The notes beneath the pieces were generated by a model. It saw nothing but the letters and a program-made list of their open reading frames with translations, had not been told where the DNA came from and searched no databases. From Bacteroidales bacterium (lineage in GTDB: Bacteria; Bacteroidota; Bacteroidia; Bacteroidales; UBA932), in assembly GCA_022508605.1 (NCBI GenBank), contig JAFLUX010000001.1, positions 1 to 64,000 of the forward strand: a DNA stretch of 64,000 bases, read 5' to 3'. This document shows, one piece after another, positions 1 through 64,000 of the stretch (its first letter is position 1; every line of letters starts with the position of its first letter). A program made the translations under genes and the position numbers.

Positions 1-110
1 CCCCAGCAATAAAGCCTTTCGGCTACTATACCCCTGCACCCCAAGGGGATTGAGGAGACCTCAAACTCCCGGGGTCGCAGCTGGTCCCCAGCAATAAAGC
101 CTTTCGGCTA
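1..110. repeat. 25-bp direct repeat (ccccagcaataaagcctttcggcta) at 1-25 and 86-110
   Basis: Identical 25-mers 85 bp apart; a diverged form (gcgcctttcggccaacaatt) recurs at about 1401-1420. Confidence 0.85.
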
Positions 111-120
111 ACAATTTAGG

Positions 121-167
121 GAGGATGGCCCAAGGTCCGGATGGACTCTTAGGGTCATCCTTTTTTT
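121..167 (+). terminator. Rho-independent terminator-like hairpin, copy A
   Basis: AGGATGgCCCAAGGTCC-ggat-GGACtCTTaGGGtCATCCT followed by T7; a 46-bp identical copy lies at 1425-1470. Confidence 0.8.
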
Positions 168-202
168 GTACGCCATGGATAAGGCCATCGGACAATAAAG
201 AA

Positions 203-236
203 AAGCTTCCGATTTCTCGGAAGCTTAATCTTTTTT
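203..236. terminator. Bidirectional terminator-like perfect inverted repeat
   Basis: AAGCTTCCGA-tttc-TCGGAAGCTT, then aatcTTTTTT on + ; A-rich flank on the other side gives a T-rich tract on the minus strand, downstream of the 332-1229 cassette. Confidence 0.7.
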
Positions 237-331
237 AAGGGGAATTATATATCAGTTGTCCAAACCAATGAGGTATCTTCCTATTAATAAACACCCAATT
301 GGACTTGCCGGTGACGGAATCGATATGACGA

Positions 332-547
332 TTAGGCCATACGGTAGTCTTGATACAGCGCCACAGGTCCGAAGTGCCAGTACTTTGTTTCCTCCCGCTC
401 AAGGCGGCGATAGGTATCGGAGGCGTAGAACTTTGTGAGTGCTTCTATTGGGCTAATCTGTTCGTCCTCAGCGATGAAAGCCGCAACGGCAGCCGCTTTG
501 CCGGCAAGAATCAGGTAAAGGTTCTGCTGGGTAATTTCTGCTCTCAT
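332..547 (-). CDS. Small protein of a DUF3791/DUF3990 cassette (71 aa, third gene)
   Basis: ORF MRAEITQQNLYLILAGKAAAVAAFIAEDEQISPIEALTKFYASDTYRRLE...; start overlaps the upstream stop as ATGA (544-547). Confidence 0.75.
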   Translation of the reverse strand: MRAEITQQNLYLILAGKAAAVAAFIAEDEQISPIEALTKFYASDTYRRLEREETKYWHFGPVALYQDYRMA

Positions 548-1026
548 ATCCGTACCTCCCTTGCTTCGATGAATGTTAGATAATCCAGGGCCACTTCCGT
601 ATGGAAGACCATCTGGTCGATGAGCGTATAGGTCTTTAGCTCCAGGATGAGTTCCTGTTTGTTCAGAAAGCCTTGCTCATAAAGGGCGAAAGCGGCATAA
701 ACACGGTCGTTGGCTACCGGGCCATAAACCAGGTCATTGTCATGCGTAAAGCCTCGCTGGTTACGGTTGGCGTAGACGAAATCCACCCAATCTTCTTCAG
801 GTGGGTTGGAGAAGTTGAGTCGCTTGAGACCCGCAGCGGCGACTTCGTCAAATTCATAGACGTTTATGAAAGCGCATTCCTTGTCGGAAAGACGCCGGAG
901 TGCCCAATCACGGGCCTGTTGCTCGGATGTGGTGGTATAGAAGCCCACTCCGTAGTCGAGAGTACGGCTTGGAACAAGAATGCGAGGTTCGCTGACTATC
1001 TGAGGACTCCCGTGGTAAAGCTTCAT
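544..1026 (-). CDS. DUF3990-family protein (ADP-ribosyltransferase-like toxin candidate)
   Basis: MKLYHGSPQIVSEPRILVPSRTLDYGVGFYTTTSEQQARDWA...; start at 1026 overlaps the upstream stop (ATGA, 1023-1026). Confidence 0.8.
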   Translation of the reverse strand: MKLYHGSPQIVSEPRILVPSRTLDYGVGFYTTTSEQQARDWALRRLSDKECAFINVYEFDEVAAAGLKRLNFSNPPEEDWVDFVYANRNQRGFTHDNDLVYGPVANDRVYAAFALYEQGFLNKQELILELKTYTLIDQMVFHTEVALDYLTFIEAREVRI

Positions 1027-1229
1027 CGTATTATTCTTTCTTCTATCTCTTCCAGAATCCATGGCATTCCCTGAGTGTGGAGTACGTCGTAATGGTCGGC
1101 GAGGTACTGCTTGATTCCGTGCTGGTCAAAAAGCACGGAAGCGGCCTCCCCGGTAAGCCCGTGCTTGTTCTTGTAACCCTCCAAGCAGAAAGCAACAAAG
1201 AAAAGTATGTCAGCGTCTCGCTTACTCAT
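1023..1229 (-). CDS. DUF3791-family small protein (putative antitoxin partner)
   Basis: MSKRDADILFFVAFCLEGYKNKHGLTGEAASVLFDQHGIKQYLADHYDVLHTQGMPWILEEIEERIIR resembles the DUF3791 pattern. Confidence 0.8.
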   Translation of the reverse strand: MSKRDADILFFVAFCLEGYKNKHGLTGEAASVLFDQHGIKQYLADHYDVLHTQGMPWILEEIEERIIR

Positions 1230-1424
1230 GATGCAAAATTACACATTTTTCGTCAATTACGGGTATATTTTGAAAAGGCGACCTGTCCTGAAAAAAGTGG
1301 CCGCATGCCTGGCCGCGACGCGTTCATCGAAACCCTCGCGACACCTACGCCGATCCCGCCGTCTGGAAGGAGAAGGCGAAGGACAAGTACGAGAGCAACG
1401 GCGCCTTTCGGCCAACAATTCAGT

Positions 1425-1470
1425 GAGGATGGCCCAAGGTCCGGATGGACTCTTAGGGTCATCCTTTTTT
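1425..1470 (+). terminator. Rho-independent terminator-like hairpin, copy B
   Basis: 46-bp identical to copy A (121-166), followed by T run; preceded by an ORF tail ...DTYADPAVWKEKAKDKYESNGAFRPTIQ* in one + frame. Confidence 0.8.
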
Positions 1471-1474
1471 CTTA

Positions 1475-3133
1475 TCAGAGGTTCCGGGCCGCTTCTGCAA
1501 GACGGATAAACTCGCGCCGATACCCTTCGGCATCGTCAGACAACCCCATTTTTGCCACCTCTATAACTTGCCTGTACGTTGCATCCCCCTTGAAGTCGGA
1601 GTCCCGGAGCAGCTGGCCATACATTGCGACAGCGGAAGCAAAACGGAAATCCTCCGACACACTGTCTCCGCCCTTATCGGTAAGACTCTTTTCCAGGAGC
1701 AGACTCGTTTTCTCTCCCGGATTCTTATAACGGAGTTTTACGGTCAGCATCTCTTTGGAATCCGATTTGAAGTCTGATTTGACTTCGGGAGTCTTCTGAT
1801 ATTTCAACGCATCGACAGTGCCGGGAATGTTGCCTTTCACGCCGACAGGTATGACCTCATACAAAGCAGTCACGGTGTGTCCCGCTCCGATGTCGCCGGC
1901 ATCTTTGTTGTCATCGTTGAAGTCCTCGTCTTTCAGCATACGGCTCTCATAGCCCACCAGACGGTATGCCTGCACCTGCGAAGGATTGAACTCGACCTGC
2001 AATTTCACATCTTCTGCTACCGTAAACAGAGTACTGGCGAACTCCGAAATCAAGACTTTGCGAGCCTCCTGTATGTTGTCTATATAGGCCTGATTGCCGC
2101 TGCCTTTTTCTGCGAGCACCTGCATTTTGCTGTCTTTGTAGTTGCCCATGCCGTAGCCGAGGACGGACATGAAGATGCCTTTCTTGCTTTCGGCAGCGAC
2201 TATTTTTTCAAGTCCGTGCTCGTCCGAAATACCGAAGTTGAAATCGCCGTCAGAGCAGAGAATGATACGATTGTTCCCGCCCTCGATAAAGTTCTCCTCC
2301 GCAGTTTTATAGGCAAGGCGCAGTCCTGCCTCACCCGCCGTGTAACCCCCTGCTTCAAGAGCCTCTATGGCAGTTTTAATTTTACCTTTTTCATTACCCT
2401 GCGTAGACGGGAGCACGACTTTGGCATCGCTGCCATAGACGACAATGGCCACGCGGTCGATGTCCCGGATATTGTCGGCCAGCATCTTCATAGAGGATTT
2501 TACCAAGCCGAGCCTGGCCGGACCCGCCATCGAACCGGAGACGTCGATCAAGAACACGAAATTAGCTGCCGGGAGTTTATCTGTCGGAATCTCTTTTGCT
2601 TTCAATCCTATTTTAACCAGCCTGTGGCTTTTGTTCCATGGACATACGCCGGCCTCCAAATCTATATGAACAGGACGACCATCGGAGGGCTGCGGATAAG
2701 TGTATGAGAAATAGTTGACAAGTTCCTCGACACGCACAGCATCGGCAGGCGGAAGCATCCCCTGATTGATATATCGGCGCATATTGGCATAAGACGCTAC
2801 GTCGACATCAATAGAAAAGGTGGACAGCGGATTGCGTGTCGGCGAGAGGAAACGACTGTCTGAAAAATCCGAATACGACTCAGTTGAAAGAGCATCATAC
2901 GGCATGGCAGCACTACACGTTACTGCCATATCGGGCATTGCATCCCGCTGCGCGCTTTGTCTCATCTTGTATAACACTTTCCCGGTCTTCGCAGGAGATG
3001 CGGAAAGTGGCACATCCGGATACTCATTTTCTCCGGCAACCTTAACTCCGTTGTTTTTCCCTCGGCCCACCGAACATGCAGCGATTACTGCAGCCAGGCA
3101 GATTACTGCAAACACAATCAATATTGGTTTCAT
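1475..3133 (-). CDS. von Willebrand factor type A domain lipoprotein (YfbK-like)
   Basis: MKPILIVFAVICLAAVIAACSVG lipobox; MIDAS motif FLIDVSGSM; long vWA region. Confidence 0.88.
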   Translation of the reverse strand: MKPILIVFAVICLAAVIAACSVGRGKNNGVKVAGENEYPDVPLSASPAKTGKVLYKMRQSAQRDAMPDMAVTCSAAMPYDALSTESYSDFSDSRFLSPTRNPLSTFSIDVDVASYANMRRYINQGMLPPADAVRVEELVNYFSYTYPQPSDGRPVHIDLEAGVCPWNKSHRLVKIGLKAKEIPTDKLPAANFVFLIDVSGSMAGPARLGLVKSSMKMLADNIRDIDRVAIVVYGSDAKVVLPSTQGNEKGKIKTAIEALEAGGYTAGEAGLRLAYKTAEENFIEGGNNRIILCSDGDFNFGISDEHGLEKIVAAESKKGIFMSVLGYGMGNYKDSKMQVLAEKGSGNQAYIDNIQEARKVLISEFASTLFTVAEDVKLQVEFNPSQVQAYRLVGYESRMLKDEDFNDDNKDAGDIGAGHTVTALYEVIPVGVKGNIPGTVDALKYQKTPEVKSDFKSDSKEMLTVKLRYKNPGEKTSLLLEKSLTDKGGDSVSEDFRFASAVAMYGQLLRDSDFKGDATYRQVIEVAKMGLSDDAEGYRREFIRLAEAARNL

Positions 3134-3278
3134 AGACTTTTGAAATTTGTAATTAGTAAACTTGTTTGCCATAATGATGCACGGATTCGTCAAATTCCAT
3201 AAACCGGACAGAATTTTTTTTGTTCGTATTATGGAATCGAGGGCTTTTTTGTATCTTTATCACGGATAAACTAACAAC

Positions 3279-3866
3279 ATGATGCGTCGAGAGAGTATCG
3301 AATCTGCCAGCGATGAAATTTTATTGCGCGCCTATACCCACGGCGGCGATATGGATTGCTTCGGCATGTTGTATAAGCGATATATTCCGTTGGTTTATGG
3401 ACTCTGCCTTAAGTATCTTAAATCTCCGGAGAGCGCCGAAGATGCCGTAATGCAATTGTTCGAAGACCTGTCTGACAAGGTGAAACTGCACGATATCACC
3501 AACTTTCGCAGTTGGCTTTATCGTGTTGCCCAGAATCATTGCCTGCAAATCCTGCGGAGCAAGAAAATGATATTCACCACGGATTGGCAGTCTCAATCAG
3601 TCGATTCGGCGGAGTTCCTCGATTTGTTAAGCGAGAACGGAGAAGAAACACAGTTGAAAGCGCTCCATCACTGCATGGAGCATTTATCTGAAGCACAAAG
3701 AACCTGCATTCAGGAATTTTTCCTTGCCGAGAAATCCTATGCGGACATATCCGAGGAGAAAGGTTATGAACTGAAAGGCGTAAAGAGTCATATCCAGAAC
3801 GGGAAACGCAATTTGAAGCTATGCATAGAGAAGACAACGAAAGAATGGGGTTGCTGTCCTATATAA
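3279..3866 (+). CDS. ECF-type RNA polymerase sigma factor
   Basis: Sigma2 (GDMDCFGMLYKRYIPLVYGLCLKYLKSPESAEDAVMQLFEDL...NFRSWLYRVAQNHC) and sigma4-like regions. Confidence 0.9.
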   Translation: MMRRESIESASDEILLRAYTHGGDMDCFGMLYKRYIPLVYGLCLKYLKSPESAEDAVMQLFEDLSDKVKLHDITNFRSWLYRVAQNHCLQILRSKKMIFTTDWQSQSVDSAEFLDLLSENGEETQLKALHHCMEHLSEAQRTCIQEFFLAEKSYADISEEKGYELKGVKSHIQNGKRNLKLCIEKTTKEWGCCPI

Positions 3867-4699
3867 AAGGAAACAGAAAAGGCCGTGAAGCCCATAACCT
3901 GGAACGTGAGGCTATGCAGGACCCTTTTTTGGCAGACGCTCTGGATGGATATAGCGATATGGAAGGCCCGGAGCTGGATGTCCGCCTGCGCCGTATGGAA
4001 GAAAAAGTAGAGCAACGCAGCCTGCGGAATCTTCATGAAAGCGCCGCTGCACCTGTCCGGGCGCAATATGACATGTCGCACGAGGCTGAGTATGCAATGG
4101 AAATGAATAAGATGCAGGATGTTCTTGCCCCGACATCAATCCGGCGTCCGCTTAAAGGACAAAGAAAAAACTTTTTTATCTGGATTTCCGCGGCAGCGTG
4201 CCTATTAATCGTATGTGCCCTATCGTATAATATTGGTGTATTGCGGGGCAAGAAAGAAATTGGCATGCTTGCTCAAAACAGCATGGCGGCGGCTGACGCA
4301 AATACTCAGACAACCGCATTCGATTCCGCAGAAGCAATGGAGGAGTTCCCTTATCGTCTCGATAACACAGAACCGCAGATAGCCACGGCAGAACGCAAAA
4401 TGCGCAGAATAGAGCCTGCACGCGAAAATGCCAATGAATCACTTTGTCCGACAATTGGATACAAAGCGTACTATGAATACGTCTACAAAGAGATGAAAGA
4501 ATCAGTCTCCTTTGATTCTGATAATATAAGCGGAATAGTCGTACTCAGTTTTGACATAGACAACAGTGGCCGGCCGTCAAATATAAAGATAACCGAAAGC
4601 TCATCAGATACCATTGCCCGAAAGTTGATAGATATACTTAAAAAGGGAGAATGCTGGTCAGGGCACGGCAAAGTTGAATCATTCGTATTCATCTACTAA
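3821..4699 (+). CDS. Membrane protein, possible anti-sigma partner, TonB-C-like C-terminus
   Basis: Overlaps the sigma gene; single TM (FFIWISAAACLLIVCALSYNIGVL); C-term GIVVLSFDIDNSGRPSNIKITESSSD... Confidence 0.65.
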   Translation: MHREDNERMGLLSYIKGNRKGREAHNLEREAMQDPFLADALDGYSDMEGPELDVRLRRMEEKVEQRSLRNLHESAAAPVRAQYDMSHEAEYAMEMNKMQDVLAPTSIRRPLKGQRKNFFIWISAAACLLIVCALSYNIGVLRGKKEIGMLAQNSMAAADANTQTTAFDSAEAMEEFPYRLDNTEPQIATAERKMRRIEPARENANESLCPTIGYKAYYEYVYKEMKESVSFDSDNISGIVVLSFDIDNSGRPSNIKITESSSDTIARKLIDILKKGECWSGHGKVESFVFIY

Positions 4700-4758
4700 A
4701 GACAACAAAGATTTGACAAGCGTCAAGAAAACCGCCCTCCGGAAGACGGAAAAGACTT

Positions 4759-5286
4759 TCAGTAAGAAATAAGCGCTCCGGGAAAGTCGCAGCCCGGAGT
4801 CTCCCCAACTCCCCCTGCCCCCTCGAGGTCCAGCAGGAGCCGTTTGATATCGAGTCCTCCGGCATATCCGACGAGGGCGCCGGAGCTGCCGACTACACGG
4901 TGGCAGGGTATGACTATGGGCAGGGGGTTGCGGTTGTTCGCCATGCCGACGGCCCGGTACGCAAGAGGATATCCCGCAGCGCAGGCTATCTGCTTGTACG
5001 AGCGGGTCTGCCCGTAAGGAATCTGCCGCAGGGCATCCCATACTTTGCGTTGAAACAGCGTGCCGGACGGAGCCAGCGGCAGGTCAAAATCCCGGCGCAG
5101 TCCGTTGAAATACTCTTCGAGCTGCCTTGCCGCCTCGTCCAGCAGCGGAGTATGGGCGCAAGATGCATCAGGGCTGACGGTGCCGAATGAAATGCCCGTC
5201 AGGCAGTCGTTCTCGGCGGCAAGGGTCAACGGCCCTGCCGGAGAATCCACGGTCAGTCTTTGTGTCGTATTCATAAGCATTTGCAA
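4759..5286 (-). CDS. ogt: Methylated-DNA--[protein]-cysteine S-methyltransferase
   Basis: Active-site motif IVIPCHRVVGSSGALVGYAGGLDIKRLLLDLE. Confidence 0.92.
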   Translation of the reverse strand: MQMLMNTTQRLTVDSPAGPLTLAAENDCLTGISFGTVSPDASCAHTPLLDEAARQLEEYFNGLRRDFDLPLAPSGTLFQRKVWDALRQIPYGQTRSYKQIACAAGYPLAYRAVGMANNRNPLPIVIPCHRVVGSSGALVGYAGGLDIKRLLLDLEGAGGVGETPGCDFPGALISY

Positions 5287-5331
5287 GCAAAGCGATTAAG
5301 GCAGAGTAACCCCGTTCCGGAGGCCGAAGAA

Positions 5332-6618
5332 TCAGAATATGTACCCCAGTCCTATGTTCATCCCGAAAGTTCCGTCATTCGCGGAAAAGGGCACGGCGCC
5401 TTCGGCGGACACTATGAAGTTTTCGTTCATCGCGAGCTTGATGCCGAGACCGGCGCTGCAATGCAGGCGCTCGCCATTGCCGCTGTATATGTCGGCGGCA
5501 TCCGCAAGTTTCATCCTATCCAGCCTGTAGGGCTGCACGACGGCGCCGAAGTCGAAGAAAGGGTTGGTCGCCGCATACCAGTGCTGACCTATGAAGTCGA
5601 ACGAGAAAAGTTTTATGCGCAGCTCCATGTTGGACCACGCATAGCCGTCGCCGACCATGCGGTTATACAGCGTTCCGCGTATGGTGTTGATGCTGCCGAG
5701 CCCTTCGGAATTAATCTGGCGCAGATACAGCGTGGATATGTCCTGCTGCACATAGAAAGGCGCCTCCCCCGCTATGGTTCCCTGATAAGCAAGATGATAC
5801 GCGAAGACCACCCGCTCGCGCCACAAAGGCAGATAGTGCCTGAAATGCGCGGACAGTTTCATATAGGAGTATTTTCCGCTGAACACGTCGGGGGCCCCTA
5901 TAAGGCACAGTTCGCTCCATATTCCCCTGCTCGGAGCGGCCTCGGCATCCCGGGAATCGTAGACCACCCCGGCCTTCATTTCGAGGTGCATCCCCCCGTA
6001 CATCTCGTCCCTGTCTATGATTCCGCTGTCGATATACCTCCTGTAAAGGGTCCGGTGCGGGTCATACTGTTCGAGTTCTATGTCGCCTACCCTGTAGTCC
6101 TTGAATGCAAGTCCTGCCGCCCAGCCCCAGCTTCCGCCTATCTTTCCCTGAAAGTCGGCAAGTATGCGGAGATAATCCCTCCTGACATTGTAAAACGCTA
6201 CTCCCTCGTCCGCATTGGAATCCAGCTCCGGAAGATATACGGAGGCGGCACCGTTGAATCCGTAGAAAGAATACTTGCGGTTGGTCATGTAAGTCGCCGC
6301 CGCCGTCATCCTGACCCCGGGAATCAGGTGCTTGGAGTCATAGAACAGATGGAAAACGCCCGAACCCTTGGTATAATAGGAAGCCTCCACATTGAATTTG
6401 TGGTAGTATTCCGGATAGACGGCGCCGTCTCCATAGCAGTATATATCGCAGAGAGCGCCCATCTGGAAACCGAGGTCGGTATTGAATCCGACGGCAGGCA
6501 GAGGGCCGAAGTTCCAGCCGGTCTTTACGGCCGCAGGATTCTCCTGTGCAGCCGCCTCCTCAGGGAATACGGCCCCGCAAGCGAGCGCCGCCAAGAGTAT
6601 TAGTGCTGTTCTTTTCAT
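5332..6618 (-). CDS. BamA/TamA-like (D15) surface antigen / outer-membrane beta-barrel
   Basis: Signal peptide MKRTALILLAALACGAVFPEEAAAQ; barrel-like repeats ending in NIGLGYIF (terminal aromatic). Confidence 0.75.
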   Translation of the reverse strand: MKRTALILLAALACGAVFPEEAAAQENPAAVKTGWNFGPLPAVGFNTDLGFQMGALCDIYCYGDGAVYPEYYHKFNVEASYYTKGSGVFHLFYDSKHLIPGVRMTAAATYMTNRKYSFYGFNGAASVYLPELDSNADEGVAFYNVRRDYLRILADFQGKIGGSWGWAAGLAFKDYRVGDIELEQYDPHRTLYRRYIDSGIIDRDEMYGGMHLEMKAGVVYDSRDAEAAPSRGIWSELCLIGAPDVFSGKYSYMKLSAHFRHYLPLWRERVVFAYHLAYQGTIAGEAPFYVQQDISTLYLRQINSEGLGSINTIRGTLYNRMVGDGYAWSNMELRIKLFSFDFIGQHWYAATNPFFDFGAVVQPYRLDRMKLADAADIYSGNGERLHCSAGLGIKLAMNENFIVSAEGAVPFSANDGTFGMNIGLGYIF

Positions 6619-6631
6619 CGTTGGAGCAGTT

Positions 6632-7804
6632 TTACAGTCTGGAAAGCATTTCCGCCATGAAAAAGCCGAGATAGTTTCCCGCCGCATAGCCTATGATTCC
6701 TATTGTCAGTCCCCCTATCAGCGCATTCTTGTTCTTCATGGCTGCTGTAATCATGGGCACGAAAGGCGGGGAATTGATGAAAGCAACGGACGATACGATT
6801 ACGGTATCGGCATCTATGCGGAGGATTCGGGCGAAAACTAGCTGGAGCACAAGCGAGCCGAAAACCACGAAACTGATGTAGCAGAGCAGCGACAGGCCGC
6901 CGGCCATGTCGAACTCGCTGAAATTGGCCATAGTAGCGACCGTTATGCAGAATATGTATATCAAATACATTCCTATGTCATGACTGAATCTCAGTTCCCG
7001 CACCGGACGGATAAACGAAAAGGCTATGCTGAAAGTCGTTAGCAGCAATATGAATACCGTCATGAAGGCGGAATCCGGAACGAGCAGGGCTATACCGCCC
7101 GACAACGCGCACACGAGCAGGGTAAGCCCTATTGAGGTGCATGCCGATTTCATGCCGCTGCGTGAAAATATCCCGGATGAGCATGCCTTTGACGCTGCGA
7201 GCGTATCCGAAGGCCCCGCTGTGTCCCCCTCCCCCGCGGCAGGTGCCTGCTCCCGTGAGGGAAGCAGCCTGCGGAACAGCCTGATACCGATTCCGAGCAG
7301 GAAAGTCAGGTAGAGGAAAGACACCAGCATATCGCAGGAATTTATAAGGATATAGGTGCTTTCCGGCACACCGAGCATGGCTTTCAGGGCGGCAAGGTTG
7401 ATTGTGCCGCCCGTATATACCCCGGTAAGCATCCCCCCTATCCTTGCGCCTCCGTCTATGCTGCGTCCGAAAATCATATATCCGCAAGCCACCGTGAGCA
7501 CGACCGCCGCGATGCCGGATATGAGGGCGAGCAGTTGCGAGCGCGTGATGCTTTGCCGGAGCTTGCACCCGAAAAGCATGAGCGGTATGGCAAGAGGCAC
7601 CGTAGCATTGGAAAGCACATCCTGCACTCGCGACATGGAGGCGGACGGCAGGCCGGCATTGCCTATAATCATGCCTATCAGATAAAGAATCAGCACGGGA
7701 CCTATCTTTCCGAGCCATGATATCCTCCGGCAGCAGCACAGGACGACGTACGGCAGCAGGCACAGGGCGGCGCCAATCAGCAGAGACTCAATCATTCCTG
7801 TCAT
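6632..7804 (-). CDS. DUF819-family membrane protein
   Basis: Multi-TM protein with IGNAGLPS..., GVYTGGTINLAALKAMLGV pattern. Confidence 0.75.
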   Translation of the reverse strand: MTGMIESLLIGAALCLLPYVVLCCCRRISWLGKIGPVLILYLIGMIIGNAGLPSASMSRVQDVLSNATVPLAIPLMLFGCKLRQSITRSQLLALISGIAAVVLTVACGYMIFGRSIDGGARIGGMLTGVYTGGTINLAALKAMLGVPESTYILINSCDMLVSFLYLTFLLGIGIRLFRRLLPSREQAPAAGEGDTAGPSDTLAASKACSSGIFSRSGMKSACTSIGLTLLVCALSGGIALLVPDSAFMTVFILLLTTFSIAFSFIRPVRELRFSHDIGMYLIYIFCITVATMANFSEFDMAGGLSLLCYISFVVFGSLVLQLVFARILRIDADTVIVSSVAFINSPPFVPMITAAMKNKNALIGGLTIGIIGYAAGNYLGFFMAEMLSRL

Positions 7805-8651
7805 ATCCCGATAAAATTTCCCTGAAAAAGCCTACTCCAAGCGCGACCACTTCCCCGCGCCTGTTCGTGATGGTGTGATTCTCACCCTCCACCACAATGA
7901 GTTCAGAGCGTTCACCATAGACTTCCCTGAACTTCTCGCTGCACCACATGGGGACTATGCCGTCCCTATCGCCGTGCAGAAGCAGGACGGGGCCATTGTA
8001 GTCAGCCGCAGTACCGTATATGTCAAGGTCCTGGGTGCTCACAAGATAGTCCCTGCCGAGTTTCATAGCGCCGAAGCAGCATATATATTCCGGAGGGTCG
8101 GCCGGATCGAATTCCGCATTGAAGAATTTGCCGTTCCGGCAGGCGTCTTTTATGACCGAGCCGGGTGCCACGAGCACCATTGCATCAGGCGCGTCGTCCC
8201 CGGCGGCAAGAATCCCTGCCGTCATCGCGGCGACGACGCCTCCCTGGGAGTGCCCGAGTATGCCGGTCTTGCTCACATAGGGCAGTGATTTCACATACTC
8301 CCACACCGCCATGGCATCGGCGATTTCCTTTTCCACGGTCATGTCCTGCATCCTGCCCTCGCTGCCGCCGTGTCCGTCGAAGTCGAAACGTATGGAGGCT
8401 ATCCCCGCCTTGGCAAGACCTCTGGCAAACGAGGGCATGGGGATGAAGTCCTTGCTTGCGAATATCCCGTGCATCAGTATTACCATAGGGCAGCGCTCCG
8501 TGCCGGGGTCGAAGCCTTCCGGAAGGGTCAGCCTGAATGCGATTCCGCCCTCAGGCCCTTTTATCTCATAGTCGCGGGCGGCCGCATGACAAAAGCACAT
8601 GCCGGCAAAAACGGCGGCCGCAACGAGGCGCAGCGAATGCCTATTGCGCAT
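7788..8651 (-). CDS. Alpha/beta hydrolase (serine aminopeptidase S33-like)
   Basis: GILGHSQGGVVAAMTAG nucleophile elbow; signal peptide; LLLHGDRDGIVP. Confidence 0.85.
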   Translation of the reverse strand: MRNRHSLRLVAAAVFAGMCFCHAAARDYEIKGPEGGIAFRLTLPEGFDPGTERCPMVILMHGIFASKDFIPMPSFARGLAKAGIASIRFDFDGHGGSEGRMQDMTVEKEIADAMAVWEYVKSLPYVSKTGILGHSQGGVVAAMTAGILAAGDDAPDAMVLVAPGSVIKDACRNGKFFNAEFDPADPPEYICCFGAMKLGRDYLVSTQDLDIYGTAADYNGPVLLLHGDRDGIVPMWCSEKFREVYGERSELIVVEGENHTITNRRGEVVALGVGFFREILSGYDRND

Positions 8652-11457
8652 ATTCGAAACCGAACTCCTGTCCCTTGCGGTGCGTGGGAACACCGTACTT
8701 CATCCACACAGGGACGGGGGCATCTTTAAGATAGTGGTCGAAGAATTGCTGGAGCCTAATGCTCAGGTCTTTGCAATTGCGGCGTTCCACCAGGTTGTGG
8801 GCCTCGTCATTGTACTGCAGCAGCCATGCCTGCTTCCCGAAACGGCGCAGGTCGGAGAAAAACTCTATGCCCTGATACCATGGCACGGCTCCGTCGGCAT
8901 CGTTGGCCATTATCAATACCGGCGTCGTCACCTTGTCGACGTGGAAGACCGGAGAATTTTCTATATACAGTTCCAGGCCGCCGTCGTCCCACATGGACTT
9001 GCCTATGCGGCTCTGCCCGTGCTCATATTGCATTGCCCGCACCAGACCGGACTCCCAGCGTATTCCTCCGTATGCGCTCGTCATGTTTCCGACAGGAGCG
9101 CCGGCCCCTGCGGCCCTGAACATGCCTGTCCTCGTCACCAAATAGGCCACCTGATATCCGCCCCAGCTCTGGCCCTGTATCGCCATGCGCTCACGGTCGA
9201 TGAACGGGAACTGAGAGCACATGGCCTCCGCCCCGGAGCATATGCAGTTGTAGGCGCTTTCTCCCGGATGCCCGTCCTTGTACACGATATCCGGAATGAA
9301 CACGGCGTACCCGTTGCTCACATACATGGGAATATTGACGGTGGAGCGGGAAGGCGCCGGCGCCCTGTAGCTGTACAGCGACTCGGAGTATTTCTCATAG
9401 AAATAAATCATCAGAGGCAGTTTTTCGCCCGGGGCCAAATCTTCCGGCACGAAAAGCAGGCCGTCCAACGTGGTGCCGTCATAGGCATTCCAGTGTACCA
9501 GCTGCACGTCTCCCCAGCGGTAGTCCGCCTGCTGAGGATTTATCGCGGTAAGGCACGGCGCGGCATCCAGTCGCGCCTGCAGGGACGGTTTGAGCTTCAG
9601 CGCCCCGGTCCCTATTCCCTTTTTGGTGACGTCGCAAAGCAGGTGCAGGTCGTAGGGATGCCGGTAGTCGCCTTCCGTGAAGGCCAGGACAGCGGCATCA
9701 CGAGCCTTGACGACATTGCCGTAAGAAGACTCCTTGACATACCACTGCGGCTGCTGGGGCTTGAAGCCAGTCACCACGGCAAGGCCGTTCTGCTTTGTTT
9801 TCTCATCGAAAGCGGTAAACCACAACTGCTCCCCTGCCGAGGGGACATAATCGAGTCCCAGCCTGCGGTCCGTTGCGGTGAAGCCGTAGTCCACATACGC
9901 GGTCTTGCGGAAGCGCACCCCGTTCTTCCGGCCTGCTCCGGCAGTAAGGCATTCCGCCCCGCTGCCGTCCGGCCTGAACCTCCACACATCGTAGCGGTCG
10001 CATATCAGCACGAATTCGTCCCCGGCCGTCCACACCGGACGACGGTCATACGCCCCCGGATATGACGGGTGGTCGTCTTCCTCATCGTAGAAAGGCACTC
10101 CGCATGCTTCGGTCAGGTTGGCCTGCCTGCCTGTGGCTATCTCATAGCTGTGCCAGCCGAGGTCTCCGCAATCATACCATATCAGGTACTTGCCCCCGGC
10201 AGAAATGGACACGCGGCCCGGGAGCCTGGTAAACAGGCTTCGGCGCGACCCGTCTTCGAGGGAAACGAGACTTATGTCATTGTAGGGGTTGGAATCCCAA
10301 TAGGAAGACAGGCGGTACGGAGAGTCATCGACTGAAAGCGCAAACTTCCCGTCGCCTCCTTCGCAGAGGGAGATATCGTCGAAATCACCGTCGCCCAGGA
10401 GCACCGGGACGGAGCCGGACCGCAGGTCTATGACCGTGGGATAGGTCCGCTTCTCTATACGCTGGCGCCTTGCCTTCTGCATGGGAGGAGTCAGCAGGGC
10501 GTCCCAGTTCCAGATGTCGAGACGGGCTGTCTCAAAGTCTACTATCGTGGTATCCTTGGGACCGATGAAAGGCGCGATGCCGGCAAAAAGGCGTAGTCCG
10601 CTCTTGGAGAAATAAGGAGCGCTGTTCTCGTTAAAAGTACGCCCCATAGAGTCGGAATAGTCCTGGGACACGACCGTTTCCGCGGCCTGCCCGCTTCTCG
10701 AAAGCAGAATGGCGCAATGCTTGTTTCCGTCCTTAACGGTGTCCGTGGAGGCAAGGCATGCCAGCAGGAGACCGGAATCGTCGAAAACCAGGCCCCCGTA
10801 ATATGCCTTGTCTGCATCCAGCACGGTCTTTTCCATCCTTGCCGGATCATACAGGACGAGTTCGTCCCTGGACAGACTGTCTTTCTTGTCTTTTTTGAAA
10901 GTCAGGGCGAGCCTGCGGCCGTCACGGCTGAACAGGTACTGGTCCACATTCTTCAGGCTATCCACCGAGGCTGTCGCCGGATTCACCACCACAAGCCCCT
11001 TGTCATACTTGTAGGCGGCATACGGCATGGCATCCGTTCCGCTCCTGAAAGATTTCACGTCGGCGAATTTCGTAAGCTCCAAAGTCTTGAGATTTATTAC
11101 CGCAAGCGAATCCTTCGGCATTTTGTCAGCCTTTTTCTTCTCTATCCGGGCCTGACGGGTCGCACTGAACAGGGGTTTAATCAGGCAGTAGGCCCAGTTG
11201 CCGTCCATCACCACTCCGGCAGCCCTCGGTATGCGGAGTTCCCTGCCGTCGGCCACCAGACGGATTACAGTCTCGGAATCGCCCTCCTGAGGGGCAATCT
11301 GATAGCAAAGCACGGAACCGTCGGCAGATACCTGAATGTTCGCCACGCGCTGCCATCCGTCATACACATCGTGACCCATGGGCTTTTTTTCAGCCCTCAG
11401 ACTGCCGGCTGCCGCAAGACACAGGGCAACGGACAGAAGTAATTTTCCTTTATGCAT
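8641..11457 (-). CDS. S9 family (prolyl oligopeptidase-like) peptidase
   Basis: MAIQGQSWGGYQVAYLVTRT; NDADGAVPWYQGIEFFSDLRR; DEAHNL; signal peptide at MHKGKLLLSVALCLAAAGSLRAE. Confidence 0.9.
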   Translation of the reverse strand: MHKGKLLLSVALCLAAAGSLRAEKKPMGHDVYDGWQRVANIQVSADGSVLCYQIAPQEGDSETVIRLVADGRELRIPRAAGVVMDGNWAYCLIKPLFSATRQARIEKKKADKMPKDSLAVINLKTLELTKFADVKSFRSGTDAMPYAAYKYDKGLVVVNPATASVDSLKNVDQYLFSRDGRRLALTFKKDKKDSLSRDELVLYDPARMEKTVLDADKAYYGGLVFDDSGLLLACLASTDTVKDGNKHCAILLSRSGQAAETVVSQDYSDSMGRTFNENSAPYFSKSGLRLFAGIAPFIGPKDTTIVDFETARLDIWNWDALLTPPMQKARRQRIEKRTYPTVIDLRSGSVPVLLGDGDFDDISLCEGGDGKFALSVDDSPYRLSSYWDSNPYNDISLVSLEDGSRRSLFTRLPGRVSISAGGKYLIWYDCGDLGWHSYEIATGRQANLTEACGVPFYDEEDDHPSYPGAYDRRPVWTAGDEFVLICDRYDVWRFRPDGSGAECLTAGAGRKNGVRFRKTAYVDYGFTATDRRLGLDYVPSAGEQLWFTAFDEKTKQNGLAVVTGFKPQQPQWYVKESSYGNVVKARDAAVLAFTEGDYRHPYDLHLLCDVTKKGIGTGALKLKPSLQARLDAAPCLTAINPQQADYRWGDVQLVHWNAYDGTTLDGLLFVPEDLAPGEKLPLMIYFYEKYSESLYSYRAPAPSRSTVNIPMYVSNGYAVFIPDIVYKDGHPGESAYNCICSGAEAMCSQFPFIDRERMAIQGQSWGGYQVAYLVTRTGMFRAAGAGAPVGNMTSAYGGIRWESGLVRAMQYEHGQSRIGKSMWDDGGLELYIENSPVFHVDKVTTPVLIMANDADGAVPWYQGIEFFSDLRRFGKQAWLLQYNDEAHNLVERRNCKDLSIRLQQFFDHYLKDAPVPVWMKYGVPTHRKGQEFGFEYAQ

Positions 11458-11470
11458 ACTTTCGTTTGTA

Positions 11471-12190
11471 TTATAATCTTCGTTTCCCGGCAGACAGATA
11501 ATGCATCCTCCGCTCCTCCGGGAATTTTTCAATGGCATAGCGGAGCATGGTCCTCGGCATTAAAGGAGCCCTTGCGTCCAGAAATGCGCACAAGGCGGCT
11601 TCATCCTTCTTCCCCGCCTCCCTCAGCAGCCATCCCACCGCCTTTTGGATGAGGTCATGAGGGTGATTCAGGAGTATGTCGGCGACAGCGAAAGTGTCCG
11701 CGGTCTCGCCGCGGCGCACGAAAGCCATGGTGCTCACTATGCCTATCCTCTGTTCCCATATGCTCCGGCCGTTGCGCGCAAGCTCATAAAGCAGGCTCCT
11801 GTCCTTGTCGCAGAGCCATTCTCCGAGCAGCCTGTAGCACGACAGGTCCACAAGGTCCCAGTTGTTGATACGCTCCGTATGGGAAAGATAGAAGTCTATG
11901 CAGCGCTTCTGTGCCGCCGGGTCCCTGCGGGCATGCGAGAAATGCTCGACAAGGGCAAGAAGCCCGGCCAGGCGAAGCTCGTGATACCCGCTCATAATGC
12001 ACTCCTCAAGGTCTGCGAAGTCCGTATCTTTCCAGCAGGCCCTGACCACGCTGCGAGTGACAGGAACCTTGATGCCGAGGAACAAATCCCCCTCTCCGTA
12101 CTGTCCGGGACCCGTCTTGAAGAAGCGTGACAGCCCCTCGACCTGCGAAGGGTCGGCATGGGCGAGGATTTCCGAGAGCAGTCTATTCAC
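11471..12190 (-). CDS. DNA alkylation repair protein (AlkD-like HEAT repeat)
   Basis: FLGIKVPVTR..., NNWDLVDLSCYRLLGEWL, HPHDLIQKAVGWLLREAGKKD. Confidence 0.9.
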   Translation of the reverse strand: MNRLLSEILAHADPSQVEGLSRFFKTGPGQYGEGDLFLGIKVPVTRSVVRACWKDTDFADLEECIMSGYHELRLAGLLALVEHFSHARRDPAAQKRCIDFYLSHTERINNWDLVDLSCYRLLGEWLCDKDRSLLYELARNGRSIWEQRIGIVSTMAFVRRGETADTFAVADILLNHPHDLIQKAVGWLLREAGKKDEAALCAFLDARAPLMPRTMLRYAIEKFPEERRMHYLSAGKRRL

Positions 12191-12668
12191 TTTGCTGCAA
12201 CAGGTCCTTTACCGCATCTTCGAGTTTTGCCGGGGTCACGGCAGAGCCGTAGCGTCCGGCCACCCTGCCGTCGCGGCCGACAAGGAATTTCGTGAAATTC
12301 CATTTGATTGCGGATGTGATGAATCCTTTCTGCTGCGTCTTAAGCCATTTGAACAAAGGGTCCGCCTTGTCGCCGTTCACCTCTATCTTCTTGAAACGCG
12401 GGAAAGTGGTGTCGTATTTGAGCGAGCAGAACTGCCCTATCTCGGCGTCCGTCCCCGGGGCCTGATGAGCGAACTGGTTGCAGGGGAAATCGAGAATCTC
12501 AAAACCCTTGTCCTTGTAGGTCCTGTACAACCTCTCCAATCCTTCATATTGGGGAGTAAAGCCGCACCCCGTAGCCGTATTGACAATCAAAAGCACTTTG
12601 CCCTTGTACTGCCCAAGGCTGACATCTTGTCCGGAAGCATCCTTCACGGTAAAATCATAAACGGTCAT
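12183..12668 (-). CDS. Glutathione peroxidase-family protein
   Basis: LLIVNTATGCGFTPQYEGLERLY; DFPCNQFAHQAPG; WNFTKFLVGRDG. Confidence 0.93.
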   Translation of the reverse strand: MTVYDFTVKDASGQDVSLGQYKGKVLLIVNTATGCGFTPQYEGLERLYRTYKDKGFEILDFPCNQFAHQAPGTDAEIGQFCSLKYDTTFPRFKKIEVNGDKADPLFKWLKTQQKGFITSAIKWNFTKFLVGRDGRVAGRYGSAVTPAKLEDAVKDLLQQSE

Positions 12669-12695
12669 ATCGAGTAGAATTTATCTGCCTATCAA

Positions 12696-12911
12696 TTACT
12701 CCCCTGCCGCCGAGGCGCTGAACCCTACGGAAGCTATCGCCGCCACAATGCGGTCGGCGCTTTCGGCATCTTCCGGGATTCCGGAGACGCTGAGTATTCT
12801 GTCGGGAGACGCCAGGTCGAGGTTCAGAGTGGCATCGGGAAAGATTCTGCGGACGGCGCCGCATATTGTCGCAGAACATCCTGCGCATTTTGCATTGGTC
12901 TTGAATTTCAT
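12696..12911 (-). CDS. Heavy-metal-associated domain (CopZ-like) protein
   Basis: MKFKTNAKCAGCSATICGAVRR... CxxC metal-binding motif; directly downstream of copA. Confidence 0.75.
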   Translation of the reverse strand: MKFKTNAKCAGCSATICGAVRRIFPDATLNLDLASPDRILSVSGIPEDAESADRIVAAIASVGFSASAAGE

Positions 12912-12912
12912 A

Positions 12913-15156
12913 TCAAATCAGTTTTATTCTGTTAAGTCTCAACGAGTTCATCACCACGCACACGGAGGAAAACGCCATGGCGGCCGATGCTGCCATGGGT
13001 GTAAGCAGCCAGCCAAACGAGACATAGAACAGACCGGCAGCGAGCGGTATGCCTATGACGTTGTAGACAAAGGCCCAGAACAGATTCTGCCGTATCACCT
13101 TAAGCGTGGCCTTTGACAGCAGGACAGCCTGGGGGATGAATGCCAGTCGGCCGGATACGACGGTCAGCTGCGCCACCTCCATGGCTATGTCGCTTCCGCC
13201 TCCCATGGCAATGGACACATCCGCCTCGGCCAAGGCCTGCGAGTCATTGATGCCGTCTCCGGCCATCGCCACGAAATGTCCCCCGTCCCTAAGCTCACGC
13301 ACCATGTCCTGTTTGTCGGAAGGCAGCAGCCCCGCATGAATTTCGCCTATGCCGGCCGCAGAGGCGATATGCTTCGCAGTATTCAGGCCGTCCCCCGTGA
13401 GCAGCACGGTCCTTATGCCCATAGAATGCAATTCTCCCACAGTCTTTTCGGCATCGTCTCTCAGCCTGTCGCTTACCCTGAAAAGCGCCGCCGCCTCATT
13501 GTCAGTGCCGGCGAATACGACTCCGTCCCCCTCGGAGCTCCACTCCTCCGCAAGCCTGACGAAATCCGGGGGCAGTTTCCCCAACACACTTTCGCCCAGC
13601 TTCCCGTTGCCTATCCAGCAGGAAAGCCCCCCGACGTTTCCCCGTATGCCGAGTCCGGGGAAATATTCGAACTCGGTCTGAAGTCCTACGAAGTCCCGGG
13701 CCTTTTCTCCGAGCCTGCCGGCGGCCCATCTGCCGATTGCGGATGCGAGCGGGTGAGCGGAGCGTTCTTCAAGCGACTTTACCGCCGCCGTGAACCTGTC
13801 ATCCACGAGCGCCGACAAACGTGCGTCCACGACCTGCGGAATGCCCTCAGTCAGTGTGCCTGTCTTGTCTATGGCCAAGGTGTCTATCTTCGCGAGCAGT
13901 TCGAGCGCGCTCGCCTCCCGGATGAGTATTCCGTTCACGGCCCCTCTGCCTATGCCCACCATTATTGCGGTGGGAGTGGCCAGGCCGAGGGCGCAGGGAC
14001 AGGCTATCACGAGCACCGAGACGGATGTCAGAAGCGCCAGCGGGAAGTTGCCTCCTCCGACGGTCATCCACAGCACGAAGGTCAGCAGGGATATGCCTAT
14101 GACGGCAGGCACGAAAACGGCGCTGATTTTATCTACCAGTCGCTGAACGGGGGCCTTGGAGCCCTGGGCCTCACGCACGCAGCGTATGATGCGGGAGAGT
14201 TCTGTCGCCTGTCCCACTTCGGTCGCTTCAACGCTGATGCTTCCCGAAAGGTTCACGGTGCCCGCCGACACGCGGCTGCCGGCACTTTTTTCCACCCCCG
14301 CTGGTTCTCCCGTCAGCATGCTCTCATCCACAGAGGAGTTCCCCGATACCACCTTCCCGTCCACAGGCACCCTGTCTCCGGGGCGTATGAGCACTATATC
14401 TCCGGGCTTTACGGCACTGATGGGCACGGTTAGCACCTGCCCGTCTGGGCCAGACACGAGCGCCCGGTCAGGCTGCAGGCCCATAAGAGACCTGATGGCC
14501 GAACCGGTATTGTGCTTCGCCCTTGTTTCCAGAAATTTGCCGGTGAGCACGAATGCTATTATGACAGCAGCGGCCTCGTAGTATATGTCCGAAGGCATGT
14601 CATAGGAGGCGAAAAAGTCCGGCCACACGGTGTTGAAAAGCGAGAACAGGAAACTCACGGCAGTAGATACGGCCACAAGCGAATCCATATTGGGATGCCC
14701 CTTGAAAAGATTGCGAATCCCCGACGAATAGAAGCGTCTCCCGCAGAACGCCATCACGGCGAAAGTCATGACCATGAGCACATAGTTCACGCAAGGGAAA
14801 TGTATGTGCGCCATGCAGATTACCGAAACCGGGAGAGTCAGCACCCATGCCGCGACAAGCTCCCTTTTCATCCTCCGGTAGGCATCGGCGTCGATCTTCT
14901 CCTTTTCAGCGAGCGCTTTCTCGGCAGTGTCTTCCACTATCATTCCGTATCCCGCCGAGGCGATGTTGCCAGCGATTGCCACCGGAGAAGTCACGGATGC
15001 ATCCCATTCCACGGAAATCTCGGAGGAAGCAAGATTGACCGAGGCCGATATAACGCCTGGCGTGTCGGAGGCCGCCTTTTCCACTGTGGCGGCGCACGAT
15101 GCGCACATCATGCCCGTCACGGGAAAAATGCCTTTATCGGGCTTCTTCATCTTCAA
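12913..15156 (-). CDS. copA: Copper-translocating P-type ATPase
   Basis: [17 protein letters not shown] ([15 protein letters not shown]); [29 protein letters not shown]. Confidence 0.92.
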
Positions 15157-15892
15157 ACACTATTTTGCAGATGAAACTTTGCAGGCCCTCGCAAGTCCCC
15201 TCCACGAACCAGGCGCCGTCCGCGGCTCGGGCCCGCATGAACCTGACGGTGCCGCCGAGCCTTACTTCCCTGTTGTAATTGATGAAGAAGTCTGTGACCG
15301 TCTTTTCCGTGGTAAATTCCTCCGGCAGGCAGTCCACTGCCCACGCCGGATACTTCGCGTTGTTGGCGTGGTAGTTATAGTCTATGTCCGTATAGCGTAC
15401 CACATGCTCTCCAGCATCCTCCCTCACTGCATCCTTGGGGATGACGATTTTCGGGGCATCGGGCTGCAGGGCGCGCTCAGGGCACTGCGCCTCGAGGGGG
15501 AAAATGTCGACGATTGCATCGGGCTTGACTATGGCCCTGTTCTTCATATCCATCAACACCCACGAGCTCGTGGCCCGTACCAGGGTCTCCCCCGTGCTGC
15601 TCAGCGCACGGTAGTCCCTGGAGAAATATGGTCCTTTGACACCGCTGTGCCAGGTCTCCAGCTTGATGTCATCGAAAACGCGTGGCAGCCTGTCGAAGTG
15701 GAATGCGTTGCGCACGAGTATCCACCCGAGCCCCCTCTCGTGCAGCACGAAATCAGAGCCGCCGAGCTGGCTTGCCCCTTTCATGGCCAGTTGCTGGGCG
15801 ATGTCGAAGAAGGAAGAAGGACGCAGGCGGTAAGAGTTGTCGGTAAAATAGCATGGCACCTGGAGGTCTTCGCGGTATTTGTCTTGTATCAT
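15134..15892 (-). CDS. Acyl-ACP thioesterase family protein
   Basis: Hotdog-type pattern: [44 protein letters not shown]. Confidence 0.85.
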
Positions 15893-16671
15893 TTCCGTAT
15901 CAGTTTATATATAGGGTTGGTATTTAACGAAGTACGGCACACCTCCGCAGAGGGCAGGCCGTTCTTCAGTATGCGTTCGAGCAGGTCCACGGTGTATTGC
16001 TCGCTCTCGTAATGCCCGAGTTCGGCGAGCAGCATGCCGCAGTTCTCAAAGAAATCGTGGTAGTGGAACTCTCCCGTGACGAAGCAGTCGGCACCGGCCT
16101 CCACAGCCTTTTTCATCAGGAAAGCCCCGGCACCGCCGCACAACGCGACGGAAGATATGAGCCTGCCTGTCGTCCCGCTGTGGCGCAGGCATCCGACCTC
16201 GAAGACGGACTGCAGCAGGCCGAGGAACTCGCTGTCGGAGCAAGGCTCCGGGAGACGGCCCGCAAGTCCCGCCCCGCATCCGCCGTCCTTGGCATCGAGC
16301 ACGCGGAGGTCCCGAAGCCCCAGTCTGGAGGCGATTTCATAATTGACTCCCCCCGGGGCATTGTCGAGGCTGGTATGGGAGGAATATATCGCGATGCCCT
16401 CCCTGATGGCCGTGACGACACAGCGCTGCTGGTATGTGCCGTCTCCCACCTGCCGGAGAGGATGGAAGATGAGAGGATGATGCGACACTATCATGTCGCA
16501 GCCGAGGCTCACAGCCTCCCCGAGCACTTCTTCAGTAATGTCGAGGGTTACCAGAATCCGCCTCGCTTCGGCGGCAGGAGACCCGACCTGGAGCCCGGAA
16601 TTGTCGAAGCCGTCCTGGAAGCCCAGCGGAGCGGCATCCTCTATCACCTTTATAACGTCAGATACTTTCAT
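15889..16671 (-). CDS. Nif3-like dinuclear metal-centre protein
   Basis: FDNSGLQVGSP, MIVSHHPLIFHPLRQV, CGGAGAFL, FVTGEFHYHDF. Confidence 0.9.
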   Translation of the reverse strand: MKVSDVIKVIEDAAPLGFQDGFDNSGLQVGSPAAEARRILVTLDITEEVLGEAVSLGCDMIVSHHPLIFHPLRQVGDGTYQQRCVVTAIREGIAIYSSHTSLDNAPGGVNYEIASRLGLRDLRVLDAKDGGCGAGLAGRLPEPCSDSEFLGLLQSVFEVGCLRHSGTTGRLISSVALCGGAGAFLMKKAVEAGADCFVTGEFHYHDFFENCGMLLAELGHYESEQYTVDLLERILKNGLPSAEVCRTSLNTNPIYKLIRK

Positions 16672-16690
16672 ATAAAATCCGTTTTGATTC

Positions 16691-19057
16691 TCAGGCCTTC
16701 CTTTCAGGCCTCATCTTGGCATATTTGAGCAACAGGAGCTTTTCTCCGTATTCATCGAAGCGCACCCTTGCCTTGAGTTCCGGCACGACGCCGCTTATTT
16801 CCAATATCAGACCCGGGCCGAACCTGTTGTGCTCTATGCGCTGGCCCGAATGGAAATCGGTCATCGGAGAAGGGACGAAATCAGGGTCTGCGGGAGGCAG
16901 GACACGCTGCGGCCCCGCGGCAGGAGCGGGCGATGCGGCGCGGACCGGTCTTGCGGAATCGGTGTGCCGGCCCTCCCCTCCGAAACGCCCGGTGAACCGT
17001 CCGGAGCCGAAGGCCCCCTGTTGGCTGGTCCTTTGTGTCGTCCCGATATCATCCTGTTCCAGCGGCCTGTCGAGATACCTGGCATCTATTTCCTTTATAA
17101 AGCGCGAAGGGGCGTTGGATTCATGGCGGCCATGGCGCATGCGGGTGCCGGCAAAAGAGAGCGCCACGGCCCGCTTGGCCCTTGTCACAGCCACATAGAA
17201 CAAACGCCTTTCTTCCTCTATGTCTTTCAGGCTCAGAATCATGGACTGGCTCGGAAACAGGTTTTCCTCCATTCCCGCCACGAACACATACGGAAATTCA
17301 AGGCCCTTTGCAGAGTGCACCGTCATGAGAGCCACTTTGTTGCCCGCATCTTCCTCGTCGGCGACATCCACGTTGCTCAGGAGCGACACGTTCTCCAGAA
17401 AATCGTCGAGCGTATATACGGCCCCCTCAGCATCCTCGGCACCCTCGGCCTCCTCCCTGCGGTCTTCGACGAACGAGGCCACGGAGTTCACGAGTTCCTC
17501 GACATTGGCAAGACGGGCCTGCCCCTCGACAGAATTGTCGCCCTTGTAGAACGCATGCAGGCCGCTGTCGTCCGCTATCCTTTTTGCAAGCTCGAAGGCA
17601 TCGGTCACAGCGACCGCCTGCGAAAGCCTGTCTATCATCCCGCAGAAAGCCCTCAGCTTCTGTATCGCCGCGCTGCGAAGTCCATAGGTCTCCAGGCCGT
17701 CGGAGAAAGCAGCCCTGAACAGAGTGGTGCCGGCGGCCCGTGCCGCGGCCTCAAGGGCTCTTAGCGTGGTATCTCCTATCGCCCTTGCAGGCTTGTTCAC
17801 CACACGTTTGAAAGATTCGTCATCGTGCGGATTCACCACGAGCTTGAAGTAGGCCATCATGTCCTTCACCTCCGCCCGTTCGAAGAAAGAGTTGCCGGAA
17901 TACACCATGTACGGGATATTGCGGCGCCGGAGCTGTTCTTCAAGGGCCCTGGACTGCGAATTGGTGCGGTACAGTATGGCGAAGTCCTCGTAGCGAGCGC
18001 TGTCGCGTCGTATGCGGGACTGGATGCCGGACACTATCTCCATAGCCTCGTCCTGCTCGGTCGAAGCGCTTATGAGCCTGATTTTTTCGCCCTCCTCACC
18101 TTCCGCATAGCACTTCTTGGGTATCCTGCCGGTATTGTGTTCTATCACGGAATTGGCCGCGTCCACTATCGTGCGGGTGCTGCGGTAATTGCGCTCCAGC
18201 CGGAAAACCTTGCATTCGGGATAGTCCTTGCGGAAATTCAGTATGTTCTGTATCTGCGCCCCTCTGAAGGCATATATGGACTGCGAATCGTCGCCCACCA
18301 CGCAGATATTGCGGCGCAGGCCGGACAGCTTGCGTATAATCAGGTACTGGGAATAGTTGGTGTCCTGGTATTCATCCACGAGGATGTGTGAAAAGCGCGA
18401 AGATATGTCTTCGAGAGCCTGTTTGTCGTCCCGCAGGAGTATGTTCATATTGAGCAGGATATCGTCGAAGTCCATCACCCCGGACTGCTTCATGCGCTTC
18501 TGATACAGGTCATAGACCTCCACGAGCCGAGGTTTTTTCGCATGGGCGTCGGCTATCTGCGCATTGCGGTCGTTCCTGTAGGCCGAGACCGTCACAAGAT
18601 TGTTCTTTGCGCTCGAAATGCGCGACAGCACGTCCCGCGGCTTGTACACCGAGTCGTCGAGCTGCAGTTCGCGTATCGCGGCCTTCACGGCGGAAACCGA
18701 ATCGCCCTGGTCGTATATCGTAAAGTTTGCCGGATATCCTATGCTCGAGGCGTAATCCCTCAGGAAACGTATGAACACCGAGTGGAATGTCCCCATCACG
18801 AGGCGCCGCGCCTTGTATTCTCCCACCATGAGGGCTATGCGCTCTTTCATCTCCCCCGCCGCCTTCTTGGTGAAGGTCAGGGCGAGAATGCCGGAGGGCT
18901 CCGCACCGGAGGCAAGCAGGTTCGCTATACGGCTCGTAAGAACCCGAGTCTTGCCGGATCCTGCTCCGGCCACTATCAGCACGGGACCATCCAGACACTC
19001 GACCGCTTTCCTTTGTTCATCATTCAATCCCCCGAAAATAGCACTCACATTCTCCAT
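16691..19057 (-). CDS. UvrD/PcrA-type ATP-dependent DNA helicase
   Basis: LNDEQRKAVECLDGPVLIVAGAGSGKTRVLTSRI; LVDEYQDTN; ERNYRSTRTI; MTVHSAKGLEFPYVFVAG; VAVTRAKR. Confidence 0.93.
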   Translation of the reverse strand: MENVSAIFGGLNDEQRKAVECLDGPVLIVAGAGSGKTRVLTSRIANLLASGAEPSGILALTFTKKAAGEMKERIALMVGEYKARRLVMGTFHSVFIRFLRDYASSIGYPANFTIYDQGDSVSAVKAAIRELQLDDSVYKPRDVLSRISSAKNNLVTVSAYRNDRNAQIADAHAKKPRLVEVYDLYQKRMKQSGVMDFDDILLNMNILLRDDKQALEDISSRFSHILVDEYQDTNYSQYLIIRKLSGLRRNICVVGDDSQSIYAFRGAQIQNILNFRKDYPECKVFRLERNYRSTRTIVDAANSVIEHNTGRIPKKCYAEGEEGEKIRLISASTEQDEAMEIVSGIQSRIRRDSARYEDFAILYRTNSQSRALEEQLRRRNIPYMVYSGNSFFERAEVKDMMAYFKLVVNPHDDESFKRVVNKPARAIGDTTLRALEAAARAAGTTLFRAAFSDGLETYGLRSAAIQKLRAFCGMIDRLSQAVAVTDAFELAKRIADDSGLHAFYKGDNSVEGQARLANVEELVNSVASFVEDRREEAEGAEDAEGAVYTLDDFLENVSLLSNVDVADEEDAGNKVALMTVHSAKGLEFPYVFVAGMEENLFPSQSMILSLKDIEEERRLFYVAVTRAKRAVALSFAGTRMRHGRHESNAPSRFIKEIDARYLDRPLEQDDIGTTQRTSQQGAFGSGRFTGRFGGEGRHTDSARPVRAASPAPAAGPQRVLPPADPDFVPSPMTDFHSGQRIEHNRFGPGLILEISGVVPELKARVRFDEYGEKLLLLKYAKMRPERKA

Positions 19058-19129
19058 AATGGCCAAAAATACAAAAAAAAGTGGTATCTTCGCATCGCCT
19101 TTTTGCAAATACTCATAATTGTATATAAA

Positions 19130-20482
19130 ATGTCAAAAAACATCGTTTTGAAAAGGGGTCTGGACATACCGGTAAGCGGATGTGCGGAACTTCGTGTCGA
19201 CAAACCGATGAGCCCCGACCTGGTAGCGGTACGCCCCGGCGACGTCAGGGGACTGCTTCCCAGGCTGCTGGTGAAGGAAGGTGACCGCGTGCTCTGCGGC
19301 TCCCCGGTCATTGCCGACAAGAAAAACCCCGACATTCTCCTGACGGCCCCGGTGAGCGGCACGGTCAAGGAGATTGTGAGAGGTGAGAAACGGAAACTTC
19401 TCGCGGTGCTCATCGAAGCCGACGGCAAATGCGAACATGTCGACTTCGGCACCATGAATCCCGCAGGAATGTCTGCCGGCGAAATCAAGACAGCCATGCT
19501 GAGAAGCGGCCTGTGGCCGGTGCTCATACAGCGCCCCTACGGAATCGTCGCCGACCCGGAAGCAAGCCCCAAGGGCATCTTCGTCTCGGCTTTCCACAGC
19601 GCCCCGCTCGCGGCAGACCTTGAATTTACGCTCGGAGGAGAGGTCGAAGCCATACAGAAAGGCGTCGACGCCCTTGCCAGAATCGCCCCGGTGCATGTCA
19701 GCATAGACGGGGCCTTGCAGTCTTCGGCATTCGAGAAACTCAAAGGATGTCAGATACACAGGTTCTCAGGCAAGCATCCTGCCGGAAACGTGGGAGTGCA
19801 AATCAGCCATATCAGCCCCATATTCAAGGGCGACACCGTATGGACGGTCAGCCTGAACGGTCTTGCCGCCATAGGCCGCCTCTTCAGCTGCGGACGCTAC
19901 GACGTAAGCCGCAAGGTGGCGGTCACCGGTCCGGCAGCCTCGAATCCTTCATACGTGGAGGCCCTGCCCGGCACTCCGGTCAGGTGTTTTTCCGCCCATT
20001 TCCGTGCTGACGACGGGCAGCTGCGCATCGTCAGCGGAGACCTGCTGAGCGGCACCTGCGTCGGACAGGACGGATATCTCGGATGGCACGACGACCAGAT
20101 TTCGGTCATACGCGAGGGCACCGAAAAAGAACTTCTCGGATGGATGCGTCCTTTCAGAATCAAGCAGTTCAGCAACGACCGCAGCTACTTCAGCTGGCTC
20201 ATGCCCGGACGCAGGTACGACATGGACACCAACCTGCACGGAGGTCCCAGGCCGTTCCTGATGAACGACAACTACTACGCGAAGGTCCTCCCCATGGACA
20301 TCTACCCCGTGTACCTCGCCAAGGCCTGCCTTGCAGGAGACATAGAGAAGATGGAGCAGTTCGGCATCTACGAAGTGCTTCCCGAGGATCTTGCCCTCTG
20401 CGAATTTACCGACCCGAGCAAAAACTACATTCAGGACATAATCGCAAAAGGCATAGACCTTATGCTTAAAGAAATGGCTTAA
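19130..20482 (+). CDS. nqrA: Na+-translocating NADH:quinone reductase subunit A
   Basis: MSKNIVLKRGLDIPVSGCAEL...; first gene of a six-gene Nqr cluster. Start at ATG 19130, not the ORF-track 18542. Confidence 0.92.
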   Translation: MSKNIVLKRGLDIPVSGCAELRVDKPMSPDLVAVRPGDVRGLLPRLLVKEGDRVLCGSPVIADKKNPDILLTAPVSGTVKEIVRGEKRKLLAVLIEADGKCEHVDFGTMNPAGMSAGEIKTAMLRSGLWPVLIQRPYGIVADPEASPKGIFVSAFHSAPLAADLEFTLGGEVEAIQKGVDALARIAPVHVSIDGALQSSAFEKLKGCQIHRFSGKHPAGNVGVQISHISPIFKGDTVWTVSLNGLAAIGRLFSCGRYDVSRKVAVTGPAASNPSYVEALPGTPVRCFSAHFRADDGQLRIVSGDLLSGTCVGQDGYLGWHDDQISVIREGTEKELLGWMRPFRIKQFSNDRSYFSWLMPGRRYDMDTNLHGGPRPFLMNDNYYAKVLPMDIYPVYLAKACLAGDIEKMEQFGIYEVLPEDLALCEFTDPSKNYIQDIIAKGIDLMLKEMA

Positions 20483-20487
20483 AAGAT

Positions 20488-21606
20488 ATGAACAAGATTT
20501 TTGAAAAAGGCGGAAAACTTTACTGGCTCCACAGCACCGTCGATGCTTTTGAGACATTCCTTCACGTTCCCGGAACCGTCACTCTCAAGGGCTCGCACGT
20601 GCGCGACGCCATAGATTTGAAACGTCTCCTCATCCTCGTGGTGATAGCCGCGGTCCCGGCGGCCGTATTCGGCATGTGGAATGTCGGCTACCAGCACGGT
20701 CTCGCGATGGGACAGAGCGGACTGCATATTCTGGAGTACTTCTGGTTCGGCTTCCTGAAAGTCCTCCCCCTCTTCCTCGTATCCTACATAGTGGGACTCG
20801 GGATAGAATTCGCCTCCAGCCAGATACGCGGCGAGGAAGTGAGCGAGGGTTATCTCGTCAGCGGCTTTTTCATTCCGCTGATAGTACCCGTGGACATCCC
20901 CCTGTGGATGCTCGCCGTCGCCGTGGCATTCGCCGTGATTTTCGGCAAGGAAGTATTCGGCGGCACGGGAATGAACATCTGGAACCCGGCGCTCCTGACA
21001 CGTGCATTCCTGTTCTTCTCATACCCTAACTACATGTCCGGCTCGGAATGCTGGATAGCCTTCAAGAAGGGCGAAAGCGCGGTGGCTGACGCCTTTACCG
21101 GAGCTACTCCCCTGGCTCTCGACGGAGCCCCCGCCCAATACGGGACAGGCTTCTGGGACCTCTTCATAGGAACGGTGCCCGGCTCGGTCGGCGAGACTTC
21201 CGTCATCGCCATACTGCTCGGCGCCTTCATCCTGATATGGACAGGCATAGCCAGCTGGAAAATCATGTGCGGCAGCGTCCTGGGCGCCCTGCTCGTCGGC
21301 TGGATAGGCGAAATCGCCGGAATCAGCGACATTCCCTGCTACATGCACCTGCTCTACGGCGGATTCGCATTCGGCACGGTCTTCATGGCGACGGACCCCG
21401 TCACCTCATGCCAAACGGAGACAGGCAAATGGATTTACGGCGTGCTCATAGGCATGCTCTGCATCACCGTGCGCCTGTTCAACCCCGGATATGCCGAAGG
21501 CATGATGCTCGCCATCCTGCTGCTCAACACCTTCGCGCCGGTCATAGACCATTGCGTTACGAGCATGCACATTTCCCGCAGACTCAAAAAATTCAAAACC
21601 GCATAG
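20488..21606 (+). CDS. nqrB: Na+-translocating NADH:quinone reductase subunit B
   Basis: FFIPLIVPVDIPLWMLAVAVAFAVIFGKEVFGGTGMNIWNPAL; GATPLA; MATDPVTS. Confidence 0.94.
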   Translation: MNKIFEKGGKLYWLHSTVDAFETFLHVPGTVTLKGSHVRDAIDLKRLLILVVIAAVPAAVFGMWNVGYQHGLAMGQSGLHILEYFWFGFLKVLPLFLVSYIVGLGIEFASSQIRGEEVSEGYLVSGFFIPLIVPVDIPLWMLAVAVAFAVIFGKEVFGGTGMNIWNPALLTRAFLFFSYPNYMSGSECWIAFKKGESAVADAFTGATPLALDGAPAQYGTGFWDLFIGTVPGSVGETSVIAILLGAFILIWTGIASWKIMCGSVLGALLVGWIGEIAGISDIPCYMHLLYGGFAFGTVFMATDPVTSCQTETGKWIYGVLIGMLCITVRLFNPGYAEGMMLAILLLNTFAPVIDHCVTSMHISRRLKKFKTA

Positions 21607-21608
21607 CC

Positions 21609-22385
21609 ATGAATACGAACAGCAACGTTTACACGGTAGTGTACACTACGGTCATAGTCGTGATCGTGGCGGCGGTGCTCGCATTCGTCGCCTCGAATCT
21701 CGGTCCCGCCCAGGATGCCAATGCCAAGGCGGAAACCCTGCGCCAGATGATGAGTGCCGCCAGGATAAGGCCCACTGAGGAGCTTTACAAGGCGAAAAAC
21801 GCCGACATCCTCCGTATCTATTCGGAAAATATCGAAGATGCCATCACCATAGGACTCGACGGCAGGCAGAACGGCACGCTGTCGGTTTCCGAGGGCAACA
21901 TAGAGCTTGTGGACAGGCTCAAGCCCCAGAACAAGGGCATAAAGGACGGCGGCGACGTCACCCTGCCTGTCTACCGTTTCAAGGGAGGCATCAGCGTCAT
22001 CCCCGTCTACGGCGCGGGGCTTTGGGGCCCCATCTGGGGGTACATAGCTTTCGGCCCCGACTGCAAGACCATAGAAGGCGCCTACTTCGACCATGAATCC
22101 GAGACTCCCGGTCTCGGCGCAAAGATAAAGGACGAACCCTGGTTCCGCGAGAAGTTCTCCGGCAAGCAGGTGGACTTCACGTCCGCGCCCTATTTCAATC
22201 TGTCCAAGAACGCCGAAGCCGGCGGCAGTGCCGATGCGGTGGACGCGATTACAGGCGCAACCATGACCTCGAAAGGTCTTGACGACGCACTCAACGTATG
22301 GCTGGGAGCCTACGCGAACTACATGAATTCTGCCGCCGCCGCTGCAGCGGAAGAAGAAACCACCAACAATGCAGAGGAGGAATAA
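21609..22385 (+). CDS. nqrC: Na+-translocating NADH:quinone reductase subunit C
   Basis: FMN-binding context GAGLWGPIWGYIAF...HESETPGLGAKI...VDAITGATMTSKGL. Confidence 0.94.
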   Translation: MNTNSNVYTVVYTTVIVVIVAAVLAFVASNLGPAQDANAKAETLRQMMSAARIRPTEELYKAKNADILRIYSENIEDAITIGLDGRQNGTLSVSEGNIELVDRLKPQNKGIKDGGDVTLPVYRFKGGISVIPVYGAGLWGPIWGYIAFGPDCKTIEGAYFDHESETPGLGAKIKDEPWFREKFSGKQVDFTSAPYFNLSKNAEAGGSADAVDAITGATMTSKGLDDALNVWLGAYANYMNSAAAAAAEEETTNNAEEE

Positions 22386-22387
22386 TC

Positions 22388-22999
22388 ATGGACAAGAAAC
22401 TTAAGGAAACCATACTCAATCCGATTCTGAAGGGCAACCCCATTACCGTCCTCGTCCTCGGCATCTGCTCGGCGCTTGCCGTCACGGTGCAGCTCAAAGG
22501 AGCTTTGGTAATGGCCCTTTCCGTGACGCTCGTCACAGGACTTTCGAGCCTCGTGTGCTCATTGCTCCGCAATACGATTCCTATGCGCGTGCGAATCATC
22601 GTGCAGCTGGTCGTGGTAGCGATGATGGTGATTCTGGTAGACCAGATTCTGAAGGCCGGCGAAGGCACTTACGCCATAGACAAGCAGCTTTCGGTCTATA
22701 TAGGACTTATCATCACCAACTGTATAGTCATGGGCCGCATCGAGGCTTTCGCCCTCGGCAACAAGCCGGGTCCGTCCCTGCTCGACGGCCTTGCGAACGG
22801 CGTCGGCTACGGACTCATCCTCATCATCGTGGCATTCTTCCGCGAACTCCTCGGCAGCGGCACGCTGCTCGGATTCCAGGTGCTTCCGAATGCGTACGTT
22901 CCCAACAACCTCGTAATCCTGCCTCCTTTCGCCCTCATCCTGCTCGGATGCATAATATGGGTGCAGAGGGCATTCGACAAGGATTTGCAAGAGAAATAA
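22388..22999 (+). CDS. nqrD: Na+-translocating NADH:quinone reductase subunit D
   Basis: MDKKLKETILNPILKGNPITVLVLGICSALAVTV; IGLIITNCIVMGRIEAFAL. Confidence 0.94.
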   Translation: MDKKLKETILNPILKGNPITVLVLGICSALAVTVQLKGALVMALSVTLVTGLSSLVCSLLRNTIPMRVRIIVQLVVVAMMVILVDQILKAGEGTYAIDKQLSVYIGLIITNCIVMGRIEAFALGNKPGPSLLDGLANGVGYGLILIIVAFFRELLGSGTLLGFQVLPNAYVPNNLVILPPFALILLGCIIWVQRAFDKDLQEK

Positions 23000-23011
23000 A
23001 CCCCGAGCCTT

Positions 23012-23626
23012 ATGGAATATATCAGCTTATTCGTAAAGTCAATATTCGTTGACAACATGATCTTCGCATACTTCCTCGGTATGTGTTCATACCTTGCAGT
23101 ATCGAAGAATGTCAAGACAGCCAACGGCCTGGGCCTCGCGGTTATCTTCGTGCTCCTGTTCACGCTTCCCATAAACTGGGTGCTCAACACTTTCGTCCTT
23201 CAGCCCGGCGCCCTCAAGTGGCTCGGTCCGAATTTCGCGGACGTGGATTTGAGCTTCATCAGTTTCATAATCTTCATCGCCGTCATCGCGGCATTCGTGC
23301 AGATTGTCGAAATGGTGGTGGAAAAATTCCTGCCCTCCCTGTACTCATCACTCGGTATCTTCCTGCCGCTCATAGCGGTGAACTGCTCCATTCTCGGAGG
23401 TTCGCTGTTCATGCAGCAGAGAGACTTCACCTCCATCGGGGAATCCGCGGTATATGCTCTCGGTTCGGGCATTGGCTGGTATCTTGCCATCGTGGCCCTC
23501 GCCGCGATACGCGAGAAAATGGCCTACTGCAATGTGCCCAAGCCCCTCAAGGGCATAGGCATCACATTCATAACCGTGGGACTCATGGGTATGGCGTTCA
23601 TGATTTTTATGGGTATTCAACTGTAG
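23012..23626 (+). CDS. nqrE: Na+-translocating NADH:quinone reductase subunit E
   Basis: [50 protein letters not shown]. Confidence 0.94.
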
Positions 23627-23632
23627 AAGATT

Positions 23633-24907
23633 ATGGGTCAGACAATTTTAGCATCTATAGTGGTCATAGTCATAGTGACTATGATTCTGGTGGCCCTTCT
23701 GCTGTTCGTGAAGGCCAGCATCACCCCGAAAGGGACTGTAAGGATAGACATAAACAACGGCAAGAAGCAGCTTGACGTCACCCCCGGCGGCAACCTTATG
23801 GCCACGCTTGCGGACGAGAAGATTTTCCTTCCCTCGGCATGCGGCGGCAAGGCCAACTGCGGCCAGTGCAAAGTGCAGGTCTTCGAGGGCGGCGGCGAGA
23901 TTCTTCCCACTGAGACAGGGTTCTTCAACCGCAGGCAGATTAAGGACGGCTGGCGTCTGGGATGCCAGGTGAAAGTCAAGGACAACCTTAAGATACAGGT
24001 TGCGGAAAGCGCCCTTTCGGTAAAGAAACTGGAGTGCGAAGTGATTTCCAACAAAAACGTGGCCACCTTCATCAAGGAGTTCACGGTAAAGCTGCCCGAA
24101 GGCGAACACCTCGAGTTCAAGAGCGGAGAGTACATCCAGATAGACATCCCCGCATACCACCTGTATTTCAAGGATATAGAAGTAGAGCCCGAGTACCGCT
24201 CAGACTGGGAGAAGTACGGATTTTTCAACCTGGAATCCGTCAACCCTGAGGCTACCATACGCGCCTACTCCATGGCTTCATATCCCGGCGAGAAGGGCAT
24301 CATCAAGCTGAACGTCCGCATAGCGACCCCTCCGTTCGACCGCAGCGTGCCGAAGGAACAGGGACCCAAGCTCCTGCCGGTGAATCCCGGTATAGCGTCT
24401 TCCTACGTGTTTACCCGCAAACCGGGCGACAAGGTGACGATAAGCGGCCCTTACGGAGAATTCCTACTGCCGGAGAACGACCCCGACGACATGGAATACA
24501 TATTCGTGGGAGGCGGTGCCGGCATGGCTCCTCTGCGCAGTCACATCATGCAGCTGTTCAAGACCCTCCGTACCGGACGGAAAGTGCGCTTCTTCTATGG
24601 TGCCCGCGCCCTTGTTGAAGCGTTCTACCTTGAAGACTTTGCTGAAATCGAAAGGGAGTTCCCCAACTTCAAGTTCCACCTTGCCCTCGACAGGCCCGAT
24701 CCGGCCGCTGATGCCGCAGGCGTGGAATATACGGCCGGCTTCGTTCACAACGTGATGTACGAGACCTACCTCAAGGATCACGAAGCTCCGGAGGACATCA
24801 AGTACTTCATGTGCGGCCCTCCCATGATGGTGGCGTCCGTGAACCAGCTCCTCGACTCACTCGGAGTCGCACCGGAGAACGTTCTGTACGACAATTTCGG
24901 AGGCTGA
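23633..24907 (+). CDS. nqrF: Na+-translocating NADH:quinone reductase subunit F
   Basis: 2Fe-2S motif LPSACGGKANCGQCKVQV; RAYSMASYPGE; GGGAGMAPLRSHI; FMCGPPMM. Confidence 0.95.
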   Translation: MGQTILASIVVIVIVTMILVALLLFVKASITPKGTVRIDINNGKKQLDVTPGGNLMATLADEKIFLPSACGGKANCGQCKVQVFEGGGEILPTETGFFNRRQIKDGWRLGCQVKVKDNLKIQVAESALSVKKLECEVISNKNVATFIKEFTVKLPEGEHLEFKSGEYIQIDIPAYHLYFKDIEVEPEYRSDWEKYGFFNLESVNPEATIRAYSMASYPGEKGIIKLNVRIATPPFDRSVPKEQGPKLLPVNPGIASSYVFTRKPGDKVTISGPYGEFLLPENDPDDMEYIFVGGGAGMAPLRSHIMQLFKTLRTGRKVRFFYGARALVEAFYLEDFAEIEREFPNFKFHLALDRPDPAADAAGVEYTAGFVHNVMYETYLKDHEAPEDIKYFMCGPPMMVASVNQLLDSLGVAPENVLYDNFGG

Positions 24908-24929
24908 TCCCGGCCTGCGCACAAAAGAG

Positions 24930-24963
24930 AACGACCCCTGCCCTTTCCGCCGGGGTCGTTTTC
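24930..24963 (+). terminator. Terminator of the nqr operon
   Basis: AACGACCCC-tgccctttccgcc-GGGGTCGTT followed by TTC; directly after nqrF. Confidence 0.75.
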
Positions 24964-25033
24964 GCATAATAGAATACCGGTCATTTTTCGTACCTTTGCC
25001 GGTGTCCGGCACTAACGGACAAAGAGCCCGCGC

Positions 25034-26107
25034 ATGAAAATCTGCTGCATCATCGCATCTCTCAGGCTCGGCGGCGCCGAAAGGCAGCTTGCCGGGCTTG
25101 CGGCCATGCTCAGGCGGGCAGGACACGATGTGGAGGTCATCACCTATAGGGACGGAGATTTCTACGCTTCCGTATTGCAGGATGCCGGAGTGGAGAATGT
25201 GAGAATCCCCACGGGCGGAGGCGATTTCATGATTGTGAAAAGGATTGCGGCGCATCTTCGGCAGACCGGCTGCGAATTGCTGATTTCGTTCCTTGCCGGC
25301 ACCAACGTCAAGGCCTGCATGGTCAAGCGGCGCTGTCCATCAGTCAGGCTCATCGTCTCCGAGCGCAATAACAACAGAGTGCTTCTCCCCCACGACATTT
25401 TCAGATTCTGCATGTACGGCAGGGCGGAAAAAACGGTCTGCAACAGCCACTCCCAGGAAGCGTTCATCCGCAAGCACTTCCCTCCCCTGCGCAGGCGCCT
25501 CTGCACTGTCACCAATTTCGCGGACACGGAGTATTTCAGTCCTGCGGACGGAGGAGGAAGCAATGGCGGCGAGGTCATAAGGATACTTGTCACCGCCCGT
25601 CTCGACAAGAGGAAGAATGCCCACGCTCTGATAAGGGCCGCGGCAGAATGCTCCTGCCCCAATCTTCGTTTCGACTGGTACGGTGCGGCGGAAGAAAGCC
25701 GCTACAGGCACGAATGCCTCGGGCTGATACACAAGTACGGACTTTCCGGCCGCTTCCTGATACATGATGCGGCCGCGGATGTGAGGGAGCTTTACAGAAC
25801 TGCGGATTTCTTCTGCCTGCCGAGCTTCTACGAAGGGACCCCGAACTCCCTTGCGGAAGCCCTTTCCTGCGGCTTGCCGGCAGCCGTATCCGACGTGTCC
25901 GACAATTCCTGCTATGTCGCGGACGGAGTCAACGGATTCCTTTTCAATCCAAGGGACATATCCTCGATATCCAGCGCACTGTGCAGGATTGCCGGAACGA
26001 CTGCGGCTCAAAGACAGCAATTCGGCAGAAAGAGCCGTGAAAACGCTGAAAAGAGCTTTGAAAAAAATATTTTTCTGAGCAAGTGGCTGAATATTATAGA
26101 ACGGTGA
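25034..26107 (+). CDS. Glycosyltransferase family 4-like protein
   Basis: LRLGGAERQLAGLAAMLRRAGHDVEVITY; PSFYEGTPNSLAEALSCGLPAAVSDV. Confidence 0.88.
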   Translation: MKICCIIASLRLGGAERQLAGLAAMLRRAGHDVEVITYRDGDFYASVLQDAGVENVRIPTGGGDFMIVKRIAAHLRQTGCELLISFLAGTNVKACMVKRRCPSVRLIVSERNNNRVLLPHDIFRFCMYGRAEKTVCNSHSQEAFIRKHFPPLRRRLCTVTNFADTEYFSPADGGGSNGGEVIRILVTARLDKRKNAHALIRAAAECSCPNLRFDWYGAAEESRYRHECLGLIHKYGLSGRFLIHDAAADVRELYRTADFFCLPSFYEGTPNSLAEALSCGLPAAVSDVSDNSCYVADGVNGFLFNPRDISSISSALCRIAGTTAAQRQQFGRKSRENAEKSFEKNIFLSKWLNIIER

Positions 26108-26211
26108 AAACACGCCGCCGGTCCCAGTTTCTTAAAAAAATCGCAAAAAACGATTTACGATTTTTTTGATTCCATCGGCTTTCAAAATGCTGCGCGTAGC
26201 TTTGCAGCGCT

Positions 26212-27153
26212 ATGAAAACAAAACGGAATCAAACGGACCGGTCGGTCACCTTCTCATCACGGCGCCCGCCGGGGAGCGATCTGCTCCGCTTTTTCTTGTT
26301 CAGCTTGCTTATATCGGTACCGGTCTGTTTGGTTTCTTCATGCAGGCACCTGCCTGCCGACGCCATTCCGGACGACGAGTTCATAAGCGTCCCCGCAGAC
26401 AGCGTATCATACACCATCGGGGTTCACGTAGCGGACAATATCTCGGACAGTACGCACATGGTAAGCAGGCTGGATCTTTTCATATACAAGGCCGACGGGA
26501 TGAAGGAGCTCGACAGCTGGCAACACTTCGATGCTCTGCCGGACAGTATAACGATAAAAAGTACGGGGACTTCAAAAATCGCAGTGGCGATTGCAAACTC
26601 CCCGAGGAATTTCAACCGGACGGCCATAGAGAGGTACGACTCCATAGAACTGCTGTGCTATGAATTCGACGAGGATTCGCCGCAGATGCCGCTGATGAGC
26701 GGAGTCTGCAACCTCGAGAAAGGAAGCAGCCCGCAGCTCATCCTGACCCCGCTGATGGCGAGGGTGGTCCTCGCCGAGATAAGCAATACCATGAAAAATT
26801 ATGTCAGGTTGGAAGAGCCGAGAATATGGCTGACAAACATGAATGCCGATGCAGAAGCTCTGCGTACCGGAGGCTTCCGGCCCTCGGAGTTCCTTTACGG
26901 GGAAAGAAAAACCAGGCTTCCCTATGATATAGGCATATTCGCCCAGAATCCAGGGACTGAGCTGTTCTGCTATCCCAACGACTCGCCGTCCTCCACCATA
27001 GGGACGCCGGCCACCGCTCTGATGCTCGAGTGCGAGATAAGCGGAAAGACCTGCCGTTTCCCCGTGGAACTTCCCCCGGTATACAGAAACTCGACCATAT
27101 ACGTGGACATTACCGTGAACGGCCCTGACGATGCCGAAAGCTCCACCTATTAG
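26212..27153 (+). CDS. Mfa2/FimB-like fimbrial-anchor family lipoprotein (tentative)
   Basis: Lipobox LVSSCRH; SRLDLFIYKADG...; beta-rich surface lipoprotein pattern. Confidence 0.55.
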   Translation: MKTKRNQTDRSVTFSSRRPPGSDLLRFFLFSLLISVPVCLVSSCRHLPADAIPDDEFISVPADSVSYTIGVHVADNISDSTHMVSRLDLFIYKADGMKELDSWQHFDALPDSITIKSTGTSKIAVAIANSPRNFNRTAIERYDSIELLCYEFDEDSPQMPLMSGVCNLEKGSSPQLILTPLMARVVLAEISNTMKNYVRLEEPRIWLTNMNADAEALRTGGFRPSEFLYGERKTRLPYDIGIFAQNPGTELFCYPNDSPSSTIGTPATALMLECEISGKTCRFPVELPPVYRNSTIYVDITVNGPDDAESSTY

Positions 27154-27171
27154 AAAATGGACAATGCGCTC

Positions 27172-27202
27172 TTTGAAAATCCAATAATCTTGACTACCTT
27201 TG
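27172..27202 (+). promoter_or_regulatory. Bacteroidetes-type promoter of tRNA-Val
   Basis: TTTG (27172-27175) N19 TACCTTTG (27195-27202), 12 nt before the tRNA. Confidence 0.7.
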
Positions 27203-27214
27203 CAAGCCCAAGCA

Positions 27215-27289
27215 GGGAGTTTAGCTCAGCTGGTTTAGAGCACCTGCCTTACAAGCAGGGGGTCATTGGTTCGAGTCCAATAATTCCCA
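27215..27289 (+). tRNA. tRNA-Val (anticodon TAC)
   Basis: GGGAGTT...AATTCCC+A acceptor; anticodon arm CTGCC-TTACAAG-CAGG context; T arm GGTTCGAGTCC; CCA not encoded. Confidence 0.92.
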
Positions 27290-27300
27290 CAACAGAAAAT

Positions 27301-27333
27301 CAAGCACTTACAGTTTATAGGTGCTTGTTTTTT
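27301..27333 (+). terminator. Terminator after tRNA-Val
   Basis: CAAGCAC-ttacagtttatag-GTGCTTG-TTTTTT. Confidence 0.75.
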
Positions 27334-27378
27334 GTCTTTCGGCGAAAAATTCTTAGTTTAGCCGATTAAGATGCTTTT

Positions 27379-28215
27379 ATGAAAAAAATCGCAGCGCTTA
27401 CCATGGTCAGGAATGACCGGTTTTTCCTGAAAAAATGGGTGGATTACTACGGCCGCGAACTCGGGAAGGAGAATCTGCACATCTTTTTCGACGGGCTGGA
27501 TCAGGAAATAGAACCCTTCTGCGAGGGGACGAAAACCCAGTTGGTAAGCCAGATTCGCGGCAATATAGTTTCCACCGACAAAGAGCGGATAGTGTTCCTT
27601 TCCGAAAGGGCCGCCGAATTGCTTGCTTCCGATTATGACATAGTCATCGGCGTGGATGTCGATGAGTTTATCGTCGTCGACCCCAAGACCGGAAAGAGCC
27701 TGAGAGAGTATTTGAGCGAAGCCCGGATACGGACATCCATTTCGGCTCTCGGCATGGACTTCGGGCAGAAAATCGGAGAGGAGGGAGACATCACCGACGA
27801 ATTGCCATTCCTGAATCAGAGGCAATACGCCCGAATCGGCACCCGCTACACCAAGCCCTCGGTCATCTCACGCCCCTGCCGCTGGGGTTCGGGCTTTCAC
27901 CGGATTAAGCGCCATAACTTCCATATAGCCAAGGACCTGTACCTTTTTCACTTCGGTTATTTTGACAAAAGACTGACGGAGGAACGCATGAACGATGCAG
28001 ACAGGCTCTCGCAGGGCTGGGGGAAACACATGGAGAGAAGAGCGAGGACCATACGGCTTGCCACCGAATGCAAGGCCCGCGATTTCGATGTGTGGGCCCG
28101 TTTCGCCCGCATATGCCAGACCATGGTCAGACAGCCCCACTCATGGAACAAGCCGGCGATGTTCAACCTCAACATCCTCGTGCGGATACCGGAGCGCTTC
28201 CGCGACATCGTCTGA
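27379..28215 (+). CDS. Glycosyltransferase family 2-like protein
   Basis: MKKIAALTMVRNDRFFLKKWVDYYGRELGKENLHIFFDGLDQ...VIGVDVDEFIVV. Confidence 0.8.
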   Translation: MKKIAALTMVRNDRFFLKKWVDYYGRELGKENLHIFFDGLDQEIEPFCEGTKTQLVSQIRGNIVSTDKERIVFLSERAAELLASDYDIVIGVDVDEFIVVDPKTGKSLREYLSEARIRTSISALGMDFGQKIGEEGDITDELPFLNQRQYARIGTRYTKPSVISRPCRWGSGFHRIKRHNFHIAKDLYLFHFGYFDKRLTEERMNDADRLSQGWGKHMERRARTIRLATECKARDFDVWARFARICQTMVRQPHSWNKPAMFNLNILVRIPERFRDIV

Positions 28216-28265
28216 ATCGCTCATACGGACAATCAGCCCCCCTTTCAGGAGCGTAAAACGTGCGC

Positions 28266-29237
28266 TTACAGACGCAGGGATTTAACCTCCTGACGGCCAT
28301 TCACGTTCAAGCGGCATATCAGTTTCAGAATCAGCTGCACCGCAACTGGTATATAATAGTTTGTACTGCAAGGGGCAAGCACAATCGCCTCGGCGAACCA
28401 AGGCTCCGATTTGAAATAATCCAGTTTGTGAATCCACGTGTACCACGCTACCCTGAACAGCAGTGAGGGTCCTGCCACTTCGGCAGGAGTTCCATTCAAA
28501 TCAGGTGCGAAGTGCTTGTACAGGTCCAGCATGTTCTCGCAAAACTGGATGTGTCGCTTTCGCTTGTCCTGGAGGGTGTGGGCGAGAGGATTGCTCCTGT
28601 CGTAGCGGTAGAGATATTCCCGCAGGTGGAAGACTGTGCGGGAATACCAGATGAGCTGAATCGAAGCATAGATATCCTCATAACATCCACAGGGGGCAAA
28701 ATAAATGGGCTGCCCGGTATAAACGCTTCGCTTGAAACATTTTATGTGCAGATAACCCATTGACTTCCCATTAATGATATTGAGAATGAATCTGTCTCTC
28801 CCGCAGTCCGAATAGTCCTTCTCTCTCTTGTACGAAGTCCTGGCGGGATACTCTTTTACAAGATCGAAATAAATCAAATCCGCATCCGTTCTTTCCGCCG
28901 CAGACGCCAATTTCCCGACCGCCGAAAGTTCAAGGTAATCATCCGAATCGACATGAAGCACATAATCTCCGACGGCATGCTCCAGTCCCGTCTTCCTTGC
29001 GGCCGGAAGTCCCGCGTTTTCTTTGTCCACCAGAACTATCCGAGGTTTCAGATGACTGTATTTCGTGTCTATCAAGGCCCTCAGAAGTTCCATGGACCTG
29101 TCTTTCGTCCCGTCATTGACGAAGATAAACTGGATATTGTCGTAGGTCTGGGCAAACAATGACTCGGCACATCGTTCGATGTACCTTTCCACGCCGTACA
29201 CGGGGACAATAACGGAAAACGACGGGTGAAGAGTCAC
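28266..29237 (-). CDS. Glycosyltransferase family 2 protein
   Basis: FSVIVPVYGVERYIERCAESLFAQTYDNIQFIFVNDGTKDRS...DSDDYLE. Confidence 0.93.
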   Translation of the reverse strand: MTLHPSFSVIVPVYGVERYIERCAESLFAQTYDNIQFIFVNDGTKDRSMELLRALIDTKYSHLKPRIVLVDKENAGLPAARKTGLEHAVGDYVLHVDSDDYLELSAVGKLASAAERTDADLIYFDLVKEYPARTSYKREKDYSDCGRDRFILNIINGKSMGYLHIKCFKRSVYTGQPIYFAPCGCYEDIYASIQLIWYSRTVFHLREYLYRYDRSNPLAHTLQDKRKRHIQFCENMLDLYKHFAPDLNGTPAEVAGPSLLFRVAWYTWIHKLDYFKSEPWFAEAIVLAPCSTNYYIPVAVQLILKLICRLNVNGRQEVKSLRL

Positions 29238-30112
29238 AGCTCGAAAGATGATTTTTCCGGAAAGCGGCTCTCGAATGAATCTATAATCGCATTCCTCAGT
29301 TTCTCGAACCTGCCCTTTCCCATCTGCACGTCATTGAGGCACAGCAGGTCTCTGTCTGGTGAGCAGATCGCCTTTTTCACCTTGCCCACGGATGCCGTGC
29401 CGAGAGAGATATGCTTTTTCGAAAGTTTGGAATTATCGACCATCCCTTTATAAAAAAGATAATCGGTAAAAAAGTACTGATTCACATTGCAGGCCTCCCT
29501 GACCATAGTCTGGGACGAGAGAATTTCCTGCCCGACCTGCTCATAAACGGCCTTCATCTCGCTTTTCAGCATGGGCGTACAGATATGCTGCGGACGCAGG
29601 AAACACAATGAAGGTCTCATATTCAGCGCCTTGCGGGCAAGTCTGTCCGAAGTTCTCGTAATCTGCCTGAACATTCCCCTGCAAAGAAGGTGTCTGGAAA
29701 TACCGACGCGCACCTTGCCGCCAGCGAAGAAAGATTCCGGCCGGCATGGCCTCACGGGGAAAAGGTCGTCATTGAAATACAGAAACTGCTCATCCAGGCC
29801 TGGGATATTCTGAAAATGGGTTTCGATAGGGTTGCAGTTGAATGTCGGCAGCAGGGATTCGGGGATAAAATCCTTGTGCAGTACGACATGGCACTTCTCC
29901 CTGTTTATCCAGGCAGGCACCTGGCTCTCGTGGGACACCGCCAGATATACCCTTCTGATGAAAGGCATATTCTTCTCTATGCCCCTCATCAAATATTTCA
30001 GTGTCCCCCAGTCCCGGAAACGCTTTTCCAGCAGCGGACGACGGGTGTATTTCTCATAATCGGCCCTCCACACAGGGTCATTGCCGTCCACATATGCAAT
30101 AACGATATCCAT
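29234..30112 (-). CDS. Stealth-family (capsular polysaccharide phosphotransferase-like) protein
   Basis: CR1-like MDIVIAYVDGNDPVW; CR2-like RDWGTLKYLMRGIEKNMPFIRRVYLAVS...FLYFNDDLFPVRP; start overlaps the stop of the neighbouring GT2. Confidence 0.85.
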   Translation of the reverse strand: MDIVIAYVDGNDPVWRADYEKYTRRPLLEKRFRDWGTLKYLMRGIEKNMPFIRRVYLAVSHESQVPAWINREKCHVVLHKDFIPESLLPTFNCNPIETHFQNIPGLDEQFLYFNDDLFPVRPCRPESFFAGGKVRVGISRHLLCRGMFRQITRTSDRLARKALNMRPSLCFLRPQHICTPMLKSEMKAVYEQVGQEILSSQTMVREACNVNQYFFTDYLFYKGMVDNSKLSKKHISLGTASVGKVKKAICSPDRDLLCLNDVQMGKGRFEKLRNAIIDSFESRFPEKSSFEL

Positions 30113-30172
30113 AGGTCAGATTGCGCGGTAATAGTTTCGGAGCCAAAGATAAGCATTTTCGCCGAGACGGCA

Positions 30173-30859
30173 TCAGTCTTTCACAGGCAGATGTCCGCCG
30201 TCATGGATGACGGCTATCTTGTCTTCAGGAATCTCGTAGCGGTTTACGCCGGTGCGCGGATACTTGAAATCCGGATCGGGAATTCTCCAGTTCGGTCCGT
30301 AGTGGTCTTCTAGGAAAGCTGTCGCAGAGTCCATGACCGGCAAGGTCGTGTTTTCAAAAGGCACATAATGCGTCTTCTTGCTCACCGGAGAGTGACTGAC
30401 AAGCACCTTCAGGCCGCCTTTCAGGGCTATGGAGTCCTTTATGCCTCTGCATCCGTCCTGCGGATAAAACTCAGTCCCGTAATAGCCGCCCTCACCGTCG
30501 GGATACAGATAAAACAGGTCTATATGCACCGATTTATAGCTGAAGGTGTCTTCCCTGCCGAATTTCCCCCCGTCCACAAGAATCTGCCTCCTGTGCCTGA
30601 AACCATTTTCCAGCAGGATACGGTACACGCCGGAATAGTCCTCATCGGCAAAAAGCGCTATGTCTATGTCGAAATCGTGCGCGATGAAACCTTTTTCGCG
30701 CATGGAGCCCAGCAGGGTCCCGTAATGGAGGGAATACGGAACGCCGCAGGTCCGCATTGCGCCGTCCACGATGCCAAGGGCCTTTAGTCCGTAGCGCCGC
30801 AGGATGCGCCGTTTACGCGGGTCGATATATACCTTATGCCAAAATTCTTTTAAACTCAT
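30173..30859 (-). CDS. LicD-family / nucleotidyltransferase-like phosphotransferase
   Basis: PYSLHYGTLLGSMREKGFIAHDFDIDIALF (LicD-like GTLLGxxRxxxxIxxDxDID). Confidence 0.8.
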   Translation of the reverse strand: MSLKEFWHKVYIDPRKRRILRRYGLKALGIVDGAMRTCGVPYSLHYGTLLGSMREKGFIAHDFDIDIALFADEDYSGVYRILLENGFRHRRQILVDGGKFGREDTFSYKSVHIDLFYLYPDGEGGYYGTEFYPQDGCRGIKDSIALKGGLKVLVSHSPVSKKTHYVPFENTTLPVMDSATAFLEDHYGPNWRIPDPDFKYPRTGVNRYEIPEDKIAVIHDGGHLPVKD

Positions 30860-31913
30860 CATAACAAGTCTCGTCTCGTTTCGTTTCATCCATGCTGTCC
30901 ATGAGGCGCCGGTACATGCCGGCCAGGTCGACAGACGCTTCCCAGCCGAGACCGCGAATCCTCGAACAGTCCAGGCGCAGCCGGCTTTCCGGAGGATAGA
31001 CGGACTCGTGACCACTTTCGGTCACCACATCGACGGGGCGCTTCCCAAGCCCGGCGACAAGCTCCGCCATCTGCCTGACAGAGCAGAAGGTGTCTTCGTT
31101 GGCGACATTGTACGCAATGCCGCATTCTCCCCTGAGCAGCAGATAGAACAAGGCCGTAACGGCATCTACGGTATAAATATACGGTTTTGCGGAGCGCCCC
31201 GGAGTGTGCAGCACTATATCCTTGCCGCCCAGGGCGCTTTTGGCGAACTGGACGAATACCCGCCTATCGGACTCCGCAACGCCCGGGCCGAAAGTCTGCG
31301 TGAGACGGGCAATCACCACAGGAACGCCGTACTCGGAGCAATAGGCCTTGCAGAGGCTCTCCGCCATGCGCTTTGCCATAGGATAGGAACTTCTCGGTTG
31401 CAGCGGGTCCACGAAGCCCTGACAGGATTCGCTGATGAGGACATCCTCGTGAATCTCTCCGTACACTTCGATTGAAGACACGAAAACGATTTTCCTGGCG
31501 CCTCCGTACCGCAGGGCATGCTTCAGGATTTTTTCCGTCCCGTGCAGTATGGCCCCGGCAGTCTCTACCGGGTGGTCGCAGAAAAAGGACGAGGCGGTAG
31601 GAGAAGCGCAGTGAATCACGTAATCCGCTCCGGGACACGGGATAGGCTCGTTTGCCAGGTCGCATGTAAAGAGACGCAGATGCTCCGATTCAGCGCCCAC
31701 GGCATGTTCCAGTTTCCGCCTGTCGCGTCCGAGCGCATATACCGTCAGGCCGAGCCCGTTCAACATGTCTGCACGGAGCAGCGCACGGACGGCCAGGCTG
31801 CCGACAAGACCTCCGGCTCCGGTCACGAGGACAGATGCCCCGCGAAGTTTCCCCATATCGGGAATCGCCCCGGCCATGGCGTCTATATCGCGCGACAGCA
31901 ATTCTTCATTCAT
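30834..31913 (-). CDS. NAD-dependent epimerase/dehydratase
   Basis: SVLVTGAGGLVGSLAVRALL; IHCASPTAS; SSIEVYGE; YPMAKRMAE. Confidence 0.9.
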   Translation of the reverse strand: MNEELLSRDIDAMAGAIPDMGKLRGASVLVTGAGGLVGSLAVRALLRADMLNGLGLTVYALGRDRRKLEHAVGAESEHLRLFTCDLANEPIPCPGADYVIHCASPTASSFFCDHPVETAGAILHGTEKILKHALRYGGARKIVFVSSIEVYGEIHEDVLISESCQGFVDPLQPRSSYPMAKRMAESLCKAYCSEYGVPVVIARLTQTFGPGVAESDRRVFVQFAKSALGGKDIVLHTPGRSAKPYIYTVDAVTALFYLLLRGECGIAYNVANEDTFCSVRQMAELVAGLGKRPVDVVTESGHESVYPPESRLRLDCSRIRGLGWEASVDLAGMYRRLMDSMDETKRDETCYDEFKRILA

Positions 31914-32632
31914 ATCTCAAAGCCGAAAATCTGATAGTTGTCGTTGATTTCCTGCAGGGTCTTGAACATGTAGAAGTCCGCGGGCGTCGTGATTTTGATG
32001 TTGGACGGAGACCCGGGCACCAAGTGCATGTCGTATCCGTACTCCGTCATCATGGAGCAGGAGTCGATGAAATCGTGCCTCCCCTCTGCTGCCGCCCGCC
32101 TGTGTGCGGCCAGTATGTCGCCGAGTATGAAACACTGGGGAGCGCGCACTATATATGAATCTTTCCGCGGCGGGATGTCCAGTGTCCCGTCATCATTCCT
32201 GATGATGAACGTTTCGCTGCTCGGTATGCATGTGATGGCATTCCCGTACTCCCGCACGGCAGCGATGCATTCCGAAATGACCTCCTTTTCCACCAAGGGG
32301 CGCACACCGTCATGAATCAGCACGATGCTGTCTTCGGAGGCATGTGCGGCGGCGGCCGAAAGGCCGTTGAATATGGAATCCTGGCCGGTCTCTCCGCCGG
32401 GCACTATGTCCACGACTTTTCCTATGCCATAGCTCTTGACGAGTCTTTCAAGGTAGGGAATCCATCCGGAAATGCAGGAAACGACTATTTTGTCGATTTC
32501 GCTGTGCTCATTGAAGATTTCGAGGGTATATATGATGATGGGTTTCCCGTTGAGTTTGAGAAACTGTTTCGGACATGAAGCCACGTTCATTCTCTGGCCG
32601 GTCCCTCCCGCGAATATTACGGCGATGTTCAT
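31910..32632 (-). CDS. IspD-family cytidylyltransferase (MEP or ribitol-5-P/polyol-P type)
   Basis: MNIAVIFAGGTGQRMNVASCPKQFLKLNGKPIIIYTLEIF; VLIHDGVRPLV. Confidence 0.88.
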   Translation of the reverse strand: MNIAVIFAGGTGQRMNVASCPKQFLKLNGKPIIIYTLEIFNEHSEIDKIVVSCISGWIPYLERLVKSYGIGKVVDIVPGGETGQDSIFNGLSAAAAHASEDSIVLIHDGVRPLVEKEVISECIAAVREYGNAITCIPSSETFIIRNDDGTLDIPPRKDSYIVRAPQCFILGDILAAHRRAAAEGRHDFIDSCSMMTEYGYDMHLVPGSPSNIKITTPADFYMFKTLQEINDNYQIFGFEI

Positions 32633-32753
32633 GTATGGATGAATAATATGCAAATGTAGTGAAAAACAGGGAACTTTCCTTGAGGCCGGCATAACGAAAA
32701 CGCAGGACCGCAATGCAGTCCCGCGTAGGAGAGTGTGTCCCCGACAAACTTTG

Positions 32754-32906
32754 TCAGAAGCGGTCCTCAGAGGAGACGGTGAGCTTCTTGCGTCCGTGAC
32801 GGCGGCGTGCGGCGAGCACGCGGCGGCCGTTGGGAGTGCTCATGCGCTCACGGAATCCGTGCTTGTTGACTCTCTTGCGGTTTGAGGGTTGGTATGTACG
32901 TTTCAT
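32754..32906 (-). CDS. rpmH: 50S ribosomal protein L34 (50 aa; below ORF-track cutoff)
   Basis: Hand translation [50 protein letters not shown]. Confidence 0.96.
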
Positions 32907-32944
32907 ATCTAATTTGTTAATTATTCAAAAACGGGAGGGCAAAG

Positions 32945-33550
32945 TTAGTATTTTCTGACCTCAATTACAAATTTTTCTTCAAAATAATCGTCTTTAAGCC
33001 ATTCCGATATGCTCCATACCCTGATGGACGAAGAAGGATAAGCGTACTTTCGGCAGAAATCAGAAATCTCAGAGTGCACATCCCCGCCCTTGAGGCAGAT
33101 GATGCCGTGCCTGAACTTCCCCCTCACCCAGGGGAAAAGTTTGGAGAGCGTGGCCACGGCCCTTGTCACCACCCAGTCGAACGATTCTCCGAGAGCCTCC
33201 GCCCTCGCATTCATGCATCGCACATTGCCAAGCGAAAGCCCGGCTGCCACGGCCCCTGCCACCGTCAGCTTCTTTCCCACGGAATCGCAGAGCGTAAATG
33301 AAGTATCGGGGTATTCCATCGCGAGCGGAATGCCCGGAAAGCCGCCGCCGGTGCCCAAATCGAGCACCGAGGCCCCGTCCCATACGCCGGCAGGATAGTG
33401 CAGTTCGAGATATCTGGCAATCGCCAGCGAATGCAGTATGTGATGCCCGTACAGGGCGTCTATATCCTTGCGCGACACCACGTTTATGCGCTCGTTCCAT
33501 TCGCGGTACAGGGCGACGGCCGTGGCAAAGTCCGCTTCCCGGCTTCTCAT
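32945..33550 (-). CDS. rsmG: 16S rRNA (guanine527-N7)-methyltransferase
   Basis: NVVSRKD..., HILHSLAIARYL, VLDLGTGGGFPGIPLAM, VTRAVA. Confidence 0.93.
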   Translation of the reverse strand: MRSREADFATAVALYREWNERINVVSRKDIDALYGHHILHSLAIARYLELHYPAGVWDGASVLDLGTGGGFPGIPLAMEYPDTSFTLCDSVGKKLTVAGAVAAGLSLGNVRCMNARAEALGESFDWVVTRAVATLSKLFPWVRGKFRHGIICLKGGDVHSEISDFCRKYAYPSSSIRVWSISEWLKDDYFEEKFVIEVRKY

Positions 33551-36303
33551 TGCGCCTCTATCAGCAGGACTGCGCTCTGGAAAGGACGCTTGAGGTCCAT
33601 GTTGAGCCCTGCATTCATAAGGTAATCTCCGCCGAACACTTTGCCGTCGCCCCAGAAGGACTTGCGCTCAGGGCAGAGCTCGGTCACTTTGTAGCGCAGA
33701 GCAGGATCAAGCCCGTCCATTCTGAACTCGGGGACAGGAGCGCGTCCGCCGTACTGAAGGCAGAAAGCGAAGAGCACGGCCCGCCTGCCGTCTTTCGAGA
33801 CATAGGACATGGCATAGTGATTGCCCTCGTAAGGCGAGCCTATACGGTAAAGGTCCCCGTCGAAGACTATGTCGCGGAACTCCTTGTAGGCTGCCAGATA
33901 ATTCCTGACATACTCTTTTTCCTCATCGTTGAGCAGCTTCGGCTGTATCTCCATGCCCAGACGGGCACTCGCGGCCATGTCGCAGCGGAACTTGAGCGGG
34001 GTCATGCGTCCTGTCTGGTGGTTGGGCGAAGCGGAAATGTGGGACCCCATCATCTGGGCAGGATATATGAAACTGGCACCGTACTGCATGTAGGCGCGGC
34101 AGAATGCATCCGTATTGTCGCTGGTCCATACTTCATTGGCCCAGCTCATCACTCCGTAGTCGACCCTTCCGCCTCCTGACGAGCAGGACTGGAGAAGCAC
34201 TTTAGGGTATTTCGCCCGCACTCTCTCGAGCACGTTGTAGTATCCTCTTATGTAGTCCACCCAGAAATTGGCCTGATGGCTCTCGTAATCCGAACCCACA
34301 TTGTACACATGCCTGTTGCAGTCCCATTTGATGTAGTCTATGTCGCCGAGCTGCATGGTCCTGTCGAATACCCCGAACACGAAATCCTGCACCTGCGGAT
34401 TGCTGAGGTCGAGCAGCAGCTGATTGCGGGCCGGATAGGCCTCGCGCCCTTTCTCCACGACCACCCATTCCGGATGTTTTTCATACAGACGGGACTTGGG
34501 ATTCACCATTTCCGGCTCTATCCATATACCGAATTTAAGTCCCTTGGCATGGGCATAGTCGGCAAGATACCCTATTCCCTCGGGAATCTTCTCGGCATTC
34601 AGCTCCCAGTCTCCGAGTCCTGCCTTGTCGTTGTTGCGCGCATACTCACCCGTGCCGAACCACCCGTCGTCTAGCACGAACATCTCGAGCCCGAGCGAAG
34701 CGGCGTCGTCTATCATGTCGGTGAGCGTCTTGGTGTTGAACGCGAAATAGGCTCCCTCCCAGCTGTTCAGCAGGGTCGGGGTATGCATGGACGCATCATA
34801 CATGCCGTATCTGCGCGCCCAGTCGTGCAGGTTGCGGCTGGCCTGGCCGGCCCCGCGGAGGCTGTAGGTCCACACCATCTCAGGGGTCACGAATGTCTCC
34901 CCCTTGCCTAAGGTGTATTCCGCACCGGAAGGATGTATGCCGGAGAGTATGTAAAGATGTCCGGCCTCGTCCATCTGGAAATTCATTTTGTAGTTGCCGC
35001 TCCAGCGAAGCGCCCCGGCGATGACTTCCCCGTTGCGCTCGTCCAGCACTTCGGACCCCATGCTCAGCATGAACGAAGGGTTGGAACGCTGGCTGGTGCG
35101 CACACCGTCGCGCACCTCTATGGTCTTCACGCCGTGCGTAAGCACCTCCGTCTCCATATACATTTCATGGGCCCAGGCCCCGTGGAAATGCGTAAGGGCA
35201 TATTTGGGGGCATAAACAGGCAGGCACGACGAATAATAGTCGCGCAGGATTATGCTCTTTTTGCCCTCGTTGACGATTTCGGAATGCGCCGTTATGATGT
35301 CTTCCGCCTCGTAGGCATCGAATACCAGCCTGACAAGCAGGGGCTGTTTGGAGTCACGCAGCAGCACCGTGGTGCGGACTGCCCCGTCAGGGAGGGTCTC
35401 CGAAGAATGCGATTCATAAAGCAGCTCCGTATTAAGCCCGCCGTCAGGCCAGGTGACGGCAAGGGCAGGTTCATAGACGAAACGCCCGCCCGCAGCAGGA
35501 TACATCTGCAAGGCTCCGACGGAATGCGAATCCGTATAGGCGTTGTATCCGGCGAAGTCTCCGGCATTTGCGATTTTGGGGCCGTAATGCCTGAAATTCA
35601 GCGGCCTCCCCTGCTTGCCCACCATAACGAGCGAGGTATTGCCGGTATCTACGCTGATGTAGTGCCAGTCGGCCGAAATGGCCTGGAAAGAAATTCCCAA
35701 GGCCGCGATGATGATGATTACTGCATTTTTCATTTTATCGAGAATTATTTTCGCCCTGCGGATACGGGTCCGTACAGTATTGAGTTCCAGTCCCGTTTCC
35801 TCAGCTATTTCCTTGTATTGCATGCCTTCTATAAGGCGTTTGCGGGCCACGTCCCGGTAAAGCTCCGGCAGCCCGTCCACAAGCCCCTCGCTTTCCTCCC
35901 GCGCCTCGGTTTTTATTATGCCCTCGAGGGCATCTTCGGCTCCGTTTCCTATGGAATCCACCGCATTGAGGGCCCCGGGGTCGCCGTCGAAGGAGATGCA
36001 CCCGCGCTGCCGCCGCATCTCCTGGTCTATGACATCCAGCGCCGTATTGCGGGCTATACGCTTCAGCCACACCTCGAAGCGTCCGAGGGCAGGGTCGTAT
36101 GTACCTATCTGCCTGAACGCTTTCTCGAAGGTCTTGGAACAGATATCTTCTATATAGAAGCGGTCGAGGTGTTTCATGCTCGTGCGCAGATAAGTTCGGA
36201 CCGAACCTATGTTCGCATCCCACAGTGCCGTAAAGGCCGTGCCGTCGCCTATGATGGCACGCCGCACCAGTTCATCAATGTGCTTCGAGCCAGTTTGAGC
36301 CAT
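33547..36303 (-). CDS. ECF sigma factor fused in frame to a GH36 alpha-galactosidase (918 aa)
   Basis: Sigma2/sigma4 in residues ~1-190, then MKNAVIIIIAALGISFQAISA signal/TM-like segment (internal ATG at 35733), then GH36 with YIKWDCNRH and TSDNTDAFCR motifs; no in-frame stop between. Confidence 0.85.
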   Translation of the reverse strand: MAQTGSKHIDELVRRAIIGDGTAFTALWDANIGSVRTYLRTSMKHLDRFYIEDICSKTFEKAFRQIGTYDPALGRFEVWLKRIARNTALDVIDQEMRRQRGCISFDGDPGALNAVDSIGNGAEDALEGIIKTEAREESEGLVDGLPELYRDVARKRLIEGMQYKEIAEETGLELNTVRTRIRRAKIILDKMKNAVIIIIAALGISFQAISADWHYISVDTGNTSLVMVGKQGRPLNFRHYGPKIANAGDFAGYNAYTDSHSVGALQMYPAAGGRFVYEPALAVTWPDGGLNTELLYESHSSETLPDGAVRTTVLLRDSKQPLLVRLVFDAYEAEDIITAHSEIVNEGKKSIILRDYYSSCLPVYAPKYALTHFHGAWAHEMYMETEVLTHGVKTIEVRDGVRTSQRSNPSFMLSMGSEVLDERNGEVIAGALRWSGNYKMNFQMDEAGHLYILSGIHPSGAEYTLGKGETFVTPEMVWTYSLRGAGQASRNLHDWARRYGMYDASMHTPTLLNSWEGAYFAFNTKTLTDMIDDAASLGLEMFVLDDGWFGTGEYARNNDKAGLGDWELNAEKIPEGIGYLADYAHAKGLKFGIWIEPEMVNPKSRLYEKHPEWVVVEKGREAYPARNQLLLDLSNPQVQDFVFGVFDRTMQLGDIDYIKWDCNRHVYNVGSDYESHQANFWVDYIRGYYNVLERVRAKYPKVLLQSCSSGGGRVDYGVMSWANEVWTSDNTDAFCRAYMQYGASFIYPAQMMGSHISASPNHQTGRMTPLKFRCDMAASARLGMEIQPKLLNDEEKEYVRNYLAAYKEFRDIVFDGDLYRIGSPYEGNHYAMSYVSKDGRRAVLFAFCLQYGGRAPVPEFRMDGLDPALRYKVTELCPERKSFWGDGKVFGGDYLMNAGLNMDLKRPFQSAVLLIEAQ

Positions 36304-38860
36304 AATTGCATTCTACAGTAAGCGGAACATTCAGCGCGGCAACGCCCTGCATTTCTTCCACGAGCAGGCCGCGCACCGCATCCGTCTCCGTGCGCGGCAC
36401 TTCCAGCAGCAGTTCGTCGTGGATTTGCAGCACCATGCGCGCTTTCAGGGAAGATTCGCGAAGGCGCCTGTCCACAGACACCATCGCAAGTTTGATTATG
36501 TCGGCGCTCGTTCCCTGTATGGGGGCATTGACGGCATTGCGTTCCGCGAACGCCCTCACCGTGGCATTGCCGCTGACAACGTCCGGAACATAGCGCCGTC
36601 TCCCGAAAAGGGTCTGCACATAACCCTTCTCGCGTGCCCCGGACAGGGTTTCGTCTATCCACGCCCTTATGCTGGGGAAAGAATCGAAATAGTCATCTAT
36701 GAGCTTCTGGGCCTCGCTGCGGGAGCAGGCCAGGTTCTGCGCCAGGCCGAAAGCGGATATGCCGTACATGATGCCGAAATTGGCGGTCTTGGCGATGCGC
36801 CTTTGCTCTGCAGTCACTCCGGACACAGGCACGCCGAATATCCTCGAGGCCGTGGCGGAATGTATGTCCGTCCCCTCCCTGAATGCCTCGCACAGATGCG
36901 CATCGCCGCTCAGATGGGCCATGATGCGCAGCTCTATCTGCGAATAGTCCGCGCTCATGATTACTGAAGACGAGTCTTCCGGCACGAAGGCCTTGCGTAT
37001 TTCCCTGCCCTGGTCGGTGCGTATGGGGATGTTCTGGAGATTGGGATTGGAGCTCGACAGCCGTCCTGTGGCGGTAAGGGCCTGATTGAAAGTCGTATGC
37101 ACCCTGCCGTCGAGCGGACTTACCCACGAGGCGAAAGGTTCTATGTATGTGCCGAGCAGCTTGCGCAGGCCACGGTAATCCAGGATAGCCTCTATCACAG
37201 GGCTGCGGTCCGAGAGTTCGGACAGGGTCTTTTCATCGGTCGGCCAGCTGCCCTTGCGCGGTTTCTTCGCCTTGGGGTCGATTGCCATCTTTTCAAACAG
37301 CAGCTCGCCTATCTGTTTGGGAGAATTGACATTGAGATTCGGGTCTCCCGCGATTTCCCGTATCTGCGCCTCCCTTGCTGCCGCCTGAGAGCGCAGTGTG
37401 CCCGCAAAACTGTCGAGAGTGCCGAGATCCACTTTGACTCCAGCCTCTTCCATGCGGCAAAGTACCTTTATCAGCGGCTCCTCCATGCCGTCATACAGCT
37501 CGCGCAGCCGTTTGTCGCAGCCGTCAAGGGCTTCGAACAGCGCATCCGCAAGCGGGATGAGCGCCGCTGCTTCCCTGCTGCGGTCGGCAGACACATCCGA
37601 AAACAGCGAGGCTTCCTCATCTGCCGCGCAAAGCTCCGCCCCGAGAACGGAAGACACCATGTCTTCCAGTTTGTGGCTGCTCTCCGGGTTGAGCAGATAG
37701 TGCAGTATCTCGACGTCCTCCAGCCTGCCGCGAACTTCTATCCCGCCGAGGGACAGCGCCCGCATCTGCGCCTTAAGAGAAATTCCCGTCTTGGTCACGG
37801 AGGCGTCGGCAAGAATGTCCCGGAACTCCGCAGGCTCGCCGAATGCCACGCCGCTGCCATCGGACACGTACAAAAGGCCGTCGGCAAGATGCATGGCGAT
37901 GCGGCTCCCCTTCACTTCCGACGCAGACACTGGCTTCACCTCTATTTCCCTTGCCGCCGCCCCGGCAGAGGGCCTGCCGCCTGAAAGCGCAGGAGAAATT
38001 TTCGCAAGAAGCCGCCGCAGGGATGGAAACTCGAATTCACTGAAAAGCGCATCGGCCTCCGGGGTCAGGACGAGGGAGAGTCTCATGTCCTCCGTTTTCG
38101 TGTCCACGGTAAGATCCGTCTTTATGGTAACCAGCTCACGTGAAAGCGCCATGTGGTCTTCCGCAGCACGGAACAGGTCCTGCTGGCGCGGGGTGAGTTC
38201 GTCAAGACGGGCGTATATTCCTTCCACCGAGCCGTATTTGCGCAGCAGCTTGGAAGCGCCCACGGGGCCTACCCCCTGCACTCCCGGCACATTGTCGGAG
38301 CTGTCTCCGCAAATCGCCAGCATGTCTATCACCTGCCGGCAGCTGTCTATGCCCCATTTTTCGCAAATCTCCCTTTCGCCCAGCACCTCGTTGTCCGCCC
38401 CGGACTTTCCCGGCCTGTACTGGAAGATGCGGGGCGACACCAGCTGTCCGTAATCCTTGTCGGGGGTCACCATGTACACGTCCATGCCCTCGGAGGCGCA
38501 GCGCACGGCGACGGACCCTATCACGTCGTCAGCCTCGAATCCTGGAATCATCAGCACCGGCATGCCGAGCGAGCGGACTATGGCCGTAAGCGGTTCAAGG
38601 GCATCTATCACCAGTTGAGGAGTCTCCCCCCGGTTTGCCTTGTACTCCGGATAAAGGGCGTTGCGGAAAGTCCCGCCCGGAGGGTCGAAGGCGACGGCGA
38701 TATGGGTAGGCTTCTCCCTGTCCACCAATTCCAGCAGGTATTTGGAAAATCCGAAAAGTATGGAAGTGTCCACACCCTTCGAGTTCACCATGGGCCTTCC
38801 GAGAAAGGCGTAGTACATTTTGAAGACAAGCGCGTGGCCGTCGATAAGAAAAAGTCTCAT
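36275..38860 (-). CDS. polA: DNA polymerase I
   Basis: 5' nuclease MRLFLIDGHALVFKMYYAF; pol motifs MSADYSQIELRIMAHLSGD, RRIAKTANFGIMYGIS, QIHDELLLEVP. Confidence 0.95.
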   Translation of the reverse strand: MRLFLIDGHALVFKMYYAFLGRPMVNSKGVDTSILFGFSKYLLELVDREKPTHIAVAFDPPGGTFRNALYPEYKANRGETPQLVIDALEPLTAIVRSLGMPVLMIPGFEADDVIGSVAVRCASEGMDVYMVTPDKDYGQLVSPRIFQYRPGKSGADNEVLGEREICEKWGIDSCRQVIDMLAICGDSSDNVPGVQGVGPVGASKLLRKYGSVEGIYARLDELTPRQQDLFRAAEDHMALSRELVTIKTDLTVDTKTEDMRLSLVLTPEADALFSEFEFPSLRRLLAKISPALSGGRPSAGAAAREIEVKPVSASEVKGSRIAMHLADGLLYVSDGSGVAFGEPAEFRDILADASVTKTGISLKAQMRALSLGGIEVRGRLEDVEILHYLLNPESSHKLEDMVSSVLGAELCAADEEASLFSDVSADRSREAAALIPLADALFEALDGCDKRLRELYDGMEEPLIKVLCRMEEAGVKVDLGTLDSFAGTLRSQAAAREAQIREIAGDPNLNVNSPKQIGELLFEKMAIDPKAKKPRKGSWPTDEKTLSELSDRSPVIEAILDYRGLRKLLGTYIEPFASWVSPLDGRVHTTFNQALTATGRLSSSNPNLQNIPIRTDQGREIRKAFVPEDSSSVIMSADYSQIELRIMAHLSGDAHLCEAFREGTDIHSATASRIFGVPVSGVTAEQRRIAKTANFGIMYGISAFGLAQNLACSRSEAQKLIDDYFDSFPSIRAWIDETLSGAREKGYVQTLFGRRRYVPDVVSGNATVRAFAERNAVNAPIQGTSADIIKLAMVSVDRRLRESSLKARMVLQIHDELLLEVPRTETDAVRGLLVEEMQGVAALNVPLTVECNYGSNWLEAH

Positions 38861-38885
38861 AAGGCGCAGACAAAGTTAAGAAAAA

Positions 38886-38917
38886 TTTGGCTTTTTACAG
38901 ATTTTGCCTTACATTAG
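38886..38917 (+). promoter_or_regulatory. Putative Bacteroidetes-type promoter for the 38975-64000 operon
   Basis: TTTG (38886-38889) N20 TACATTAG (38910-38917), one mismatch to TAnnTTTG, about 58 bp before the first ATG. Confidence 0.4.
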
Positions 38918-38974
38918 TAGTCTGACATTGCAATTTCTCGGATTATACCACATTTTTTTCACAAAATAAACTCT

Positions 38975-41383
38975 ATGATTAAACAATCCTCTCCCACACG
39001 ATTTGCAGCCATTGCAATCGTACTCGCAGCGCTGACGGCCTGCGGAGAAAAAGGGCCCCAGCCCGAAGATCTTGTGGACGTGACCCTTTCCGCCACACTC
39101 AACGCATTCGAGTACTCTCCGGAGTCCAGGGCTTCGGTATCGAACCTGACCCCCGCATGGGAGACCGGAGACGAAGTCTCGGTCTATGACGGATTCCAGG
39201 CCGGCAAATTCAGCGTCTCAGCTTCGGGAAGCACGGCGGCCCTCACCGGACAGGCCTCATTCGGAGCTGAATTTTACGTAGCCGGCTTCCCCGCCGCTGC
39301 CGTAAAGTCCATCACCAGCTCCGCTGCAACGATAGAACTGCCCGCCGCCCAGAGCGCCGGCAAGCCTGCTGTCATCGCGGTAGGCAAAGGAACTGCCGAA
39401 TCCAAAGTCATCGACATGAAAAATGCCGTCGGCTACATCGAGTTCACTGCCAAAGAGAACCTCGCATCCGTGAGCATAAGCACCACCGACGCTTCCGCAC
39501 TTGCCGGAGAACTCAGCGTCAACCCCGAGACAGGAAGGCTCAAGGAGGTCTCCGGAGCCAGCGAGATCACCGTCAGCGGCAACATCAGCGCAGGCAGCAG
39601 CTATCTCGTGGCGGTGGCCCCCACCTCCTACCAGGGACTCAGGCTCACCACCATCTCCACCAGCGGCGCCAGCACCATATATACCACCGCCCCCATCACC
39701 ATCGACCGCGGCGTGGTGGCGCGCATCGACTCCGTGGCCACACAGGTAGCCCGCGAGTATGCCATAGCATCAGCCTCCGACCTCGTGGCCTGGGCAGCCC
39801 TGCGCGACCAGTTCTCAGCCGATGACAAGGTGACCCTCGAGGCCGACATCGACATGTCCGGCATCACGGACTGGACTCCCGTCAACTTCTCCGGCACCTT
39901 CGACGGCAAGGGACACTGCATCTACAACTTCGTGCAGCGCATAGAGTCCGCCAATGCCGGCTTCTTCGGCAACGTGGACGGCCCCGTCTCCAACCTCATC
40001 TTCGGTTCCAAGGACGGCAAGACCTATGACGGAACCAGCAAGATTATTTTCAGCGGCACCGAGGGCTGGCGCTATGTGGCCGCAATCGCAAGGCTCAGGG
40101 CAGACCTCACCAACGTCACCAACTTCATCAACGTAGAAATCGATCCGGGCAGCACCGCGAAGATTCGTGCCGCAGGACTCATCGCCATCGCCAATAAGGC
40201 CGGTATTCAGGTTACAGACTGTACCAACTACGGCAGCGTCAAGGCCGACCAGCCTGAAAAGACCGCCAACATGGAGACCATCTACGGCGGTCTCTGCTCC
40301 TGCTGCGACGGCGGTGAAGCCGGCGACATAATCTACTTCACCCGCTGCAACAACTACGGCGACGTATTCTCCTCCGACCCCTTCACCACCTGCGTAGGCG
40401 GCGTGCTCAGCAACTGCCCGAGCACCAAGCTCGCAGTGCTCGACGACTGCCACAACTACGGCAGCATCACCATCGCCACAGTCAACACTCCGTCCGACTA
40501 CAAGGAAGGCTATGTGGGAGGCGTATCCGGACTGCTCAACGGCAACGGCACCTTCGGCATCGAGCTTAAGAACTGCACCAACGAGGCCGACATAATCGTC
40601 AGCGGCATCACCGTGGGCAATGTCGGAGGCATCGCAGGTCGCGTGACCTCCTGCAAGTACACCAACTGCACCAACAACGGCAATGTCCGCTTCGACGGCA
40701 ACGTGACCGGAAAGGCCCTCCTTATCGGCGGCATCACCGGCGGCATCTACAAGGGCGGCACCATAGAGAACTGCACCAACAACGGTGAAGTCAGTTCCAA
40801 CAAGAACCAGGTGTCCCGTCTCGGAGGCATAGTCAGCACCCTCAACTCCGGCACCTGCGTGGTCAAGGGATGCACCAACAACGGCAAATGCACCATAGCT
40901 CGCAGCGCCGCCAATACCAACTGGCAGTCAGCCGGCGGCATAGTCGGCTTCCAGGAGGCCTCCGATGCGGCTACCATCGAAAGCTGCACCAACAACGGAA
41001 AGGTATCCGTGGAGATGGAGAACAACACCACACACGTCAACCAGATACATGCCGGAGGAATACTCGGACTCTGCGTCAAGGCCTTCACTCTCAAGGGCAA
41101 TGTCAACAATGGCGACGTCTCCGCCAACACTTCCGGAAGCGCTGAAACCTACGCCGGAGGCATCGCGGGCGAAATCAGAGACGCCACATCCACCGGCGAC
41201 AAGTCCGTATGCGCTGTTTCCGCCAGGCATTACGCCGGAGCGGCTGCCGGAAAGAACGATGCCGTCATCGCTTCTCCCGTACTCGGAGGCAGCGTGAACG
41301 GAGTCGCCATCACTTCCTCCAACCTCAGCACACTGGCCGTAGGTCTCGGCAACCCTGCCACCGGAGCCACCCTTGCAAACTAA
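38975..41383 (+). CDS. Lipoprotein: fimbrillin-like N-domain + GLUG-type beta-helix repeats
   Basis: Lipobox LTACGE; PAWETGDEVSVYDG; repeated GG(I/V)xG...CTNNGxV units. Confidence 0.8.
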   Translation: MIKQSSPTRFAAIAIVLAALTACGEKGPQPEDLVDVTLSATLNAFEYSPESRASVSNLTPAWETGDEVSVYDGFQAGKFSVSASGSTAALTGQASFGAEFYVAGFPAAAVKSITSSAATIELPAAQSAGKPAVIAVGKGTAESKVIDMKNAVGYIEFTAKENLASVSISTTDASALAGELSVNPETGRLKEVSGASEITVSGNISAGSSYLVAVAPTSYQGLRLTTISTSGASTIYTTAPITIDRGVVARIDSVATQVAREYAIASASDLVAWAALRDQFSADDKVTLEADIDMSGITDWTPVNFSGTFDGKGHCIYNFVQRIESANAGFFGNVDGPVSNLIFGSKDGKTYDGTSKIIFSGTEGWRYVAAIARLRADLTNVTNFINVEIDPGSTAKIRAAGLIAIANKAGIQVTDCTNYGSVKADQPEKTANMETIYGGLCSCCDGGEAGDIIYFTRCNNYGDVFSSDPFTTCVGGVLSNCPSTKLAVLDDCHNYGSITIATVNTPSDYKEGYVGGVSGLLNGNGTFGIELKNCTNEADIIVSGITVGNVGGIAGRVTSCKYTNCTNNGNVRFDGNVTGKALLIGGITGGIYKGGTIENCTNNGEVSSNKNQVSRLGGIVSTLNSGTCVVKGCTNNGKCTIARSAANTNWQSAGGIVGFQEASDAATIESCTNNGKVSVEMENNTTHVNQIHAGGILGLCVKAFTLKGNVNNGDVSANTSGSAETYAGGIAGEIRDATSTGDKSVCAVSARHYAGAAAGKNDAVIASPVLGGSVNGVAITSSNLSTLAVGLGNPATGATLAN

Positions 41384-41397
41384 TAAGGAATAAATAT

Positions 41398-44300
41398 ATG
41401 AAGAAACTGATATTGCTGTTTCTGTCCGCGATGCTCCTGCTGCCGCTGTCAGCCTATGGCCAAAATGCCAGGGCCTTGCGCGGCAGGGTTGTGGACGAGA
41501 ACGGAGAGCCGCTGCCAGGTGCGTCCATCATGGTGGAAGGCACCTCAACCGGATTCATCTGCGATGTGGATGGTAATTTTGAAATCAGCGGGACCAAGTT
41601 TCCCGTGAACGTAGTGGTTTCTTTCCTCGGTTATGCCGACAAGAACATGACCATCTACGGAAATGAACCCGCCCCCTTCATCATCGCCATGAGCGATGCT
41701 GCCAACTACCTCGACGACGTAGTGGTCGTCGGTTACGGAACCCAGAGTCGAAGGACGCTGACCACCTCGGTGTCCAAAGTCGACGGAGACGCCATCTACA
41801 ATGCCCCCGTGGCATCCGTGGGAGAGGCCCTCAAGGGCAAGATTACCGGCGTGCGGGTAGCCACGAACAACGCGCTCTCCGGCGAGGCCCCGAGAATGCT
41901 CATCCGTGGCGGTTCGTCCATCAACCTGTCCAACGATCCCATTGTCATAGTGGACGGCATCCAAAGGGATTTGTCAGACATCAACCCCAACGACATAGAG
42001 TCCATGGAAGTGCTCAAGGACGCTGCCTCGGCAGCCATCTACGGAGCACGTGCATCCAACGGCGTCATACTCGTCACCACCCGCAAGGGCAATGTATCCA
42101 AAGGGGCGCAGGTGAGTTTTGAGACGCAGATAGGCCTTCAGCAGCCTTCACGCAAATGGAACATGATGAGTTCGAGGGAATACCTGTCTTTCATCAGGCC
42201 CACCATGTACGCCACCTTCAACACCATGCCCAGCACTCCAAACCCCACTTACGCCAGTTTCGTGGACGGCCCCTACAGTGCGGGTACGGGCAACGGAGAA
42301 GACTCGATCTACACCACCCGCTATGCCAATTCCTTGGATGACATTCCCGATGGATGGGAGTGGATGTACGACCCGATCGACCCCAGCAGGGTGCTCACCT
42401 TCACCGAGAGCGACTACCAGAGCCAGTGGTTCCACAACTCTCTCTGGCACAAGGAGTACATCGGAGTCAACGGCGGCAGCAAGGATATGAAGTATGCGGC
42501 CTCCCTGAGCTACATGGGAGATGACGGAATCGTGGTCATGAGCCATGCGAAAGCATTCACCGCCCACACCAATGCGAGTTTCAACATTTCCAAGAACCTC
42601 GAGGCTTCCACCACTTTCGACTATTCCCACACCGTAAAGAATCCTCTGACCGGCAACTACTACAACGCGATAGGACGAGGCATAACCCTCGCCCCTACCC
42701 ACCGCGAATTCGACTCCGAGGGCCGCTGGCTCACAGGAGGCACGCACGTCGCCCAGCAGACTCCTTCTTTTTATGAGGCATTCTACGACCGCGAGGCCGC
42801 CAACGACCGCACCACTTTCAACATGAACATCAAGTGGAAGATAAGCGACGGACTCAGGCTCGTGGGCCAGTATGCCGTACACAACAATGACTACCGTGGC
42901 AGCTACTACGCCTACGGAGAGGTCAACGGCACTCCCAACTACTACGGCGGCACCAGTCGGTCTACCACCGAGACCAGGACCCAAACCTACCGCAACGACT
43001 TCCAGGCCTACCTCAATTATAAGAAGACCTTCGGCAAGCACAGCATAGATGCCATGGCCGGTACGGACTATATGCGCTGGAGGTACTGGTATCTTACGGC
43101 CAACGCCACCGGCTCCACTTCCGACAAGGTGCCCCACCTGCAGTCCGGAACCGCATTCACGGCGTCCAACAGGGACGAGGAAGAGGCCCTGCTCTCCTTC
43201 TTCGGCCGCGTCAACTACGATTTCTCAGGACGCTACATACTCTCCGCGACCGTGCGCTCTGACGGCTCATCCAAGTTCGCTCCCGAAAACCGCTGGGGTT
43301 TCTTCCCTTCCGGTTCTGCGGCATGGATCATCTCATCCGAGCCTTTCTGGCCCGTGTCCCCGGAAGTAATCAATCTTTTCAAGGTGCGCGCATCCTATGG
43401 TCTTACCGGCAACAACGGCATAGGCCGCTACGACACCTACGGTTCCTACACCACCGCCAATGTGTATGCCGGACAGAGCGTCACCATACCTTCGGCAATG
43501 GTGAACCTCGGGCTCAAATGGGAGACCACCTCTCAGCTCGACTTGGGTCTGGACCTGAGCTTCATGCGCGACAGAATTCGGCTCATGGCCGACTACTACA
43601 ACAAAGTCACAAGCAACATGCTCATGGACGTGACCCTGCCCGACACCGGCACCTTCGGTTCCGCCAAGGCCAACGTGGGCAGCGCCCGCTTCTACGGCTT
43701 CGAAATCGAGCTCCACACCGCCAATATCGAAAAGCGCGACTTCAGCTGGACTACCGACTTCACCTGGTCATACAACCGCAACGAGGTGCTTGCGCTTGCC
43801 GATGAATACAAGTACACCGACCTCAACGGCAAGGATGCCTGGCGAATCGGCGGCTACACCATGTCCGAAAGCGGAGAACGCTTTGGCGGCACTGCGGTAG
43901 GCGAGCCTCTCGGGCGCATCTACGGCTACAAGATCGACCACATCATCCAGTCCGAGGCGGAAGCCGATGCGGCATACTACGACAACCTGGCCGCAGGCTA
44001 CCGCCGCAGCGACGGCAAGAGCATACTCGGCCGCAAGGACGTGGGCGACTACGAGTGGAAAAACCGCGAAGGCTCAGCCCGCAGGTCTGACGGAAGCGAG
44101 CAAATAGATGCGGAAGACATGTTCTATCTCGGCAACGTAATGCCTTTCGCCAACGGCGGCATCGGCAATACAGTGCGCTGGAAGCGTCTGAGCTTCAACA
44201 TCTATATGGACTATGCACTCGGACACTCCATCTACAACTACATGAAGAGCCGCATGTTCCAGAACAACTTCGGCAACTGCAACGCCAACGTGGACAAGAT

Positions 44301-44694
44301 GGTGTATGACTGCTGGCGCTATCCCGGCGACCCCAACGCAAAGTACGCCCGCTTCTTCCCCAATGATCCCGACTTCGGCAACCGCAACTTCTCACGCGCT
44401 TCCGACTTCAATGTCGAAAGGGCCGACTACCTCTGCCTGCGCGACGTGTCCATCATGTACGACCTCCCCGACAAGTGGGTGAAGGGTGCAGGAATCAAGA
44501 AGATTACCGTCGGCATCAGCGGGAACACGCTTTACTACTTCACTGGCGTCAGCGGATCCATCTGCCCCGAGACCGGTATGGGTACGGCTTCCGACGACAG
44601 CTTCTATACTTCCGTCAGCACAGGAGCAAACGAGAACTCGAGCATAGCTCCTACCGCCCGCAAGTTCCTCTTCAACCTCAGGATATCATTCTAA
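41398..44694 (+). CDS. SusC/RagA-family TonB-linked outer-membrane protein (copy 1)
   Basis: CarboxypepD_reg-like LRGRVVDENGEPLPGASIMVEG; plug LDDVVVVGYGTQ...INPNDIESMEVLKDAASAAIYGARASNGVILVTTRKG. Start at 41398. Confidence 0.96.
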   Translation: MKKLILLFLSAMLLLPLSAYGQNARALRGRVVDENGEPLPGASIMVEGTSTGFICDVDGNFEISGTKFPVNVVVSFLGYADKNMTIYGNEPAPFIIAMSDAANYLDDVVVVGYGTQSRRTLTTSVSKVDGDAIYNAPVASVGEALKGKITGVRVATNNALSGEAPRMLIRGGSSINLSNDPIVIVDGIQRDLSDINPNDIESMEVLKDAASAAIYGARASNGVILVTTRKGNVSKGAQVSFETQIGLQQPSRKWNMMSSREYLSFIRPTMYATFNTMPSTPNPTYASFVDGPYSAGTGNGEDSIYTTRYANSLDDIPDGWEWMYDPIDPSRVLTFTESDYQSQWFHNSLWHKEYIGVNGGSKDMKYAASLSYMGDDGIVVMSHAKAFTAHTNASFNISKNLEASTTFDYSHTVKNPLTGNYYNAIGRGITLAPTHREFDSEGRWLTGGTHVAQQTPSFYEAFYDREAANDRTTFNMNIKWKISDGLRLVGQYAVHNNDYRGSYYAYGEVNGTPNYYGGTSRSTTETRTQTYRNDFQAYLNYKKTFGKHSIDAMAGTDYMRWRYWYLTANATGSTSDKVPHLQSGTAFTASNRDEEEALLSFFGRVNYDFSGRYILSATVRSDGSSKFAPENRWGFFPSGSAAWIISSEPFWPVSPEVINLFKVRASYGLTGNNGIGRYDTYGSYTTANVYAGQSVTIPSAMVNLGLKWETTSQLDLGLDLSFMRDRIRLMADYYNKVTSNMLMDVTLPDTGTFGSAKANVGSARFYGFEIELHTANIEKRDFSWTTDFTWSYNRNEVLALADEYKYTDLNGKDAWRIGGYTMSESGERFGGTAVGEPLGRIYGYKIDHIIQSEAEADAAYYDNLAAGYRRSDGKSILGRKDVGDYEWKNREGSARRSDGSEQIDAEDMFYLGNVMPFANGGIGNTVRWKRLSFNIYMDYALGHSIYNYMKSRMFQNNFGNCNANVDKMVYDCWRYPGDPNAKYARFFPNDPDFGNRNFSRASDFNVERADYLCLRDVSIMYDLPDKWVKGAGIKKITVGISGNTLYYFTGVSGSICPETGMGTASDDSFYTSVSTGANENSSIAPTARKFLFNLRISF

Positions 44695-44710
44695 AACGGA
44701 GGGAAGAATT

Positions 44711-46213
44711 ATGAAAATAAAGAAACTGCTTACATATTTCACGATTTGCGCCGCAGCCGCGACCGCTCCTTCATGCGACATGTTCGACGGGCTTTTGGAC
44801 ATCACCCAGGACGGCGCCATATCTTTCAGCAACATGTGGCAGGATGCCAATGACGTGGTCACATCCACCAACGGCATCTACTACCGCATGAGGTCCTGTT
44901 TCGTGCAGGACGAATGCAACGTGTTCTACTGGGGCGAAGCCCGCGTGGGCGAGTACATGTGGGGACCCGGCCTGGACGCCAAGGCCACCGACGCCAACAA
45001 GCGTGCCGTGCTCCTGAGCAACATGACCGGAGCCACGGGTTCGTGCAGCTGGTCCGCCCTGTACACCACCATAGACCAGGCGAATCAGGTCATAAAATAC
45101 GCCCCCACAGTGGAGATGAACGAGGCCACGCGCGAATATTGCCTCGGGCAGGCCTATTTCGCACGCGCCTACTGCTATTTCTGGGCGGCGCGGCTCTGGG
45201 GCGACGTTCCCATGAACCTCGTGCCGGTAGAAGGAACCAACCAGCCCGAGACCTATCCGGAGCGCACTCCGAAAGCCGATGTGTATGCACAGATAGGAAT
45301 CGACATCGAAGAGGCCCGCAAGCGTTCGGCCCAGCTCGGCAGCGACGCCTACTTCGCAACTGCCGCGGCAGTCAACATCCTTGATGCCGAATACAGTCTC
45401 TGGATGTACGCCGCACAGAACGGAGGAAATGCATATCTCGACAGGGCCGGGGATGCCATAAACGCCCTCGGAGTGAACCGCAGCAAGCTCTCCGACAACT
45501 ATGCGGACATCTTCGACCGCACCAAGAAGAAGGGCAAGGAAGTGATTTTCGCCCTGCGCAACGATCAAGGCGAGAAACTTACCGGAGGCTACTACCTCTA
45601 CTTCTATCATCCCACTTCCGCGGTCGACGGAAAGTATGTCAACAACCCCGTCCCCGTGAACAAGACCCAGTGGTGGAGCTATTCGCAGAACTTCGTGGAC
45701 ATACTCCAGGCAAGCGAGAAAGACAACAATGACAGGCGCGTGGCCACCAACCTCGGCATAGGCAACTACGGAGCCGGAGACGGCCGCGTGCTTTCCTGGC
45801 CCAACAAGTTCCTCGGAGAAATGACGGGTTCTCTCGTCACCCTCGACTGCGACCTTCTCTATTACCGTCATGCACTTGCGGTGATGCTCGATGCGGAACT
45901 GAAGTACTACCGCCAGGACTACGCGGGCGCCCTCGCGTCGCTCAACATCATAGCCGACCGTGCATACGGCAAGTCCGTCTACACCTCAGCGACGAAAGAC
46001 GACGTGCTCCAGGCACTCTGCAACGAGTACTTCCTGGAATTTCCTGCGGAAGGCGTAATATGGTGGGCTCTGATAAGGCTCGGCAAGATATGGGATTACA
46101 ACCCCGATCTGAAGGCCAAGCAGGCCAGCAACCCCAACATTCTGCTCTGGCCCCTGACCAACAGCGCCATCAATCGCAACAACAAGCTCAAACAAACCGA
46201 AGGATGGAGTTAG
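44711..46213 (+). CDS. SusD/RagB-family lipoprotein (copy 1)
   Basis: Lipobox TAPSCDMF; AYFARAYCYFWAARLWGDVPM; C-term NIIADRAYG...EYFLEFPAEGVIWWALIRLGKIWDYNP. Confidence 0.94.
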   Translation: MKIKKLLTYFTICAAAATAPSCDMFDGLLDITQDGAISFSNMWQDANDVVTSTNGIYYRMRSCFVQDECNVFYWGEARVGEYMWGPGLDAKATDANKRAVLLSNMTGATGSCSWSALYTTIDQANQVIKYAPTVEMNEATREYCLGQAYFARAYCYFWAARLWGDVPMNLVPVEGTNQPETYPERTPKADVYAQIGIDIEEARKRSAQLGSDAYFATAAAVNILDAEYSLWMYAAQNGGNAYLDRAGDAINALGVNRSKLSDNYADIFDRTKKKGKEVIFALRNDQGEKLTGGYYLYFYHPTSAVDGKYVNNPVPVNKTQWWSYSQNFVDILQASEKDNNDRRVATNLGIGNYGAGDGRVLSWPNKFLGEMTGSLVTLDCDLLYYRHALAVMLDAELKYYRQDYAGALASLNIIADRAYGKSVYTSATKDDVLQALCNEYFLEFPAEGVIWWALIRLGKIWDYNPDLKAKQASNPNILLWPLTNSAINRNNKLKQTEGWS

Positions 46214-46217
46214 CATT

Positions 46218-48293
46218 ATGAAATACAGAATAACAAATATGATTTGCGTGCTGCTCGCCTTAGGCGCCTGCAGCAAGATTAGCGAGCCGGCCCCCGTGGA
46301 AGACACCCTCAGGGTCGTGCTCTCCCCTGCCCTCGGAACCATACAGGCCAATGGCCGCACAGCGGACGACAAGTCCGAGTACGAGGCCGTGGTAAAGGTC
46401 TACAGGGGCAGCGCCCTTGCGGACGACCTCAGCTGGACAGCAGAACTGGTGGACGACCCCTCCTGGATAGATGATTTCCAGAGCTCTGTGAGGATGGAAA
46501 GCCTGTTCACGGACATGTATTCCGGCAAGGACTACACCATCGCCGAGAGCGGCATCATCATGGCTTTCAAGCCCAATTCCGGCAGCAGCCGCACGGCGAC
46601 GCTCCGCTTCAAGCTATCCGACGGCAGCACCGTCGACTTCAGGATAAGGCAGAAGGGAGAGATACCCGATGACGTGCACATCGCCAGCACCGACGACCTG
46701 CTCGCGTGGGTGGCCGACCAGTCCGAATGGTCAGATGCCGACTGCATCTATCTCGATGCCGACATAGACATGGATGGCGTGGACTGGAAGCCCATCAATT
46801 TCAGCGGCAAGTTCGACGGACAGGGCCACTGCATCTACAACTTCGTGCAGAATGCCAACGAGGAAAGTTTCGGCTTCTTCGGCATCATGTCCGGAAGCGT
46901 CAGCAACCTCATCTTCGGCTCTTCCGACGGAAAAAACTATGACGGCGAGAGCGTCATAAACTTCTCCGGCACGGGCGGAAAATATCATGTGGGCATGATT
47001 TCCCAGTGCCAGGGCGATGTGACCGACGTGACCAACTTCATGAGCATCAAGATTTCCACCGACAGCGGGGCCAATCTCTACGCCGCACCGCTCATCGGCA
47101 CCGTCAACGTGGCTGGCATCACCATAAAGAACTGCGTCAACTACGGAGACCTCACTGCTCCCACGGCAGACAATACTTCCGGCAAGGAATCTCTTTACGG
47201 AGGCATACTCGCCCGCTGCGAACCCGGCTCCGGGGCCGCCATAGACGTGACAGGCTGCAAGAACTACGGCAACATCATCAGCCAGGATCCCTTCACAACG
47301 GCCATAGCCGGCATAGTGGCAAACACTCCCAGCGGCCACTTCGTGCGCATCACGGACTGCGAGAACTTCGGCAACGTCGCCATCAACTCTTCCGCAGCGC
47401 CCGACGGCTTCAAGGAAGGTTATGCCGGAGGCATAGGAGGCCTGCTCCGCGGCAATACCGACGGTGTGGTGGTACGCAACTGCGTCAACCATGCTGACCT
47501 GAGCGCCAGCGGGAGCACCCTCGGCGACTTCGGAGGCATACTCGGTCGCGGACGCCCCGCACTGATTGTCGACTGCGTCAATGAAGGTTCCATTACTTTC
47601 GACGGCAGCGGTACCGCACAGGGCCTGCTCATCGGTGGCATCAGCGGCGGCATGTACGACGGCGGCACCATCGAAGGCTGCACCAACAAGGGAGCGATAC
47701 TCTCCAACAAGAGCACCGTACACCGCATGGGCGGCATCACCGGCACCATGAGTTCCGGTGTCTGCACCGTGAAGAACTGCACCAACGAAGCCCCCATATC
47801 CATCATACGAAGCACGCCCAACTCCAACTGGCAGGGCATAGGAGGCATCTGCGGCTATCAGGAGAACTCCGATGCAGCCACTATCGAGGGCTGCACCAAC
47901 AAGGGAGCCATAACCATCATCTGCCCGAGCAACACCACTCATGTCAACGGCATCGGGGCAGGCGGCATCATGGGGACCTGCAAGCTCAACATGAACTTCA
48001 GCGGCAATGTCAATGAGGGCGATGTCACCGCCACTATAGACGGCGAAGTGGAGAAGTTCGCCGGCGGCCTGGTAGGTTACAATTACGCTGCAAGCTGCAA
48101 ATGCACTGGTGACAAGGTGCGTGCGGCGGTCAGTTGCACCACAGCCGGCATACTCGTCGGAAGCAATGCAGGCAGCTTCAGCGGATGCTCCGCAGCCGGC
48201 AGCGTTAACGGCACGAGCGTCGGCAGCGACAATCTCGTCAGCCTTGCGGCCGGCGTCAACAAAGGCACAATCAGCGGCACTGTGATATGGTAA
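46218..48293 (+). CDS. Lipoprotein: BACON/Ig-like N-domain + GLUG-type repeats
   Basis: Lipobox LGACSK; TADLLAWVADQ...FDGQGHCIYNF; repeated GGIxG/NCxNxG units. Confidence 0.78.
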   Translation: MKYRITNMICVLLALGACSKISEPAPVEDTLRVVLSPALGTIQANGRTADDKSEYEAVVKVYRGSALADDLSWTAELVDDPSWIDDFQSSVRMESLFTDMYSGKDYTIAESGIIMAFKPNSGSSRTATLRFKLSDGSTVDFRIRQKGEIPDDVHIASTDDLLAWVADQSEWSDADCIYLDADIDMDGVDWKPINFSGKFDGQGHCIYNFVQNANEESFGFFGIMSGSVSNLIFGSSDGKNYDGESVINFSGTGGKYHVGMISQCQGDVTDVTNFMSIKISTDSGANLYAAPLIGTVNVAGITIKNCVNYGDLTAPTADNTSGKESLYGGILARCEPGSGAAIDVTGCKNYGNIISQDPFTTAIAGIVANTPSGHFVRITDCENFGNVAINSSAAPDGFKEGYAGGIGGLLRGNTDGVVVRNCVNHADLSASGSTLGDFGGILGRGRPALIVDCVNEGSITFDGSGTAQGLLIGGISGGMYDGGTIEGCTNKGAILSNKSTVHRMGGITGTMSSGVCTVKNCTNEAPISIIRSTPNSNWQGIGGICGYQENSDAATIEGCTNKGAITIICPSNTTHVNGIGAGGIMGTCKLNMNFSGNVNEGDVTATIDGEVEKFAGGLVGYNYAASCKCTGDKVRAAVSCTTAGILVGSNAGSFSGCSAAGSVNGTSVGSDNLVSLAAGVNKGTISGTVIW

Positions 48294-49201
48294 TGAAAAA
48301 AGCACTGAAATTACTTTGGACTCTTCCCCTCGCGGCACTTCTTTTCGCTTGCGAGGGGGCCGAGCCCGAACTGCCCGTATTCACGCCGCCGGAAGACGGT
48401 GGCGGCGATCAAGAGAAGCCTGAATTGTCTTTGGAGCCTGCCGAATGCAACAACAGGGTTGTCGCGCACCGCTGCGGCGCCAAGGAAGCCGGCCTGCCGG
48501 ACAATTCCCTCGCCGCCCTCGAATATGCGATGAGGCTCGGCTGCTACGCCGCCGAAATAGACATCTATTACACATCCGACAACAATGTGATAGTACACCA
48601 CGGCAGTTCCGGCAAGGTGAACGGACTCTTCCCCTCCCAGCACACCCTCGAACAGATAAGGGCCGCGGGCAAACTCTCCAACGGAGAGGAAATCCCCACG
48701 CTCGAAGACTTCCTCGACGCGGTGTGCGTCAAGGGCAACTGCACCCGTCTCTGGATAGAGACAAAGAACATCACCAATGAAGAGCTGCTGCCGTCCGCTC
48801 AGGAAGCTGCAATAATCAACGGCGTAAAGAGGTCCCTTGAAATCATAGCCGAAAAAAAGGCCGAGAAATTCGTGGAGTTCAACGGCACCGGGCGCTCGGC
48901 CGTATTCAAGCAGATATATCCCCTGATCAAGGCCAAGGGCTACAGCTGCTCCATGGCCACGGCCAACTCCGCCGCCACCATGAAATCCAACGGCTATGAG
49001 TGGAGCAACTACGACGTCACGTCCAAGTCGGCCTCCGACATCGCCGGCATCGTCGCCGACTATCAACAGTATTCGGTGTCGCTGAGTCTTTACAACATAG
49101 ACACGGATGAGCTTCGCAGCGCCTGCTCTCCCCATAAGGAGAAAGTGAAGGGACTGATGACAAACTATCCCAGGGCCCTGATGGGCGCGATTAATTGGTA
49201 A
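48293..49201 (+). CDS. GDPD-type (glycerophosphodiester phosphodiesterase) lipoprotein 1
   Basis: VVAHRCGAKEAGLPDNSLAALEYAM...AAEIDIYYTSDNNVIVHH...IPTLEDFLD...WIETK; TAATG overlap with upstream stop. Confidence 0.85.
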   Translation: MKKALKLLWTLPLAALLFACEGAEPELPVFTPPEDGGGDQEKPELSLEPAECNNRVVAHRCGAKEAGLPDNSLAALEYAMRLGCYAAEIDIYYTSDNNVIVHHGSSGKVNGLFPSQHTLEQIRAAGKLSNGEEIPTLEDFLDAVCVKGNCTRLWIETKNITNEELLPSAQEAAIINGVKRSLEIIAEKKAEKFVEFNGTGRSAVFKQIYPLIKAKGYSCSMATANSAATMKSNGYEWSNYDVTSKSASDIAGIVADYQQYSVSLSLYNIDTDELRSACSPHKEKVKGLMTNYPRALMGAINW

Positions 49202-49231
49202 CAAACTGAAACATTATTCAACATAACCACC

Positions 49232-49393
49232 ATGTCATTAATTATTAACGATTTGACTAATAGGGGCAGGTATGAAACTCCCATTTGCCGAGTATATTCC
49301 ATGACCCCGGCCGCAGTCATCTGCGGCAGCCTTGAACAGCTTCTTCCGGAAGGATTCTCCGGTTTCGAGGATGTCGATGATTGGGATGATTAA
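49232..49393 (+). CDS. Micro-peptide 1 (53 aa)
   Basis: Hand translation MSLIINDLTNRGRYETPICRVYSMTPAAVICGSLEQLLPEGFSGFEDVDDWDD*; 30 nt after GDPD1, 16 nt before next CDS; related to peptides 2 and 3. Confidence 0.7.
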   Translation: MSLIINDLTNRGRYETPICRVYSMTPAAVICGSLEQLLPEGFSGFEDVDDWDD

Positions 49394-49409
49394 ACAAAGG
49401 AGATGAGCG

Positions 49410-51923
49410 ATGAAAAGAATTGTTTGCATCATAGCGGCAATGGCCGTTTTGACCCTTGTCTCCTGCAATAAGGAGCAGGTCGAGTCCCCTGCTGTGGGGG
49501 AAAAGACGGACGAGAACAACGGCGCCGCCGGTGTTTTCTCTTTCTCCGCCGCCAGGGAGCTTACCACCAGAACCTATCTGGACGAAGAATCGAATGCTTT
49601 CCTGTGGGAAAACGGAGAATCCCTTGCAGTCTGCTATGGCAGCACCATAAAGGAGTTCGTGTATGATGCCGCTTCGGAAGCATTTATCTGCGAGGATTTC
49701 GATGAGAGTGCATCCGGACCTTTCTATATAGTCTCCCCCTACAGCGCCGAGTTGAGTATAGACAGTGGAAGAATCCGCACCGTGCTTCCCTCCATCCAGA
49801 CGGCAGGAACCAAGGGCTGCGACCCCTCCGCACTTATATCAGTGGCTAAGGCAGACGACGTCGAGACACTCAAGGAAGGAGTGACGCTCAAGAACGCGTT
49901 CAGCCTGATCAAAGTTACCGTCAAAGATTCCGATGTGTCGTCCGTCTCTTTCGAGGGCAATGCCGACGGCATGAACCTGGCTCCAGTAATCTCCGGACCT
50001 GTGAGCATAGACCCTGACGATGCCTCCGTCACCGTCAGCGGGCGCAAGACTGCAGTCACCCTGACTGCCGCCTCCGGCAATCTGGAAGCAGGCACTTATT
50101 ACATCGCTGCCGCACCTGCAACTCTTGAAAAAGGCATCAAGGCAATATTCAAGCGCGACGGCGAGGAACTTGCCAGCTTCCGCAAGACCTCATCGTCCCG
50201 CACGCTCGTGCGCAACGCAGGCCTGAACCTCGGCAGTTTCGACGTGGCCTCGTTGGAAGGCCGCTGCCGCTATATCCAGAATGCCGAAGACATAAACAAA
50301 TGGAGAACCGGCACTGTCAGCGGCTCGGACATCACTTTCCTCGGTGATGATATCGACATGGGCGGAGCCGCACACACACCCTTCGATATCGATGGTAGTT
50401 TCGACGGACAGAACCACTGCATCGCCTGCTTCAAGTCCGAAAGGTCCGGCGCCAATGCCGCTTTCTTCAACAATACTAAAGGTGATGTAAGCAACATTAT
50501 CTTCGGCTCGCTCGACGGCGAGACCTATGATGGCGTCAGTATCATCACAGTCGACGGCTCATCCGAGAACTGGGTATATGCAGGTGCAATTGCGAGACTC
50601 AACAGCAATGCCACAGGCATCCGCACCTATGTTCCAGTCAGCATACTTTCCTCATGTACGTGCAAAGTTCGTGTAGGAGGACTCTTCGGTGGAGGTTTCG
50701 GCAGTGGGTCCAAGGTCGAGTCGTGTTACAATTACGCGAAAGTCAGTTCTGATGCTTCTGGAAAAACAGACGAATATGAGTCTTTGTTCGGAGGCATCCT
50801 CGGATGCTGCAATCCCGGCGAGTCAGAGACAATCTATTTTGTAGACTGCCACAATTATGGCGAGGTCATATCCACGGATCCTTTCTGCACCGCAGTAGGA
50901 GGAATAGTCTCAAATTGTCCAAGCAAGAATCTGGCAGTAATTACAGACTGCCACAACTATGCAAATGTAGCAATCAACACAGTAAATGCGCCAACGGGCA
51001 ACAAAGAAGGATATGTCGGTGGCATCGGAGGGCTTCTGAACGGAGGAGGAGTCAAAGGCATATTGATTAAGAACTGCGTAAATCACTCAAATATCGAAGT
51101 TACGGGCCCTACTACAGGAAATATAGGAGGCATTGTCGGACGAGCCAATTGCGGAGATATCGACGGCTGTGTCAATGAGGGAAACATTGCCTTCAACGCA
51201 AATGTCGGAAGCAGGGCCCTGCTCATCGGAGGCATCGCCGGCGGCATGTACACTGCCCCATCATCAAGTGTCACAAACTGCACCAACAACGGCAATATTT
51301 CTTCAAACAAGAACCAGGTCAACCGCATAGGAGGCATAGTCGGTACAGTAAACTCCGGGGCCAACACCATTTCCGGCTGCATCAACAACGGCACGGTCAC
51401 GCTATCCCGCTCTGCCGCGAACAGCAACTGGCAGGCGGCGGGCGGTATAGTCGGCTTCCAGCAGGCATCCACATCATGCGTTATCAAGAAATGTGAAAAT
51501 CGGAATGCAGTAACGATTTCCATGCCTAATAATTTAAGCGGCGGCAATGCGATAAATGCCGGAGGAATTGTAGGTCTCGCCGTACATAACATAGATTTGT
51601 CTGAGAATATCAATACAGGTGACGTTACCATAGACAATACCGGAAGTGCCGATTCTTATGCCGGAGGGATTGTGGGGCAGTTCAAAGACTCCGAGGCCGG
51701 CACCAAGTCGGCAAGCGGAGACAGCAGCAATTGCGCCGTATCGGTCACCGCCGCAAATGCATATGCAGGAGCATTAGCCGGTAGCAACGCTGCAAAAGGC
51801 ACGTTCACCGGAGAGAAAGTGGCCGGCTCCGTGAACGGAGTGACGCTCAGTACAGACAATTTTGAAGGACTGCTGTGGGGAGCCAATACCGGCACGGTCA
51901 CAGGAACCGTATTATCCAAATAA
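49410..51923 (+). CDS. Lipoprotein: fimbrillin-like N-domain + GLUG-type repeats
   Basis: Lipobox LVSCNK; TRTYLDEESNAFLWENGESLAVCYG; repeated GGIxG/NCxNxGxI units. Confidence 0.8.
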   Translation: MKRIVCIIAAMAVLTLVSCNKEQVESPAVGEKTDENNGAAGVFSFSAARELTTRTYLDEESNAFLWENGESLAVCYGSTIKEFVYDAASEAFICEDFDESASGPFYIVSPYSAELSIDSGRIRTVLPSIQTAGTKGCDPSALISVAKADDVETLKEGVTLKNAFSLIKVTVKDSDVSSVSFEGNADGMNLAPVISGPVSIDPDDASVTVSGRKTAVTLTAASGNLEAGTYYIAAAPATLEKGIKAIFKRDGEELASFRKTSSSRTLVRNAGLNLGSFDVASLEGRCRYIQNAEDINKWRTGTVSGSDITFLGDDIDMGGAAHTPFDIDGSFDGQNHCIACFKSERSGANAAFFNNTKGDVSNIIFGSLDGETYDGVSIITVDGSSENWVYAGAIARLNSNATGIRTYVPVSILSSCTCKVRVGGLFGGGFGSGSKVESCYNYAKVSSDASGKTDEYESLFGGILGCCNPGESETIYFVDCHNYGEVISTDPFCTAVGGIVSNCPSKNLAVITDCHNYANVAINTVNAPTGNKEGYVGGIGGLLNGGGVKGILIKNCVNHSNIEVTGPTTGNIGGIVGRANCGDIDGCVNEGNIAFNANVGSRALLIGGIAGGMYTAPSSSVTNCTNNGNISSNKNQVNRIGGIVGTVNSGANTISGCINNGTVTLSRSAANSNWQAAGGIVGFQQASTSCVIKKCENRNAVTISMPNNLSGGNAINAGGIVGLAVHNIDLSENINTGDVTIDNTGSADSYAGGIVGQFKDSEAGTKSASGDSSNCAVSVTAANAYAGALAGSNAAKGTFTGEKVAGSVNGVTLSTDNFEGLLWGANTGTVTGTVLSK

Positions 51924-51942
51924 CTATTATAGACAACGCATT

Positions 51943-52083
51943 ATGAGCAAAAAGAACTTGTTCGACTTCTATCAGGCACCGGACTGCGAGCTTTGTCCGT
52001 TGTGCGGCACAGAGCTTATTTGTGTTTCCGGAGAAGGGAGCACCGAAGATTTCACTGGGGACTTTCCCGAGTATAACTGGTAG
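51943..52083 (+). CDS. Micro-peptide 2 (46 aa, Cys-rich)
   Basis: MSKKNLFDFYQAPDCELCPLCGTELICVSGEGSTEDFTGDFPEYNW*; 19 nt after and 4 nt before neighbours. Confidence 0.7.
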   Translation: MSKKNLFDFYQAPDCELCPLCGTELICVSGEGSTEDFTGDFPEYNW

Positions 52084-52087
52084 ACTT

Positions 52088-54181
52088 ATGAAAAAATTAT
52101 TCATATTAGCAGCAGCGATTGCGGCAGCCGCATCCTGCGCGAAAGAGCCGGTCGTTACAGAATCCACGGCCCTTGTAAACAAGACATTCGAGGCATCGTT
52201 CAATGCCCTCGACACCAAAACTTCCCTTTCTTATGAGTCCGGGGTGTACAAAGTTCTGTGGAACGCCGGGGACGAAATCGCCGTCTACGATGACGTCGAT
52301 CCGCGCACGCCCCACGTTTTCACCGCATCCGGCAGCGGGGCCAGCACCACATTCAGCGGACAAATAAGCGCCGGAGCCTCGAAGTTCTACGCCGTGTACC
52401 CCGCCGATGCTGCCATCGACTGCAATTTCACGGACGGAGTCATCAGCGCCAGCGTTCCCCAGACCCAGTATCCCGAAGCCGGGAACGTGGACGGGAATGC
52501 CCTTGTCACCGTTTCTTACAGCGAGAGCAGCACTTTCGTCTTCCGCCATGTATGCTCCATGCTCAAGTTCACCCTGAGCGGAGCCGAAGATGTGTCTGAA
52601 GTTCAGATAAAGACCAACGGAGACCAGCTCATCGCAGGCGCATCATCAGTCACCTATTCCGAGACCCCTTCAGAGGTGGCGGGCTCCGCGAGTTTCGTGA
52701 GCATCAAGCCGAATGGGGGCAAGACTTTCGCCAGCGGCACCTATTACGCGGCAATACTGCCCACTGAATTTTCCGGCGGTATCACGGTAACGCTCTTCAA
52801 GTCGGAGGGCGGAGCGGCATCCAAGAGCGCCAACAGCGCGCTTTCGGCACCCCGCTGTGCCGGAGCCGACCTCGGCACCCTCGCAGGATGGACCTTCGGC
52901 CGTGCCATACACATCACTTCCGCCGAAGAGCTCCAGACCCTCTGGACGTCCGGCGGATGCGAGAGCCTCGGCAACAACGACATCGTGTATCTGGACACGA
53001 ATGTGGAACTCACCAAAGGCATACGCAGCTGCGAAGACACGTTCAACGGCATTTTCGACGGACAGGGACATACCATCAGCGTCACCTATCGCGGAGGCGC
53101 CAAGTATCCTGCTCCGTTCAAGATTGTGACAGGCACGATACGAAACCTCAACGTGGAGGGTGAATTTACCTGCCTTAACCGCACTACCAAGGACGAAGTC
53201 AGGGTCGGAGGCATCGCAGGAAGCCTCAACGGAGGCATCATCGAAAACTGCCACGTGAATGCATCGCTCGGAATAGAAGACGTCGACAATCTCGCCATGG
53301 GCGGACAGGTATCGCAGATAGGCGGCATCGTCGCATTCATACAGGCAAACGGAGGCACCGTCCAGGACTGCTCATTCAGCGGCACCATAACCTGTGAGAC
53401 TGAAAAGGCCTCAGACGGGCGTCAGATTATAATGGGCGGCATCCTCGGAGGCTCCGGAAACAGCACCGCAGGCATGACGATCATACGCAACTGCCACAGC
53501 GAAGGAACCATAATCCAGAGGCAGTATTTCGACACCTGGGGATATGTGGGAGGCATAGCAGGACGCACCGGCGCCGCTACCTACCTGATGTCCGGAGGCG
53601 AGGGCTTCTACAATGTGTTCGACGGATGCTCCTCATCCATGCACATAAGGCTTGAAGGACAGAAGACAAGAGGCGGCGGCATCTCCGCCACCCCCAACGG
53701 AGCATTCCTTATCAGCAACTGCGACTTCAGCGGAAAAATCACCCTCGGCGCCACCAACACCGGAGAGCAGTGCGGAGGAGGCATCGTGGGCTTCTGCGAG
53801 ACCACGAGGAACGGCATCATCGAGAACTGCACATTCAGCGGTACCATAGATGACTCCGACGGAAACAATTCCTACAACTCATGGCTCGGAGGTATATGCA
53901 CGAACGGTTTTGAAGCCAATTCCGTGATACGCAACTGCCGCTCCACAGCCGGCTGCCTTGTCGTCCACACCAGAGAAAAAGGAAGCTGCGGACTCATCGC
54001 AGGACGTCCCAACAACGCTATCACCATACGCGACTGCAAGGTCGCCGGCACGGTGCTTTCTGCAAAGAACGGAGCCGTGACCATAGACAGTCAGGCCGCC
54101 CTCGAGGCCAATCCGTGGGTAGTGACAGGAGAGGCCACGACTGCCGCAGTAGTATCAATCAACAACGTTTACGGTGAATAA
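52088..54181 (+). CDS. Lipoprotein: fimbrillin-like N-domain + GLUG-like repeats
   Basis: Lipobox AASCAK; TKTSLSYESGVYKVLWNAGDEIAVYDD; GGIAGSLNGGIIENC-type repeats. Confidence 0.8.
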   Translation: MKKLFILAAAIAAAASCAKEPVVTESTALVNKTFEASFNALDTKTSLSYESGVYKVLWNAGDEIAVYDDVDPRTPHVFTASGSGASTTFSGQISAGASKFYAVYPADAAIDCNFTDGVISASVPQTQYPEAGNVDGNALVTVSYSESSTFVFRHVCSMLKFTLSGAEDVSEVQIKTNGDQLIAGASSVTYSETPSEVAGSASFVSIKPNGGKTFASGTYYAAILPTEFSGGITVTLFKSEGGAASKSANSALSAPRCAGADLGTLAGWTFGRAIHITSAEELQTLWTSGGCESLGNNDIVYLDTNVELTKGIRSCEDTFNGIFDGQGHTISVTYRGGAKYPAPFKIVTGTIRNLNVEGEFTCLNRTTKDEVRVGGIAGSLNGGIIENCHVNASLGIEDVDNLAMGGQVSQIGGIVAFIQANGGTVQDCSFSGTITCETEKASDGRQIIMGGILGGSGNSTAGMTIIRNCHSEGTIIQRQYFDTWGYVGGIAGRTGAATYLMSGGEGFYNVFDGCSSSMHIRLEGQKTRGGGISATPNGAFLISNCDFSGKITLGATNTGEQCGGGIVGFCETTRNGIIENCTFSGTIDDSDGNNSYNSWLGGICTNGFEANSVIRNCRSTAGCLVVHTREKGSCGLIAGRPNNAITIRDCKVAGTVLSAKNGAVTIDSQAALEANPWVVTGEATTAAVVSINNVYGE

Positions 54182-55829
54182 ACGCCTCATTCTTCTCTTT
54201 CCGGCGGCAGTCATGCTTCTTTCGGCAGTCTGCTGCCGGAAAGATATTTCACGGGACTATTGTCCGGAGCTTGTCGAAACGGAGCTGAGCGCCGTATGGG
54301 GAGCTGAGGCGGACACTCGCCTCAGCCTGTCCCCCAACGGCAGCGGATTCAAGACGGAATGGACGTCCGGCGACAAGATAGGGGTATTCGACAATATCGA
54401 CCCCGGAACCATACGCACATTCTACTGCATAGGCGGCGGGAAACAGGCGAAGTTCATAGGCACGGCATCGGCCGGCGCCACCGAATTTTATGCGGTTTAC
54501 CCTTTCGACGCCAATGCTTTCATAGACTGGGCCGGCGGCAAGATAATAAGTTCGCTCCCGTCCTCGCAAGTCGCCGTTAAAGGCTCCATACCCAAGGAGG
54601 GCTTTGTAGCCGTGGCACATTGCGACAATGACCTGCTCGAATTCAGGAATGCATTCGGACTCGTGAGCTTCACCCTCGACGGAAGCGGAGCCGTGGACAT
54701 GGTTACGCTGGAGGGCAACAACGCAGAACGGATTTCAGGGGTAGCGACGCTCAAGGCCGACGGGAGCAATACGTGCAGCGGCACCTCCGTATCTCTGACC
54801 GCCCCCGGCGGCAAGACCTTTGAAGCCGGCACCTATTACATGGCCCTGTCTCCGGTGAACTTCACCAAGGGTTTCACCGTCACCGTACACAGCAAGGTGT
54901 ACTCATCTTCCGTAAAGACCACAGCCAAGAGCGCGAGCATTCCCCGGAGCGGGGGCCTTGCCCTCGGCAACATCACGGCAGGTGCGGTTTGGGAGCGCCC
55001 TTCCGCCCCCGAGAAAGCGGACAACAACATTTGTGCGCACCGCGCAGGCTACCATGAGGTCAGCGGCGTACCTGCCAATTCCATAGCCGCCATCGAGTAT
55101 TGCGTCCGGCAAGGCTTCGCAGGAGCGGAAGTGGACATACTCCTGACCGCCGACGAGAGGATTATCGTATGCCACCCCGACAGCGACGGAAAGGTGAACG
55201 GGCTGCTGCCGAGAAACAGCACCCTCGCCCAGATAAGGGCGGCCGGCACGCTGTCCAACGGGGAGCCCGTACCGGTGCTCGAAGATGCGATAGATGCCGT
55301 GATGGTAAGCGGAAGCTGTACGAAACTACAGCTCGACATAAAGGCCGTGGACGGCACATGGGACTTGCGTGCAGGCAAACTCGCCGCCGACATGGCCGTC
55401 AGCAAGGGCGCCACGGCTTTCGTAGACCTGATGAGCACGAGTCTCTACGGGGTATATGAGAATCTCTGGCCCTATGTGGAGAAGCTCGGAATCCCCCTCG
55501 CCCTCAACAACGGCACGAAAAGCCGCGTATCCGGATGCAGCAAATGGCTGAGCGCATGCGCACCTACCCAGATGTTTTCCGGAGCCGGAGGGAAGGGCAG
55601 CATCAACCCCGACAATTTCACGGCGGATTACAAGATCAGCGTTTTCACGATAGACAGGGACTGGTACAACGCAAATTCCCTGTATTACGAAAACACTGTC
55701 TCGCATGCTTCCGACAATTCGGTCTACTCCCCTGCGGGAGTGCAGTACTATGTACAGAACTGGTCGAAATTCCACCTCCTCATGTCGAACGAGCCTTCCT
55801 GGTTGCGAAAAATGATTTTCAACAAGTAG
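54174..55829 (+). CDS. Fimbrillin-like domain fused to GDPD-type domain (GTG start)
   Basis: Lipobox-like VCCRKD; TRLSLSPNGSGFKTEWTSGDKIGVFDN; then NNICAHRAGYHEVSGVPANSIAAIEYCV...AEVDILLTADERIIVCH...LQLDIK. Confidence 0.8.
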   Translation: MNKRLILLFPAAVMLLSAVCCRKDISRDYCPELVETELSAVWGAEADTRLSLSPNGSGFKTEWTSGDKIGVFDNIDPGTIRTFYCIGGGKQAKFIGTASAGATEFYAVYPFDANAFIDWAGGKIISSLPSSQVAVKGSIPKEGFVAVAHCDNDLLEFRNAFGLVSFTLDGSGAVDMVTLEGNNAERISGVATLKADGSNTCSGTSVSLTAPGGKTFEAGTYYMALSPVNFTKGFTVTVHSKVYSSSVKTTAKSASIPRSGGLALGNITAGAVWERPSAPEKADNNICAHRAGYHEVSGVPANSIAAIEYCVRQGFAGAEVDILLTADERIIVCHPDSDGKVNGLLPRNSTLAQIRAAGTLSNGEPVPVLEDAIDAVMVSGSCTKLQLDIKAVDGTWDLRAGKLAADMAVSKGATAFVDLMSTSLYGVYENLWPYVEKLGIPLALNNGTKSRVSGCSKWLSACAPTQMFSGAGGKGSINPDNFTADYKISVFTIDRDWYNANSLYYENTVSHASDNSVYSPAGVQYYVQNWSKFHLLMSNEPSWLRKMIFNK

Positions 55830-55830
55830 A

Positions 55831-55953
55831 ATGAAAGAAAAACTCAGTTACTGCAGGCCCGATGCCTGTCCGTCCGTACTGTTCCCGGAAGACCTGCTCT
55901 GCGTGAGCGGCACCCTGGAGGACATAGGAGACATGGACAATTTCGAATGGTAG
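55831..55953 (+). CDS. Micro-peptide 3 (40 aa)
   Basis: Hand translation MKEKLSYCRPDACPSVLFPEDLLCVSGTLEDIGDMDNFEW*; 1 nt after the upstream stop, 37 nt before SusC copy 2. Confidence 0.7.
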   Translation: MKEKLSYCRPDACPSVLFPEDLLCVSGTLEDIGDMDNFEW

Positions 55954-55990
55954 CATCCGGCGATTTGAAACGAATTCAGCACATGATTTT

Positions 55991-58900
55991 ATGAAAAAAC
56001 TTATTCTGGCGGCACTGCTCGCGGCCATCGCCCTGCCGCTTGCCGCACAAAACATCCAGTCGACCGCGTCCTCCCCGGCACAGGGAGTCTTCAAGGGACG
56101 TGTAGTCGATGCAGACGGCGCTCCCATGCCAGGTGCCTATATACGAATCGTCGGGCGTGAAGGCGGTCTCGTATGCGATATAGACGGGGGATTCGAGCTG
56201 ACCGGCGTGGACTTCCCCGCTACTCTCGTGGTCTCCTTCATGGGCTACAAGGACACGACCGTGCCCGTCAGCGGCAAGGAAGCCGCTCCATTCGTCATAA
56301 CTCTCACGGATTCGGAGAATTTCCTCGACGATGTAGTGGTGGTGGGCTATGGTACCCAGGCCCGCAAGACCCTGACCACGTCCATATCCAAAATCGACGG
56401 GGACTCCCTTGCGGACGCCCCGGTATCGAGCGTGGGAGATGCAGTGAAGGGAAAGGTCACAGGACTCAGAATCGCGACGAGCAACGCCCTTTCCGGCGAG
56501 GCTCCCCGTTTTCTTATAAGAGGCGGTTCGTCCGTATCCATGAGCAATGACCCGATATACCTTGTCGACGGTGCCGTGCGGGACGACCTCAACGGCATCA
56601 ACCCCAACGACATAGAGTCGATGGAGGTATTGAAGGACGCCGCGTCCGCCGCCATCTACGGAGCGCGGGCATCCAACGGAGTCATACTCATCACCACGCG
56701 CAAAGGCTCCAAGACCACCGGGCCGCAGGTGGTATTCGATGTCCAGATGGGCATACAGACCCCGGCATCCAAGTGGGACATACTGAATGCCCGGGAATAT
56801 CTCGAATTTATACGCCCCGCCATCGCCACCTCACTCGCCCTCGACACCCAGCATCCGGCGAGCACGCTCCTGAACGGCCCTAATGCATACGGCACGGGCA
56901 ACACCTCGCCCACGTCCATATTCTCCACACGCTACCTCGACTACAAGGCGGAGGTGCCGGAGGGCTATCAGTGGATGTACGACCCGATAGACCCCACCAA
57001 AGTGCTGATTTTCACGGATACGGACTGGCAGAGCCAATGGTTCTCCCCCGCTTTCTGGCAGAAGGAGTATATAGGGGTGAACGGCGGCACGGATCAGATG
57101 AAATATGCCGCATCCATAAGCTATCTGCAGGATGACGGCGTAGTTGCGATGAGCAATTACAATGTGTTCACCATGCACGGGAACACCAGTTTCAAGGTGA
57201 CTCCCAAGCTGGAGGCAGGAGCCACTTTCGACATATCCCGCCAGACTAAGCACATCCCCAACGACAACTATTACCAGCCGATAGGACGCGGCCTGATAGC
57301 TCCGCGCACGGCCATGGAGAAGAACGCATACGGCGAATGGAACCAGCTCGTTCTCACGAATGTCAACGCACACAGCCCGGCCTGGTACGAGACATTCTAC
57401 GACCGCATGAACACGACCAACCGCGTGTCCGGCACATTCAATCTGCACTGGAACATCATCGAAGGACTCTCCGCCCATGCCCAGTACAATTTCTATGAAC
57501 AGAATTATGTCGGAAGCTACTACGCCTACGGCGAGAGGGAGGGGACCAGCAACTCGGTGAGCACGACGCGCTCCACGACTGAGACCCGCACGTCCATGAC
57601 CCGCGACACATTCACGGCCCACATGGATTACAACCGGGCCTTCGGGAACCACCATGTGAATGCCACGGCAGGTTACGAATACATGAGGCAGCATTATCTC
57701 TACCTCACTTCCAACGCCACGGGAGCCACGTCGGACGATGTCCCCGTGCTTCAGTCAGGCGTGAATTTCACCACTTCCAACAACGACCAGAGCCAGGTGA
57801 TGATTTCGTACTTCGGGCGAGCCGGATACGATTTCAAACAGCGCTATATCTTCTCCGCCACATTGAGGGCGGACGCCTCGTCCAAATTCGCAAAGGGCAA
57901 CCAGTGGGGATTCTTCCCGTCCGCATCGGCCGCCTGGATTCTGTCCGAGGAACCGTTCTGGGACAGGCTGCGCAGCAGCGTAAACACTATGAAACTGCGT
58001 GCATCGTTCGGCCAGACAGGCAACAACGGTATAGGGCTTTACGACACCTACGGAGCATTCGTTACCGGCGTATATGCCGGCATGTCCACCTTCGATCCGA
58101 GCGCCATGCAAAATTCCGGCATGCAGTGGGAGACGACCACGCAGCTCGACCTCGGAATCGACATCGGCATAGCCAGAGACCGTGTACGCATCATTCTCGA
58201 CTACTACAACAAGGTGACGGACAACATGCTGTACTCCATCACCCTGCCCGACACCAGCCCCTACTCCTCAGTGAAGGCCAACGTGGGAAGCGCACGCTTC
58301 TACGGCTTCGAGTTCGAGGTGCACAGCGCCAACATCTCCAAGAGGAACTTCAGCTGGTCCACCGATTTCACCTATTCTTTCAACGCGAACAGAGTGCTCT
58401 CGCTGCCTGACGAATATGCCTACGACGAGGTCGACGAATGGGGCAATCCCACAGGCCGCACCGCCTGGCGCATAGGAGGATACACCATGTCCGAATCCGG
58501 CTACCGCTTCGGCGGCACGGCCGTGGGCGAACCTCTGGGCCGCATCTACGGCTACAAGATAGACCATATCATTCAGACGCTCGCCGATGCTGACGCCGCC
58601 CTCTGGGACAACGAGTCCTACGGCTACCGCGTAAGCGACGGACTGCGCATCAAGGGCCGCAAGGATGCCGGAGACTACGAGTGGCAGAACAGAATAGGCT
58701 CGGCACGCGACGAAAACGGCAACGAAATCATCAATTCCGAGGACATGTTCTACCTCGGCAATGTAATGCCCCACTCCACCGGAGGAATAGGCAACAACTT
58801 CAGTTTCGGGCGGCTGAGCCTGAACATCTACTTCGACTATGCCCTGGGGCACTCCATAATCAACGGCCAGAAGACGCAGATGCTCAAGAACACCATGGGC

Positions 58901-59329
58901 GACTGCAACTCCATACTCGGACGCATGGTTTACGACTGCTGGAAATATCCGGGAGACACCGGGGCCAAATATGCACGCTACACTCCCAACGACTCCGACT
59001 GGGGCAACCGCAACTGGCGGGGCAATTCCGACTTCATGGTAGAGAGGGCCGACTATCTGTGCCTGCGCGACGTAACGCTCAGTTACAACCTGCCGGAAAA
59101 GTGGGTGAGCCCGCTCAGCATAAAGCAGCTCACGGTGGGCATATCCGGCAACACTCTGTATTATTTCACGGGTGTCACGGGAGCCATCAGCCCGGAAACG
59201 GGCATGAGTTCGTCGAGCGGAGCTTCCATGTACACCGCAGTATCCACGAACAACAGTTCATCGGACACCCGCGGAAACCTGATGCCCAACACCAGAAAAG
59301 TGTTATTCAGCATTAAAGCAATCTTTTAA
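55991..59329 (+). CDS. SusC/RagA-family TonB-linked outer-membrane protein (copy 2)
   Basis: FKGRVVDADGAPMPGAYIRIVG; FLDDVVVVGYGTQARKTLTTSISK...IESMEVLKDAASAAIYGARASNGVILITTRKG. Confidence 0.96.
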   Translation: MKKLILAALLAAIALPLAAQNIQSTASSPAQGVFKGRVVDADGAPMPGAYIRIVGREGGLVCDIDGGFELTGVDFPATLVVSFMGYKDTTVPVSGKEAAPFVITLTDSENFLDDVVVVGYGTQARKTLTTSISKIDGDSLADAPVSSVGDAVKGKVTGLRIATSNALSGEAPRFLIRGGSSVSMSNDPIYLVDGAVRDDLNGINPNDIESMEVLKDAASAAIYGARASNGVILITTRKGSKTTGPQVVFDVQMGIQTPASKWDILNAREYLEFIRPAIATSLALDTQHPASTLLNGPNAYGTGNTSPTSIFSTRYLDYKAEVPEGYQWMYDPIDPTKVLIFTDTDWQSQWFSPAFWQKEYIGVNGGTDQMKYAASISYLQDDGVVAMSNYNVFTMHGNTSFKVTPKLEAGATFDISRQTKHIPNDNYYQPIGRGLIAPRTAMEKNAYGEWNQLVLTNVNAHSPAWYETFYDRMNTTNRVSGTFNLHWNIIEGLSAHAQYNFYEQNYVGSYYAYGEREGTSNSVSTTRSTTETRTSMTRDTFTAHMDYNRAFGNHHVNATAGYEYMRQHYLYLTSNATGATSDDVPVLQSGVNFTTSNNDQSQVMISYFGRAGYDFKQRYIFSATLRADASSKFAKGNQWGFFPSASAAWILSEEPFWDRLRSSVNTMKLRASFGQTGNNGIGLYDTYGAFVTGVYAGMSTFDPSAMQNSGMQWETTTQLDLGIDIGIARDRVRIILDYYNKVTDNMLYSITLPDTSPYSSVKANVGSARFYGFEFEVHSANISKRNFSWSTDFTYSFNANRVLSLPDEYAYDEVDEWGNPTGRTAWRIGGYTMSESGYRFGGTAVGEPLGRIYGYKIDHIIQTLADADAALWDNESYGYRVSDGLRIKGRKDAGDYEWQNRIGSARDENGNEIINSEDMFYLGNVMPHSTGGIGNNFSFGRLSLNIYFDYALGHSIINGQKTQMLKNTMGDCNSILGRMVYDCWKYPGDTGAKYARYTPNDSDWGNRNWRGNSDFMVERADYLCLRDVTLSYNLPEKWVSPLSIKQLTVGISGNTLYYFTGVTGAISPETGMSSSSGASMYTAVSTNNSSSDTRGNLMPNTRKVLFSIKAIF

Positions 59330-59341
59330 AGCAGCAGGAAC

Positions 59342-60850
59342 ATGAAGACCATTACAAAACTATCATTAGTCGTATTGCTGGCGGCGTCCGTATCCTGCCA
59401 CTCCGACCTCGACATAATACAGAACGACAGGCTCTCCTCGAGCAACATGTGGAAAACTTCCGAACAGGTCGAGGGATCCACTGTCAATATCTATGCGCAG
59501 CTGCGCGGCAATTTCGTACAGAGCGACATCAACGTGCTCCACTGGGGCGAGCTGCGCGTCGGCTCCTATATGTGGGGCTATTCCCACCTCTACAAGGTCT
59601 ACACGGCCAGCGAAGTGCTCATGAACATCATGACTTCGTCGTCGTCGAGCTGCGGATGGACCCATCTGTACGCCACCATCGACCAGGCCAATGCCGTGCT
59701 CAAATACGCCCCCTTGGAAAGCATACCGATGACCGATGCCAAGCGCAGCTGGGCCATAGGGCAGGCTGCATTCGCACGGGCCTACTGCTACTTCTGGGCG
59801 GCGCGCATCTGGGGAGACGTGCCGCTGAACCTGCTGCCAATAGAGTCCGTGAACCAGGACGAGACCTATCCCGTACGCGCCCCGCAGGACGATGTGTACG
59901 GGCAGATAGGCAAGGATATAGAGCTCGCCATGGAGAATGCAAACAATCTCGGCAGCAACAAGTATATGGCCACAAAGGATGCCGTGCTCATGCTCAAGGC
60001 CGAGTATGCCCTGTGGATGTACAGCACCCGCAAGGGCGGAGACAAATGGCTGGATGAGGCGGACGAAGCCCTCGGCGCCCTCGGCGTGGCTCCCGGAGAC
60101 AGCAGGCTCCTGAAAAACTACGGAGACATTTTCGACGGCTACGGAAAGAACAACAAGAACAGTGCGGAAGTGATATTCGCACTGTACAACAGCCAGAGTG
60201 AAAAGCTCACCGGAGGCTACCCCGTATACTTCACCTACGCCACCCCCGGCGTGAAAACCCAGTTCCACAACAATCCCGTCCCCATAGGGGGCACACAGTG
60301 GCTCGACTACGGCGACGGATACCTTGCCCTCATGCGCGACTCCCGCGACAAGAACGGGGACACCCGCGTGAAGACCAACCTCGGAGACGGAGTCTACGGG
60401 ATGGACGAAAACCAGAACGGAGGCGTGCTCACCTGGCCGGCTAAATTCATAGGGGACTGCTCGAGCGGACGCATGGTCTGCGATGCCGACCTGCTCTATT
60501 ACCGCTATGGCCTCGCAGTCATGATGATGGCCGAGTTGCGCTACTTCCAGGGCCGCTACAGCGATGCCCTCACCTACCTCAACATGATTGCAGGCCGTGC
60601 CTACGGCAACGACAAGTTCTACACTTCCGCTACCAAGGAAAGTGTGCTCCAGGCCCTTTGCAACGAATATTTCTTAGAGTTCCCCTGCGAGGGCGTCATC
60701 TGGTGGGCGCTTATACGCCTCGACAAGATTTGGGATTACAACCCCGACCTGGCGGCACGCAAGAACGACACCAATATTCTTCTCTGGCCCATCTCCAAGA
60801 GCGCAAGGAACAAGAATTCCAAATTAGTACAAACAGCAGGATGGTATTGA
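59342..60850 (+). CDS. SusD/RagB-family lipoprotein (copy 2)
   Basis: Lipobox SVSCHS; AFARAYCYFWAARIWGDVPLNLLP; EYFLEFPCEGVIWWALIRLDKIWDYNP. Confidence 0.94.
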   Translation: MKTITKLSLVVLLAASVSCHSDLDIIQNDRLSSSNMWKTSEQVEGSTVNIYAQLRGNFVQSDINVLHWGELRVGSYMWGYSHLYKVYTASEVLMNIMTSSSSSCGWTHLYATIDQANAVLKYAPLESIPMTDAKRSWAIGQAAFARAYCYFWAARIWGDVPLNLLPIESVNQDETYPVRAPQDDVYGQIGKDIELAMENANNLGSNKYMATKDAVLMLKAEYALWMYSTRKGGDKWLDEADEALGALGVAPGDSRLLKNYGDIFDGYGKNNKNSAEVIFALYNSQSEKLTGGYPVYFTYATPGVKTQFHNNPVPIGGTQWLDYGDGYLALMRDSRDKNGDTRVKTNLGDGVYGMDENQNGGVLTWPAKFIGDCSSGRMVCDADLLYYRYGLAVMMMAELRYFQGRYSDALTYLNMIAGRAYGNDKFYTSATKESVLQALCNEYFLEFPCEGVIWWALIRLDKIWDYNPDLAARKNDTNILLWPISKSARNKNSKLVQTAGWY

Positions 60851-60851
60851 T

Positions 60852-62894
60852 ATGAAAAAGTTTACCTATGTTTTGGCAGCCATGCTGCTGCTCGCATCGT
60901 GCTACTCGGAAGTTGCCGAGCGCTACGATGACACCACCATAACCCTGTATCCCGAAGCCGTCGCTTTCAATGCCGACGGCACCACCGCCAACGGCGACGA
61001 GAGTTATATCGCTGCGGTGAACGTGCGCCAGGGGGCATCGGAAAGCCGCCAGTCCTGGGAAATCGACTCCGACTCCAACGTCGGCTGGGCCGAGACCGGC
61101 TATGCCAACTATGTCAGCCAGTACAAGAGCGTGAAGGGTGACGGGATGATCGAGGTGGTCGAGAAAGGCATCGAAGTGGTCATGTCCCCCAACAACGGCT
61201 ACAAGCGCGTCTACAATCTTGTGCTCAAAACCGAAGACGGCACCACCAAGACCTTCAGCTTCACCCAGCTCGGTCTGCTCGCCGATGCGGAGGTGAGCGT
61301 GTCGGTGGAGTCTGTCGACCTGTCCTACCTCGGCGGTGAGAGCGACCCTATCGAGTATACCACCAACATGGACAAATATTCCTATGAGATCCGCTACGAG
61401 GGAGACCAGAAAGACTGGCTTACCGTCGTGGACAAGGGGCTCGGGAAAGTGGCCCTGAACGCTGCCCCGTGGAACAGCGAGACCGAAAACCGCACGGCGG
61501 TGCTCGTCATTTGCGCAGGCACTCCCGACACGTCCATAGCCTATGCGGAGGTACAGGTGACCCAGCTCAAGCTGGATACCTACTACTATGTGTTCGGCAG
61601 CTCCACCGGCATCACCCGCGCGAATGCCCCCCAGATGACCAAAATCGACAACGACGTCTTCACCTACAGGGGATTCTTCTACGATGCCGGCTCCAACTTG
61701 GTGTGCCTCAACAAAAACGGGCGTTCCGAAACTTACCCGGTGTATTATCTCGCAGCCGACGGAAGCATCAAGAGTTCCGACAGCGAGGTGAGCACCTCGG
61801 ACATAAGCATCGCGGCAAACGGCATCTACACCCTCACTGTGGATTTCAAGTCCATGACCTGGACCATGGAGAGAAACATCAAGGCTCCGACCTGCATGCC
61901 TGACAGCGAGCTTGAGAATTATCCCGTCAAGGATTATCCTACCGCTGACGGCGGTGTCAAGACCTGGATGACAGTGGGCCTGCACTGGAACGGCGGTTCT
62001 TCAGTCGGTTCCATCAAGCTCGGCTCCGGCCTCGTAGGCGGACACCAGACCGGAGGTTACGGCACTCCTGCCGTAAAGACTGAGCCTTACACCCAGCGCA
62101 ACAGCGCCTACGACACCGAGGAGAACGGCGGCAGCGTGGTGGAGCTCATGGCGGCAGACGGCAACACTCTCGCCTCCAAACACGGCCGCCTGTATTCGTC
62201 CTATGAGATGATTACCGGCGTGCCCAACGGCTGTCTCAACGATGCCTATCAGATGGACAATCCTTACGGGGAGCCGGGCGAGACTTATACCGACGATGCC
62301 GGACTCACGGTCGAGTTGGAGAACATACTCGTGGCCACCCTGGCCGCTTATCCGGCCACCGCGGAAGGCGATGCACTTGCTGAGAGCGAGCATCCTTCCC
62401 TCAAACTCCAGATTCAGGGAATCTGCCCCTTCGGATGGCATCTTGCCAATATGCAGGACTGGAAAGACCTCATCTGGGCAGCCTCACAGGCATCCCAGGG
62501 TTCAGACAGGCCCATAAATCCGTCCATGGCCAGCTACAAGGCCATCGGCGGAGGCACGCTCAGCAACTTCGCGTCGATACTCTATTCCGCAGACTGGAAG
62601 ACCTACAGCGCTTCCCTTTCCACCCGTTCCAACGCGGCAGATGCCTTTGGCTGGAACATGTTCATACAGGGATGGCGTCTTTATGCAAGCGGATACGACT
62701 ACGGTGCCACCGACGAGACCCCGCGTTTCTACATCGCCATACCGCTCATGGGGCAGTACACCGCTTCGAAGCGCGCTTTCTGGCGCATGTATGTCACCGG
62801 ACAGAGCGCAGACATGACTTCCAATGACGGCTTCGACATCGGAAACGGCTCCGGCGGTGCCGTGCGCTGCGTCAAAAACTACAAAAGCCACTGA
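60852..62894 (+). CDS. Lipoprotein with BACON-like domains and FISUMP-like C-terminal domain
   Basis: Lipobox LASCYS; C-term ICPFGWHLANMQDWKDLIWAAS...GGAVRCVKNY resembles the Fibrobacter succinogenes major paralogous domain. Confidence 0.7.
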   Translation: MKKFTYVLAAMLLLASCYSEVAERYDDTTITLYPEAVAFNADGTTANGDESYIAAVNVRQGASESRQSWEIDSDSNVGWAETGYANYVSQYKSVKGDGMIEVVEKGIEVVMSPNNGYKRVYNLVLKTEDGTTKTFSFTQLGLLADAEVSVSVESVDLSYLGGESDPIEYTTNMDKYSYEIRYEGDQKDWLTVVDKGLGKVALNAAPWNSETENRTAVLVICAGTPDTSIAYAEVQVTQLKLDTYYYVFGSSTGITRANAPQMTKIDNDVFTYRGFFYDAGSNLVCLNKNGRSETYPVYYLAADGSIKSSDSEVSTSDISIAANGIYTLTVDFKSMTWTMERNIKAPTCMPDSELENYPVKDYPTADGGVKTWMTVGLHWNGGSSVGSIKLGSGLVGGHQTGGYGTPAVKTEPYTQRNSAYDTEENGGSVVELMAADGNTLASKHGRLYSSYEMITGVPNGCLNDAYQMDNPYGEPGETYTDDAGLTVELENILVATLAAYPATAEGDALAESEHPSLKLQIQGICPFGWHLANMQDWKDLIWAASQASQGSDRPINPSMASYKAIGGGTLSNFASILYSADWKTYSASLSTRSNAADAFGWNMFIQGWRLYASGYDYGATDETPRFYIAIPLMGQYTASKRAFWRMYVTGQSADMTSNDGFDIGNGSGGAVRCVKNYKSH

Positions 62895-62899
62895 TTAAT

Positions 62900-64000
62900 A
62901 TGAAAAGATTTATCGCAATAATAGCTCTTGCAGCCGCATTCAGCAGCTGCGCCCGGGAAAAATGGCCGGCACAGCCGGACTGGAGTCTGATTCCGGACCC
63001 CGACGAGGCGGTCGATGACGGGCTGATGAAGCCTGCTCCATGCTCCAACAAGGTGGTCGCGCACCGTGGCGGCTCATCCGAGGCCGGAGTGCCCGACAAC
63101 TCCATCGCCGCATTGCAATATGCCATGAGCATAGGGGCCTACGGATCTGAGTGCGACGTGTATTATACATCCGACGACAATGTCATCGTGGCCCATGCCG
63201 ACGGTGACTTCAAGGTCAACGGCCTTCTTCCCTATGAGCACACCGTGGCGGAAATCCGCGCCGCGGGCGTGCTCAGCAACGGGGAGCAGATTCCGACGCT
63301 CGAAGATTACATCAATACCGTCATGGTAGAGGGCAACTGCACCAAGCTCGTCGTCGATGTCAAGAAACTCGACAGCGCCCATCTGGAGTACGTCGCCATG
63401 GCCGCCAGGAAAAGCTGCGAAATAATAGACAGGCTCGGGGCCCTGCATTTCGTCGAACTGCTCTGCACAGGCACCAACGAGAACACCATGAAGATAGCCT
63501 GGGGCTATGCCCGCGAGCTCGGCGTGCCCATAGGCATGAACTCTGGCAAAAGCCCGTCCCAGTACAATCTGCTGGGCTTCGAATGGGCCAATCTCTCCGC
63601 AAGCGGCAACATGAATGCCGCAGCCGGCGGCAGCGGCACCTGCGACCTGAATGCCTACCTTGAGGCCGGCGTGCAGGTGAGCGTGTACAATATCGACAAG
63701 CAGAAAGGCGACGGGAATGCCGTATATACCGAGGATGCCTGGAACTACTACATCAAGAATGCAGCCAAGTTCCGCACCCTCTGCTCCAACTATCCCAAGT
63801 GGCTTATCGAAAAACTCGGGGATGCCTCCAAGGCGTATGACGGCATAGGGAGCCAAAGCGATTTCGAGGCTTTCTCTGCGGCGCTTATTACAGACCCCAC
63901 GGCGGAGCGCTTCCAGAATGAAGCCGGCGTGGTCGTGCTCAAGACAGACCTCAACATCGGCAGCGCCGCCCAGCTCTCCCAGTTCAGCGGAGTGCTCGAC
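62900..64000 (+). CDS. GDPD-type lipoprotein 3, with C-terminal extension; truncated by window end
   Basis: Hand translation MKRFIAIIALAAAFSSCAREKWP...KVVAHRGGSSEAGVPDNSIAALQYAM...GSECDVYYTSDDNVIVAHADGD...IPTLEDYI; frame open to 64000 (absent from ORF track). Confidence 0.85.
   Translation, partial: MKRFIAIIALAAAFSSCAREKWPAQPDWSLIPDPDEAVDDGLMKPAPCSNKVVAHRGGSSEAGVPDNSIAALQYAMSIGAYGSECDVYYTSDDNVIVAHADGDFKVNGLLPYEHTVAEIRAAGVLSNGEQIPTLEDYINTVMVEGNCTKLVVDVKKLDSAHLEYVAMAARKSCEIIDRLGALHFVELLCTGTNENTMKIAWGYARELGVPIGMNSGKSPSQYNLLGFEWANLSASGNMNAAAGGSGTCDLNAYLEAGVQVSVYNIDKQKGDGNAVYTEDAWNYYIKNAAKFRTLCSNYPKWLIEKLGDASKAYDGIGSQSDFEAFSAALITDPTAERFQNEAGVVVLKTDLNIGSAAQLSQFSGVLD

Follow-up and report, generated by a model that had tools for sequence, protein, structure and literature searches.

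Micro-peptides encoded beside surface lipoprotein genes in Bacteroidales are candidate precursors of LPP-like phosphorylated RiPPs

Three micro-ORFs in a surface-protein locus

The 64,000-nucleotide stretch of Bacteroidales DNA analyzed here (the window; contig JAFLUX010000001.1 of assembly GCA_022508605.1) includes, at 38975-62894, a large operon-like block that encodes two SusC/SusD pairs together with lipoproteins of the GLUG/BACON (several) and GDPD (two) kinds; as a surface locus it is unusual, combining glycan with phosphodiester genes. The three micro-ORFs that a first-pass annotation had described are all present on the + strand, with short flanking gaps. Peptide 1 (53 aa; 49232..49393, +; gaps of 30 and 16 nt) is divided into a putative leader, MSLIINDLTNRGRYETPICRVYSMTPAAVI, and a predicted core, CGSLEQLLPEGFSGFEDVDDWDD. 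Peptide 2 (51943..52083, +; gaps of 19 and 4 nt) has 46 aa when counted from its ATG, its frame running further in the ORF list, to a TTG at 51862; here the leader would be MSKKNLFDFYQAPDCELCPLCGTELI and the core CVSGEGSTEDFTGDFPEYNW. For peptide 3 (40 aa; 55831..55953, +; gaps of 1 and 37 nt) the corresponding parts are MKEKLSYCRPDACPSVLFPEDLL and CVSGTLEDIGDMDNFEW. The predicted cleavage boundaries, given as the codons from Cys+1 to Ser3, lie at 49322..49330 (CGS), 52021..52029 (CVS) and 55900..55908 (CVS), all on the + strand. We infer the leader/core division, for peptide 1 from the Y(-17)/S3 spacing, and the +1 position from comparison with the LPP and Bsf precursors discussed below. The common core and the acidic, aromatic tails agree with the sequences quoted in the first-pass annotation. 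Its Cys-rich stretch in peptide 2 (CELCPLC) is likewise real, but does not hold as a family feature, the only Cys at a fixed position being that at +1, which can be replaced by Ala.

Peptide 1 is followed after 16 nt by a gene for a lipoprotein (49410..51923, +; lipobox ...LVSCNKE) with a fimbrillin-like N-terminal part and GLUG motifs (Glug E 0.021, under the Pfam cut-off), and peptide 2 after 4 nt by one for a fimbrillin-like (Mfa_like_1) and GLUG lipoprotein (52088..54181, +; Mfa_like_1 E 9.5e-5, under the cut-off; Glug E 2.1e-12). These downstream partner genes belong with the fimbrillin-like (Mfa_like_1) and GLUG lipoproteins of Bacteroidales; no small upstream peptide is reported in the papers on Mfa_like_1/GLUG systems found in the open-access literature. 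Peptide 3 is among the few family members without a lipoprotein behind them and precedes, by 37 nt, a gene whose ORF sequence is that of a SusC-like TonB-dependent transporter (55991..59329, +). A further lipoprotein gene in the window (54174-55829), with a fimbrillin-like N-terminal part and a GDPD domain, has no peptide upstream; its product is partly homologous to the stand-alone GDPD lipoprotein encoded at 48287-49201.

When ORFs of at most 80 aa were searched for the pattern Y..P.{13}[CA].S, the window yielded four, namely the three peptides and a spurious ORF at 56787, compared with a mean of 0.27 and a maximum of 2 in 60 dinucleotide-preserving shuffles of the same DNA.

A multi-copy peptide family upstream of lipoprotein genes

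The three micro-peptides are real and are members of a multi-copy family. With the 40-aa peptide alone as the query, a fourth copy was found in the same genome, before a fimbrillin-like/GLUG lipoprotein gene, and a profile of the four peptides detects 11 family loci at E < 1e-3 in this 1.94 Mb genome (peptide 1, 6.7e-22; peptide 2, 2.6e-24; peptide 3, 2.7e-19, these three being seeds of the profile). Within the genus, 163 of the 200 genomes have matches at E <= 1, a loose cut-off at which each genome should give about one match by chance; many of the matches are far below E 1, and single genomes hold as many as 21. At E <= 1e-3 the family is present in 62/250 genomes and 7/26 genera of the taxonomic family and is sparse in the order, and outside the order a class-wide profile search gave nothing above chance level. 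A tight peptide alignment led to 15 named loci, all in uncultured Bacteroidales/Bacteroidia metagenome assemblies, many of them from rumen. No Pfam or NCBIfam family matches the peptides in scans of both collections, and in the open-access literature searched on fimbrillins and small ORFs, and on HprK and RRE proteins in Bacteroidota, nothing bearing on the family turned up apart from the papers on LPPs and phosphorylated lasso peptides.

Aligned without a motif filter, 38 profile matches share an ungapped Y-x2-P-x13-C-x-S in which Y, P, C and S are invariant. In a larger set of 118 members, retrieved with a pattern that itself imposes Y, P, C/A and S, Cys+1 is replaced by Ala in 10, and any further Cys in the core is found in just 2; some remote members also carry Ala. 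A metal-binding role, one of the proposals of the first-pass annotation, was rejected because no Cys past +1 is fixed and Cys+1 itself can be Ala. A ribosome-arrest leader was rejected as well, the distance from motif to stop varying from 14 to 40 residues.

The amino-acid sequence of the peptides is under purifying selection. Across 16 non-overlapping pairs of equal length, selected for a protein identity of >= 55%, a choice that biases the estimate downward, dN/dS is 0.20 overall, 0.28 in the leader and 0.12 in the tail (core), with 45% of synonymous vs. 13% of non-synonymous sites differing; the ratio near 1 by which the first-pass annotation would have recognized an unconserved frame was thus not found. 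The tail SGDGQNEGYDEYPINW is common to three copies in the genome of the window, with synonymous differences only.

Two other loci of the genome, G000:C31 (L148:2587-2769) and G000:C29 (L149, into the peptide at 6468), are identical over 182/183 nt, in a block that starts about 110 nt before the peptide ATG and stops exactly at the Cys+1 codon, past which tails and downstream genes are unrelated. In C31 an imperfect inverted repeat of 30 nt (92 nt apart) lies right at the 5' edge of the block, and in C29 the copy adjoins an ORF that by eye is tyrosine-recombinase-like. A phase-variable promoter or a cassette exchange is possible at these two loci. It could be argued from the shared block ending exactly at the Cys codon, and from the recombinase-like ORF beside one copy, that the motif serves to mark a site of DNA recombination in cassette switching, the peptide being a by-product, but across genomes the motif is kept as protein and not as DNA, and we consider this explanation barely credible.

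A lipoprotein start lies behind 88 of the 112 members with readable downstream DNA according to an automatic lipobox rule, and at least six more cases classed as 'other' are lipoproteins by eye, giving a total of about 94/112. The distance from the peptide stop to the lipoprotein start is typically 11-25 nt, with a peak at 12-13, and most partner lipoproteins carry a fimbrillin-like N-terminal part ('T-K-T/A ... W..GD'). About ten peptide-lipoprotein pairs occur within 20 kb on both strands at one locus (L144), and three pairs in tandem at another. Exceptions are peptide 3, with its SusC gene, and one member before a BadF-like kinase gene; in g282, an order-level genus, the peptides mostly stand alone, the majority without a close downstream gene. 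From position, the adjacent lipoprotein would be the partner of each peptide; as for the correlation between tails and partners, it would arise equally if neighbouring genes were inherited together.

The g282 genomes (G825, G1004 and G924) carry up to 10 relatives each, many of them stand-alone, with long tails ending in RSNLWGDDED-like sequences, and constitute a second sub-family. At L142:1648-2757 (G957) one ORF of 369 aa joins the peptide head, in frame, to a sequence that carries a lipoprotein signal.

Close spacing of this kind could also reflect a translational-coupling or cis-regulatory leader ORF, whose translation sets the rate of the next gene while the peptide itself is minor. The strong peak of the stop-to-start distance at about 12 nt is in keeping with such a role, as is the fact that Bacteroidetes use Shine-Dalgarno sites little. 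Against it stand the dN/dS of 0.12 in the tail, the fixed Y/P/S spacing, the stand-alone members and the link to an RRE operon that lies on a different contig. Pure translational coupling, as proposed in the first-pass annotation, is not supported, given the purifying selection on amino acids and the several stand-alone relatives, and we regard a coupling role as very unlikely.

An RRE, kinase, peptidase and exporter operon associated with the peptides

The first-pass annotation had noted no modification enzyme near the peptides. This is correct within the window; however, another contig of the same genome carries an operon for a kinase, an SpI-like peptidase, an RRE and an ABC exporter (G000:C2, ~18268-21507, minus strand), which in relatives lies beside peptide genes. 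Of 13 genus genomes, 12 have a PqqD-like RRE, and its neighbourhood is constant in those examined, comprising kinase, SpI/S24-type peptidase and RRE, with the ABC exporter mostly directly behind. The RRE matches PqqD (PF05402, E 4e-15), and the only significant match of its profile in the PDB is the lasso RRE TfuB1 (6jx3, E 2.6e-4). The peptidase resembles archaeal SpI (TIGR02228, E 7e-4, below its cut-off), with S35, H73 and D88 kept at 95% or more in 22 sequences. The kinase, in which the P-loop SGTGKST and NDDNP are invariant, is weakly like HprK-related kinases, the HprK families being matched below their curated cut-offs (HprK_rel_A, E 0.007). The exporter is MsbA-like (TIGR02203, E 4e-72, below the equivalog cut-off; PF00664 and PF00005 above cut-off). 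According to gene maps, there is no NTP transferase in the neighbourhood of the operon in the genome of the window; one (NTP_transf_5, PF14907) is present in G739 (E 4e-33) and G336 (E 1e-39). In G336 (L219) the RRE, NTP transferase and kinase are situated inside a capsule/exopolysaccharide-like locus, which echoes the capsule-linked LPP clusters of Bacilli, with a diverged Y..P..A-A-S peptide-like ORF 3.6 kb off.

As the YxxP leader is shared with lasso precursors, the RRE is most like lasso B1, and many members, including peptides 2 and 3, have an acidic residue at core position 7-9, the peptides might be true lasso peptides with a core closed by an isopeptide bond. Nevertheless, the lasso protease B2 (PF13471) is absent from all 13 genus genomes, that of the window included, and no cyclase was noticed around the operon in gene maps (no profile search). 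Peptide 1 has no acidic residue at 7-9, and in place of the Thr(-2) and Gly1 of lasso precursors the family has V/L/I at -2 and Cys/Ala at +1. A lasso identity was rejected for lack of B2 and appears highly improbable.

In order to see whether peptides and operon occur together, the kinase profile was searched in 80 chosen genomes, peptide-positive vs. peptide-negative. At the order level the kinase was found in 7/8 peptide-positive vs. 3/31 peptide-negative genomes (p 6e-5), or 7/31 of the latter when weak matches are counted (p 0.0014), and by genus in 12/12 peptide-positive vs. 6/31 other genera (p 1e-6). All these p-values assume independence of the genomes and genera, an assumption that holds only approximately given their shared ancestry. 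In the genus of the window the contrast is weaker, with the kinase in 4/4 peptide-positive genomes vs. 14/20 strict peptide-negatives. Some genomes of the analysis have peptides but no detectable kinase (G539, 99% complete; G521; G1004; G514). The two are also physically linked: in G502 (L210) two peptide-lipoprotein pairs lie directly upstream of kinase-SpI-RRE-ABC, in G499 (L228) one pair lies directly downstream of the operon, and G739 (L211) has the order peptide-kinase-SpI-RRE-NTP transferase-ABC, a complete LPP-type cluster, in each case on the same strand. In the genome of the window no peptide gene found adjoins the operon.

Another explanation of the pairing is that each peptide is an unmodified, lipoprotein-specific adaptor or chaperone, which stays in the cytoplasm and aids the folding or export of its neighbour, the Y..P..C.S head docking onto a common factor. 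The near one-to-one pairing with lipoproteins at tight distance would suit such a function, as would the behaviour of the tails, which are kept alike inside certain groups of loci but differ between others. It leaves unexplained, however, the invariant Ser at the position that kinases target in related RiPPs, the RRE-type YxxP motif, and the co-occurrence and linkage with the operon, and some members precede a SusC or kinase gene or stand alone. We consider an unmodified adaptor unlikely; a lipoprotein-specific adaptor role may instead be the job of the mature peptide.

Proposed maturation and comparison with known phosphorylated RiPPs

Among the four roles offered in the first-pass annotation, the evidence favours precursor peptides, and we think it probable that the peptides of the window are LPP-like (linear, phosphorylated) RiPP precursors that a single shared machine matures in trans. 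The leader would be the N-terminal half, from Y-x2-P to the residue before Cys/Ala, and would be bound by the stand-alone PqqD-like RRE. The putative HprK-like kinase would phosphorylate the invariant core Ser3, the SpI, an archaeal-type signal-peptidase-like enzyme, would cut before Cys/Ala+1, and the MsbA-like ABC exporter would carry the short acidic, aromatic core from the cytoplasm. For the window peptides the predicted product is the acidic tail of 17-23 residues. A single operon (kinase, SpI, RRE, ABC) would serve the numerous scattered precursor genes, of which this genome has 11. Since most precursor genes lie directly upstream of a fimbrillin-like lipoprotein gene, each exported core probably acts with, or attaches to, the neighbouring surface protein. 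More tentatively, each fimbrillin-like lipoprotein, together with some SusC proteins, might have its own kinase-modified, exported micropeptide with an N-terminal Cys, serving as subunit, cap or surface anchor; if true, LPP-type RiPPs would act as structural parts of the cell surface and not as antibiotics.

This reading would place the core LPP machinery, with many dispersed precursors, in rumen and gut Bacteroidales; this dispersed arrangement with many precursors, seen here in Bacteroidota, appears to be new. It provides a candidate identity and modification route for a large class of unannotated small ORFs that neither Pfam nor NCBIfam models, and it supplies an orphan RRE operon with candidate substrates, and the tie between precursor and lipoprotein would be a first testable clue to the role of such phosphopeptides.

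Two kinds of phosphorylated RiPPs are pertinent for comparison. BsfA, a phosphorylated lasso precursor, has Tyr(-17), Pro(-14), Leu(-12) and Ile(-2) in its leader and phospho-Ser3 in its core, and its phosphorylation persisted despite Tyr/Pro substitutions (PMC10368454), so that YxxP alone is no proof of RRE dependence. Taking Cys/Ala as +1, the window family has Tyr(-17), Pro(-14), V/L/I(-2), I/L(-1) and Ser3. Tyr(-17), Pro(-14), the hydrophobic residue at -2 and Ser3 agree in position with BsfA, and the family also resembles LppA with its YxxP leader and A1-Q2-S3 core. The sole residue after the leader that is never replaced, Ser3, thus corresponds to the residue that such kinases modify; the Y-x-x-P resembles the leader motif bound by RREs, and a small residue at +1 is as expected for the cut site. 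The family thus has in common with the phosphorylated lasso peptides (Bsf type, PMC10368454; paeninodin type) Y(-17), P(-14), Ile/Val(-2), a Ser3 that is kinase-phosphorylated in the lasso systems and a stand-alone PqqD-like B1. It differs from them in that B2 was not found, a cyclase was not noticed in the gene maps, and Gly is not the first core residue.

The LPPs of Bacillota are made by SpI, a discrete RRE, an HprK-like kinase, an NTP transferase and an MsbA-like transporter; in their precursors a YxxP leader precedes a core that starts A-Q-S, with Ser3 phosphorylated, and the C terminus is variable, while cleavage by SpI in vitro required the RRE (Popov et al. 2026, PMC13381572). In 2026 they were described as confined to Bacillota and of unknown role (PMC13381572). 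We do not claim LPP membership for the window family, because the operon of its genome has no NTP transferase, its precursors are dispersed rather than inside the cluster, and HQ and FET of the LPP leader consensus YxxPxVLxHQxIxFETxxS are missing, only Y, P, the hydrophobic positions and S being kept. Nonetheless, the likeness extends to the short precursors, with YxxP leader, small residue-x-Ser3 core and variable C terminus, and, as judged from sequence, to a discrete RRE, a candidate HprK-like kinase, an SpI-type peptidase with Ser/His/Asp and an MsbA-like exporter. In contrast to the LPPs of Bacillota, the system described here belongs to Bacteroidota, its operon usually lacks the NTP transferase, its precursors have an unusual Cys at +1 and Tyr at -17 rather than -16, and each genome holds many of them, scattered and paired with surface lipoproteins.
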